A stretch of 64,000 nucleotides of DNA from Lycium barbarum (Eukaryota > Streptophyta > Magnoliopsida > Solanales > Solanaceae): contig NC_083339.1 in the NCBI RefSeq assembly GCF_019175385.1, positions 52,226,596 to 52,290,595 on the forward strand, written 5' to 3'. The notes below the pieces were generated by a model. The model worked only from the letters and a program-made list of their open reading frames with translations. It was not told the DNA's origin and made no database searches. A program made the position numbers and the translations under genes. This document shows, in pieces, positions 1 to 64,000 of this stretch (its first letter is position 1; the number at the start of each line of letters is the position of its first letter).

Positions 1-1356
1 ATTGGGAGTTGATATAGAACGTGAGAAAAGTAGTATGAGCGAAGGAAGCATTGTCCGACTTCTCCTAGAATTAGCGACACGTTCTTATAGTCAGTTACTA
101 ATGTTGATACGAATTCTCTTATGAAGGTAATGACGTGATATCGACGGAGAACAAGTGAGTGATATCTTAGCTAAAGGACCAATGTATGTGAGGCTAGTCC
201 TACTTTCTAATGGCATGAATCCTTTAACTTGAATCCCTATTCCTTTCATGAGTTCTTGCATTCTAAGAAGTTAAAAGCTCATACTTATGAATGTCTATAT
301 GAGATAAGTTATACGATATGATGACACTAGAATGAAGATGATTTTATTCCTTGCCTACACTCACCTTATGTACTAGTCCTTTCAAGGTGAGGCGGAATGT
401 CCATGATGGTTCCATAATGTAATCGGGGGATCACGACCTTACGTCACCCCGATAGAGTAAAGTTGATCATGAGTCAAATATACGCATTATGATAAGATAA
501 GTATTTTATGATAAGCATATTACTATGAGCATTTACATTGAGCATGTCATGAGCATTTCACACCGGGCCTAGTTGGTCGGGCAGCCACCGCTTCGGCGGG
601 CGGTGATATGGATACACCACGACCTACGGGCGTGGGCAGACACCACTAGTGGGCGGCATGAGATGGAACCCCGGACGCGGGAGGCCTGGACACGGGCTAA
701 TATTATTGATTATCACACCGTTCCGACATGGACGGACAACTTGCATATGATGCATACATGTTATGATGATGAGTATGAGTAAGATAGCATGCATTACTTC
801 ATTTATGATTATCAGTCTGATCCATATGTCTCATGTTGATGTTATTCCCATATTACTGATGTTTCCTTTCATTATGTACGCCTCTCATACTCGGTACAAT
901 ATTCGTACTGACGTCCTTTCTTCGGACTTTGTGTTCATGCCCACAGGTAGACAAGGAGGAAAGCTTGGCCCAGGTCCTCAGTAGCTGTCAGCTGATAGAT
1001 AGCACTCCATTGTTCGGAGGTGCTTATGACTATTCTTTTGATGTACATTCATATAAGCATATTTTGGGCATGACGGAGTCTTGTTCCGTCCATGTATTCA
1101 TTATGTTAGTAGAGGCTCGTAGATACACAGTGTGGGTTAGATGGTCTCACTAGATGTTTTTATATGTATGTGTATTATTTTGATGGCCAAGGGGCAAATG
1201 TATATAAAGTATTTATATTTTGATTAAATATGATTTTCCAACAATTGGTATGTAAAATTGATAAAAGAGTATTAAATGAGCGAGACCAGCAGTAGAGTAA
1301 GCGGTGCTCGGTAATTGCTCCGGGTACCCGTCGCGGCCCCTAGCTGGGTCGTGACA
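1..1356 (+). repeat. Family A LTR1 (3' part; left end outside window)
   Basis: Nearly identical to the 3' 1.35 kb of the complete LTRs at 9873-12270 and 17456-19849. It ends GGGTCGTGACA and is followed at once by a primer-binding site, so it acts as the 5' LTR of internal region A1. It carries the three-hairpin block at about 890-947, where the first base pairs of the third hairpin are damaged (GGACTTTGTG instead of GGACGCTGTG). Small open frames inside it are repeated in the other LTR copies and are not credible genes. Confidence 0.93.
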
Positions 1357-1360
1357 GAAG

Positions 1361-1372
1361 TGGTATCAGAGC
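1361..1372 (+). other. Primer-binding site of A1 (initiator Met tRNA)
   Basis: TGGTATCAGAGC lies 4 nt after the LTR end. It is the complement of the 3' end of plant initiator tRNA-Met, the usual primer for Ty3/gypsy chromoviruses. It is a tRNA-binding site in the retrotransposon RNA, not a tRNA gene. Confidence 0.95.
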
Positions 1373-1414
1373 AGTTCGCCCTAGGAAGTGTCTACGAGCC
1401 GTGTCTAGTAGAGC

Positions 1415-1453
1415 CTTGTTTATGGTGTGTTGCGCGCCACGCTAATAAACAAG
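1415..1453 (+). other. Leader hairpin with palindromic apical loop (A1)
   Basis: CTTGTTTAT (1415-1423) pairs with ATAAACAAG (1445-1453). An inner six-pair stem (GGTGTG with CACGCT, including G-U pairs) closes an 8-nt apical loop, TT plus GCGCGC (palindrome 1432-1437). It lies 42 nt downstream of the primer site and is identical to the hairpin in A2. A role in RNA dimerisation is inferred. Confidence 0.6.
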
Positions 1454-1579
1454 AGGCTACAGGGCATTTAGGAAAATGACCATCCTTCTTCTCATGAATC
1501 GTGCGATAGAGCCATGTCTAGGATTATATCATCCCTAAAAGTGCGTTTTGGTTTCAGAAAAATGCCGCCGAAAGGAAAA

Positions 1580-1584
1580 GCTAC
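1580..1584. repeat. Target-site duplication gctac, left of solo LTR S
   Basis: gctac at 1580-1584 is repeated at 4905-4909. Removing 1585-4909 restores continuity with the A2 gag sequence, which proves insertion into an existing A1 copy. Confidence 0.9.
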
Positions 1585-1630
1585 CTGCCATTGATATGGG
1601 TCCAAGCCCATGTGGGATTAATTTGTAAAA

Positions 1631-1638
1631 TATAAAAG
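1631..1638 (+). promoter_or_regulatory. TATA box of LTR S
   Basis: TATAAAAG, 261 bp upstream of the donor-like GTATGA at 1892. This spacing is shared by the other LTR families here. Confidence 0.5.
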
Positions 1639-3844
1639 ATGGATATGTCATCTTTATCTCATGACACTTCTAGAAAATTCAAGAAAAGAAGAACAAAGAA
1701 AGATGGAGAAAAGCCCTTGAGGCTTTCGTCCATAGTGAAAATCCAAGAGAAAAATTGCTAAAAATTTCTCCAAAAATCACTTTCTACTCCTTGGAGGGTG
1801 CATAACAACATGGTGGAGTTATTGGAGTGGTAGAAACAAGTATTGGTTCAAGGTGCCAAGCATAGCTAGCTTGAGTAGCTAAGTAAGAGAGGTATGATTC
1901 AAGCTTACTTTTCATGTCTTATGAATGGTTTATATGTGTTGTTGTATGCCATAATGGATGAAACTCATGAAGGGAGTGGATATAGCATGTAGCCGTGCAT
2001 GTGTGTATATATGTAGGAGTTATGTTTCAATTATTTCATCTAGTATTTGGTAGTTATTGTTGTGAATTATATGTGGAAAATGGAAGTTGAATGAGTTTGG
2101 AGAATATTGATGTTGTGATTGTGGCCGTGAGGTGTATAGTGTGTGCATGGCCGTGTATATTGTATGTATAGTAGTGTATATGTGTTGAAGCATGAAGAAA
2201 TGGTAAGCAAGTGCTAGTTAGTATTTTGGTTGTTGTGTTGATTGATAATGGTGGCCGAATGTAGTGTTGTTGTGTTGGACAATCGAATTGATTTTTATGT
2301 AGTGTTTGATTGTTGTGGTCATGGATTCCATAATAAAAATGAAGTTGTAATCATCGTAGATTTCATATCGCAAATAAAGGTTTGATAACTTTGGTGAAGT
2401 ATTGATAATTGGGAGATTATGTATATTGAAGGAAATATGTGAATTGTTAGTGCGATTGTTGAATTATGTTAATAGTTTGGCCGGGTTTGAATTCCCGGAT
2501 TGTGTTTGATGAGAATTTGACTAAATTGAATGTCGAGGATGGTATATTTACAGAGGAAATGCTGCCGAAATTTCGGTAGCAAAATGTTTCCTTAAGGTTT
2601 TGACTCTAAGTATACTAATGAAAGTTTTGGTAAAAATGACCAATTCGCAGATTTTGACGAAATTGTGACGTGAATTTGGAATAGCTAAAGGAGCGGAAAG
2701 AGGTATGTAAGGCTTCACCCTTCTTTCTATGGCATGTCTTAGATATAATAAGTTGGGTACGAGCCTCGGGGACAACCCTATTCCCCGGAATCCGCACCTA
2801 AAGTTTTCCACTTTTTGTTCAGTCGAATTGAACTAGAAAGTGTGCAAAATGATAGAAAGACCTCCTAGACCCCTATAACTTGCGCAAATGGGACCCGATT
2901 ACCCTAGAACCCTCACAGGTAATGACATGACATGTAACATATGTAAATAGTATACGCTACCTCATCCGGCCCGAGGTGGGCCCGTTACTCCCGGACTTTC
3001 CTATAGTCTTGGTTGACGTACTTGAAGTGAATTCAAAGGGGACCTTTGATCCCGACCTCGCCACCAAATGATAAGTACTAGGACTACCCTAACGAGAATG
3101 TTTCAATGGGGATAATGATAACGACAATGTTAGACAAGAGAATGTGCTTATGATAAGTACGACCGGAACGATCCTATGACTGAGATTTCTAAGTTCAGGA
3201 TCCAATGTGAATACGAAATTTATAAACTAATTTCTAAATCGTATTTATATTTCCTAGTTATAACTTTATTTTCTAAGACTCCAAAGCCTACAACTGTCAC
3301 CTATAATGTCCACGATTTCATTCTACGGTTACTGTAACACTGTTCCTCGTTGATAGTCTCGCCTTAAAATACTCGTTCCTTCAAGGCGAGACAAAGCTAT
3401 CACTAGCATCCCGTAATGTAATCGGAGATCACCGACCTTATGTCACTCCGACGGATACTTGATTTTCCTTGGCTCTCTTGTGTGCCTATATGATATATGT
3501 ATATAAAACGGGTATACGTGTATGGATATGTATATATATATAAGATAAAGTAATTGTATATAAGAAATGTATATGTATATAAGATAAGTAAATGTATATA
3601 AGACAGGTTTATGTATACAAGCTACGTATATTAATAGAAAGATATGTATATGAATTTAAAAATATATACATGACCCTGGGATGGGGGAAAAAGGATATAT
3701 GGGGGAAAGGGAAGCGAAATATGTTTCACTGCCACCTGATCAGCTGGTTTATCATCCCGGACGCGGGGTGCCCGGACGCGGGATATATGGGTGAGCCGGT
3801 ACATATCTACATCGGCGCTATGTGGGTGAGCCGACATTGTTCGG

Positions 3845-4200
3845 CGCTATGATATGACCTACCATGTCATGACCAGACATGCTATGCTATGATATGACAC
3901 GATACGCTATGATACGCTATGCTATGATAAGAAAGGCTATGATATGCCATGACATGACATGCTATGATACGGTAAGCTATGCTATGATATGACAGGCTAT
4001 GCTATGATATGATAAGCCATGCTATGATACGATAAGCTATGCTATGATAAGACGGGCCATGCTATGATATGATAAGATATGCTATGATATGACAAGCTAT
4101 GCTGTGACATGATACGCTAGGATATAATACTTCCTATGACATGATATGCTACGATATGATATGATACGACACGCTATGATAGTGCAGAATGCAATATGAT
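3845..4200 (+). repeat. Degenerate GCTATGATATGA-type short tandem array in LTR S
   Basis: More than a dozen imperfect repeats of about 10-20 bp built from GCTATGATATGA, interspersed with GACAAGCTATG and GATACGCTATG variants. It is non-coding and confined to the downstream part of LTR S. Confidence 0.8.
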
Positions 4201-4904
4201 AAAAACATAACATGATTCAAACCCTGTTTTCCATGTCTATGAAAAAAGAAATGTTTCAAAGGAAAAAAAAAAGAAAAGAAAAGGGGACAAGCCTAAATGG
4301 CAGCAGCCTGAAAAAGGGCCTCCCTAAGTGCAGGTTACTTTCTTACCTCATTATACGTCCTACGACTCCATGATACTATTAATCGTACTCTATGTTACTA
4401 CTTGTATTATCTTCCATGTCTTACATACTCGGTACACTATTCGTACTGACGTCCCTTCTTGTGGACGCTGCAGTTTCATGCCGCGCAGGTCAGCAGACAG
4501 GTGAACGTGATCCTTAGAAGCTCTACCAGCCGCACTTGACAGCGCTCCAGTTGTTTCGGAGCCTCACTCCAGTGGTACTATTTTGTGTATGTATATTCGG
4601 GCACGACAGTACTCGGCCCTTTCTATGTATAAGTGTACTATGTCTAGAGGCTCGTAGACAGTTATGTGCAGTCAGTCAGGTACAGTTAGATATATGGTGT
4701 TTTGGCATGGTTGTTGTATAAAGTGATAACGAAGTTTACTAGTCTATGTTCATAATGACGCTGCTAATGTTAACGTTCATTAATGTTCGAAAAAACAATG
4801 GCACTGTCTATACGGCTTGCTAAGAGATAAAGGTAATATGATAGATAAGGGGTACTCGGTACAAGTATCGGGTACTCGTCACGGCCCCTAATCGGGTCGT
4901 GACA

Positions 4905-4909
4905 GCTAC
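4905..4909. repeat. Target-site duplication gctac, right of solo LTR S
   Basis: Right-hand partner of 1580-1584. Confidence 0.9.
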
Positions 4910-5679
4910 AGCTGCCCAGAAAGGCAAAGCTACGACGAAGAAGCGGGCAGAAAGGGAGCCTCCGGCGGGGGTAGAGGAAAGTGAATCGCAAAGTGAGGTC
5001 GTGCCCAATGTAGAAGAGCAGGGAGGAGCCTCAGCTCCGATTCCTTCACCGGGTGCTTCGGGTCAACAAGTGTCCGAGGCTATACACTTATTGACGCAGT
5101 TGGTTGCCGCTCAGGCACAACTGACAGAATGCGGGCCCAAGTGATCATTCAGCTAGTATAAGAGCCCGTAATTTCCTTACTCTAAATCCTCTAAGATTGT
5201 TTGGGTCGAAGCCGGATGAGGACCCACAAGGTTTTATCGATGAAATGCTGAGGACGTTAACACTTATGCATGCTTCTGAGACTGAATCTGTAGAGTTGGC
5301 CTCATATAGACTTCGCGACGTGGCGGTACTATGGTATAAGTATTGGGTGATAACAAGAGGGGAGAATGCACCACCTCCTGTGTGGCAAGAGTTTGTAGAT
5401 GCCTTTATTCATCACTACTTGCCACCTGAAGTCCGCCGAGCTAGAGCGGACAGGTTCTTGAATTTGAAACAGGGAAGCATGAGTGCCCGAGAGTATAGTA
5501 TGCAATTCAATTCATTGGCCCGGTATGCTCCGACTATGGTGGCTGACATGGGAGACCGAGTCTATAGATTTGTGAGTGGTTTAGGACCACACTTGTTCAG
5601 AGATTGCCTGACAGCCTCTTTGCAAGACGGGATGGATATTTCCCGGATTCAGGCCCATGCTCAGAACCTCGACGAATGA
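4910..5679 (+). pseudogene. A1 gag: N-terminus and capsid domain
   Basis: Resumes gag after the S insertion. The lysine/alanine-rich N-terminus (KGKATTKKRAE) is followed by a hydrophilic segment, then by the Retrotrans_gag-type capsid region (FGSKPDEDPQGFIDEML ... REYSMQFNSLARYAP) at 5197-5660. An extra T near 5125 throws the N-terminal part out of frame, with a stop at 5142-5144. A second shift near 5678 (GACGAATGA where A2 has GAGGAACTA) ends the capsid frame. Gag proteins of this class form the cytoplasmic particle and bind genomic RNA. Confidence 0.93.
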
Positions 5680-5812
5680 CAACGATAGCAAAAACGTGAT
5701 CGTGAGGGTGACAGAAGACAAGGTAAGAGGGCTAGATCTATGGGGCAGAGCAGTGAGTACCGAGTGGGACCGAGACAGACATATTCTAGGCACTCAGGTC
5801 AGTCAGTGATTA

Positions 5813-6280
5813 GTGCACCTCCTAGATTCTCAGATAGGAGGGTTGAACGTTCTACTCAGTAAGGCCAGGGGCAGAGTTCGAGGGCCTTCAGATTCGCAGT
5901 CCAGGGGAGACTTTAGCCAGAGGAGACCTCCAGTGCCGCGGTCTAGCCAGTGTGGCAAATTACATTCCGGACAGTGTCGTCAGGGTTCGGATGCTTGTTA
6001 TGCTTGCGGGCAAGTCGGTCACATGATGAGAGATTGCCCCTCAGCAAGAGATAGAGCTGGGACTCAGCCTACAGGTTCAGCAGCGGGTTCTTCTTCAGCA
6101 CGCCCGACAGCACATACTACTCAGACTACAGCAGGTAGAGGCAGAGGTAGAGGGGGAGCATATACTTCAGGTGCTGTTCAGCCCCGTGTGTATGCTTTAG
6201 CTGGGCGACAGGATCTTGAGACTTCCCCAGATGTTGTCACAGGTACCCTGACTATATTTTCCCGTGATGTATGTATATAA
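5813..6280 (+). pseudogene. A1 gag C-terminus: CCHC knuckle and linker
   Basis: Contains the knuckle [14 protein letters not shown] (CX2CX4HX4C complete) at about 5996-6037. Upstream is [11 protein letters not shown], and downstream a Gly/Arg/Thr-rich linker ([14 protein letters not shown]). The frame breaks just before the protease because the sequence has four extra bases near 6268 compared with A2. The knuckle binds RNA in related elements. Unlike the A2 copy, all four zinc ligands are preserved here. Confidence 0.9.
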
Positions 6281-6962
6281 TCTGATTGATCCGGGTTCTA
6301 CCTTCTCATATATTACTCCGTATATCGCTGATTGTGTTGGGGTGAGACCTGAGCCAATTAAACCTTTCGAAGTATTCACTCCTGTTGGTGATCCCGTAAT
6401 AGCGAGACAAGTATATAAGAACTGTGTGGTCATTATATGTGACTGTCAGACAAGGGCCAATCTAATTGAACTTGAGATGATAGATTTTGACGTAATTATG
6501 GGTATGGACTGGTTGGTATCATGCTATGCTAATGTTTGTTGCCGGACAAAGGTAATTCGTTTCCAATTTCCGGGAGAGACCATACTCGAGTGGAAAGGTA
6601 ATACAATTTCCCCAAAGGGTAGGTTTACTTCCTACCTTAAGGCGAGGAAGATGATAGCCAATGGTTATATTTGTCATCTAGTTCGGGTTCATGACACGGA
6701 AGCGGAAGTGCCAACTTTCCAGTCTGTCCCGGTAGTGAATGAATTCCCAGATGTGTTTCCCGACGAGTTACCAGGCCTTCCTCCAAAAAGGGAGATCGAC
6801 TTTGCTATTGATGTACTACCAGACACCGAGCCTATTTCTATTCCTCCGTATCGGATGGCTCCAGCAGAACTGAAAGAGCTAAAAGCACAGCTAAAGGATT
6901 TACTTGAGAAGGGGTTTATAAGGCCTAGTTCCTCACCATGGGGAGCACCAGTTTGTTCGTAA
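6264..6962 (+). pseudogene. A1 protease and start of reverse transcriptase
   Basis: Aspartic protease with the active-site motif [10 protein letters not shown] near the start, followed by GMDWL and the linker [15 protein letters not shown] that precedes RT in this lineage. RT begins at [15 protein letters not shown]. The frame ends at 6962 because a single base is missing in the codons for [12 protein letters not shown] (A1 reads GAPVCS then stop). Confidence 0.93.
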
Positions 6963-6985
6963 GGAAGAAATACGGATCGCTATGA

Positions 6986-7477
6986 ATGTGCATCGATTAC
7001 AGGCAGTTGAACAAACTGACGGTGAAGAACATATATCCCCTTCCTAGAATTGACGACTTGTTCGATCAGTTGCAAGGTGCTAAATGGTTTTCCAAGATAG
7101 ATCTGAGATCGGGTTATCATCAGGTGAGAATTAGGGAAGCAGATATTCCCAAGACTGCCTTCAGGACAAGATATGGTCACTACGAGTTTCGAGTAATGTC
7201 GTTCGGGTTAACGAATGCCCCGACAGTGTTCATGAATTTAATGAATAATGTATTCAGGCCGTTCTTGGACCTTTTTGTGATAGTGTTCATCGACGATATT
7301 TTGGTGTACTCTCGCACAGAATCAGAACATGCAGATCATCTAAGAATTTTTCTTAGCGTTCTTCGAGATCGAGAATTGTATGCAAAGTTTTCGAAGTGCG
7401 AGTTTTGCCTTAATTCTGTTGCATTCCTGGGTCATGTTATTTCAGATGATGGTGTCGAGTTGACACTCCGAAAATAG
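6986..7477 (+). pseudogene. A1 reverse transcriptase core
   Basis: Contains [14 protein letters not shown] sequence, [25 protein letters not shown] and the catalytic FIDDILVYS, the Ty3/gypsy form of the YxDD box. It ends at a frameshift near 7459, where one T is missing compared with A2. RT copies the genomic RNA into cDNA in the particle. Confidence 0.94.
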
Positions 7478-7482
7478 AAGCT

Positions 7483-8973
7483 GTGAAGACTTGGCCAAGA
7501 CCTACGACGCCTACAGAAGTTCGTAGTTTCCTTAGGTTAGCAGGATACTATAGAAGATTTGTAGAGAGCTTCTCATCTATTTCAGCCCCATTGACAAAGT
7601 TAACCCAGAAGTCGGCTAAATTCCAGTGGAGTGATGCCTGTGAGCGTGGCTTCCAAGAGTTGAAAAACAGGTTGACCTCAGCGCCGGTGCTAACACTTCC
7701 AGAAGGATCAGATGGCTATGTAGTGTATTGTGACGCCTCTGGTGTGGGATTAGGATGTGTATTGATGCAGAATGTGAAAGTTATTGCATATGCTTCGAGA
7801 CAGTTGCAAAAACATGAACAGAATTACCCTACTCATGATCTTGAGCTAGCTGCGGTCATTCATGCATTGAAAATATGGAGACACTACTTATATGGTGTGC
7901 ACGTGGACATCTATACGGATCACAAAAGCCTTCAATATATTTTCAAACAGAAGGAGTTGAACCTGCGGCAAAGGAGATGGTTAGAAGTACTGAAGGATTA
8001 TGATGTGAACATTCTATATCATCCAGGGAAGGCAAATGTAGTAGCAGATACCCTTAGCCGCCGATCGATGGGTAGTTTATGTGGAGTTCCTTCGGAAAAG
8101 CGAGAAATGGTTCGTGAAGTCCATCGGTTAGCAAGTCTCGGAGTACGGCCCATTGATTCAGGAGATGTAGGTATTAGCGTCAATGACCCCACAGTTTCAT
8201 CATTGAATCTAGAAGTGAAGGAATGGCAATATGAAGATCCTCAGTTAAGCCACTATCGAGATCTATCTCAGGAAAAGGAAGAGTCTCCATTCGAAGTCTC
8301 CATAGAAGGGGTTCTTAGATGTCGAGGCTGGCTATGTGTACCGAATGTGGCAAACTTGCGCCAACGGATTTTAGAAGAAGCACATTATTCCCGGTATTCT
8401 ATTCATCCAGGTGCAACCAAGATGTACCACGATCTCAGATTGGTATACTGGTGGGATGGCATGAAGCGAGACATAGCAGAATTTGTAGCACAGTGTCCGA
8501 ATTGCCAGCAAGTGAAGGCCGAGCATCAAAAGCCAGGAGGGTTATTGCAAGCAATGAAAATTCCTACGTGGAAATGGGAAGAGATTAACATGGATTTTGT
8601 GGTAGGATTACCGCGTACGCGAGGGAAGTATGATTCTATATGGGTGATCGTGGATAGACTCACGAAAGCAACTCATTTTCTCGCCGTTACAACCACATAT
8701 TCAGCGGAGGATTATGCTAAATTGTATCTCAAGGAGATTGTACGACTTCACGGTATTCCTTTGGCCATTATCACAGACAGAGGGGCACAGTTCACAGCCA
8801 AGTTCTGGAAGTCCTTCCAAGAAGGTCTAGGTACCCAAGTTAAGCTCAACACGGCGTTCCATCCGCAGACTGACGGACAAGCCGAACGCACTATTCAGAC
8901 CTTAGAGGATATGCTACGGGCATGTGTATTGGACTTTGGCGGTAATTGGGATGAGCATTTGCCTCTTATTTAA
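7483..8973 (+). pseudogene. A1 RNase H and integrase core
   Basis: RNase H motifs [46 protein letters not shown] and [15 protein letters not shown] are followed by the integrase HHCC finger ([11 protein letters not shown] ... CPNCQQVK). The DDE core follows: NMDFVVG, ITDRGAQFTAKFW, HPQTDGQAERTIQTLEDML. The frame ends at the nonsense codon of 8971-8973 (HLPLI then TAA). In Ty3/gypsy elements this part removes the RNA template and integrates cDNA. Confidence 0.95.
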
Positions 8974-9667
8974 TTTGCCTATAATAACAAGCTATCATTC
9001 CAGCATTCAAATGGCCCCGTATGAAGCCTTATATGGAAAAAAATGCAGATCTCCAATTGGATGGTTTGAAACCAGAGAAGTACAATTGATAGGCCCTGAC
9101 TTGATCCAACAAGCAGTTGAAAAGGTTAAAGTGATTCGAGACCGATTGTTAACAGCTCAAAGTCACCAAATGTCTTATGCAGATAATCGCCGACGAGATT
9201 TGGAATTTCAGGTGGGCGATTGGGTGTTCCTGAAGGTATCGCCGATGAAGAGAGTGATGAGATTTGGCAAGAAAGGAAAGCTCAGTCCCAGATATATCGG
9301 ACCCTACCGTATCATTCACAAGGTGGGTCGAGTAGCCTACGAATTGGACTTGCCTTCAGAGCTCGAATTCGTGCATCCAGTATTCCATGTTTCGATGCTC
9401 CGCAAGTGTATTGGAGACCCAACAAGAATAGTCCCGATTGATGATATGCAAGTAACAGAGGAGCTAACATACGAGGAAATGCCTATTGCCATTTTGGATA
9501 GACAAGTACGAAGGCTTCGGAATAAAGAGGTTGCTTCAGTCAAAGTTCTATGGCGGAACAATAATCGGGAAGAAATGACTTGGGAAGCGGAGGAGAAGAT
9601 GAAATCCATGTACCCCTATTTGTTCCAATCCCTAGAAGAGATTCAAGATGAGATGTCGATGGTGTAA
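8974..9667 (+). pseudogene. A1 integrase C-terminus with chromodomain
   Basis: Begins in the remaining integrase core (MAPYEALYG, CRSPIGWFE), then the GPY/F-type module (GKLSPRYIGPYRIIHKVG) and the terminal chromodomain-like segment (AILDRQVRRLRNKEVASVKV ... REEMTWEAEE). A +1 shift near 8991 separates it from the preceding frame. The chromodomain of chromoviruses is thought to guide integration to particular chromatin. Confidence 0.94.
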
Positions 9668-9834
9668 GGTATGTATGTTTTAATTTTATGTTTTTGGTCG
9701 TGTGTGGCCATAAAAGTGTTGATGTTGTGATATAGCCCTGTGAGGCGAAGATATTGTGTGTTGTTGTAATGGAAAGGTAGCATCCAAATCACAAAGGAAA
9801 CTCTGGCAAACATTTTCCAGAATCCCCGAGTGTC

Positions 9835-9856
9835 GAACATTCGAGGACGAATGTTC
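9835..9856 (+). other. Pre-polypurine-tract hairpin (A1)
   Basis: GAACATTCG, loop AGGA, CGAATGTTC: nine perfect pairs ending 1 nt before the polypurine tract. The same element, with small changes, precedes the tract in A2, B, C, F and X. Confidence 0.6.
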
Positions 9857-9857
9857 C

Positions 9858-9872
9858 AAAAGGGGGGAAGAA
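9858..9872 (+). other. Polypurine tract of A1
   Basis: AAAAGGGGGGAAGAA directly abuts the TG of the next LTR, as expected for the plus-strand primer. Confidence 0.92.
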
Positions 9873-10019
9873 TGTTACACCTCGGAAATTTCGCCGTACT
9901 TGTATGATGAGGTGAATGATGAAAAATTGAGTGAATGATGTTTTATTAAGTCGGGAATGGCTAATTAAGAATTTTTGGAAATAAGAAAGTCGCGGAAAAG
10001 TTTTCAGCACAGTGGTCGT

Positions 10020-10290
10020 ATATGGCACTATACGGCCCGTAAAGTGATTTGTGGACCGTATAGTGCAGTCGTCCTCCAGCTTGTCAAAAATCTCAACTTA
10101 CTGTAAATGTTGAATATGGTTAAATACGACCCAGTTTACAGCCCGTAAACTGGTTTACGGACCGTAAACCAGGTCGTAAACTGCCATGTCCACCAGCCAA
10201 ACTTTCTGTTTTTGGAATGCTTAAAAACGACCATAGTGGACGGACCGTAAATCAAAATACGGTCCGTATATGGTGGTTTACGACCACTGT
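10020..10290 (+). promoter_or_regulatory. Array of ACGG-N-CCGT palindromes in the A LTR upstream region
   Basis: Repeated short palindromes such as TTTACGGACCGTAAA, TACGGCCCGTAAA and TACGGTCCGTA lie within 270 bp upstream of the TATA box. The same type of array occupies the same place in LTR3 (about 17598-17870) and in LTR F (58801-59065). The position suggests promoter or enhancer sites; binding factors are unknown. Confidence 0.6.
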
Positions 10291-10330
10291 TCACCCCGAC
10301 AAAAATTCATTAAAGATCAGATTTTGTGAT

Positions 10331-10340
10331 TTTAAAAAGG
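10331..10340 (+). promoter_or_regulatory. TATA-like box of A LTR2
   Basis: TTTAAAAAGG about 458 bp into the LTR, followed by a pyrimidine-rich stretch. It is 261 bp upstream of the donor-like site at 10592. Confidence 0.5.
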
Positions 10341-11803
10341 GACTTAGGCTTCATTTCACTTCATTTTCATCCATACACCTCAAGAGACTTTCTAGAACTC
10401 TCCAAATAATTCCTCCACAAGAATTCAAGAGAATTAAAGGGAACATCAAGACCAACAACACTAATTTCATGGAATCAAGGGTAAGAACTCAATAAAGGGT
10501 CATCTAAGTGAAGAAATTCCCAAGAAGGTGGGACTAGGGTTTTGGCTAAATGAAGTATTTCAACTTAAGGATTGCTCAACCATCATCCAAGGTAAGTTTC
10601 ATGATTATTCCATGTTGTTTGAAGTATTGGAAAGCTTAGACACTTGAAATGTAGAAGAACATAGAAATGGGTCATTATTGAGTGAATAGTGGCATGAATG
10701 AATGATAGTGGAATCGAACTATGAATATTGAAGTGTTGTGAGTACTAATACGTTATAAATGATGTTTTTATCATGAAACAAGCATTAAATGCATGAAAAT
10801 GCAAGGATGAGCTAGAAGTAGAAATAAGGGAAAATTGGAGGAAAATGGTGGATTTTGCCAAACGCACGTAAATGACGATTGTCGATTATGATATTGCGAA
10901 TAATAATATGAATATTGGGAGTTGATATAGAACGTGAGAAAAGTAGTATGAGCGAAGGAAGCGTTGTCCGACTTCCCCTAGAATTAGCGACACGTTCTTA
11001 TAGTCAGTTACTAATGTTGATACGAATTCTCTTATGAAGGTAATGACGTGATATCGACGGAGAACAAGTGAGTGGTAGTCTTAGCTAAACGACCAAGGTA
11101 TGTGAGGCTAGTCCTTCTTTCTAATGGCATGAATCCTTTAACTTGAATCCCTATTCCTTTCATGAGTTCTTGCATTCTAAGAAGTTAAAAGCTCATACTT
11201 ATGAATGTCTATATGAGATAAGTTATACGATATGATGACACTAGAATGATGGTGATTTTATTCCTTGCCTACACTCACCTTATGTACTAGTCCTTTCAAG
11301 GTGAGGCGGAATGTCCATGATGGTTCCATAATGTAATCGGGGGATCACGACCTTACGTCACCCCGATAGAGTAAAGTTGATCATGAGTCAAATATACGCA
11401 TTATGATAAGATAAGTATTTTATGATAAGCATATTACTATGAGCATTTACATTGAGCATGTCATGAGCATTTCACACCGGGCCTAGTTGGCCGGGCAGAC
11501 ACCGCTTCGGCGGGCGGCGATATGGATACACCAAGACCTACGGGCGTGGGCAGAAACCACTAGTGGACGGCATGAGATGGAACCCCGGACGCGGGAGGCC
11601 TGGACGCGGGCTAATATTATTGATTATCACACCGTTCCGACATGGACGGACAGCTTGCATATGATGCATACATGTTATGATGATGAGTATGAGTAAGATA
11701 ACATGCATTACTTCATTTATGATTATCAGTCAGATCCATATGTCTCATGTTGATGTTATTCCCATATTACTGATGTTTCCTTTCATTATGTACGCCTCTC
11801 ATA

Positions 11804-11862
11804 CTCGGTACAATATTCGTACTGACGTCCTTTCTTCGGACGCTGTGTTCATGCCCACAGGT
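11804..11862 (+). other. Three-hairpin block in A LTR2
   Basis: Hairpin 1 is CGGTAC/GTACTG (11806-11824), hairpin 2 is GTCC/GGAC (11827-11841), and hairpin 3 is CTGTG/CACAG (11843-11860). The block recurs at the equivalent place in LTRs S, B, C, D, F and X with paired changes in the stems. Confidence 0.6.
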
Positions 11863-12274
11863 AGACAATGAGGAGAGCTTGGCCCAGGTCCTGAGTAGCT
11901 GTAAGCTGATAGATAGCACTCCATTGTTCGGAGGTGCTTATGACTATTCTTTTGATGTACATTCATATAAGCATATTTTGGGCATGACAGAGTCTTGTTC
12001 CGTCCATGTATTCATTATGTTAGTAGAGGCTCGTAGATACGCAGTGTGGGTTAGATGGTCTCACTAGATGTTTTCATATGTATGTGTATTATTTTGATGG
12101 CCAAGGGGAAAATGTATATAAAGTATTTATATATTGATTAAATATGATTTTCCTACAATTGGTAAGTAAATTTGATAAAAGAGTATTAAATGAGCGAGAC
12201 CAGCAGTAGAGTAAGCGGTGCTCGGTAATTGCTATGGGTACCCGTCACGGCCCCTAGCTGGGTCGTGACAGAAG

Positions 12275-12286
12275 TGGTATCAGAGC
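12275..12286 (+). other. Primer-binding site of A2
   Basis: TGGTATCAGAGC, 4 nt after LTR2, complementary to initiator tRNA-Met. Confidence 0.95.
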
Positions 12287-12328
12287 AGTTCGCCCTAGGA
12301 AGTGTCTACGAGCCGTGTCTAGTAGAGC

Positions 12329-12367
12329 CTTGTTTATGGTGTGTTGCGCGCCACGCTAATAAACAAG
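12329..12367 (+). other. Leader hairpin with palindromic apical loop (A2)
   Basis: Outer stem CTTGTTTAT (12329-12337) with ATAAACAAG (12359-12367). Inner stem is 12338-12343 with 12352-12357. The apical loop is TT plus GCGCGC (12346-12351). It begins 43 nt after the primer site. Confidence 0.6.
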
Positions 12368-12475
12368 AGGCTACAGGGCATTTAGGAAAATGACCATCCT
12401 TCTTCTCATGAATCGTGCGATAGAGCCATGTCTAGGATTATATCATCCCTAAAAGTGCGTTTTCGTTTCAGAAAA

Positions 12476-13780
12476 ATGCCGCCGAAAGGAAAAGCAACAG
12501 CTGCCCAGAAAGGGAAAGCTACGACGATGAAGCGGGCAGAAAGGGAGCCTCCGGCGGGGGTAGAGGAAAGTGAATCGCAAAGTGAGGTCGTGCCCAATGT
12601 CGAAGAGCAGGGAGGAGCCTCAGCTCCGATTCCTTCACCGGGTGCTTCGGGTCAACAAGTGTCCGAGGCTATACACTTATTGACGCAGTTGGTTGCCGCT
12701 CAGGCACAACGACAGAATGCGGGCCCAAGTAATCGTTCAGCTAGTACAAGAGCCCGCGATTTCCTTACTCTAAATCCTCCAGAATTTTTTGGGTCGAAGC
12801 CGGATGAGGACCCACAAGGTTTTATCGATGAAATGCTGAGGACGTTAACACTTATGCATGCTTCTGAGACTGAATCTGTAGAGTTGGCCTCATATAGACT
12901 TCGCGACGTGGCGGTACTATGGTATAAGAATTGGGTGATAACAAGAGGGGAGAATGCACCACCTCCTGTGTGGCAAGAGTTTGTAGATGCCTTTATTCGT
13001 CACTACTTGCCACCTAAAGTCTGCCGAGCTAGAGCGGACAGGTTCTTGAATTTGAAACAGGGAAGCATGAGTGCCCGAGAGTAGAGTATGCAATTCAATT
13101 CATTGGCCCGGTATGCTCCGACTATGGTGGCTGACATGGGAGACCGAGTCTATAGATTTGTGAGTGGTTTAGGACCACACTTGTTCAGAGATTGCCTGAC
13201 AGCCTCTTTGCAAGACGGGATGGATATTTCCCGGATACAGGCCCATGCTCAGAACCTCGAGGAACTACAACGACAGTAGAGAAGTGATCGTGAGGGTGAC
13301 AGAAGACAAGGTAAGAGGGCTAGATCTATGGGGGAGAGCAGTGAGTACCGAGGGGGACTGAGACAGACATATTCTAGGCACTCAGGTCAGTCAGTGATTA
13401 GTGCACCTCCTAGATTCTCAGATAGGAGGGTTGAACGTTCTACTCAGTAAGGTCAGGGGCAGAGTTCGAGGGCCTCAGATTCACAGTCCAGGGGAGACTT
13501 TAGCCAGAGGAGACCTCCAGTGCCGCGGTGTAGCCAGTGTGGCAAATTACATTCCGGACAGTGTCGTCAGGGTTCGGATGCTTGTTATGCTTGCGGGCAA
13601 GTCGGTCACATGATGAGAGATTTCCCCTCAGCAAGAGATAGAGCTGGGACTCAGCCTACAGGTTCAGCAGCGGGTTCTTCTTCAGCACGCCAGACAGCAC
13701 AGACTCCTCAGACTGCAGCAGGTAGAGGCAGAGGTAGAGGGGGAGCATCTACTTCAGGTGCGGTTCAGCCCCGTGTGTAT
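12476..13780 (+). pseudogene. A2 gag region (capsid plus knuckle)
   Basis: Capsid motifs FGSKPDEDPQGFIDEML, ELASYRLRDVAVLWYKNW and RFLNLKQGSMSARE, then ARYAPTMVADMGDRVYRF. Stops interrupt it at 13082 (TAT to TAG), 13277 (CAG to TAG) and 13447 (TAA). The knuckle near 13583 reads [14 protein letters not shown]: the fourth zinc ligand Cys is Phe here but Cys in A1, so RNA binding would be impaired. The Gly/Arg-rich linker (GRGRGRGG) follows. Confidence 0.93.
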
Positions 13781-14420
13781 GCTTTAGCTGGGCGACAGGA
13801 TCTTGAGTGTTCCCCAGATGTTGTCACAGGTACCCTGACTATATTTTCCCGTGATGTATATGCTCTGATTGATCCGGGTTCTACCTTCTCATATATTACT
13901 CTGTATATCGCTGATTGTGTTGGGGTGAGACCTGAGCAAATTAAACCTTTCGAAGTATTCACTCCGGTTGGTGATCCCGTAATAGCGAGACAAGTATATA
14001 AGAACTGTGTGGTCATTATATGTGACCGTCAGACAAGGGCCGATCTAATTGAACTTGAGATGATAGATTTTGACGTAATTATGGGTATGGACTGGTTGGT
14101 ATCATGCAATGCTAATGTTTGTTCCCGGACAAAGGTAATTCGATTCCAATTTCCGGGAGAGCCCATACCCGAGTGGAAAGGTAATACAATTTCCCCAAAG
14201 GGTAGGTTTACTTCCTACCTTAAGGCGAGGAAGATGATAGCCAAGGGTTATATTTGTCATCTAGTTCGGGTTCATGACACGGAAGCGGAAGTGCCAACTT
14301 TCCAGTCTGTCCCGGTAGTGAATGAATTCCCAGATGTGTTTCCCGACGTGTTACCAGGCCTTCCTCCAGAAAGGGAGATCGACTTTGCTATTGATGTACT
14401 ACCAGACACCGAGCCTATTT
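13780..14420 (+). pseudogene. A2 aspartic protease region
   Basis: Active-site [11 protein letters not shown] (Asp at 13871), then [13 protein letters not shown] and the linker [21 protein letters not shown]. It continues in frame into RT. Proteases of this type mature the Gag-Pol polyprotein. No stop falls within this segment. Confidence 0.92.
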
Positions 14421-15060
14421 CTTTTCCTCCGTATCGGATGGCTCCAGCAGAACTGAAAGAGCTAAAAGCACAGCTAAAGGATTTACTTGAGAAGGGGTTT
14501 ATAAGGCCTAGTTCCTCACCATGGGGAGCACCAGTCTTGTTCGTAAGGAAGAAAGACGGATCGCTACGAATGTGCATCGACTACAGGCAGTTGAACAAAG
14601 TGACGGTGAAGAACAGTTATCCCCTTCCTAGAATCGATGACTTGTTCGATTAGTTGCAAGGTGCTAAATGGCTTTCCAAGATAGATCTGAGATCGGGTTA
14701 TCATCAGGTGAGAATTAGGGAGGCAGATATTCCCAAGACTGCCTTCAGGACAAGATATGGTCACTACGAGTTTCGAGTAATGTCGTTCGGGTTGACGAAT
14801 GCCCCGGCAGTGTTCATGAATTTAATGAATAATGTATTCAGGCCGTTCATGGACATTTTTGTGATAGTGTTCATCGACGATATTTTGGTGTACTCTCGCA
14901 CAGAATCAGAACATGCAGATCATCTAAGAATTGTTCTTGGCGTTCTTCGAGATCGAGAATTGTATGCAAAGTTTTCGAAGTGCGAGTTTTGGCTTAATTC
15001 TGTTGCATTCCTGGGTCATGTTATTTCAGATGATGGTGTTCGAGTTGACACTCAGAAAAT
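14421..15060 (+). pseudogene. A2 reverse transcriptase
   Basis: Motifs in order: [68 protein letters not shown] and the catalytic FIDDILVYS at about 14870. One nonsense change, CAG to TAG at 14651 ([11 protein letters not shown] in relatives), is the only break in the RT core. Confidence 0.95.
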
Positions 15061-15700
15061 AGAAGCTGTGAAGACTTGGCCAAGACCTACGACGCCTACA
15101 GAAGTTCGTAGTTTCCTTGGGTTAGCAGGATACTATGGACGATTTGTAGAGGGCTTCTCATCTATTTCAGCCCCATTGACAAAGTTAACCCAGAAGTCGG
15201 CTAAATTCCAATGGAGTGATGCCTGTGAGCGTAGCTTCCAAGATTTGAAAAACAGGTTGACCTCAGCGCCGGTGCTAACACTTCCAGAAGGATCAGATGG
15301 CTATGTAGTGTATTGTGACGCCTCTGGTGTGGGATTTGGATGTGTATTGATGCAGAATGGGAAAGTTATTGCATATGCTTCTAGACAGTTGCGAAAACAT
15401 GAACAGAATTACCCCACTCATGATCTTGAGCTAGCTGCGGTCATTCATACATTGAAAATATGGAGACACTACTTATATGGTGTGCACGTGCACATCTATA
15501 CGGATCACAAAAGCCTTCAATATATTTTCAAACAGAAGGAGTTGAACCTGCGGCAAAGGAGATGGTTGGAATTGCTGAAGAATTATGATGTGAACATTCT
15601 ATATCATCCAGGGAAGGCGAATGTAGTAGCAGATGCCCTTAGCCGCCGATCGATGGGTAGTTTATGTGGAGTTCCTTCGGAAAAGCGAGAAATGGTTCGT
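15061..15700 (+). pseudogene. A2 RNase H
   Basis: [17 protein letters not shown] connection, then [49 protein letters not shown] and [16 protein letters not shown]. No stop is seen in this segment. Confidence 0.94.
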
Positions 15701-15949
15701 GAAGTCCATCGGTTAGCAAGTCTCGGAGTACGGCCCATTGATTCAGGAGATGCAGGTATTAGCGTCAATGACCCCACAGTTTCATCATTGAATCTAGTAG
15801 TGAAGGAATGGCAATATGAAGATCCTCAGTTAAGCCAGTATCGAGATCTATCTCAGGAAAAGGAAGAGTCTCCATTCGAAGTCTCCATAGAAGGGGTTCT
15901 TAGATATCGAGGCCGGCTATGTGTACCGAATGTGGCAAACTTGCGGCAA

Positions 15950-17250
15950 CGGATTTTAGAAGAAGCACATTATTCCCGGTATTCTATTCATCCAGGTGCA
16001 ACCAAGATGTACCACGATCTCTGATTGGTATACTAGTGGGATGGCATGAAGCGAGACATAGCAGAATTTGTAGTACAGTGTCCGAATTGCCAGCAAGTGA
16101 AGGCCGAGCATCAAAAGCCAGGAGGGTTATTGCAAGCAATGGAAATTCCTACGTGGAAATGGGAAGAGATTAACATGGATTTTGTGGTAGGATTACCCCG
16201 TACGTGAGGGAAGTATGATTCTATATGGGTGATCGTGGATAGACTCACGAAAGCAGCTCATTTTCTCCCGTTAGAACCACATATTCAGCGGAGGATTATG
16301 CTCAATTGTATCTCAAGGAGATTGTACGACTTCACGGTATTCCTTTGGCCATTATCACAGACAGAGGGGCACAGTTCACAGCCAAGTTCTGGAAGTCCTT
16401 CCAAGAAGTTCTAGGTACCCAAGTTAAGGTCAGCACGGCGTTCCATCCGCAGACTGACGGACAAGCCGAGCGCACTATTCAGACCTTAGAGGATATGTTA
16501 CGGGCATGTGTATTGGACTTTGGCGGTAATTGGGATGAGCATTTGCCTCTTATTGAATTTGCCTATAATAACAGCTATCATTCCAACATTCAAATGACCC
16601 CGTATGAAGCCTTATATGGAAGAAAATGCAGATCTCCAATTGGATGGTTTGAAACCAGAGAAGTACAATTGATAGGCCCCGACATGATCCAACAAGCAGT
16701 TGAAAAGGTTAAAGTGATTCGAGACCGACTGTTAACAGCTCAAAGTCGCCAAATGTCTTATGCAGATAATCGCCGACGAGATTTGGAATTTCAGGTGGGC
16801 GATTGGGTGTTCCTGAAGGTATCGCCGATGAAGGGAGTGATGATATTTGGCAAGAAAGGAAAGCTAAGTCCCAGATATATCGGACCCTACCGTAGCATTC
16901 ACAAGGTGGGTCGAGTAGCCTACGAATTGGACTTGCCTTCAGAGCTCGAATTCGTGCATCCAGTATTCCATGTTTCGATGCTCCGCAAGTGTATTGGAGA
17001 CCCAACAAGAATAGTCCCGATTGATGATGTGCAAGTAACAGAGGAGCTAACATACGAGGAAATGCCCATTGCCATTTTGGATAGACAAGTACGAAGGCTT
17101 CGGAATAAAGAGGTTGCTTCAGTCAAAGTTCTATGGCGGAACAATAATCGGGAAGAAATGACTTGAGAAGCGGAGGAGAAGATGAAATCCATGTACCCCT
17201 ATTTGTTCCAATCCCCAGAAGAGATTCAAGATGAGATGTCGATGGTGTAA
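15950..17250 (+). pseudogene. A2 integrase with chromodomain
   Basis: HHCC finger ([18 protein letters not shown] ... CPNCQQVK), then the DDE core with NMDFVVG, ITDRGAQFT and DGQAERTIQTLEDML. The GPY/F module GKLSPRYIGPYRSIHKVG and the chromodomain AILDRQVRRLRNKEVASVKV follow. It is broken by stops at 16021, 16036, 16204 and 17164 and by one missing base near 16268. Confidence 0.94.
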
Positions 17251-17417
17251 GGTATGTATGTTTTAATTTTATGTTTTTGGTCGTGTGTGGCCATAAAAGT
17301 GTTGATGTTGTGATATAGCCCTGTGAGGCGAAGATATTGTGCGTTGTTGTAATGGAAAGGTAGTATCCAAATCACAAAGGAAACTCTGGCAAAAATTTTC
17401 CAGAATCCCCGAGTGTC

Positions 17418-17439
17418 GAACATTCGAGGACGAATGTTC
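17418..17439 (+). other. Pre-polypurine-tract hairpin (A2)
   Basis: GAACATTCG AGGA CGAATGTTC, identical to the A1 copy. Confidence 0.6.
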
Positions 17440-17440
17440 C

Positions 17441-17455
17441 AAAAGGGGGGAAGAA
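17441..17455 (+). other. Polypurine tract of A2
   Basis: AAAAGGGGGGAAGAA abutting the TG of LTR3. Confidence 0.92.
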
Positions 17456-19849
17456 TGTTACACCTCGGAAATTTCGCCGTACTTGTATGATGAGGTGAAT
17501 GATGAAAAATTGAGTGAATGATGTTTTATTAAGTCGGGAATGGCTAATTAAGAATTTTTGGAAATAAGAAAGTCGCGGATAATTTTTCAGCACAGTGGTC
17601 GTATATGGCACTATACGGCCCGTAAAGTGATTTGCGGACCGTATAGTGCAGTCGTCCTCCAGCTTGTCAAAAATCTCAACTTTCTGTAAATGTTGAATAT
17701 GGTTAAATACGACCCAGTTTACGCGTAAACTGGTTTACGGACCGTAAACCAGGTCGTAAACTGCCATGTCCACCAGCCAAACTTTCTGTTTTTGGAATGC
17801 TTAAAAACGACCACAGTGGACGGACCGTAAATCAAACTACGGTCCGTATATGGTGGTTTACGACCACTGTTCACCCCGACAAGAATTCATTAAAGATCAG
17901 ATTTTGTGATTTTAAAAAGGGACTTAGGCTTCATTTCACTTCATTTTCATCCATACACCTCAAGAGACATTCTAGAACTCTCCAAATAATTCCTCCACAA
18001 GAATTCAATAGAATTAAAGGGAACATCAAGACCAACAACACTAATTTCATGGAATCAAGGGTAAGAACTCAATAAAGGGTCATGTAAGTGAAGAAATTCC
18101 CAAGAAGGTGGGACTAGGGTTTTGGCTAAATGAAGTATTTAGACTTAAGGATTGCTCAACCATCATCCAAGGTAAGTTTCATGATTATTCCATGTTGTTT
18201 GAAGTATTGGAAAGCTTAGACACTTGAAATGAAGAAGAACATAGAAATGGGTCATTATTGAGTGAATAGTGGCATGAATGAATGATAGTGGAATCGAACT
18301 ATGAATATTGAAGTGTTGTGAGTACTAATACGTTATAAATGATGTTTTTATCATGAAACAAGCATTAAATGCATGAAAACGCAAGGAGGAGCTAGAAGTA
18401 GAAATAAGGGAAAATTGGAGGAAAATGGTGGATTTTGCCAAACGCACGTAAATGACGATTGTCGATTATGATATTGCGAATAATAATATGAATATTGGGA
18501 GTTGATATAGAACGTGAGAAAAGTAGTATGAGCGAAGGAAGCGTTGTCCGACTTCTCCTAGAATTAGCGACACGTTGTTATAGCCAATTACTAATATTGA
18601 TACGAATTCTCTTATGAAGGTAACGACGTGATATCGACGGAGAACAATTGAGTGATATCTTAGCTAAACGACCAAGGTATGTGAGGCTAGTCCTTCTTTC
18701 TAATGGCATGAATCCTTTAACTTGAATCCCTATTCCTTTCATGAGTTCTTGCATTCTAAGAAGTTAAAAGCTCATACTTATGAATGTCTGTATGAGATAA
18801 GTTATACGATATGATGACAGTAGAATGATGATGATGTTATTCCTTGCCTACACTCACCTTATGTACTAGTCCTTTCAAGGTGAGGCGGAATGTCCATGAT
18901 GGTTCCATAATGTAATCGGGGGATCACGACCTTACGTCACCCCGATAGAGTAAAGTTGATCATGAGTCAAATATACGCATTATGATAAGATAAGTATTTT
19001 ATGATAAGCATATTACTATGAGCATTTACATTGAGCATGTCATGAGCATTTCACACCGGGCCTAGTTGGCCGGGCAGACACCGCTTCGGCGGGCGGCGAT
19101 ATGGATACACCACGACCTACGAGCGTGGGCAGACACCACTAGTGGGCGGCATGAGATGGTACCCCGGACGCGGGAGGCCTGGACGCGGCCAAATATTATT
19201 GATTATCACACTGTTCCGACATGGACGGGCAGCTTGCATATGATGCATACATGTTATGATGATGAGTATGAGTAAGATAGCATGCATTACTTCATTTATG
19301 ATTATCAGTCAGATCCATATGTCTCATGTTGATGTTATTCCCATATTACTGATGTTTCCTTTCATTATGTACGCCTCTCATACTCGGTACAATATTCGTA
19401 CTGACGTCCTTTCTTCGGACGCTGTGTTCATGCCCACAGGTAGACAGGGAGGAGAGCTTGGCCCAGGTCCTCAGTAGCTGTCAGCTGATAGATAGCACTC
19501 CATTGTTCGGAGGTGCTTATGACTATTCTTTTGATGTACATTCATATATGCATATTTTGGGCATGACGGAGTCTTGTTCCGTCCATGTATTCATTATGTT
19601 AGTAGAGGCTCGTAGATACGCAGTGTGGGTTAGATGGTCTCACAAGATGTTTTCATATGTATGTGTATTATTTTGATGGCCAAGGGGCAAATGTATATAA
19701 AGTATTTATATTTTGATTAAATATGATTTTCCTACAATTGGTATGTAAAATTGATAAAAGAGTAATAAATGAGCGAGACCAGCAGTAGAGTAAGCGGTGC
19801 TCGGTAATTGCTCCGGGTACCCGTCGCGGCCCCTAGCTGGGTCGTGACA
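17456..19849 (+). repeat. Family A LTR3 (3' LTR of A2, 2394 bp)
   Basis: TGTTACACC ... GTCGTGACA, immediately followed by X-family sequence (CTTAGTCATAG) that is continuous in the uninterrupted X copy at 26781. This identifies the A array's insertion point; the left target duplication is outside the window. TATA-like box at 17911-17920, donor-like GTAAGT at 18172, three-hairpin block at 19383-19440. Confidence 0.96.
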
Positions 19850-22800
19850 CTTAGTCATAGTCCTTCTCTCTCTTGGTTTATCCCGTTTTGCATATATTAT
19901 TTGTACTAAAACTCAGTTGCGGTCTATCTTGTCACGCTCCTTTCCCTTCCTTTATTCGCCATTTGATTTTCTCATATCCTACTATAGGAGCGATTTCCTA
20001 TCCTTTCTCCTTTGCTACTTATTTGTCACAATATCATTAGCCAATAACTCTATTGTCAACATCTTAACCTCTAATCAAGTATAGCCTTGCTATCTTTTAT
20101 AATATCTTTTAAGTTACTCGTTGCCATTTTCTTGTCGTATTCTTCCTTTTTAGGAGCATCCACCTTCTGATGTCATATTATCCAAGATCTTTACCAATAA
20201 TTCTCTGCATTGTCTCAAATACTATCTTGGCTTCTATATGTTTATTGTTGGCCTTCAAATCTCGCTAACTTGTTTCAGCAAGGGATCTCACTTAAAGTTT
20301 AAGTTTTCACATCAAATGTATTGCAGTATCAGTTGCTTTCATCTTACACTTGCATTTCTCCCACCCGCTTCCCCCTTTTTGGGTGTACTCACACTATTAT
20401 CTATTTCCATTCCACACTATGTCCCTATTTCAAATTTTCAAATTCATATGATTCTTTTCAAATACATTTGGTTACTGCACCACATCCATGTCTTCCTTTA
20501 TATCCCCCATAACTTAGATTACCCATGTATGAAACCCCAACACAATCACAAGGCGACGAGAACTCTCGATATATAGTACAAAATCTTATCTGATGGTTGG
20601 TACTCGAGTAATATAATTGATGTAGCAATTTATCCGAAGTCACATTCCATTCATTCCAATCAGTAATTAGCTAGTGTTTATCGTCGTTTCAAATTCTCCG
20701 TTCGGTAGCACTTATATTCTAATGATAAGTGTCTCAAGCTTTGTCATAACACTATCTTTATCCCAACTGATATCATCTATTTCTTTTAATATATTTACAC
20801 TACATCAGTTGTTTCGCAAATCCGCAATCCTCGTCCTTTAAGGATTTCACCATTTCTAAGGTGAAGTCATACACATGCAGTACTCCTTTATGCCTCATGC
20901 TCTATCACCCTTGTTGTATACCCAACGTTAACTTCTAACTTACTCAAAATCATATCAAATTCGTCTTAATAGTGGTCTTGTCTTATCACCTCCTCGTCAT
21001 ACTACACCTTAAGTTCATAGCTATATATTTCCCTTTTGTCCTGTACTCATACTTAATTAATTACGTCTTTCTTGAGTGCTTCATTTAGTATTCCTTTCAT
21101 TTCTCCAGTCTATGTCCGTCTTTTATTCTGTACACGAGGATTCTTATGCTACTCTTGTATCCTTCAGAAAACACTACTTCTACATAACCCCTTTCTTATT
21201 TCCATAGTATATTCTGTTCATCCCTATTTGTTCTTATCATACCAGTCATCTCTGGCATTCATTCTGTCTCGTTGCTCATCTTCCTTTAGTTTGGGCTTTC
21301 ACAATTCTGTCGCTTATATTACTCGTTTTCTTAGCTATACGTCATAACACATCGCTATACTGTAATCCCACTCGCTTTCTTCTTATCTTTGTTTTTCAAT
21401 TAACTCCTTCTCTTCCTGTGCTCGCTTTCACTTTCGTTACCACTTGATCTCCATTCTGAACTTTCCCTGTAGAACTTTGTAAGTCTTCCTTATTCGTTCT
21501 ACATTTTCTTTTCTGTTTCACACTAATCACATCGTATTCTTTAGTTACTTCCTTGCTAGGCTTTACTCATTTCTATAGCAATCCTTATGGTATTCACATT
21601 ACATCATGTTCGTAATCCATCCTATAACGTAACACTTCTTAATCTTATTCACGATTCTTACTAAGTTTTAATTACACTATATGGACTAGACGTACTTAAC
21701 CTGTCACTCTATCTGATCAATCTTTACCCTTAATATCTCACATGCTGTCTTATCAATACCTTCATAATTTGTCATAACTCTTCCTACCCCGTACTTTTGT
21801 CTCAATCATACTACTACTCCTTTTGACTGTAAACTCGTCGTAATTTACCCCTACTTATCGGTTCACTTGATACCTCAATAAAATGTTCTGTTACGAGTTG
21901 CCACCTCTTTCTAAATCATCCCTTAGTATCACAGGCCCTTCCGAATAATCCTAGCATCTCACCAACAACATATGAAATACATGATCCTAGACAGCCCACA
22001 AATTTAATTTTTCCTCCCACAAATTTCATCTCCAACTAGTTGATTGAGAACTAATAAAATGTTTCCATGAGGCATTCCCCAACCACCACCAGAAGAAAAC
22101 TAGAATCCGACAAGCACCACAGGACTTCTAGTGCTTGATTCACATGGTTTACCTCCAGATTTATTCTTGAGTCGTGATCGAATCATTTAGTTCAGAAACT
22201 ACTGGCTGTATGCTTTGTACTTTTCAATAAAAGTGAAACTTAATTACCGGACGTTTTTGCCCTTCAACATAAGCTTTTTCTAAGGCAAAAGTGTGGATGG
22301 AAAGCATTCTGGTCCATTCAAATGAATTCCAAACCTTGCTGCTCATATAGGCTTTTTCGAAATAAAATCTTTCAAATAACAATGGTGCCTCTTATGGATG
22401 ACATGGAAGGTATCTCTTAAAGCTTTAATCCAGCATAATAGATTTTCCTTATCGGTATCGACTTTCAAGACATATTATGAACTTATATCCCATTCTTTTT
22501 TTTTTCTATTTCTGGGAAAATTTGGGCAGAGTTTCCTCTGTACTTCTTACTATCCCAGAACCTGCATGCAGGAAATACCTACAATGCCTCACAGGGCCAA
22601 CATATGTACACATATATCCTATCGTATCATAGCCACACGGGGATCCCGATTTCAAGTAAAAGGTATAAAGGTGTCGGAACTTACCTCACATATCGCACCT
22701 CGAGACGTACCTGATCCTTTGACGATCTGTTCTGTTATACTTTCCTATCCAACTCCTCTTTCATCCTCCAACTTCACGTTTCAATCATGTTTCAATATTC

Positions 22801-23004
22801 TTACCTTATCCAACATGTCTCTTTCGCACCGTAACTTACCTGTGTACCTTGTAACTGCCAATATCTTCGGTCGCTTTCTCCTGTCGATGTCGTTCTTCAG
22901 CTGAAATCAAAGGTTAGTATAAGGAATTTCATTTCCTATGACTGGGCTCTATCGCACGATCTTAGATATGAAAGAAAGGTAACATCCTAAATGTCCTGTG
23001 GCTT

Positions 23005-23044
23005 CCTGTTTATAGATGTGGTGCACAACACACCGATAAACAAG
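23005..23044 (-). other. Leader hairpin with palindromic loop (X copy 1)
   Basis: On the minus strand CTTGTTTAT pairs with ATAAACAGG through one G-U pair. The inner stem GGTGTG/CACATC closes a TT plus GTGCAC loop (palindrome 23021-23026). The palindrome differs from that of A by a compensatory double change. Confidence 0.6.
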
Positions 23045-23085
23045 ACTCTACTAGACATGGTCTGTAGACACTCCGAGGATGAACC

Positions 23086-23097
23086 GCTCTGATACCA
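23086..23097 (-). other. Primer-binding site of X copy 1
   Basis: GCTCTGATACCA on the plus strand is the reverse complement of TGGTATCAGAGC, 4 nt from the LTR edge. Confidence 0.95.
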
Positions 23098-23876
23098 CTT
23101 TTGTCACGACCCAACCCCGTAGGTCGTGACTGGTGCCCGACCTGGACACCCGTATACGCACCTATCAGATATAGTCACACTAAAACTACGACAATACGGA
23201 AACTTATAAAGGAACTGCAAAGTTCGTAACATCGTCACATATGTATATATTTCCAGATCACTGTCTGCTGAGGAGTCACAACTAATCATATCATGAAATA
23301 ATACGCAAGCCGACAAGGCTGCCATCACATATCAATATCATATGCAAGCCGACAAGGCTTCCACTACAGACGAACATCATACCACAGCACATCGTATAGA
23401 CACAGCTGAACAGAACCCATACACAACCCACACATATGTCTACAGACCTCTAAGAGTACGAATAGCGAAATATGACGGGACAGGGCCCCGTCGTACCCCT
23501 GGATAACATATACATATATATATCATAAGATTCAAACTAAAAGTCTAGACTCCGGAACAACGGAGCTCTCCAAGACAGCAGTAAGGGAATCCTAAGCTAG
23601 CGGATCACCATAGCGAGCATCTGCACCTGCGGGCATGAAACACAGCCCCCCCTCCCCCCCGAAGAAAGGGGGTCAGTACGGAATATGTACTGAGCATGTA
23701 AAGCATGAAATACAGTAAACAGGATCATAACTGAAATAAGGAGTACAGAAAATGAGTACACTAACCAGAATACCAAAATGCTTGCCTTTGAACATAAATC
23801 ATGCATGTCAATATCATATATCATATTCGGCCCATTATGGGACTCGGTGAACATGGTCGCCACCCCGTCTTTGGCG

Positions 23877-23974
23877 CCATAACACAGCATACTCCAGAAC
23901 ACAACATAACTCCGTAACACAGCATAACTCCATAACACAGCATAACACCATAACACAGCATAACACCATAATAT
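23877..23974 (-). repeat. 18-bp tandem repeat in X LTR
   Basis: About five imperfect copies of CATAACTCCATAACACAG followed by a short (AT)n. The right X LTR (40043-40150) has fewer copies and a longer (AT)n, showing slippage since the copies separated. Confidence 0.8.
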
Positions 23975-25234
23975 ATATATACCGTACCCGGCCCTCTAGT
24001 GAGGGACTCGGTGAACAATGCAGTGAAACTGTGCACGAATACATATCCTGGCCCGGGACTCAGTGAAAGACATATTGAGGCATGCACGAGCAGAGTAGTG
24101 AGAAACTATATGCAATTTAAAAACATTTTCAAAGACTCAATAGAATAATCAACACGAATTACCATTTGAAAATTAAGACAATAGTCAGTATCAAATACCT
24201 TTCGAATGTCATCGGAAACATATAAAACATCCCTTGACGTCATCATAAGTATATAACAAAGCCTTAAGGATCATAGTAATATGTCACTAGTTATCATAGA
24301 GTTCCTAAGAATGGGAACGGATATATATCGACTATTAACCAACGTACAGAAAACTGAAGAGGGAGGCTCAATCACTTGAGAATTGTAACATCAAGAAGTG
24401 AATAGGAATCATAAATATCACTCAAATCGTATGAATGGAATTACCCCAAAGTTCATATCGTTCATCACTTAAATCTAAGGCATGCCAAAAGAAAGAAGGG
24501 ACAACTTTACATACCTGTTAGCGGCTATTCGTAACCCGCTCGTCTCGTCGCTCTTTTAGCCTATTTAATATAAGAGTAACGTTATCGTTAGTAACTATAT
24601 TTTCTAGTCCACAAGTCTATAGCCCATTTCTTATAGAACCTATATTTCAGCTTATATATTCTCATTTAGGGTTTTGGTTAGTTAGGGACTTAACGAATAT
24701 CGGGCAGCATTTCCCATATATATTCGCCTAACCCGAATTTCTAATTGTCCTCCTGTCAACACAGAAATGCCAACAACAACGACATACACATAAAATTCTC
24801 ACAACTCAGCCCATAATATTTCTAACAACCCAACAACTTTTCTTAATACATTTCAACCCACAATTTCGCATAACAACGATTTTATGCAATTTTCTTCTTC
24901 CAATTTCGTCCAATCCAATTTTAATAATTCCACTACAATACTGTTAAAACAATTACACCATAAAACAAGAAAATCTTACCTTAATTTTCTCGGAGGAATT
25001 TCTACTCTTAATTGCTCCAACTTTCGCAATTTCTTCTTCCCCGATTCAATATCCAACGTTGCTATGACCTCCTTGAACTTGTAAATCATTTGGAACTTGA
25101 TAAAAATAGGCTATAAAATAATTTTTTCTCCATCACCATGGCTGGTCGAGACAGCCATAGGAGAGTTTCTTTCCATTTCTTTTTTTTTTCAACTTAACCT
25201 TGTGAAAATGAGTTGAATTACTCATCATGCAACA

Positions 25235-25241
25235 TATATAT
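25235..25241 (-). promoter_or_regulatory. TATA box of X LTR
   Basis: TATATAT, about 258 bp upstream (minus strand) of the donor-like GTAAGA. Confidence 0.45.
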
Positions 25242-25583
25242 CTGGCACCCATACAATTGACACGTGCTCCCTTATATTGAACTCACCATTTGATGTTTTT
25301 TTTAATTTAAAAATCGGGTGGGGCCCACTAGAATGATATAATTAATTAACTTTAATTAATTTAATTAATTACAAATTTCCACTTAATAATCTAATCACAA
25401 TTAATTAATTCCTAATCTCCAACAATAATATTTTTACACTAAATAAAATTTATAAACAATTTATGTTTTTAATTAAAATTGAAAATTAAAGGTTTCTACT
25501 TTTTGTTCGAAAATAATTCCGCCTTTAACTTGAGTCGATTTGCTTGCGGATCATTCGACTGTATAAATATACGGGGTATAACA

Positions 25584-25597
25584 TCCTTCCCCCGTTT
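25584..25597 (-). other. Polypurine tract of X copy 2
   Basis: TCCTTCCCCCGTTT on the plus strand, abutting the LTR. A hairpin of AACATTC/GAATGTT type follows at 25600-25619. Confidence 0.88.
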
Positions 25598-27805
25598 AGA
25601 ACATTCTTCCTCGAATGTTAAACTAATCCTGAATTCCCAATACTTTCTCAAGTGTTCTCTTAGTTAATTATGCCCTTCACATACCCCTTCCGTTTGTCGA
25701 CTCGCTTTAGTTCATTATAACGCCTTCCAGGTCTTTACATAGTCTTTCCGGTAATATTTCCTCTTTCTGTTGCTTCCCGAGGTAATAACTCCACGTCATT
25801 GTCTTTACTCTCCTCTTTACTTCGCAGTCCATTGTCAGTTGTATTGCTCTTCTGCTGAAATATTACTTTCTTCTTGTGCTTCTCCTATAGTTATCCCCTT
25901 AAGGTATCGTTTCTTTTATTTTACCTCTCAATCTTTGAATAAGCTTTTTATAACGCGTAGACGTCCCTCGTCGGTTTATTAGACTTTAATACCCCTGGAG
26001 TATCGCATGCTTCTGGTACCCTGTAGACCCTTCGCAGGTTTTCCGAGTAAAACGAAATTTCCAAGTGGGTAACATTTTGTACTCTAATATCCCTGCTTTA
26101 CTCCGCTGTGACAGTCCGTATTCCTGGAACCCTCAGCATCATGCATCACTTTCTGACTTTCTTATAAAGGTCTTTAACTACCACTTGTTTTTACTTCTTG
26201 ATCTTGATCTTTAGGGTTGGTTATCAAATAGCGCTATGGTCCCCTCATATTATGACTTCACTGTCATTCTGTAACTCGCTTGTTCTGATTGTCTCGATTA
26301 AATCATTTCGTAATTTCCCTTAACGTAACTGGTAATACTTTAGGCATATTATCTCGTGTCGTTTCCTTATTTTTGACTCAAACTCTTCTATTACCTCTTT
26401 ACTCAAATTTTTCTCTTTGTTTTCCTATCATGCATCATGTTGCAATCTTACAAGAATATATGTGGGTTCTCAAATCAACCCAAGAAATACTTTAGTGTCG
26501 CCTCACTAGTCTTTATGCAGACCTTACATTCTTCGCTTATCTCTTTCAATTGATATCAAGGCTCAATTATGGCTCTTTCCCTCAATACTAATTATACCTC
26601 TGTAGTTTTGCCTCAAAACACCTTACACCTTCCTTTAATGTATCCAAAATATCACAATCACGTTGTTAGTACTGAATCCTTATTCTCCTTATCAAGTACT
26701 CACTTGGTCTCATCCTTAGCATACAATTATTCGTAGGTTGCATAACTATTCTTGTACAGTTTGTACAAAGTATATCCAATCTTAGTCATAGTCCATCTCT
26801 CTCCTGGTTCATCCCGTTTTGCATATCTTATTTGTACTAAAACTCAGTTGCGGTCTATCTTGTCACGCTCCTTTCCCTTCCTTTATTCGCCATTTGATTT
26901 TCTCATATCCTACTATAGGAGAGATTTCCTATCCTTTCTCCGTTGCTACTTATTTGTCACAATATCATTAGCTAATAACTCTATTGTCAACATCTTAACC
27001 TCTAATCCAGTATAGCCTTGCTATCTTTTATAATATCTTTTAAGTTACTCGTTGCCATTTTCTTGTCGTATTCTTCCTTTTTAGGAGCATCCACCTTCTG
27101 ATGTCATATTATCCAAGATCTTTACCAATAATTCTCTGCATTGTCTCAAATACTATCTTGGCTTCTATCCGTTTATTGTTGGCCTTCAAATCTCGCTAAC
27201 TTGTTTCAGCAAGGGATCTCACTTAAAGTTTAAGTTTTCACATCAAATGTATTGTAGTATTAGTTGCTTTCATCTTACACTTGCATTTCTCCCATCGGCT
27301 TCCCCCCTTTTGGGTGTACTCACACTATTATCTATTTCCATTCCACTCTATGTCCCTATTTCAAATTTTCAAATTCATATGATTCTTTTCCAATACATTT
27401 GGTTACTGCACCACATCCATGTCTTCCTTTATATCCCCCATAACTTAGATTACCCATGTATGAAACCCCAACACAATCACAAGCAGACGAGAACTCTCGA
27501 TATATAGTACAAAATCTTATCTGATGGTTGGTACTCGATTAATATAATTGATGTAGCAATTTATCCGAAGTCACATTCCATTCATTCCAATCAGTAATTA
27601 GCTAGTGCTTATCATCGTTTCAAATTCTCCGTTCGATAGCACTTATATTCTAATGATAAGTGTCTCAAGCTTTCTCATAACACTATCTTTATCCCAACGG
27701 ATATCATCTGTTTCTTTTAATATATTCACAATACATCAGTTGTTTCAGCAAATCCGCAATCCTCGTCCTTTGAGGATTTCACCATTTCCAAGGTGAAGTC
27801 ATACA

Positions 27806-27810
27806 CATGC
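27806..27810. repeat. Target-site duplication catgc, left of B
   Basis: catgc at 27806-27810 and 37090-37094. The uninterrupted X copy at about 20888 reads CACATGCAGTACTCC with one catgc. Confidence 0.97.
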
Positions 27811-30800
27811 TGTCACGACCCAACCCCGTGGGCCGCGACTGGTACCCTAACTGGGTACCCGTACATACCTACCTGACCGAATTTCGTATCATACAGATTT
27901 TTTTTTTTAAAACAGATGTTACAGAAGTAGGCCGATACAGATACGGCACGCGCGCAAGCATATATATGTATATACCTGAACATGCAGACATTTACAGATA
28001 AGCCGATAAGGCTAACAGACAGACGAAACCCGTAACCCACACATCTATCTACAGGCCTCTACAGACATACAGAATCATATGACGGGACAGGGCCCCGCCG
28101 TACCCCAAAATACCATACATACAGAGTCTACAGATAACAGAAGATATATACCAAAAGTATTTGCTCCGGATCGAAGGAGCTCCTCAGAATAGCAGAATCC
28201 GAGCCCTAGACTGGCGGCGTATCACCAAGTGCGCCTGTACCTGCGGGCATGTAACGCAGCCCCCGAAGAACCGGGGGTCAGTACGAAAAATGTACCGAGT
28301 ATGCAAAGCAGAAATATATCAAACATAATCATGATCTGGACCGGAAGCACAGAAATATACTAGACAGGCTCATAAGCCGGACGGACAGAGTCATAGTCCC
28401 GACAAACGGACAGAATCATAGTCCAGACAGACAGAATCAGAATTCATACGGACGTACAGAATCGGAACCCGTCGGCCAGATAATCCAGACGGACAGACGG
28501 AATCGTAACTGGTTGGACAGATAATCCGGACGGACATACAGAAGCATAACCAGTCGGACAGATAATCCAGACGGACATACAGAATCATAACCAGTCGGAC
28601 AGATAATCCAGACGGACATACAGAAGCATAAGTCATACAGACAGAAAGAATCACACGTAGGGTGCAGGAACGTGGTCGCCACTCCTGCCATTGGCACCAC
28701 AACACGTCAGATATCAGAAATTCTTCTCCGATCTCCATCACACATCATAACATAACCACGACACCCGGGGGCGGACAGATAACACAGCACCCCGAGCCCG
28801 GACTCATCATACTTCGTAATATATCCTCGGTAACCGGGGACGGACATATAACACGATACCCCGAAACCGGACACATCATACTTCAGAATTCACATATAGG
28901 GCTCGGCGGGCCCACCGCACGATATACGTACCGGCCCGGGATCCGGTGAAAGGAATCATAGCATGTGCACGAACTGATTAATGAGGAACCACATACATAC
29001 AGATCGTCATACAGACTCAACAGAACAGAAGTAGGCCAACTGGCCGATCGAACCAAGTATTCGGATAGTTTTCAAGGTACGTGCCTACATGTCACTTGGG
29101 GAGGCACGACAGATTATAACCAGAACCAGATATCCAAATGTCAAAAACTATTTTGTAAGATTTGTATAAAAACAGTCGTATCGTGATTAGAATAGTAGTC
29201 CAGGTGTTTTCTGAGAAAATCGGGCAAAACTAAAGTAATTAAGGTCATACAGAAGGTATCGGGCCTCGTGGGCCTGCCTCGGATCAACTCGAGGCAACAT
29301 AGGTAAATTACCGATAGTAGACCTTATAAAGGTCATCCAAAATCATCTGGAAGTGTTCTGACTCCGTTTAGGGAAGTTTTGTACAAAAATTCACTTTAAA
29401 GGCAATTTGTAAGAAAATAGCTTCAATTGGATTGAAGGAATTGGAGCGGTTTTCCGTCTCGAATTCCGGGGGACGGAGTCGTACTTAAGGCTCGCGGCCG
29501 AGCCTATCACATCCAGAACATGCCTAGGAACAAAGGGAAATGCTTCACATACCTCGATAGCGCCTTACGCTCGCTTGGCGTCAATCCAAATTTCGTCCAA
29601 AATCTGGAAATGGTCAAGTTTACCATTTGTTAGTTTCAAACTTTCAATATTCCAACTTAACACTGACTTGCCTACCGAAATTTCGGCAGCATTTCCTCTG
29701 TATATAAGACATCCTCGAGACTTAGCTCGGCTCAATTCATCATCACAACAACCCAGAAATAGCATCAAAACAACAATAGACATTAAAACATACACTATGG
29801 CATCACTAGCCATCTTTCGACATAACGAAACATCTTTCGTTTCAAACTTACATTTCCAAACCAAACTTATCATTTTCATATTCATCAACCATCAAAATCA
29901 TTACAACATACGTCGAAGGCATATCATACCATTTTCACACAATATACATAAGATATGCAAACATTCAAACTCTCCATTAAGCCACTACTTTTCCAATATT
30001 TCCTAACCTTCAACATACAAGTTCATTATACATTTCCATCTTCCAAATACATCAACAATAATCATAATTTGCCTTTTGATACATTCATTTCCATTTTTAC
30101 ATAAATCATAACAAAGTTACATACTTTCCTACAACAACTTGATAACCATTTTTCCAAGACAATAAGATTGTTTTCTTTCCATTCACTTCACCATAACATA
30201 CTTAACATACAAACAAGATCAAATTCATACTCCATCAACACATAACAATACCACACGGCCACATCCTACATTCTTCAATTTTCACTAATTCATTCCACTT
30301 CCATTTCTAATACAATTTCCACCATACTACAACTAAATTACAACATGAATTCAAATCATCCAAGACATGTAATACATGTACATGTATTCGGCCAACAAGC
30401 ATATTTTTCAACACACAAAATTTCCATGTTTTTCATTCATTCACACATACTACAACATACATATACCTTCCATAACATATCAAAAGCATAAAATCCTTAC
30501 CTTTCTTCAAGTTCTTCACTTGGCACTAAACTTGTCCTCTTGCCAAACTAATTGTACCAAGTTGTAGAGGACTTTGCACTTAGTAGTATTCCCACAAGAA
30601 TTGAATTTTAAACTCAAGGATTAGGCTCCAAAATTTTTCTTTCTTTTCTTTATTTTTCTCCTCTCAAACCCGAAATGGTCTTGTTCCTTTTTCTTGATTT
30701 TTTTTCTTGCTTTCTTGAACCTTCTATGGATATGTATAACCATATATAATATTACCTAATTAAATCATGGACTTGGGCCCTTCTTTTTACATAGCATGGC

Positions 30801-31047
30801 TGGTTGGGCCTCCCCTTTTGGGCCTTGTTTTTTTTTTTTTTTTTAAGTCCAACTTGTTGGCTACATATTGCAATCCATAAGGCAAATTTCCAAAATTTCC
30901 AATTTTGCCCTTGGCCACCTTTCGTAATTCCACACCATTGTATTCATTACCTACACATTCATGCCAAGTAAGGTCCAATTGTGGCCGTATTCATTGCAAG
31001 TCAATTTACCTTGAATTTTCGAATAAGCAAAAATGTCGGATGTAACA
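27811..31047 (-). repeat. Element B 3' LTR
   Basis: On the minus strand TGTTACATCC ... GGTCGTGACA. Holds a TATA box (30741-30750), a donor-like GTAAGG (30500-30495), the conserved GCTGCCGAAATTTC block near 29672-29700, the 41-bp tandem array (28445-28650) and the three-hairpin block (28239-28302). Open frames in it recur in the other LTR and lack any known domain. Confidence 0.95.
28445..28650 (-). repeat. 41-bp tandem repeat in B 3' LTR
   Basis: Units start at 28445, 28486, 28527, 28568 and 28609, exactly 41 bp apart, each beginning C(A/G)(G/T)AC and containing CAGATAATCC. The same array is at about 34486-34691 in the other LTR. Confidence 0.88.
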
Positions 31048-31071
31048 TCCTCCCCCCCCCCCCCCCTTTAA
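31048..31071 (-). other. Polypurine tract of B
   Basis: A long C run on the plus strand (G run on the element's strand) abuts the LTR end; an AACATTC/GAATGTT hairpin follows at 31074-31093. The run length should be treated with caution as homopolymers are error-prone. Confidence 0.85.
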
Positions 31072-31384
31072 AAACATTCATTCCTCGAATGTTAAATCGA
31101 CCTTATGGGGCGTCATACTACTTCGGGAGGATTCTCTTTATAGTTGTCCTTTGTTGACCTTCCGACATGGCTTCTTCACCAACATTATGGGGTAATTTTT
31201 CACATCACTGATTCAAATGCCTTCATAATATATTTTCTCATACCCCACATAATCATCGAACTATAAGCTATATTCTTGTAATAGACGAACGCTATCCCGA
31301 CATCATAGTCAATATCATTTCTTGTTACACTGCTGAGTTCCCTACCACATTATCGTAATCCCTCTTCATACCAGACACTTCATA

Positions 31385-31738
31385 CCAGTAGATTCAGAAC
31401 TAGGACCAGACGCGTAGAAGAATATCAGACAGATTCGTAATCGGAGGCAGACGTACTAAACCATGGCAGACAGATTCGTAGTCGAAGTTAGATGTACAGA
31501 AGTATGTCAGACCAATCTGAGATCGGAGTCAGACGTACAGAGAGGCATCAGACAGATTCAAAATCAGAATCAGACGTACAGAGGCATATCAGACGGATTC
31601 ATATCCAGAGTCAGACATACAGAGGCGTGTCAGACAGATTCGCAATCAGAGTTAATCATACAAAGGTATGTCAAACAGAAATGTATTCAGAATCAGACGG
31701 ACAGAGGTATGACAAACGAAATTTTGATCAGAATCGGA
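31385..31738 (-). repeat. 41-bp minisatellite in the B internal region
   Basis: Units begin at 31385, 31426, 31467, 31508, 31549, 31590, 31631, 31672 and 31713, a strict 41-bp spacing, with about 8.6 copies. Typical features are CAGACAGATTC near the start and CAGACGTACAGAGG later. As 41 is not a multiple of three it cannot be a coding repeat. It lies between the pol deletion and the polypurine tract. Confidence 0.92.
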
Positions 31739-32103
31739 CCACTCTTGTTGAGGCTCCTGTGGTTTATGAAAATTTCCTCTATCGATATCTCGTCATTAAT
31801 CCCGACGATTATACCACAGGTTTTTTTTTTTTTTTTTTTTTTTCTGCATCCTTCCCAGAGGGGTCACCCATCCCAGAATTACTCTAGCCTTAGCACGCTT
31901 AACCTCGAAATTTTCATGCGTTTTGATACGTTACGGCTAGTATAATTTCGTCGACCGCCCCGCACTACCTTTGTCACGTGATTTAGGGCAAATCGGGATC
32001 TTGGTACATTTTCGGAAAATTCTCGTAGTGGGTCCCACCCCGGGCTAAACCGTACAATTATCATATCGCCCTTCCGAACTCTCGGTGTCTATCGAGTTAG
32101 ACA
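31739..32103 (-). other. Non-coding segment left where B's pol should be
   Basis: Between the minisatellite and the gag end. It contains a T run at about 31820-31842 and no recognisable coding sequence; protease, RT, RNase H and integrase are absent. Confidence 0.6.
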
Positions 32104-33646
32104 TTACCTTACCCCTACTAGTACCCAGAAGAAGGAAGTCATATGACGTAATGAGATACAGGCTTGTTCATACACACATCCCTCAAAAGAGATTAGTAGC
32201 ATACCTGGGTGTGCACTGGAAGACGCTCCTGGGTCCTGCCGGCCGGTCAAAGCAAATACGCGGTTCGAAGGACCGCTGTAACCCGAAACTGCACCGCGAC
32301 CCCTGCCACGACTCGCTGGCGCTGGTGCTGGTGCTGGTGCTGGGGCCTCTCGCCCCGTGGGGCGTATGGCTGCCAAAGGAGGGGATGAGCCAGCAACTGA
32401 CCCGGTAAGCTGGGTGAACCACCTGGACCACCCCTATATGGACACTCTCTCATCGTATGGCCTTGTTGGCCACAAGAATAGGAGGCACCAGTGGCACGAT
32501 AACACTCGCCGGGGTGGCGCCTCCTGCAATGAGGACATCGAGGTATGGATGGCCCTATCTGACTGAAATTCCCATCTACTCGCGAACTCGAAGCCAGGGA
32601 GTTTTGTCCCGAAACCTGTGGGGGCGTACTGTATGCTGGCTGGGACGGATACCTGTTAACCTGCCACTGAACAAACTCACCTTGGAATCCCCCTGAATAT
32701 CCGGTCGATCTGGCTCTCTTAAGCCGGCCCCTATCGGGACCCCTATCAGGCCGACGCTCCCTACGCCGGTCCTCCATGCCCTGGGCATATGCCTGTACTC
32801 GGGCAACATCCATTCCTGGCTGGGAAGCCATCGCCAGGCAACCATCAATCAAATAGGGGTCTAGCCCCATCACATACCGGTGCACCCTGTCGGCCATCTC
32901 TGCTACTATAGCGGGTGCATACCTAGCCAATGAGTCGAACTCCAGGCTATACTCTCGAACACTCCTACCGTTCTGCTTTAGATGCAAGAATCGATCAACC
33001 CTGGCTCTCCGTAGCTCTGGAGGCAGAAAATGCTCAAGGAAGGCCTTAGTAAACTCGGCCCATACTGCTAGGGGAGCTCCGTCACCCCTGGAGAGCTGCC
33101 AAGACTCATACCAATTTGCCGCCACCTCATATAGTCGATACGAAGCCAACTCCACAGACTCAATCGGCGAGGCCTTAATCAATCGTATTGTGCTCTCCAT
33201 CTTTCTAATGAACTCCTGGGGGTCCTCCTCAGGTTTTGTCCCGGAGAAATCTGGAGGATTACACGTCAAAAACTCACGAGCCCTGGAGCTCTCATACCTG
33301 TCCGTACGACCACCCCAAAATCCATGCCTGCGAACCTGCTCCGCCATCAGTGTGGTCAATAGCTAAACCGCATCTCGCATGGCCCTACCCTACGCCCCTG
33401 CCTGTGGAGCTGGAGGCTCGGGCACTGGAACATCAGGAGCTTGCGGTGGAGCCGTCTCCCGATTAGCAGCTGCTACTGCTCTGATATCCTCCGGCAAGGG
33501 GGGTGTAACAGATCCAGACGACGGGGGCACATCCCCAAGTGCAGGCTGCACACTGGCCCTGGTAACCCTCGGGGCCCGGCTGGTCTCTCCTGCAGCTCAA
33601 TCCTCGCCTTGCCCTTCTGGGCAGCTGTTGCCTTCTTCGGAGGCAT
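32104..33646 (-). pseudogene. Element B gag (frameshifted), pol missing
   Basis: Starts on the minus strand at 33646 with MPPKKATAAQKGKA, matching the A gag start. A frameshift leads to the long frame 33359-32247 (370 codons): capsid motifs FSGTKPEEDPQEFIRKME, ELASYRLYEVAANWYESW, RFLHLKQNGRSVREYS and LARYAPAIVAEMADRVHRY. The knuckle reads SYSCGQQGHTMREC, so the first zinc Cys is Ser. After another shift the linker (AAIRPTGREAPAPAP) and VFALTGRQDPGAS continue to about 32200, and homology stops just before the protease DPGST. Gag forms the particle; without pol the element would depend on helpers. Confidence 0.92.
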
Positions 33647-33752
33647 CACTGAAACATAGCAGATCGTTAGGAGAGGATCATTCTACTAATACAGTTCTAT
33701 CGCACGATCCAAGAATCCAAAGAAGGGTAACATCCTAAATGCCCTGTAGCTT

Positions 33753-33790
33753 CCTGTTTATAGATGTGGTGCACAACACATCGATAAAAG
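33753..33790 (-). other. Leader hairpin with palindromic loop (B)
   Basis: On the minus strand the inner stem GATGTG/CACATC is fully Watson-Crick and closes a TT plus GTGCAC loop (33769-33774). The outer stem is shortened (CTTTTAT versus ATAAACAGG, with a bulge). The inner stem has A-T where X has G-T. Confidence 0.55.
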
Positions 33791-33833
33791 AGTCTCTACT
33801 AGACACGGCCTGTAGACATTCCGAGGACTAACC

Positions 33834-33845
33834 GCTCTGATACCA
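33834..33845 (-). other. Primer-binding site of B
   Basis: GCTCTGATACCA on the plus strand, 4 nt before the 5' LTR edge. Confidence 0.95.
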
Positions 33846-33849
33846 CTTC

Positions 33850-36800
33850 TGTCACGACCCAACCCCGTGGGCCGCGACTGGTACCCTAACTGGGTACCCG
33901 TACATACCTACCTGACCGAATTTCGTATCATACAGATTTTTTTTTTTTTAAAACAGATGTTACAGAAGTAGGCCGATACAGATACGGCATGCGAGCAAAC
34001 ATATATATGTATATACCTTAACATGCAGACATTTACAGATAAGCCGATAAGGCTAACAGACAGACGAAACCCGTAACCCACACATCTATCTACAGGCCTC
34101 TACAGACATACAGAATCATATGACGGAACAGGGCCCCGCCGTACCCCAAAATACCATACATACAGAGTCTACAGATAACAGAAGATATATACCAAAAGTA
34201 TTTGCTCCGGATCGAAGGAGCTCTTCAGAATAGCAGAATTCGAGCCCTAGACTGGCGGCGTATCACCAAGTGCGCCTGTACCTGCGGGCATGTAACGCAG
34301 CCCCCGAAGAACCGGGGGTCAGTACGAAAAATGTACCGAGTATGCAAAGCAGAAATATATCAAACATAATCATGATCTGGACCGGAAGCACAGAAATATA
34401 CTAGACAGGCTCATAAGCCGGACGGACAGAGTCATAGTCCCGACAAACGGACAGAATCATAGTCCAGAGAGACAGAATCAGAATTCATACGGACGTACAG
34501 AATCGGAACCCGTCGGCCAGATAATCCAGACGGACAGACGGAATCGTAACCGGTTGGACAGATAATCCGGACAGACATACAGAAGCATAACCAGTCGGAC
34601 AGATAATCCGGACGGACATACAGAATCATAACCAGTCGGACAGATAATCCAGACGGACATACAAAAGCATAAGTCATACAGACAGAAAGAATCACACGTA
34701 GGGTGCAGGAACGTGGTCGCCACTCCTGCCATTGGCACCACAACACGTCAGATATCAGAAATTCTTCTCCGATCTCCATCACACATCATAACATAACCAC
34801 GACACCCGGGGGCGGACAGATAACACAGCACCCCGAGCCCGGACTCATCATACTTCGTAATATATCCTCGGTAACCGGGGACGGACATATAACACGGTAC
34901 CCCGAAACTGGACACATCATACTTCAGAATTCACATATGGGGCTCGGCGGCCCACCGCACGATATACGTACCGGCCCGGGATCCGGTGAAAGGAATCATA
35001 GCATGTGCACGAACTGATTAATGAGGAACCACATACATACAGATCGTCATACAGACTCAACAGAACATAAGTAGGCCAACTGGCCGATCGAACCAAGTAT
35101 TCGGATAGTTTTCAAGGTACGTGCCTACACGTCACTTGGGGAGGCACGACAGATTATAACCAGAACCAGATATCCAAATGTCAAAAACTATTTTGTAAGA
35201 TTTGTATAAAAACAGTCGTATCGTGATTAGAATAGTAGTCCAGGTGTTTTCTGAGAAAATCGGGCAAAACTAAAGTAATTAAGGTCATACAGAAGGTATC
35301 GGGCCTCGTGGGCCTGCCTCGGATCAACTCGAGGCAACATAGGTAAATTACCGATAGTAGACCTTATAAGGTCATCCAAAATCATCTGGAAGTGTTCTGA
35401 CTCCGTTTAGGGAAGTGTTGTACAAAAATTCACTTTAAAGGCAATTTGTAAGAAAATAGCTTCAATTGGATTGAAGGAATTGGAGCGGTTTTCCGTCTCG
35501 AATTCCGGGGGACGGAGTCGTACTTAAGGCTCGCGGCCGAGCCTATCACATCCAGAACATGCCTAGGAACAAAGGGAAATGCTTCACATACCTCGATAGC
35601 GCCTTACGCTCGCTTGGCGTCAATCCCAATTTCGTCCAAAATCTGGAAATGGTCAAGTTTACCATTTGTTAGTTTCAAACTTTCAATATTCCAACTTAAC
35701 ACTGACTTGCCTACCGAAATTTCGGCAGCATTTCCTCTGTATATAAGACATCCCCGAGACTTAGCTCGGCTCAATTCATCATCACAACAACCCAGAAATA
35801 GCATCAAAACAACAATAGACATTAAAACATACACTATGGCATCACTAGCCATCTTTCGACATAACGAAACATGTTTCGTTTCAAACTTATATTTCCAAAC
35901 CAAACTTATCATTTTCATATTCATCAACCATCAAAATCATTACAACATACGTCGAAGGCATATCATACCATTTTCACACAATATACATAAGATATGCAAA
36001 CATTCAAACTCTCCATTAAGCCACTACTTTTCCAATATTTCCTAACCTTCAACATACAAGTTCATTATACATTTCCATCTTCCAAATACATCAACAATAA
36101 TCATAATTTGCCTTTTGATACATTCATTTCCATTTTTACATAAATCATAACAAAGTTACATACTTTCCTACAACAACTTGATAACCATTTTTCCAAGACA
36201 ATAAAGATTGTTGTCTTTCCATTCACTTCACCATAACATACTTAACATACAAACAAGATCAAATTCATACTCCATCAACACATAACAATACCACACGGCC
36301 ACCTCCTACATTCTTCAATTTTCACTAATTCATTCCACTTCCATTTCTAATACAATTTCCACCATACTACAACTAAATTACAACATGAATTCAAATCATC
36401 CAAGACATGTAATACATGTACATGTATTCGGCCAACAAGCATATTTTTCAACACACAAAATTTCCATGTTTTTCATTCATTCACACATACTACAACATAC
36501 ATATACCTTCCATAACATATCAAAAGCATAAAATCCTTACCTTTCTTCAAGTTCTTCACTTGGCACTAAACTTGTCCTCTTGCCAAACTAATTGTACCAA
36601 GTTGTAGAGGACTTTGCACTTAGTAGTATTCCCACAAGAATTGAATTTTAAACTCAAGGATTAGGCTCCAAAATTTTTCTTTCTTTTCTTTCTTTTTCTC
36701 CTCTCAAACCCGAAATGGTCTTGTTCCTTTTTCTTGATTTTTTTTCTTGCTTTCTTGAACCTTCTATGGATATGTATAACCATATATAATATTACCTAAT

Positions 36801-37089
36801 TAAATCATGGACTTGGGCCCTTCTTTTTACATAGCATGGCTGGTTGGGCCTCCCCTTTTGGGCCTTGTTTTATTAATTTTTTTTTAAGTCCAACTTGTTG
36901 GCTACATATTGCAATCCATAAGGCAAATTTCCAAAATTCCAAATTTTGCCCTTGGCCACCTTTCGTAATTCCACACCATTGTATTCATTACCTACACATT
37001 CATGCCAAGTAAAGGTCCAATTGTGGCCTTATTCATTGCAAGTCAATTTACCTTGAATTTTCGAATAAGCAAAAATGTCGGATGTAACA
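33850..37089 (-). repeat. Element B 5' LTR
   Basis: 3240 bp; TGTTACATCC ... GGTCGTGACA on the minus strand. TATA box about 36781-36790, donor-like GTAAGG at 36540-36535, conserved block at 35713-35737. Differs from the 3' LTR mainly by single substitutions and small run-length changes. Confidence 0.95.
36781..36790 (-). promoter_or_regulatory. TATA box of B 5' LTR
   Basis: ATTATATATG on the minus strand, about 245 bp before the donor-like site. Confidence 0.5.
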
Positions 37090-37094
37090 CATGC
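37090..37094. repeat. Target-site duplication catgc, right of B
   Basis: Partner of 27806-27810. Confidence 0.97.
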
Positions 37095-39158
37095 AGTACT
37101 CCTTTATGCCTCATGCTCTTTCACCCTTGTTGTATACCCAACGTTAACTTCTAACTTACTCAAAATCATATCAAATTTGTCTTAATAGTGGTCTTGTCTT
37201 ATCACCTTCTCGTCATACTAAACCTTAAGTTCATAGCTATATATTTCCCTTTTGTCCTGTACTCATACTTAATTAATTACGTCCGTCTTGAGTGCTCATT
37301 TACTATTCCTTTTATTTCTCCAGTCTATGTCCGTCTTTTATTCTGTACACGAGGATTCTTATGCTACTCTTGTATCCTTCAGAAAACACTACTTCTACAT
37401 AACCTCTTTCTTATTTCCATAGTATATTCTGTTCATCCCTATTTGTTCTTATCATACCAGTCATCTCTGGCATTCATTCTGTCCCGTTGCTCATCTTCCT
37501 TTAGTTTGGGCTTTCACAATTCTGTCGCTTATATTACTCGTTTTCTTAGCTATACGTCATAACACATCGCTATAATCGCTTTCACTTTCGTTACCACTTG
37601 ATCTCCATTCTGAACTTTCCCTGTAGAACTTTGTAAGTCTTCCTTATTCGTTCTACATTTGCTTTTCCGTTTCACACTAATCACATCGTATTCTTTAGTT
37701 ACTTCCTTACTAGGCTTTACTCATTTCTATAGCAATCCTTATGGTATTCACATTACATCCTGTTCGTAATCCATCCTATAACGTAACACTTCTTAATCTT
37801 ATTCACGATTCTTACTATGTTTTAATTACACTATATGGACTAGGCGTACTTAACCCGTCACTCTTTCTGATCAATCTTTACCCTTAATATCTCACATTCT
37901 GTCTTATCAATACCTTCATAATTTGTCATAACTCTTCCTACCCCGTACTTTTGTCTCAATTATACTACTACTCCTTTTGACTGTAAATTCGTCGTAATTT
38001 ACCCCTACTTATCGGTTCACTTGATACCTCAATAAAATGTTCTGTTACGAGTTGCCACCTCTTTCTAAATCATCCCTTAGTATCACAAGCCCTTCCGAAT
38101 CATCCTAGCATCTCACCAACAACATATGAAATACATGATCCTAGACAGCCCAAAAATTTAATCTTTCCTTCAACAAATTACATCTCCAACTAGTTGATTG
38201 AGAACTAATAAAATGTTACGATGAGGCATTCCCCAACCACCGCCAGAAGAAAACTAGAATCCGACAAGCACCACAGGACTTCTAGTGCTTGATTCACATA
38301 GTTTACCTCCAGATTTATTCTTGAGTAGTGAACGAATCATTTAGTTCATAAACTACTGGTTGTATGCTTTGTACTTTTCAATAAAAGTGAAACTTAATTA
38401 CTGGACGATTTTGCCCTTCAACATAAGCTTTTTCTAAGGCAAAAGTGTGGCTGGAAAGCATTCTGGTCCATTCAAATGAATTCCAAACCTTGCTGCTCAT
38501 ATAGGCTTTTTCGAAATAAAATCTTTCAAATAACAATGGTGCCTCTTATGGATGACATGGAAGGTATCTCTTAAAGCTTTAATCCAGCATAATAGATTTT
38601 CCTTATCGGTATCGACTTTCAAGACATATTATAAACTTATATCCCATTCTCTTTTTTTTCTATTTCTGGGAAAATTTGGGCAGAGTTTCCTCTGTACTTC
38701 TTACTATCCCAGAACCTGCATGCAGGAAATACCTACAATGCCTCACAGGGCCAACATATGTACACATATATCCTATCGTATCATAGCCACACGGGGATCC
38801 CAATTTCAAGTAAAAGGTATAAAGGTGTCAGAACTTACCTCACATATCGCACCTCGAGACGTACCTGATCCTTTGACGATCTGTTCTGTTATACTTTCCT
38901 ATCCAACTCCTCTTTCATCCTCCAACTTCACGTTTCAATCATGTTTCAATATTCTTACCTTATCCAACATGTCTCTTTCGCACCGTAACTTACCTGTGTA
39001 CCTTGTAACTGCCAATATCTTCGGTCGCTTTCTCCTGTCGATGTCGTTCTTCAGCTGAAATCAAAGGTTAGTATAAGGAATTTCATTTCCTATGACTGGG
39101 CTCTATCGCACGATCTTAGATATGAAAGAAAGGTAACATCCTAAATGTCCTGTAGCTT

Positions 39159-39198
39159 CCTGTTTATAGATGTGGTGCACAACACACCGATAAACAAG
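39159..39198 (-). other. Leader hairpin with palindromic loop (X copy 2)
   Basis: Same structure as X copy 1; GTGCAC at 39175-39180. Confidence 0.6.
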
Positions 39199-39239
39199 AC
39201 TCTACTAGACACGGTCTGTAGACACTCCGAGGATGAACC

Positions 39240-39251
39240 GCTCTGATACCA
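39240..39251 (-). other. Primer-binding site of X copy 2
   Basis: GCTCTGATACCA on the plus strand, 4 nt from the LTR. Confidence 0.95.
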
Positions 39252-39255
39252 CTTT

Positions 39256-39811
39256 TGTCACGACTCAAACCCGTAGGTCGCGACTAGTGCCCGACCTGGA
39301 CACCCATATACGTACCTATCAGATATAGTCACACTAAAACTACGACAATACAGAAACTTATAAAGGAACTGCAAAGTTCGTAACATCGTCACATACGTAT
39401 ATATTTCCAGATCACATATGTATATATTTCCAAACTTATAAAGGAACTGCAAAGTACGATGGGGCCCTGTCCCGTCCGACAAGGCTGCCATCACGTATCA
39501 ATATCATATGCAAGCTAACAAGGCTGCCACTATAGACGAACATCATACCACAACACATCGTATAGACACAGCTGAATATAACCCATACACAACCCACACA
39601 TATGTCTACAGACCTCTAAGAGTACGAATAGCGAAATATGACGGGACAGGGCCCCGTCGTACCCCTGGATAACATATACATATATATATCATAAGATTCA
39701 AACTAAAAGTCTAGACTCCGGAACAACGGAGCTCTCCAAGACGGCAGAAAGGGAATCCTAAGCTGGCGGATCACCAGAGCGAGCATCTGCACCTGCCGGC
39801 ATGAAACGCAG

Positions 39812-39843
<32 letters not shown>

Positions 39844-40114
39844 AAGAAAGGGGGTCAGTACGGAATATGTACTGAGCATGTAAACAGGATCACAACTGAA
39901 ATAAGGAGTACAGAAAACGAGTACAATAACCAGAATACCAAAATGCTTGCCTTTGAACATAAATCATGCATGTCAATATCATATATCATATCCGGCCCAT
40001 TATGGGACTCGGTGAACATGGTCGCCACCCCGTCTTTGGGGCCATAACACAGCATACTCCAGAACACAGCATAACTCCGTAACACAGCATAACACCATAA
40101 CACAGCATAACACC

Positions 40115-40149
<35 letters not shown>

Positions 40150-41717
40150 TACCCGGCCCTCTAGTGAGAGACTCGGTGAACAATGCAGTGAAACTATGCA
40201 CGAATACATATCCTGGCCCGGGACTTAGTGAAAGACATATTGAGGCATGCACGAGCAGAGTAGTGAGAAACTATTTGCAATTTAAAAACATTTTCAAAGA
40301 CTCAATAGAATAATCAACACGAATTACCATTTGAAAATCAAGACAATAGTCGTATCAAATACCTTTTGAAGGTCATCGGAAACATATCAAACATCCCTTG
40401 ACGTCATCATAAGTATATCACAAAGCCTTAAGGATCATAGTCATATGTCACTAGTTATCATAGAGTTCCTAAGAATAGGAACGGATATATATCGACTATT
40501 AACCAACGTACAGAAAACTGAAGAGGGAGGCTCAATCACTTGAGAATTGTAACATCAAGAAGTTAATAGGAATCATAAATATCACTCAAAGGTTATGAAT
40601 GGAATTACCCCAAAGTTCATATCGTTCATCACTTAAATCTAAGACATGCCAAAAGAAAGAAGGGACAGCTTTACATACCTGTTAGCGGCTATTCGTAGCC
40701 CGCTCGTCTCGTCGCTCTTTTAGCCTATTTAATATAAGAGTAACGTTATCGTTAGTAACTATATTTTCTAGTCCACAAGTCTGTAGCCCATTTCTTATAG
40801 AACCTATATTTCAGCTTATATATTCTCATTTAGGGTTTTTGTTAGTTAGGGACTTAACGAAAATCGGGCAGCATTTCTCCTATATATTCGCCTAACCCGA
40901 ATTTCTAATTGTCCTCCTGTCAACACAGAAATGCCAACAACAATGACATACACATAAAATTCTCACAACTCAGCCCATAATATTTCTGACAACCCAACAA
41001 CTTTTCTTAATACATTTCAACCCACAATTTCGCATAACAACGATTTTATGCAATTTTATTCTTCCAATTTTAATAATTCCACTACAATACTATTAAAACA
41101 ATTACACCATAAAACAAGAAAATCTTACCTTAATTTTCTCGGAGAAATTTCTACTCTTAATTGCTCCAATTTCGCAATTTCTTCTTCCCCGATTCAATAT
41201 CCAACGTTGCTATCACCTCCTTGAACTTGTAAATCATTTGGAACTTGATAAAAATAGGCTATAAAATAATTTTTCTCCATCACCATGGCTGGTCGAGACA
41301 GCCATGGGAGAGTTTCTTTCCATTTCTTTTTTTTTTCAACTTAACCTTGTGAAAATGAGTTGAATTACTCATCATGCAACATATATATCTGGCACCCATA
41401 CAATTGACACGTGCTCCCTTATATTGACTCACCATTTGCTATTTTTTTTTAATTTAAAAATCGGGTGGGGCCCACTAGATGATATAATTAATTAACTTTA
41501 ATTAATTTAATTAATTACTAATTCCCACTTAATAATCTAATCACAATTAATTAATTCCTAATATCCAACAATAATATTTTTACACTGAATAAAATTTATA
41601 AACTATTTATGTTTTTAATTAAAATTGAAAATTAAAGGTTTCTACTTTTTAACTTGACTTTAACTTGAGTCGATTTGCTTGCGGATCATTCGACATATAA
41701 ATATAAGGGGTATAACA
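39256..41717 (-). repeat. Family X 5' LTR (right end of X array, 2462 bp)
   Basis: On the minus strand TGTTATACCCC ... GTCGTGACA. Its right edge abuts the pol gene of element C (TATTCCCGGAAGAG), so X inserted in C; the right target-duplication copy should be tattc (41718-41722). It differs from the middle LTR by a 33-base C run (39810-39842), a longer (AT)n and a rearranged patch at about 39405-39477. Confidence 0.93.
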
Positions 41718-41842
41718 TATTCCCGGAAGAGCTTCCAGGCCTTCCTCCCGAGCGGGAGATTGATTTTACTATTGATGTGTTGCCAGACACCAAGCCTATT
41801 TCTATTCCTCCTTATAGAATGGCTCCCGCAGAATTGAAATAG

Positions 41843-43072
41843 TTGAAAGAGCAATTGAAAGACTTAATTGAGAAAGGCTTTATTAGGCCTAGTTCATTCC
41901 CGTGGGGAGCACCCGTATTGTTTTTCCGAAAGAAAGATGGCTCCTTGCGAATGTGCATTGACTATCGACAACTAAAAAATATGACGATTAAGAACAAATA
42001 TCCTCTTCCGAGGATTGATGACTTATTTGACCAATTACAAGGTGCCAAATGGTTTTCAAAGATAGATTTGAGGTCTGGGTATCATCAGGTGTGAGTTAGG
42101 GAGAAAGATATCCCTAAGACAGCCTTCAAAACAAGATATGGCCATTTTGAGTTCCGGGTAATGTCATTTGGGCTAACTAATGCACCGGCAGTATTTATGG
42201 ATTTGATGAACGATGTGTTCAGGCCCTTCCTAGATTTATTTGTGATTGTATTCATTGACGTTATCTTGGTGTATTCTGGATCCGAGGTAGAGCATGCGGA
42301 TCATTTGCGTACCGTCCTTAGAGTTCTTCAAACTCGAGAGTTATTTGCAAAATTTTTGAAGTGTGATTTTTGGTTGAACTCAATGACATTTTTGGGGCAC
42401 ACTGTTTCAGCCGATGGTATTCGGGTAGATAGACAAACGATTGAGGCCGTGAAGACTTGGCCAAGGCCCACAACTCCTACGGAGGTTCGTAGCTTTCTGG
42501 GCTTAGAAGGCTATTACAGGAGATTTGTAGAAGGTTTTTCTTCTATTTCTGCACCACTCACAAAGCTGACCCAGAAATCAGCAAAGTTTCAATGGACAGA
42601 TGCTTGTGAACGTAGTTTCCAAGAGCTAAAAGATAGATTGACTTCTGCCCCAATCCTGACACTTCCAGAGGGATTGGAAGGTTATGTTATTTATTACGAC
42701 GCTTCAGGCATTGGGCCAGGCTGTGTGTTGATGCAACATGGTAAAGTGATTGCGTATGCTTCAAGGCAATTACGAAAACATGAGAAAGATTATTCAACCC
42801 ATGACCTTGAATTGGCTGCAGTGATTCATGCACTAAAGATGTGGAGACATTATTTATATGGTGTCCATGTGGATATTTATATAGACCATAAGAGCCTTCA
42901 GTATATCTTCAAGCAGAAAGAGTTGAATTTGCGGCAACCGCAATGGTTGGAATTGCTAAAAGATTATGATGTCGATATCCTATATCACCCCGGAAAGGCA
43001 AATGTTGTGGCTGATGCTCTTAGCCGTAGATCCATGGAAATTTTGTGTGATGTACGACCAGAGAAAAGATAA
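41843..43072 (+). pseudogene. Element C reverse transcriptase and RNase H
   Basis: [63 protein letters not shown]. The catalytic box reads FIDVILVYS: the second Asp of FIDD has become Val (codon near 42260), which should abolish catalysis even without the stop at 42092. RNase [47 protein letters not shown] (Thr to Ile before the Asp) and [16 protein letters not shown]. Confidence 0.93.
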
Positions 43073-43311
43073 ATGGCTCATGAGCTCCAGCAGTTAGTTA
43101 GCCTATGAGTTTGAGTAGTGGACTCAGGTAGCAGAGGAACTACCATTCAGAATTTAGCAGTCTCGTCGTTAGTAGTGGAAGTGAAAGAGCGACAATACGA
43201 AGATCCCATGCTAATGCATTACAGAGATACACTCCCTCAGAAGGAGAAGTCATTATTGAGATCTCAGGAGATGGAGCTCTTCGATGCCAAGGCAGATTAT
43301 GTGTTCCTGAT

Positions 43312-44631
43312 ATGGCAGGTTTACGTCACCAAATATTGAGAGAAGCTCATTGTTCCCGCTATTCTGTCCACCCCGGAGCAACAAAAATGTACCATGATCT
43401 TAAGTCTATATATTGGTGGAATGGGATGAAGAAATATATAGAGGAATTCGTAGCTCAATGTCCCAACTGTCAACAAGTGAAAATTGAGCACCAAAAGTCG
43501 GGCAGATTATTGCAAGCTATAGAAATTCCAACTTGGAAGTGGGAAGTAATTAACATGGACTTCATTACAGGCTTGCTCCGTTCTCGATGTAAATATGATT
43601 CTATATGGGTGATTGTGGATAGACTCACGAAGTCAGCTCATTTCTTACCAGTCAGAACTACATATGTGGCAGAAGATTATGCAAATCTTTATGTTAAAGA
43701 GATAGTGCGACTCCATGGTGTTCCAGTATCTATTATCTCTGATAGAGGAACTTAGTTTACAGCTAATTTTTGGAAGTCCTTCCAAGAGGGTTTGGGGACT
43801 CAAGTGAGCCTTAGCACGGCAATTCATCCGCAGACAGACAAACAAACTGAACGTACCATTCAGACTCTTGAGGATATGTTACGGGCATGTATGTTGGATT
43901 TCAGAGGAAATTGGGATAATCACTTACCCCTTATTGAGTTTGCTTATAACAATAGTTATCATTCTAGCATCCAAATGGCACCGTATGAGGCTTTATATGG
44001 GCGAATGTGTAGATCCCCAATTGGGTGGTTTGAAGCAAGAGAGACTAAATTGATAGGGTCAGACTTGGTCCAGCAAGCCATAGAAAACGTTAAGCTCATA
44101 CAAGGTCGACTATTAACAGCCCAAAGTCGTCAAAAGTCATATGCAGATAATCGTCGAAGGGACTTAGAGTTCCAAGTGAAAGATTGGGTATTCTTAAAGG
44201 TGTCGCAAATGAAGGGCGTTATGAGATTTGGCAAAAAGGGGAAGCTTATTCCCCGATACATTGGGCCTTATGAGATTGTGCGGAAGGTAGGCAAAGTGGC
44301 TTACGAATTAGATCTACCTCCTGATCTGGAGTCAGTTCACCCAGTTTTTCATGTCTCGATGCTTCGTAAGTGTGTTGGAGATCCTACTAGGATCGTGCCA
44401 ATAAATGATGTTCAAGTGACAAAAAAGTTGACTTATGAAGAGGTACCCATTGCCATATTAGATAGACAAGTACGGAGGCTTAGAAACAAAGAAGTGGCCT
44501 CAGTTAAGGTTTTATGGGGAAACAATAACCGAGAAGAAATGACATGGGAAGCAGAAGAAAATATGAAATCCAAGTACCCGCATTTATTTCATCCCCCGGA
44601 AGAGATCCAAGATGAGACGTCAAGATCATGA
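43312..44631 (+). pseudogene. Element C integrase with chromodomain
   Basis: HHCC finger ([18 protein letters not shown] ... CPNCQQVK), then core motifs NMDFITG and IISDRGT followed by TAG at 43753, then HPQTDKQTERTIQTLEDML. GPY/F module GKLIPRYIGPYEIVRKVG and chromodomain AILDRQVRRLRNKEVASVKV. Between RNase H and this domain (43073-43311) the spacer is too damaged to read in one frame. Confidence 0.93.
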
Positions 44632-44799
44632 GGTATGTATGTTTTCCCTTTTATGCATTTGGGTTGTGTGTGGCCAAACTCTATTGCTATTATGTTGTGG
44701 CCCTGTGAGGCATTGTTATTATGGGCTGTTGTGACAGGATGGTAGTGCCATATTACAGGGGAAACTCCGGCGAAATTTTTGTAGAATCCCCAAGGACTT

Positions 44800-44835
44800 A
44801 ACATTCGAGGATGAATGTTCTTAAGGGGGGAAGAA
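44800..44835 (+). other. Pre-tract hairpin and polypurine tract of C
   Basis: AACATTC/GAATGTT hairpin at 44800-44819, then TTAAGGGGGGAAGAA ending at 44835 next to the LTR. Confidence 0.85.
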
Positions 44836-45350
44836 TGTTACACCTTGGAAAATTTTCCGTTGATGCACAGTGAATAGACTAACGAAGAGCACGAGGTATA
44901 TGGTATTTCAATAAGTAAGGAATGACATATGATGACCCTAATTAATATTTCAAAGACACTCAAGATAGGGGGAGAAAGTTGCCAAGAGAAGGCAAGGCAT
45001 ACGATATGTATCGGAAAGGATTTACGAGTAACAAGTTAATGATGATTTAATGAAGCTTTGGAGAAGAGTTATAACGTCCCTTAGATTGTTAATGAGGTGA
45101 TAAACAAGTGTCAAGAAGGTTCCATAAGAATTGGAGATCAACCGAGTCGACGAGAATGAGTTCGGAAGAACTGGGCATTATACGGCCCAACATACTCGCC
45201 GTATAAATTATACTGGCCGTATGTTTGGACGTATAATCAGCCAGATTAGCACCCCTCACTGGGCCAAAAGTACGACCAAACATACGATCAGTATAATTTA
45301 TATGAACCGTATGTTGGTCCGTGAAATCAAAGCGGGACAGATTTGAGTAT

Positions 45351-45360
45351 TATTAATAAG
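45351..45360 (+). promoter_or_regulatory. TATA-like box of LTR C
   Basis: TATTAATAAG, 247 bp upstream of the donor-like GTAAGT at 45598. Confidence 0.4.
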
Positions 45361-46426
45361 GGGTTCAATTTTATTTCATCTCATTTCCCCTTTACACCCC
45401 TTCTCTCTAGAACATTTATCTACACTTCTCCCACAATAATTCCAGGGATATTAGTGAACAACTACATCAAACCAAGAGAATCAAGTGTAAGAAACCTATT
45501 AAAGTTCATCCAAGACAAGGAATCCAAGTGAAGGTGAAACTAGGATTTTTCTCAAGTGAAGTGTTTCCAGCCAAGTTTCATTCCTACACCATCTAAGGTA
45601 AGTTTTATGGTATTTCCATGTTGTTTAAGGTATTAAGAAGTTGAAACACTTGGATTGTAGAAGGATATAGAAAATGGGTCATGAATGTGGGAATAGTGTC
45701 ATTTTTTAGTAATAGCTTGGATTGAGTCATGATTCTTGATGTGTTGTGATTATGGTTATGTTATAAATGATGTTAAGAACATGGTATATACATTTTATAT
45801 GAGTGAATGTAATAGTGTGCTATCACCATGGATATGGATGACTCGAAGTGAATTGAGGAATATGGATAATGTAGGTGAATAAAGACCATTGTTATGACGG
45901 TGTGAATGTTATTATTGATGTTTGGGAGTTGATATATGATATGGAGGAAGTCGTATAAATAAAGGAGATGCTTTCCAATTTTCTCTAGCTTTAGTCATGT
46001 ATGCTAAGCTATCGATTTTCTCATAATAGTATAACTCTAATGAAGGTAGAAACGTGAGCATTGAAGGAGAACGTGCAAGTGATAGAATAGTTGAACGGAA
46101 AGGTATGTAAGGCTAACCCTTCTTTCATAAGTCATGGTTCTTTGGCCAAATATCTAATCTTCTATGAGCCTATGATGTCCTCCAAATGATGCCATCTTCA
46201 AAAGCTACTAAGCTCATGATTCTCGATATGTTACGATTGTACTAAATTCCTCGTATGACGAGTAATCCTCTAAGGATAGATGTAATGAATGACGATAGTA
46301 ATGATGCTAAAGATTATTATGAGCTTTTATGTATATGTGTCTATGTATGACTATTATGAAACCCCGAGCTTATATGGCCGGGTAGAATATATATATATTG
46401 CGCACGCACCACTGCAGTTAGGTACG

Positions 46427-46490
46427 GATAACCCTGAGCCTTGGTAGGGCCAGGTATGTGTAACCCTGAGCCTTGGTAGGGCCAGGTATG
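46427..46490 (+). repeat. 32-bp tandem repeat in LTR C
   Basis: Two adjacent copies of a unit starting TAACCCTGAGCCTTGG and containing AGGGCCAGGTATGTG. A homologous 33-bp array is in LTR F (60238-60320). Confidence 0.8.
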
Positions 46491-47311
46491 TATAATCACC
46501 GAGCCTAGCCATGGTTGGGTACGCGAAACACCGAACCTTCATGGTCGAGTATGCTATGTACATGATATGGATATGTATACGATATAAATATGAGTATAAA
46601 TACGAATATGCTATGAATACGAAAATGGATACGAATGTAAATGAGTACGGATATGGATGTAGGTACATAATCACACATTAGAAATGGAAAGTCCCTATGA
46701 AAATCAAGTTAGTGCTTGTGACGATGATACTAGCATCTCCCATCCTATGTTATTTCTCATGTTGTCTATTATGCTTTCATAATAATGTTGACCATGCTTT
46801 ACTTACTCAGTACATTCTTCGTACTGACGTCCTTTTGTTTGTGGACGCTGCGTCATGCCCACAGGTGACCAGGGAGACAGACATGATCAATAGCTTTATT
46901 ACTCAGGGACTACATAGCGGAGCTCCATTTCATTCGGAGCTACAGCTTTTGGTATTTATTCTTTTGCGTACATATCTATGGGCATAGCGGGGTCCTGTCC
47001 TGCCTATATGATATGACATACTCTCCTTAGAGGCTCGTAGACATGTGTATATGGTTAGATGTATTTGGCCTTGTCGGCCTATATTTTGGATATCATTTTG
47101 TTAGCCTCGTCGGCTTATGTACATTGATATGGGCATAGTTGCTAATGATGATATAAATGTATTGATGCCCAATGGGATTAGTATGATTGATGGATAGAAA
47201 GTATGATTTAGCTATATGGCTAACCTACATGTAAATGTGAAAGTATGATAAGAGGTGCCCAGGTGGGTTAGCACCAGGTGCCCGTCGCGGCCCTCCGGTT
47301 GGGTTGTGACA

Positions 47312-48001
47312 CAATAGCTATCACTCCAATATTCAGATGGCTCCATATGAAGCTCTATAGGGAGGAAATGTAGATCGCCTATTGGATGGTTTGAGGTGGG
47401 AGAGAAAAAGTTGGCAGGCCCAAATCTGATCCAGTAAGCGGTAGAGAAGGTCAAACTTATTCAAGATCGACTACTAACAGCTCAAAGTCAACAGAAATCC
47501 TATGCGGACAATCGTCAATGAAACTTTGAATTCAAAGTTAACGATTGGGTATTCTTGAAGGTGTCGCCAATGAAAGGTGTGATGAGATTTGGCAAGAAGG
47601 GGAAACTTAGTCCTCGGTATATTGGGCCTTATAAGATTATGCGCATGGTAGGCCAAGTAGCTTATGAGTTAGATCTTCCTTCAGTGTTGGAATCATTCCA
47701 CCTAGTGTTTCATGTGTCAATGCTTCGTAAGTGCGTTAGAGATCCTTCCAGAATTATACCTATACACGATGTCTAGGTTACTGAGAAGTTGTCCTATGAA
47801 TAAATATCCATTGCCATTCTGGATTGGCAAGTTCGAAGACTTAGGACCAATGACGTAGCCTCAGTTAAAGTCCTGTGAAGAAATAATAATAGGGAAGAAA
47901 TGACTTGGGAAGCCGAGGAAGATATGAAGGCTAGGTACCCGCATTTGTTTCCACCTCCAGAAAACATGAAGATAGAGCCACCAGCACCCTCAGGTACGTA
48001 A
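47312..48001 (+). pseudogene. Element D integrase C-terminus and chromodomain
   Basis: Begins within AYNNSYHSN-type sequence (SYHSNIQMAPYEAL) because C splits the gene. GPY/F module KLSPRYIGPYKIMRMVG and chromodomain-like WQVRRLRTNDVASVKV follow, ending with TAA at 47999-48001. Stops at 47357, 47434, 47519, 47774, about 47800 and in the chromodomain (TGG to TGA) plus a 1-bp deletion near 47366 make it the most decayed chromovirus copy here, consistent with being the oldest layer. Confidence 0.9.
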
Positions 48002-48195
48002 TGGTTCTATGAAGGATTTCTTGGTCGTGCGTGACCAATACAAATATTAATGTAGTGGCCCTGTGAGACATTGTATATTTTGGATTGTTAAACAGGATGG
48101 TAATGATACAATTACAAGGGAAACCCTGGCACAATCTTCATAGCATTTCTAAGCGCTTAACATTCAAGATGAAGTTTAGGAAGTCTAGTTTTCAA
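48002..48195 (+). other. Element D post-pol region
   Basis: Non-coding; CTTAACATTCAAGATGAAGTT near 48156 is a decayed version of the pre-tract hairpin. The polypurine tract is eroded, so the LTR edge after it is less certain. Confidence 0.5.
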
Positions 48196-48410
48196 TGCAA
48201 CAAACCGTGCATCAATCGGATGTCGGAATCAACCGTTATGAGCATTTTAAGATGGGATGTCAGAGCAGGGAATTAACCCTGCACGAACATGCCAGAAGGT
48301 GGCCGGCCCGAACGCACAGAGGAAAGCCCAGCAACTCAGCATGAACGCGCCTCAAGGCAGCGCGATCGCGCTGAGCAAATTTTGAGTCGGTCTAGACAGA
48401 CTCTGGAACC

Positions 48411-48420
48411 TTATAAAAGG
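48411..48420 (+). promoter_or_regulatory. TATA box of LTR D
   Basis: TTATAAAAGG, 232 bp upstream of the donor-like GTATGA at 48643. Confidence 0.55.
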
Positions 48421-49516
48421 GGGCTTACCCCCTCATTTCCTATACAAACATACCCAAACCCTCTCCAAATTTCTGGAAAATTCCCCCAACATTCAATTAT
48501 CAAAGTTTAGCGCGAATTAAGTGTAATTCCCCTAATTTAGGTCCGGACAGCGTATAGTTACGATTGCAATATCGTATTGCGAGGGATTTTGGCTTGAACC
48601 CAAGGTGGATATCAAAGATATCGCAAATCTAGCAGGATTAAGGTATGAATTATTCCTTATTGGTGTTGATTTAAGTTTAATTACAGAGATAGAACTACTA
48701 AATGGTCGTACAACAATTCTTTTGGTGGAAATATTAGATAAACATCGTGTGAGATGTTATATGGAATACTTTGGTATTGATGATGATGTTGTTGGTTTTA
48801 GTATTGTTTTTGTTGTGTTGGTTGTTGATATTGTGATTTCGGGCTAGAGATATAGACAGGGGAGATGCTGCCCGATTTTCGGCAGGATATAAAGTAGTTT
48901 AATTTGAAAGCTCAGCACAAGCATACGACGATAAGTTTAATGGTAGTATGAATCCTTTCGAATGTAGATTTCCGAGCTTGGAAGGATAAGCGTAGGTAGT
49001 AGGAGTCCGAACAGGTATGTTAAGGCTAGTCCCTTTCTTTCCAAAGGCATGATTTCTTTCTTGTGAATCCATAAACGTTTTCTAAAATGTCCTTATTACC
49101 AAAAGCTAGAGATTCATGATTTTGAAAGTTTCTTATGACACCAAAGATAAGTATGCTTTTATGGTGATAATGATTATGTTGATAATCTTATTTCTAGAAC
49201 TCCAAAGTTTAAGACTGTAATGCTATTATAAGGTTATTGAGTTTGTTTCATGATTTTCTTGATGTCACTCATTGTTGATTGATCTCACCTCCTATTATTT
49301 GTTCCTTCAAGATGAGATATAGCGATGATGATTATTCCGTAGTATAAGTCGGAGGTTACCGACCTTACGTCACTCCGATAAAGCAGTGGCTCTTATTCAG
49401 GCTCTCATGCACACTATGAATATAACATATGTGTATAGCTATTTTTTTATATTACCGAGTCCTATTATTTCATTTTACTTATGTATTGCTCTCATTCTCA
49501 TTCGTCATGTATGTAT

Positions 49517-49517
49517 G

Positions 49518-49611
<94 letters not shown>

Positions 49612-49620
49612 ATATATATA
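49517..49620. repeat. (TA)n microsatellite in LTR D
   Basis: About 100 bp of almost uninterrupted TA. Tyr-Ile repeat frames on both strands are artefacts of it. Confidence 0.95.
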
Positions 49621-50372
49621 AGACACATTGGACAGAGGGTGACAATGTGGCCTTTGTTGTGGCATTTATATATATAAGGCACATTTGACAGGGGGTGACG
49701 ATGTGGCCTTGGTTGTGGAATTCCTATAGACATATATGTTTCCGGATATACAGTCATACTGACTCATTCAGATGCACACATTCACTGGCATGTCTCAAAT
49801 GTCTTCCATGATTTTATGTATATGTTAATTTTATGCCTTACATACTCAGTACATTATTCGTACTGACTCCCCTATTGCTCGGGGGGCTGCGTTCATGCCC
49901 ACAAGTTTAGCTAAGCAGAGAGGCGGTCCAGCTTAATAGGACTTCCACCCCACAGTAGTTAGTGTGCTCTATTCGGTTCAGGGCTGCAGTTCGCTTTTGG
50001 TATGCTATTTTGACTTGTATATATGGGTATGACGGGAGCCCTGTCCTATCCTTTTTACAGCTTGTACTCCATTAGAGGTCAGCAGACAATGTATATAGCT
50101 GGGATGTATGTACCATGACGGCTCTTATTTTGTTGCACAGCATGTGTAGCGACCTAGTTAGCTCGCACTATTAATTTCAGTACATATATATACACAGATG
50201 ATTATGAGTTATTGATACATAGTTATGATGTCGTCATTTTGCGTCAGTGTAGTTCAAATATGGGTCATATATGGGCCGCCCTATTGTTCAGTAAGCCCCA
50301 GGTACCAGTAGATGGGTGCTTGGTCATCTGAGGTCAAACACTCGTCACGACTCATCGATTTGGGTGGTGACA

Positions 50373-51689
50373 CCGGGCTTGCTGCCCCTTTGTAGAATTC
50401 AGTAGTAAAATAACAAGTATTTGGACTGTTTTGGGCCTTAAGCCCACTGCTAAAATTAACTGTTTAATTGGACCAAAAAATGGGATTTCAATGGTTATCG
50501 TAAATATTGTTTAGATGGTAGAACTTGCTTTGATAGTAAACACTTCAAACACTATGCGAAAATCGGATGATTTAGGAAGTTAAGAACTAGGTTCTATCTA
50601 AAAATGGAAATGGATCTCTTTTGAACTTTAAAGGATTTTGAGATTATTGGGCCAAAAGCCCACCGAACTGGATAATTGAAAAAGAATGGCATTTTGAGCC
50701 TGGAAGCCCAATGTTGAATCTGGACTAAAAACGAGACAATTTTTTGGGCCAAGTTTGAGACGAGATGGACTCTGGACTAGACTATGAGCTGACATGATAT
50801 GAGCTTCAAATGAGTAAAATTGGGACTTAATGAAATTTTCCTTTTCTTCATATATATGTATCAAAATAGGAGATATACTCCATAATTTCCCTTATATATA
50901 TATATATGTGTGTGTGTGTGTATGTACTCCATATTTTTACATAAAAAAATAAAAACCCGTAAGAACTAAGCTCATTTATTAGGACTAGAATAGTACTGAC
51001 TCTACTCGGGAGAAATCCCGGGTGTGTCCCAGTCCAGCAATAAAGTGAATTAAACACTCATGCAGATTGTTAAAGCCAAAAACCCTTTTTTAAAGGGGAC
51101 GTTTTGCCAAAATTTTCTTGAATGAATGACATATTGCAGGATTTTAAACAATTTTTAAGCAAGTAATTACAAAATCACACAATGAAGCTCGTAGGTCAAC
51201 CGTATTCTATGGATCTTTAATACTAGGGTGCGTAAAACCTTCCCTAGGGGATCACCAGAATCCTTACCTTGAACTTTGGTCCAAAAGACTTTTTCTCTTG
51301 TTTGAAAAAACAATTTAAACTCGATTTTTCTAGTTTTCCTTAAATAAATTACGTGGCGACTCTAAACATACTAGAATCTAATTAGAGCACCAACAACCTC
51401 GAAGTAGCCTTTATGCAACCACGTTAAAGTGAACCGTAACAGTGACATGCTTTCATACAATCATAACATCAAAATATTTTTAAGCTTCACACGGCTTTCT
51501 TGAATGCTTAAATATTTTATTTAGTACTCTTTTGGATATTTTAAAGAATTATTTTTGTCTCATTTTAAGGCACTTAAGAGAGTCGATTGTACTAAAATAG
51601 AATAGAGGGGAGTAACATCGCTTGGGCCCATTTTCAACCTTGTCATATACTGATCCCACACTACTCTTAACCTTAAATTTATGTGTTGA
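50373..51689 (+). other. Tat/Ogre-type LTR tail and unclassified flank
   Basis: No coding sequence. It holds repeated GGGCC-N-AGCCC motifs (50435, 50650, 50697). At 51220-51363 a phrase typical of Tat/Ogre LTR ends (GGGTGCGTAAAACCTTCCC) is followed by TGGCGACTCT, which resembles their primer site. The rest to 51684 is not recognised. The lineage call is from memory. Confidence 0.4.
51685..51689. repeat. Probable target duplication gttga, left of E
   Basis: gttga here and gttgt at 54745-54749 agree at four of five positions. Confidence 0.6.
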
Positions 51690-54600
51690 TGTAACGAACC
51701 GTTTCATCGTTTCGAAGGAAGACAACAACTCTAGCCTCTTAATAGTGTCTCCACCTAGTTATGTTCTAGAAACAATTTAATCAAACCAAAATCGTTGTGC
51801 GCATCGCGTAAGGGATGGACGCATGGGCTACTAGGTCCAGCTGAGCCGCCATAGCGATAGTGTTGTCGCTACAGCGTCAGAGTCACCGCCATAGAGGTAA
51901 TAGCATATGGCTAGCGAGCCGCCATAGCGGCCACTCAGCAGCCCTAGCGGTACCGTTGAAGCGGTGAACATATCACTGGGGCGGTATCGTACAGTGAAAT
52001 TCCCTATTTAAAGAATCATTTCGGGAATTGTCCCATTTTTCATAACTCTAAATTCCAGCTGCCCAGTTCGGTGGGAAAGCCTAAAAATGAGATTCTTAGT
52101 CTTGATAAATCTTTCCAACACCCTCCAACTCTCCTTCCACTTAGTAAATTACTCCTAACCACATTCACCTAGAGAATCATCAAACGGGTGTTTCAAGTGG
52201 CTCGAGTGGGAGAAATGAGGGGTTAGCGACATTTTTCACATAATTCCCTTTGCGCAATCTCCTATGTCCTTCTTCTAAAATAAATTTAATAACCTAGATC
52301 CCTACATTCCTTCACCTTAAAAATGAGTTCTTTCATGGATCTTGGAAATGGGTTTTTTTCCCAAGATAAGCCTAAAAGTGGGCAAATCACCTTGTGTGGT
52401 TGTAGATAGAATCTAGAAGTGAGCTAAGATCCCAACCCTCCCTTACTCTGAAAACTCTTACAAAGGTTATCTATGGTAGATCTATTCGTGGGTCTCATGG
52501 TTTTCTCCAAACTATTTTGTGCGGATTGCGATGTGGTGATTAATTGAAAGATCAATGGATATTTGTGGCACCTGCTCGGCCGTGACGTGGATTATGGCTT
52601 CCCTTTCAGTAGACTCCGGTTAGTTTCATATATTCGTGTATTAGAAGGAACGGAGAATGCATGTATAGGAATTAGAGATTTGGGATGGAAACTTAGGATG
52701 GTATTGTTGTGTGATTTGTGCGTTCGGGCTTGTGTCCTGTAGGCTCCTTAGGGTGTTTGGTTTGGTTTCTTGACTATTCGTGGATTTCATATGACTTGGG
52801 AGTAGTGTGTGGTATGCAATTTATTTATGCCTTACGATAGGAAATTCCGTAATATGTGGTAAATTGTGTTATACCACTAATAGCGAACCTAGTTGATAAA
52901 TGGAAGGATAAAAAATACCAGATATTGTGACTAAGCTCTAGACTAAGTGTGGGGAGTGATTGTGAGAAGGTGGTGAAATTACTTGTTCTAAGCTATTAGG
53001 CTGAGTTAGGGGAAGTGGTAACAATGTGTATCGACTTACTTAACTTGTTGTGTGTTTGGGGCTAGTCGCCCCATTATGTGTGAATTGATTGCTCTATTGT
53101 GTCGGCTTGATACCCTGAGTTGTTGGTAGATACTGGATTCTACTTTATCTTCCTGATTATGATATAGTTGACATACCCATTGCTGGTAACTGAAATCATG
53201 TATATTGTTAGCGTATCCGTTGTTGGTACTTGTGATTCGGTTATATTATTGGCATACCCAATGTTGGTATTTGTGATTTGTGTACATTGTTGGTGTACCC
53301 ATTGTCGGTACTTGTGATATTGAGCATGATTGTTGATGTTGATACATGCATTGCACACACTCTCATTTCATGATACACTATTGAGATATTGATGATATTT
53401 GATGAAACACTTGATGAGCTGGGCTCAGTTTTACTTAAGTGACGTGAGATGGCCGATGTCCGATGTTCATCCGGGAATCGTTGATTGAGTGAAATAGATA
53501 CTTGATAAAAATCTTTTACTTGAGTGACGTGAGATGGCCGATGTCCGATGATCAATTTCAGAATCATTGTTGTATGGCTGATGTCCGATATTAGTTCCGG
53601 AATCATTTTTAGTGCATGGACTCCGCGGGTCCCCCAGGGTGGTTCCGGTGAGAACACCCCCCCCCCCCCTCCGTGGGCAAAGATCCGAGGTCCCGTCTGT
53701 CTCTTGGGAAAAAAATCGGGACGGGTGGCACTTAGACTTCGTGAGACACGCTGGGTTGTGCTACCGAGACGTCGATATTTTCGTCGGGAGTACATGTGTA
53801 CACTGCATTTGCATGGCATTGCATTGTATCCATACATTATTGCATTGCACTGCATTATGGTTGGTGATTGAGATGCTTGGTGTTGTACTCGTGATGTTGG
53901 ATTTGGACTTGATGTATTCAGACTTGGCATGTTTGGGGACTAGATGCTTTACTTAGGCGATAACGTGTATCTAGATCGGATTACAATTGATTTATACTTG
54001 TTGAGTTGTACTTGTGGAATTATCCTGGAGAACCCTCCGTAAAATCAGTTATCTGATTGATTTCTAAGTGATATGGGATAAAAGTCGTTATCACGAAGAG
54101 TTGATTCCTGGACTAAAAATGAACGATCTAATGATTTGTCTACTGGGCAATTGCACTGGTGCTATTTTACTTGTAGTTATTAGAGAGCAGTTGTGATTTA
54201 AGGGTAATGATGTTATGATGTGTGGTAGATAAACATATGACTTGATTTAGTGATTATCATGGTTTTTTGTGAATTCTTTTACCAATATGTGTTACTAACC
54301 ATTGTCAGCCTATGATACTAACTCAGTACGCGTGGATTGTACTGATATTGCTCTTACTACATCCTTTGGGGTGTAGATTGTTTCAGGTGATTGATCGTGA
54401 TACGAAGCGAAAAGGTGAGGTGCCTATCTAAAAGGCCTCCTCCCACTTCATTCCGGGACGGAGGTTGAGTCTTAGAATGTAGTGGTAATCTGAAATCATT
54501 AGTCGCTCTTGTACTACTCTGGACCAGGTCACGGGAAATCAAATCGATTCTGTAATCATTAAATGGTTGTAATCTTATTGAATCTTGAGTAATTGGAAAT

Positions 54601-54744
54601 ATTTTATGATGTTCTGCTGTTATTTCTAGGAATCTCTTAGTTTAAATGACTCGTCCTTGTTAATTGATTGTTAATTGAATAGAGGGTTCGCCTACCCAGG
54701 TGGGAAGGGTAGGTGACCGCGCGACCCTGAATTGGGTCGTGACA
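51690..54744 (+). mobile_element. Solo LTR E (3.05 kb)
   Basis: TGTAACGAACC ... GGGTCGTGACA, flanked by a near-matching 5-bp duplication, with no primer site, polypurine tract or coding sequence. Contains GC-rich GCCATAGCGG repeats (51845-51985), a 41-bp tandem (53170-53335), a CCGATGTCCGATG duplication (53440 and 53525), a C run at 53658, and a hairpin CAGTAC/GTACTG (54323-54343) matching hairpin 1 of the other LTRs. A 229-codon minus-strand frame at 53241-53930 has no recognisable domain. Confidence 0.7.
53170..53335 (+). repeat. 41-bp tandem repeat in LTR E
   Basis: Units at 53170, 53211, 53252 and 53293, exactly 41 bp apart, each with (A/T)TACCC or ATCCG near the start and TTGGTA-TTGTGATT in the middle. 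Confidence 0.85.
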
Positions 54745-55690
54745 GTTGTCGATTTATTTTTTATTTAGTTCCTCCCATTAAATTCGTCGTCAAAACGGAG
54801 GTGACATACATTTTACTAACAAGTTCTTTAACGAGATGTTATAAGTTATGTCAACTGGCTACAACAAACTACGTGGAATGCAGAGTAATTTGAGGTTAGC
54901 AACTCGTCATTTGCGTTCATTTTTTATATGTAGCTAAGTGCAAATCAGCTCCTTTGCCTATAAGTTTGAGTGTTTTAAAATATTTTGCTGGATGCAAACA
55001 AGTACGTCTCCTTTCTTTTGTGCTTAAAGAATAATGTTGGACTAAGTGTATTTTTAGGATCCCTTTTAATTAATCTCGTGTTGTTCTATCTTGTTTCACT
55101 TTATCAATTTAAATTTATATTGCAAATAGATTTTTTTTTATTTATTAAATTTTGTTAGTTTAGTTAGTTTTGCAACGTTTTGTCAAAACCACTACGTTTT
55201 GGTACATGTTAATGAAATTGTACATATTTGTAATGAAGTTTTATTCCTTTTATATATTAATAAGATCTTTCTTTATTTTTTTTATCTCAAACTTCGTTTA
55301 AACCTTTTTATTATTAAAACCTTCTTTTCTTGAACATTTGCTTCATTATTTAGATAATTAATAATTCCCTCGCTTGTTTGATCACTTCGATTACTTAGAT
55401 AATTAATCAATCAAATTTGCTTTAAACGCCTAATTCCACACAATATTAAATTCGGTCGGGACCCACGTTTGTGGACCTCGAAAGGTGCTTAACACCTTCC
55501 TTTTGAGGTAATTTAAACCCTTACCCGATCTTTGGTTACGCAGATTAGTTTTAAACAAAGTTATTTGCATTAGTAGTAGTAAATGGTGCCCTAACACACC
55601 TTAATTCGTTAGGTGGCGACTCTTCTCTTTAAATCCACTAAAATAGCTGTCACATGTCGAAGCCCGTCTTTCGTGAGGAAAGTGGGACGC
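54745..55690 (+). other. Second Tat/Ogre-type LTR tail
   Basis: AT-rich and non-coding. 55480-55623 has AGGTGCTTAACACCTTCC, ACCCGATCTTTGG and TGGCGACTCT, the same order as in 51220-51363. Ends about GACGCGACACC. Confidence 0.4.
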
Positions 55691-55694
55691 GACA

Positions 55695-55757
55695 CCAGTC
55701 ATCTCTATTCTCTCTCTCTCTCCCTCTCTCTCTCTATCTCTCTCTCTCTCTCTTCTC
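55695..55757. repeat. (CT)n microsatellite
   Basis: About 60 bp of CT with few interruptions; a second CT-rich patch lies near 55992-56030. Confidence 0.9.
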
Positions 55758-57338
55758 ATTTATGAATTAGCTGTGAGTTAAATTTTAAATTTGGGATTTT
55801 CAAGTTTCGTAGTTATTTGGATTGGTGTTGTTCCAATAGATTCTAGGAAATTTACATGTTGTAGCTAACTATAGAAGGTATTTAAGTATAATAACTACAC
55901 TTTAAATATATTACAATCCGTAATTATATTGTGTATTCAATTTACTGCTCATAGCTATATTGTATTTACCCTTCTCTCAGATCCAATATATTCTCATCTC
56001 TCTCTCTCTCTTCTCCCTCGCTCCTATCTTCTCCCACAACCCTCTCTCTTTGTGTTTTCACCATTAATGCCCCGCTGGAGTGGTATGTTTGCCGACGAGC
56101 AGCAAAACAACAAGCCACGAACAACGGCAACCCTAGGAGGCGATTGGGGGTAACTCCGTCGTGTCAACAGCAGCATAAACACCACGCTTCCTTTGAAGAA
56201 GAAGACCTAGACGACAATGTTTTTCTCGGAGAAGACCTAGATGACGACGATCAACTCCGTTCCGTCAATAACAGCATACACACCCTGCTTGAATAAATCA
56301 TGTCCTCAACCTTGTCTCACTCTGTGACTCTGATTATGTTCTGGCACTGTGTTGGAACATGTTTGCAGACCTTGTTCATATGCTTTGTCTGCAACACTCT
56401 TTTCTTGAACAAAATGCCTCTGAGTCATCTTCACCAATTATCCTCATGATCTCTGTCCTCTGATTCATTCATGCCTTGCACCTTCAACTCTTTTGTTCTG
56501 CATCTGTCTTGTGATTGATCATGTGTCTGCATTTTCCTCTGTTGCTTTTTTGCAATGGAACATGTCAGTGGACTTAACCTAACATTTTTTTGTTAATCAA
56601 AGCAACCAGCATGATGCTGATTGAGTTTTATTAAATCAAAATAGTCTATACAGTAGAAAATTGGCTAAAAGTGCCTACAATAAGTCTAGCAAAATAAATA
56701 CAAAAGCTAAGAAAAACATGTTGCTGCTTATCCTTCAACCTTGGACAAGTTGAAGCTAGGTTGTAGTTGTTATCCTACTTTTGTTTTGCTGCTAACTTCC
56801 TCTATGACAATGCTTTCCGAATATTCATTAGTGTCACACCAACAAAACTAGCTACTAAGGAGATTCTTCCAATAGTATGAACCAACATGTTGATACCACT
56901 CATTGGATAGAACTTCCCTAGTAACTAAGTATCAAGCATAAGACTAATTCTGCTAGTGTGCTGCTGCATTTCCAAAAAGTGGACCTAATCTAACCATTTT
57001 TGTACTGCATGTTTTTTCGAGCCTTTTACATGTTTGGAACCTGTGCTTCATTATCAACTATCTAGCTTTGTTCAATTACCTTGTCAATTATCACATGTAT
57101 CTAGACCTGGTTTCTTTGTATTGTAGGTTCACTTTGTCAATCATCAAAACTTCACACATTGATATATGCCAACAGTAACTTACATAAATAGCTATAGTTT
57201 CTAGGCTTCTAACCAACCATAGCTACTTTTTTCTTAATTACATTTCGTAGCTATGTTATAGCTATTTTGCGTTACACAGTTTCATGTGTATACGGGTATA
57301 TTCAAATACGCAGTTTCAAAATATAGTCAGTAAAATAC

Positions 57339-57341
<3 letters not shown>
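55758..57341. other. Unclassified sequence
   Basis: No gene or mobile-element protein recognised. A 74-codon frame at 55929-56153 is translated largely from the CT-rich stretch and has no other support. Around 56155-56300 an approximately 80-bp unit containing GAAGACCTAGA(C/T)GACGA is partly duplicated. Confidence 0.5.

Positions 57342-57382
<41 letters not shown>
57342..57382. repeat. (TA)n microsatellite
   Basis: About 40 bp of TA, roughly 100 bp upstream of the broken 5' end of element F. Confidence 0.92.
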
Positions 57383-57384
<2 letters not shown>

Positions 57385-57478
57385 TTCAAACAACACATAC
57401 AACCAAATACATATACCTTATATTTACACTAAATTGATGAAGATAGATCCAACAACAACAGTAGCTATGTTAAATACA

Positions 57479-58378
57479 GTCAGTATCTATTATCTCTGAT
57501 AGGGGGACTCCAATTTTTGGAAGTCTTTCCAAGAGGGTTTAGGGACCCAAGTGAGCCTTAGCACGGCATTTCACCTGCAGACCGATGGGCAAGCTGAGCG
57601 CACCATTCATACTCTTAAAGATATGTTACGGGTATGTATGCTAGATTTTGGAGGTAATTGGGATGACCATTTGCCGCTCATTGAAATTGCTTACAATAAT
57701 AGCTATCACTTTAGCATTCAAATGGCACCGTATGAAGCCCTATATAGGTGGAAGTGTAGATCCCCAATTGGGTGGTTTGAACCAGGAAAGACTAAGTTGA
57801 TAGGGCCAGACTTGGTCCACCAAGCTATAGAGAAAGTCAAGCTCATACAAGATCGGTTATTAGCAGCTCAAAGTCGTCAAAAGTCCTATGCGGATAATCG
57901 TCGAAGGGACTTGGAGTTCCAGGTTAAAGATTGGGTATTCTTGAAAGTGTCGCCAATGAAGGGCGTCATGAGATTTGGTAAAAAGGGGAAGCTTAGTCCC
58001 CGATACATTGGGCCTTATGAGATTGTGCGCAAAGTGGGCAAAGTGGCCTATGAATTAGATCTACCTCCGGATTTGGAGTCAGTCCATCCAGTTTTCCATG
58101 TCTCGATGCTTCGAAAATGTGTTGGAGATCCTACTAGGATCGTGCCAATAAATGATGTGCAAGTGACAGAAAAGTTTACTTATGAAGAGGTACCCATTGC
58201 CATACTAGATAGGCAAGTACGGAGGCTTAGAAACAAAGAGGTGACCTCAGTTAAGGTTCTATGGAGGAGTAGTAAACGAGAGGAAATGACATGGGAAGTG
58301 GAAGAAAGTATGCGATCCAGATACCCGCATTTATTCCAACCGCCAGAAGAGATTCAAGATAAAACACCAACTATATAA
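57479..58378 (+). pseudogene. Element F integrase (3' half) and chromodomain
   Basis: Begins abruptly in the integrase core (VSIISDRG) with unrelated sequence before it, so the element is 5'-truncated. A deletion of about 12 bp just after that motif shifts the frame. From 57551 a 275-codon frame is open to the TAA at 58376: DGQAERTIHTLKDMLRVC, MAPYEALYRW (Gly-Arg to Arg-Trp), GKLSPRYIGPYEIVRKVG and chromodomain AILDRQVRRLRNKEVTSVKV. It is much closer to C than to A. Confidence 0.94.
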
Positions 58379-58544
58379 GGTATATATGCTTACTTTTTCT
58401 ACTTTTGGACATGTGTGGCCAGAGATTTGTTGATGTTGTGATGTAGCCCTGCGAGGCGATGATATTATGGGTTGTTATGACAAGTTGGTAGTGCTAAATT
58501 ACAGGGGAAACTCTGGCAAACTTTTCACAGGATCCCGAGTGTTT

Positions 58545-58580
58545 AACATTCGAGGACAAATGTTCCAAAAGGGGGAAGAA
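58545..58580 (+). other. Pre-tract hairpin and polypurine tract of F
   Basis: AACATTCGAGGACAAATGTT (one mismatch) followed by AAAAGGGGGAAGAA up to the LTR. Confidence 0.85.
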
Positions 58581-61158
58581 AGTTACACCTTGAAAATTTC
58601 CCCCGCGAACGTACAATGGATAGGCTAACAAAGGGGCATAGCGTATACGATGTTTTAATAAGAAGGGAACGACGTTTGACGACCCTAAGTAAGATTCCAA
58701 AGGCAATCGCGATAAGAGATAGGTTATGCTCCATGATGACTAACTATAGGTTCTGAAAATGTGGAAAGTTGCAGATTTGCACCTTGGCCAGTTGATTGTA
58801 AAATGAAATATGGACCGTAAAGTAGTTTACGGGTCGTAAACTGCCATGTCGTATTTCAACTTCGAAAACTTCAACTTTCTGTCAAATGCTTGAATGGTTA
58901 AAGACGACTTGAAATACGAACCGTAAACTGAAATACGGCCCGTAAACTGTGTTCATAAATCACCATGTCTCAGCCTGACTTTCTGGTGCTGTTATGATTA
59001 AATATGTCCACGAAATACGGCCCGTAAACTGGAATATGGACCGTAAACTGAGTTTACGACCACTGTTGCACTTTCGACGACTATTCATTTCAGATCAGAT
59101 TTTGGGTTATTAAAAAGGGGACCAAGTTTATTATTTCATTTTCACATTTCACCCATTCTCTCCAAAACATCTATCTACATTTATTCCACAAGAATTCAAG
59201 GATTATTAGTGATCAACGACATAAACCAAGTGAATCAAGTGTAAGAAAACCCATTAAAGATCCTTCAAGTCAAGAGATCTTATTGGAGATGAACTAGGGT
59301 TTTTGCTCAAGTAGAGTATTATCAACCAAGGCTTGTTCCTACGACATCTAAGGTAAGATTTATGATATTTCTATGTTGTTTAAGGTATTTGAGAGTTGAA
59401 ATACTTGGATTGTAGAAGGGTATAGAAAAATGGGTCATGAATGTGGAGTACTGCCATTTTGAGAAATAGCTTAAATTAAGTTACGATTCTTGATGTGTTG
59501 TGATGTAAATATGTTATGTTGAGAACATGAGATGAGCAATGTATGAGAACGAACGTAGTCATGTGCGTTATGGCCATGGATATGGATGATTGAAAGTAAG
59601 TCTAGAAATATGGATAATGTGGATGAATAATGACTATCGTTATAGTATTGTGAATGTATTATTGACGTTTGAGAGTTGATATACGCTATAGAGGAATGTC
59701 GTATAAATAAAGGAGACGTTGCCCGATTTTCTCTAGTTTTTGTCATGTATGCTAGCTATCGATTCTAGTGATAGTATGACTTTAATGAAGGTAGAAACGT
59801 GAGCGTTGAAGGAGGACGTGCAAGTGTAGAATAGTTCAACGGAAAGGTAGGTAAGGCTAACCCTTCTTTCATAAGGCATGGTTCTTTGGCCAAATGTCTA
59901 AATCTTCCATAAGTCTATGATGTCTTTCAAATGATTTGATCTTCCGAGCTAGTAAGCTCACGATTCTTAATACGCTACGATTGTACTAAATTCCTCGTAT
60001 GACGAGTAAACCTATAAAGATAGATGTGATGAATGACGATAATAGTGATAATGATATCGCTGACGATTGTAATGTCGATGATGATAATGATGTTAGTAGT
60101 CGAGATGCCTATGGGCTATTATGTATATGTATCTATGTATGACTATTATGGAACCCCGAGCTTATGAGGCCGGGTAGGATATGTAAATAAGTATGTATAT
60201 GATTATGTAATGCACGCACACCTCTGCAGATGGTATGGATAACCCTGACGCCTTGGTAGGGCCAGGTAGGTGTAACCCTGACGCCTTGGTAGGGCCAGGT
60301 ATGTGTAACCTTGAGCCTTGGGTGGCCAAGTATGTATGAAACACCGATCCTGCATAGTCGGGTATGCTATGTATATGATATGATTATGTATATGATATAG
60401 ATACGAGTACGAATATGAATATGATATGATATGAATATGAATAAGGGTATGTATACAAATATGAGTACAAATATGGAACAGATACGATTATGGATACGGA
60501 TATGGATGTATGTTCACAAAAACACATTAGAAATGGAAAGTTCCTAAGAAAGGCAAGTAAGTGCCTATGACGATGATATTACCATCTCCCATCTTGTGCT
60601 ATTCCTCATGTTGTTCATTATGCTTCTTTATTGATATTGATTATGCTTTACATACTCCGTACATTCTTCGTACTGACGTCCTTTTGTTTGTGGACGCTGC
60701 GTCATGCCCGCAGGAGCACAGGGAGACAAGCTTGATCTATAGCTACATTCTCAGGGACTACATAGCGGAGCTCAATTTCATTCGGAGCTATAGTTTTTGG
60801 GTACTTATTCTTTTGTGTACATAATTATGGGCATAGAGGGGTCCTGTCCGCTTATGTGATATGACATACTCTCCTTAGAGGCTCGTAGACATGTGTACGT
60901 GGTTAGATGTGTTTGGCCTTGTCGGCCTAAGTTTTGTATATCATTTTGGTAGCCTTGTTGGCTCATGTACATTAGCGTGGTATAGATGCCAATGATGATA
61001 TAAAGGCATTGTTATCCAATGGGACTAGTATGACTGATGAATAGAAATGTATGTTTAATTATGTGGCTCACCTAGATGTAAGTTTAAGTGCAAGCCAAGG
61101 GGTGCCCGGGTGGGCTAGCACCGGGCGCTCGTCGTGGCTCCCTAGACAGGTCGTGACA
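58581..61158 (+). repeat. Element F 3' LTR (2578 bp)
   Basis: Starts AGTTACACC (TG mutated to AG) and ends GGTCGTGACA. Palindromic ACGG-N-CCGT array (58801-59065), TTATTAAAAA (59107-59116), donor-like GTAAGA (59353), conserved block near 59711, 33-bp tandem (60238-60320), three-hairpin block (60655-60716). Flanked on the right by minus-strand gag of G. Confidence 0.93.
59107..59116 (+). promoter_or_regulatory. TATA-like box of LTR F
   Basis: TTATTAAAAA, 246 bp upstream of GTAAGA at 59353. Confidence 0.4.
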
Positions 61159-62345
61159 TTCCTGTTCATTAATACTCGATTACTTGGGCCGGGATCATTC
61201 CTTCTATCGTTTTTGCCTAAGTCACCATTGCGCCAATTGCCTCTTTGATCAGGTGGATAAAGCTGATACATATCATGGGATGGTCTTGGTTCTCGATTCG
61301 TCGTTCTCTTCGATTGATTGTTCTCTTTACTGGAACACCATGACCCTGATGTAGTCCACAGAATTTTATCATCCTCGACCCCGATTTTCAATTGATATTT
61401 GTTATGTATATCGGCCTAAGTGATTGCCGGATATTCTACCAAATGTTTCTTCAGTTCCAGAGATGTGATCGAGCTTCTTGGGTTGAGCACCTGAGTAAAA
61501 GCTTGAACGGCCCAATCGTCTTGAACCGGTGGGAGATCCATACGTTTCATTTGAAATCGGGCCACAAACTCATGGAGGGTTTCATTATCTAGCTGTTTGA
61601 CATTGAACAAGTCCAACTTCCTCATTTCAACCTTAATGGCTCCAGCATGAGCTTTGACAAAGGCATCTGCAAGCATAGCAAATGAGTCAATTGAATGCTT
61701 GGGTAAATTATGATACCATATCATTAGTCCCTTTGACAGGGTTTCCCTAAACTTCTTAAGTAGCACCGACTCCCTCTCATCCTCTGCGAGGTCGTTGCCT
61801 TTAATAGCACATGTGTACACAGTCACATGCTCGTTTGGGTCAGTGGTTCCATTGTACTTTGGCATATCGGGCATGCAGAACCTTTTTGGGATCGGCTTTG
61901 GTGCAGCACTCGGTGGGAAAGGCATTTAAACGAACTTCTTCAAGTCCGCTCCTTTCAATATCGGGGGCGCTCTAGGAATTTGATCCACCCTCGCATTATA
62001 GTTCTCCACCTTCTTGTCATTTTTCTCTATCTTCTTTTCCCCGGACTGTACTCGTTTCGTCAGTTCTTTGAGCATTTTAATCAGCTCGACATTTTGTCTG
62101 GGGTTGTTCCCGTTGTTCCTAGCAACGTGCCTTTCCTCCCTTGGGGTAGTTTCCTCAGTCTATTCAGATTGGGCAGCATTGGGTGCTCGATTTTGATTTT
62201 GCAGTTGTGCTATAACCGCTTGTTGGGCCTGCAATTATGCCATAGCCATTTCCAACTGGTTCCGAAGCTATTGCAACGTGGCTCCATTATTCCCATCTAC
62301 TGGCACATCCCCGACTGATGACCCGATTTGATTAGGATCGACTAG
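61159..62345 (-). pseudogene. Element G gag, Tat/Ogre-type (partial, broken)
   Basis: Minus-strand gag of a non-chromodomain Ty3/gypsy lineage. From the right: VDPNQIGSSVGDVPVDG, a hydrophilic helix-prone segment (VELIKMLKELTKRVQSGEKK), the proline-rich PRAPPILKGADLKKF, then the capsid frame 61925-61416 (FCMPDMPKYNGTTDPNEHV, FRETLSKGLMIWYHNLP, FAMLADAFVKAHAGA, LHEFVARFQMKRMDLPPV), continuing in 61391-61159. Stops occur near 62269, 62222, 62160 and 61926, the last a probable CAA to TAA. No ATG remains at the start. The gene is cut off at 61158 by LTR F; the lineage is assigned from memory of Tat gag motifs. Confidence 0.88.
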
Positions 62346-62847
62346 TGTTAATTGATTTCAAATAACAATTAAATTTATACGCGGTTCAAAGAATATGCGG
62401 TTTAATCTAATAAGAATGATTGTAAAGCAAAAATAATAATGCAAAAGCGAGTAAGAACAATCAAACCACAGCAAAACAACGATTGATTTTGGGAAGCAAC
62501 CGATTGGTAGGCTCGGGTCCTCTGAACCGAGCTCGAGTTACAGTGACCAATGAACAATTGTTTGACACTTAGAGAGAATAATGAACACTTAGAATCAAAT
62601 TATATTGCTTAGAATGTTTTTGCGTATCCAAGAACTGGTCAAAAGAAAAGGGGGTCCTCCTCTTTATATAGTAGAGGAGTCCTAACCCTAGTACAAGTCT
62701 AAATAAGATAAAAACATCTTCAGCGAGATCGGCGCCGCCATATCCGGCTGATGGTGGATATTTCAAATCCTCACTTATCATGACTAACCGCCTTCCCATC
62801 CTATCTCGGTATCTAGCTCCAACCGAACTCAATGACCCGGGACCAGA
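62346..62847 (-). promoter_or_regulatory. Leader and probable promoter region of element G
   Basis: Non-coding. On the minus strand CTATATAAA (62671-62663) is a good TATA box, embedded in an inverted repeat (CTCCTC ... GAGGAG). Followed by a leader towards gag. LTR borders are not clear to me. Confidence 0.45.
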
Positions 62848-64000
62848 TGTTGTCGGTCTGGCTACGATCCAGCGCTTGACTTTGAACCCGATTGGGACTC
62901 GTCCGATCCAGGAAAGACCATCATGATCTTAATTTTCTTGTCGGGAAACGAGGATACCCTTGCCTCGGTTTTGCCCGTATACACCAATATATTATTACAA
63001 GTCCCAATTTGTACGAAATGCACTCTATCCTGCTTGGTGAACAACAAAGATTAATATTATAAGCGGATAATCAGCTTCAACCCTCGATCTTCTTTTGTGT
63101 GATCACAGATTTTCTCAATAATGAGCGGATTTAGGACTTGTGTGGGCAAGTCTGCTTCTAAAATAATTAAAGTATTATGTGTTCTTTATTGAAAAGACCT
63201 GTATATATAGAATTTCGTTTCATGCTTTTCAAGACGAAATCAATTTCCTTATAGTTCTTTCTGGTCAAGTAATAATTTCTCATCTCTAGTGTTAGCCGTT
63301 AATCGACAGGTTTCTTAGCTAATCTATGACTAGCTAGTTTCTTGTTATTAGAGAACTCAATCACACTATGACAAATTTCTTAAAAATTCAAGTCAATATT
63401 GAGACATGATTATCTAGCCAAATTCTAACATAGACCATTATCGAATTGTATTTGAAACAAATTTCAGTACAGGCTAAATCGCTTGAGATTGAAACATGTA
63501 AATAACGAATTAAGACTGGCATGATTTATTTTAGTAGCATTAAGTAGGGGTGTCAATGGTACGGGTTGGGCATTTATTTTATAAAATTTATACCGTACCA
63601 ATTTATCGGTTATTTCATTTTGTAGAACCAAGAATAGACTTTTCGAAACCGTCCCATCATGTCGGTTTTCTTTTCAGTATTGATACGGTTCGGTTAAGTT
63701 TCGATTTTTTTTTTTAAAAAAACATCATGCTAAAGTCAATTGTAAAAGTTAAGACACAATATGATACATACTTCTATAGGACTTTGACAAAAACTATCTA
63801 GATATCTTTGCAGGTGATGAATCAAGAAAACGTGAAAGACGATAAGAATAGAGATTGATCCCAGTATTTTATGGTAGTGTAAACTAATGATAAGTAAAAA
63901 CAAAAATATATTTTAGATCACACGAGGGGGGAAAATAAATCAAGATGAGATTGAAGAACTGAGACTACTAAGATTGAGTATCCAATAAGAGAATTTAAAA
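62848..64000. other. Unclassified right end
   Basis: 62848-63060 (TGTTGTCGGTCTGG...) may be more of G's LTR. No convincing gene follows. At 63545-63720, AGGGGTGTCAATGG and ACGGTTCGGTTAAG phrases resemble the ends of common plant dispersed repeats (hAT-like), but no terminal inverted repeat or target duplication could be confirmed. Confidence 0.3.

Follow-up and report, generated by a model that had tools for sequence, protein, structure and literature searches.

Three families of LTR retrotransposons in Lycium barbarum, here called A, B and X, carry around their primer binding sites a leader module whose conservation provides good evidence for a cis-acting RNA signal common to all of them. 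The module contains a hairpin that exposes a self-complementary, GC-rich hexamer in its loop. Judging from the predicted folds and from known systems, we consider it probable that two genomic RNAs touch through this hexamer and that Gag then captures the pair.

Retrotransposons of the window

The window, i.e. the whole stretch of 64,000 nt that was analysed, is filled with nested LTR retrotransposons of families A (+ strand), B (-) and X (-). The LTR ends of all three families are GTCGTGACA, and the primer binding site TGGTATCAGAGC comes after each of the five LTRs that open into leaders (TATCAGAGC is the complement of the 3' end of met-tRNA; PMC2829016). Exactly five perfect copies of this 12-mer occur in the window, at 1361-1372 (A1, +), 12275-12286 (A2, +), 23086-23097 (X1, -), 39240-39251 (X2, -) and 33834-33845 (B, -).

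Family A is Ty3/gypsy. Its gag, RVP_2 protease, RT, RNase H, integrase and SH3_Tf2-1 domains were found by pooling the frames of the two copies A1 and A2, both of which are interrupted by stops. This is the domain set of a Ty3/gypsy chromovirus. Chromodomains turned up in neighbouring elements, at 43.8 and 57.5 kb, and not in the A frame examined. The lineage name of A would presumably be Tekay/Del. Among the best 120 of 7987 matches to the A RT, the top-scoring named one is from Tanacetum (64% identity), and a protein of Nicotiana sylvestris is 85% identical over 66% of the A RT.

The two A copies form an array at 1-19849 with three LTRs and two bodies. The middle LTR, common to A1 and A2, spans 9873-12270 (+), and the other two span 1-1356 (cut by the window edge) and 17456-19849 (both +). 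LTR pairs are 2.6-2.7% different over the stretch common to all three, the middle and right LTRs 2.2% different at full length, and the A1 and A2 bodies 2.75% different. These divergences are nearly star-like, as may be expected if a complex element inserted at once or was duplicated soon after insertion; template switching between co-packaged RNAs is a model for the single insertion of a complex element (PMC1950507). A1 itself contains an insertion at about 1585-4904 that closes with the terminus GTCGTGACA and has GCTAC on either flank; it resembles a solo LTR from yet another related family.

The X array (X1 and X2; 19850-41717, -) adjoins A at 19849 and is split by B. Its copies have a common LTR at 23102-25583 (-), and a further LTR belongs to X2 (39256-41717, -). 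X1-X2 is therefore a second tandem array with a common LTR, so that two of the three families form such arrays here. Element B (27811-37089, -) has LTRs of 3.24 kb at 27811-31047 and 33850-37089, mutually 99.07% identical, and is flanked by the 5-bp target duplication CATGC (27806-27810 and 37090-37094). Further related elements occupy 41720-61158 and contain two SH3/chromodomain frames, 43756-44631 and 57503-58378; the element at 41720 is apparently truncated at its border with X2. The primer site, searched with up to two mismatches, was not found in 41720-61158.

B contains an open gag frame (32247-33362, -) with the Pfam domains Retrotrans_gag and Ty3_capsid. The named organisms among the 115 relatives of its product are Lycium, Solanum and Nicotiana, except for three grass proteins (two from Eleusine, one from Oryza) and one filed under Corynebacterium. 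In tblastn, the A gag and part of the A gag-protease frame match B, RT queries gave no match, and integrase queries gave nothing better than E 0.035. As to X, tblastn with nine window ORFs found nothing below E 0.62, and none of eight stop-free frames of at least 80 aa matched Pfam at E 0.1; these frames came from X1 (from the A junction through the common LTR) and from the part of X2 left of B, the part right of B being covered by tblastn only. With neither gag nor pol found by these searches, X does keep the hairpin in spite of having no gag, as had been predicted. At 22860-22900 (-), after a TTTCAG motif, X is still like the start of the A gag, with the ATG absent; the sequence suggests that X derived from a coding ancestor by loss of gag.

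In the classification of non-autonomous elements, a TR-GAG has gag or gag plus protease and no RT, RNase H or integrase, and a LARD is an LTR element of more than 2 kb with no coding domains (PMC6022998). B (gag, perhaps part of a protease) fits the former definition, and X (more than 2 kb, no domain found), as arrays interrupted by A and B, fits the latter; the passages of that source on the two classes are silent on a common leader module.

The leader hairpin and its predicted fold

The original prediction placed a hairpin in each of the five leaders, and all five were located where it had put them: at 1415-1453 in A1 (+; loop TTGCGCGC at 1430-1437), 12329-12367 in A2 (+; palindrome GCGCGC at 12346-12351), 23005-23044 in X1 (-; GTGCAC at 23021-23026), 39159-39198 in X2 (-; GTGCAC at 39175-39180) and 33753-33790 in B (-; GTGCAC at 33769-33774). 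They start 42 (A), 41 (X) and 43 (B) nt after the exact TGGTATCAGAGC, in agreement with the expected distance of about 40 nt. On the coding strand of A and B the stem-loop is located between the primer binding site and the start of gag, X being without gag.

The loop consists of TT plus a hexamer, which is GCGCGC in A and GTGCAC in both B and X. The three inner stems, GGTGTG/CACGCT, GGTGTG/CACATC and GATGTG/CACATC, were also found as described. The outer stem needs a qualification: the hairpins are real in all five leaders, but two outer-stem pairs are broken in B. An unpaired C/T separates the two stems in X and B, and A has a single bulged A. Because the A1 hairpin is identical to that of A2, and the X1 hairpin to that of X2, the five copies amount to three hairpin sequences.

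On the coding strand the hairpin is the minimum-energy fold in all five copies, at -14.5 kcal/mol in A (shuffle z -2.9), -14.8 kcal/mol in X (z -4.1) and -8.9 kcal/mol in B (z -2.3). It caps a longer predicted stem, RTGTCT-A-GTAG / CTAC-A-GGRCAT, giving about 25 pairs in total and a stem-loop of roughly 70 nt. This extended stem-loop spans 12314-12383 in A2 (+; -26.4 kcal/mol, z -3.35) and 39143-39213 in X2 (-; -30.7 kcal/mol, z -6.20); its z is -4.04 in X1, where one pair is broken, and -2.38 in B. When whole leaders were folded, 22 of 200 shuffles were at least as stable for A2 (z -1.24), 6 of 200 for X1 (z -2.40) and 169 of 200 for B (z +1.02), so that the B leader does not rise above its shuffles.

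In the whole-leader folds the palindrome bases are computed to be unpaired, with a maximum pairing probability of 0.12 in A and 0.06 in X and B; each monomer thus presents, in these computed folds only, a self-complementary GC-rich loop of at least 6 nt. In the 200-nt X leader the loop hexamer is the only palindromic hexamer. An alternative inner hairpin, GGUGUG-UUG-NGCNCC, would hide the palindrome, and it is weaker than the main fold in both A (-12.8 vs -14.5 kcal/mol) and X (-9.3 vs -14.8 kcal/mol).

A DNA-level inverted repeat was rejected, since the sense strand folds better than the antisense strand by 4.3 kcal/mol in A and 4.8 kcal/mol in X; B does not follow, its antisense strand having the marginally more stable fold (-10.2 vs -8.9 kcal/mol for the sense strand). 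An upstream open frame was rejected as the reason for the hairpin on inspection by eye, an ATG being present in the A stem, elsewhere in the B stem and nowhere in X. The Rfam 15 scan of the A2 leader (12200-12520) returned no match at E 1.

A leader module common to A, B and X

The hairpin belongs to a block of 170 nt that spans the final 13 nt of the LTR, the primer site, the hairpin and the ATCGTGCGATAGAGCC box, and lies at 12258-12427 in A2 (+), 22945-23114 in X1 (-) and 33693-33862 in B (-). Identity among A, B and X is 73-97% per segment, and the primer site accounts for just 12 nt of the block. For the pairs A2-X2, A2-B and X2-B, in this order, it is 90, 97 and 93% over the LTR end and primer site, 80, 80 and 88% from the primer site to the hairpin, 82, 74 and 92% over the hairpin, and 73, 73 and 83% from the hairpin to the ATAGAGCC box. 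In the same segment alignment and the same order, the LTR just upstream of the module is 43, 47 and 53% identical. Over 113 nt upstream in the LTR, the pairwise values are 40, 43 and 49%, vs a mean of 42-44% with one partner shuffled, and in the 38 nt past the box 17, 14 and 10 of 38 positions match in ungapped comparison, which is the level of shuffled sequence.

Blastn (E 1e-10, at least 150 nt) gave the leader as the sole match between A and X. Besides the leader, A and B matched in part of gag (272 nt at 66%), and X and B matched in about 300 nt of the LTR. The contrast between the module and its much more diverged flanks points to a cis-acting RNA function, and X, in which no coding homology was found, has only this stretch in common with the coding A, as a cis-acting signal for priming, dimerisation and packaging predicts.

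At the far end of the module, the box ATCGTGCGATAGA (12410-12427 in A2, with matching sites in the other copies) is invariant in all five leaders within an otherwise variable stretch, and is possibly part of the same signal.

A putative kissing loop and its alternatives

RNA dimerisation, Gag binding and packaging in trans are what we infer from this arrangement. The hairpin would be the apical part of the stem-loop of about 70 nt in a cis-acting Ty3/gypsy leader module, and two transcripts would make their first contact via the exposed hexamer of the loop, which is GCGCGC for A and GTGCAC for the other two families. Gag would then take the RNA pair into the particle, where the initiator tRNA would prime cDNA synthesis at the neighbouring primer site. 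X, with neither gag nor pol, and B, with gag and no match to pol, would keep the module because it lets their RNA enter the particles of others. As a prediction from modelled folds the kissing loop is a good one, in that it fits the exposed GC-rich palindrome, its position in the leader, and the presence of both hexamers among the forms prevalent in HIV-1.

The main rival sees in the stem-loop a Gag-binding packaging signal or a scaffold for reverse transcription, with the RNA recruited by the stem or by flanking boxes and the palindrome incidental. We regard this as a serious possibility, though an unlikely one. The conservation of the whole 170-nt block beyond the loop, up to and including its invariant box, is what such a signal would produce, and so is a leader found outside the window, described below, whose stable hairpin is closed by GGGA and which lacks a GC-rich palindromic loop. 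An incidental palindrome is harder to reconcile with a loop whose self-complementarity survives two changes, which is the sole palindrome of the X leader and which is predicted to be unpaired in all copies.

That outside leader comes from bacterial genome assemblies, where 67 stretches match a search pattern and nine encode a related RT, presumably as eukaryotic contamination. The exact 12-nt primer site is present in two of the nine, L130 (825-1000) and L131, plant-like Ty3/gypsy elements that probably contaminate contigs registered under Geminicoccus and Solirubrobacter; their leaders are identical over 213 nt and therefore count as one. L130, a relative by its RT (56% identical), has a 13-bp hairpin with the GGGA loop after its primer site. 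A GC-rich palindromic loop was sought in the L130 leader and is absent from it, the only palindromic loops being AT-repeat ones about 175-197 nt past the primer site. Having GGGA instead of a palindrome, L130 indicates that the motif is not general; as its modelled fold illustrates, related elements can have a stable hairpin after the primer site that carries no GC kissing loop.

Other collections added no leader. Of the DNA-pattern scans of viral contigs, two gave nothing, a third gave eight stretches whose flanks, inspected by eye, were without a retrotransposon leader, and a further one gave at least 120 matching stretches; a scan of viral contigs with the A RT gave five pattern matches, none of them confirmed, and plasmids searched for related leaders gave no match.

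It is also conceivable, and in our opinion improbable, that the hairpin is a by-product of ancestry or recombination, its stem and palindrome having been kept by chance at low divergence. The comparison is indeed small, with three hairpin sequences and only four distinct leader rows in the covariation alignment. With these four rows, covariation does not reach significance: RNAalifold reports double-sided changes at one pair out of 50, and column shuffles score as high as the real alignment in 389 of 500 cases for the stems alone and in 104 of 500 when the loop pairs were included. The A and X hairpins differ at 7 of 39 positions (6 transitions) with all 15 pairs and the palindrome intact; the probability of keeping them from A to X is 0.0025, or 0.027 when the changes are confined to the compartments they occupy. 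With no demand on stability, a hairpin with a palindromic loop and a stem of at least 5 bp turns up somewhere in the leader in 33-41% of the shuffled versions of A, X and B. Under tighter criteria, set post hoc (at least 6 bp, at least three G-C pairs, a palindromic hexamer in the loop, no more than 80 nt from the primer site), a comparable hairpin appears in 1.2-2.5% of first-order Markov leaders (A, X and B, 3000 each). On both strands of the window (128 kb), a scan for stems of at least 6 bp with loops of 6-9 nt gave 23 rows of hairpins with a loop palindrome of at least four G/C, some rows overlapping or mirrored; those of A1, A2, X1 and X2 take the first four places in stability, and B is unexceptional. 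Chance retention does not readily account for flanks that have fallen to the shuffled level next to a module 73-97% identical, or for extended-stem z values down to -6.2. It should be noted that the common leaders could be due partly to recombination among co-resident elements rather than to selection.

The hexamer had been described as a compensatory palindrome switch between families. One palindrome pair is altered on both sides in the leader alignment, i.e. two mirror positions change and self-complementarity is kept, so that this part of the claim stands; the compensatory part is weakened by its being one event between two lineages, with P of about 0.003-0.03 under simple nulls. The switch is thus real, but as a single event it is not to be called proven compensation. 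Moreover, both loop changes also keep the alternative inner hairpin in A and X, and therefore need not mean intermolecular pairing.

Lastly, the leader structure could serve translation or splicing, in that it would lie in a retained intron whose removal at TTTCAG yields a gag mRNA without primer site and hairpin. The 3' splice-site-like TTTCAG (12466-12471, +, in A2, its splice function being inferred) stands exactly 38 nt past the box in all five leaders, X included, despite the diverged spacer, and precedes the gag ATG by 4 nt in A (12476-12478 in A2) and by 2 nt in B. Since the candidate donors, among them a donor-like CAG|GTAGGT in B 65 nt before the LTR end, show no clear agreement in position between the three families and were scored with an uncalibrated matrix, we find this explanation very improbable, in spite of CTAAC upstream of TTTCAG in B and X and of the spliced gag mRNA made by BARE1 (PMC3735527); it would in any case be compatible with dimerisation and does not exclude it.

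Comparison with known dimerisation sites

Retroviruses, Ty1 and Ty3 are already known to have dimerisation sites of this kind, and barley BARE is reported to have them too; the present hairpin would add a candidate in plant Ty3/gypsy elements. In HIV-1, SL1 is likewise a hairpin between primer site and gag with a GC-rich loop palindrome of 6 nt, and GCGCGC and GUGCAC are two of its three prevalent palindromes (PMC5874298). The HIV-1 palindrome has conserved flanking purines (PMC5874298), unlike the loops of A, B and X, which are UU plus the hexamer; any homology is hypothetical and dimerisation putative here. The predicted likeness to HIV-1 is borne out for the hexamers (PMC5874298): with UU on one side of the loop and nothing on the other, the likeness is one of the hexamer, not of the whole loop.

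Ty3, a Ty3/gypsy element like A, offers a parallel in PAL6 (CUGCAG), a palindrome at the apex of a short hairpin near the 5' end of the RNA; a palindrome in a hairpin is required for Ty3 dimerisation in vitro, and the other Ty3 palindromes are described as showing no significant change in the dimer (PMC11381356). PAL6, however, is inside the GAG reading frame, whereas the site here is between primer site and gag (PMC11381356). Ty1 SL1a/SL3a resembles our model in that a loop-loop contact is proposed as the start of dimerisation, and differs in being Ty1/copia and in using two different complementary loops instead of a single palindrome (PMC5454406).

Barley BARE2 is a gag-less element reported to have 'conserved dimerization and packaging signals' and to be packaged in trans in BARE1 particles (PMC3735527). 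BARE1 and BARE2 are thus, like A, B and X, a plant element with a gag-less partner, but they are Ty1/copia, and the account of their signals gives no hairpin for comparison (PMC3735527). For plant Ty3/gypsy elements, no dimerisation hairpin appears in titles or abstract openings among the matches listed by a literature search, which left subscription literature mostly outside. The available text of a 2025 review of the plant LTR retrotransposon life cycle contains no words starting with 'dimer', 'palindrom' or 'packaging signal' (PMC12786077). The selection of plant LTR retrotransposon RNAs for packaging seems to be little studied.

Significance

If the hairpins do kiss, their hexamer might act as a compatibility tag that sorts co-resident elements, with B, as the gag donor, and X (both GTGCAC) forming matched heterodimers and A (GCGCGC) partly excluded. 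A precedent of a kind is the divergence between Ty1 and Ty2 loops, which has been suggested to restrict co-packaging (PMC5454406). The computed duplex energies are -10.9 kcal/mol for A with A, -7.9 kcal/mol for B or X with B or X, and -6.6 kcal/mol for A with B or X. As the gap between -7.9 and -6.6 kcal/mol is small, the exclusion of A, on these three sequences, would be only partial, and we regard the tag as doubtful. If true, switching of kissing loops would separate retrotransposon families and would set which parasites ride with which helper.

A short leader common, within one window, to the pol-bearing A, the gag-bearing B and the non-coding X is a candidate for the signal through which a non-autonomous element could draw on another's machinery; it also offers a candidate kissing loop in plant Ty3/gypsy elements.
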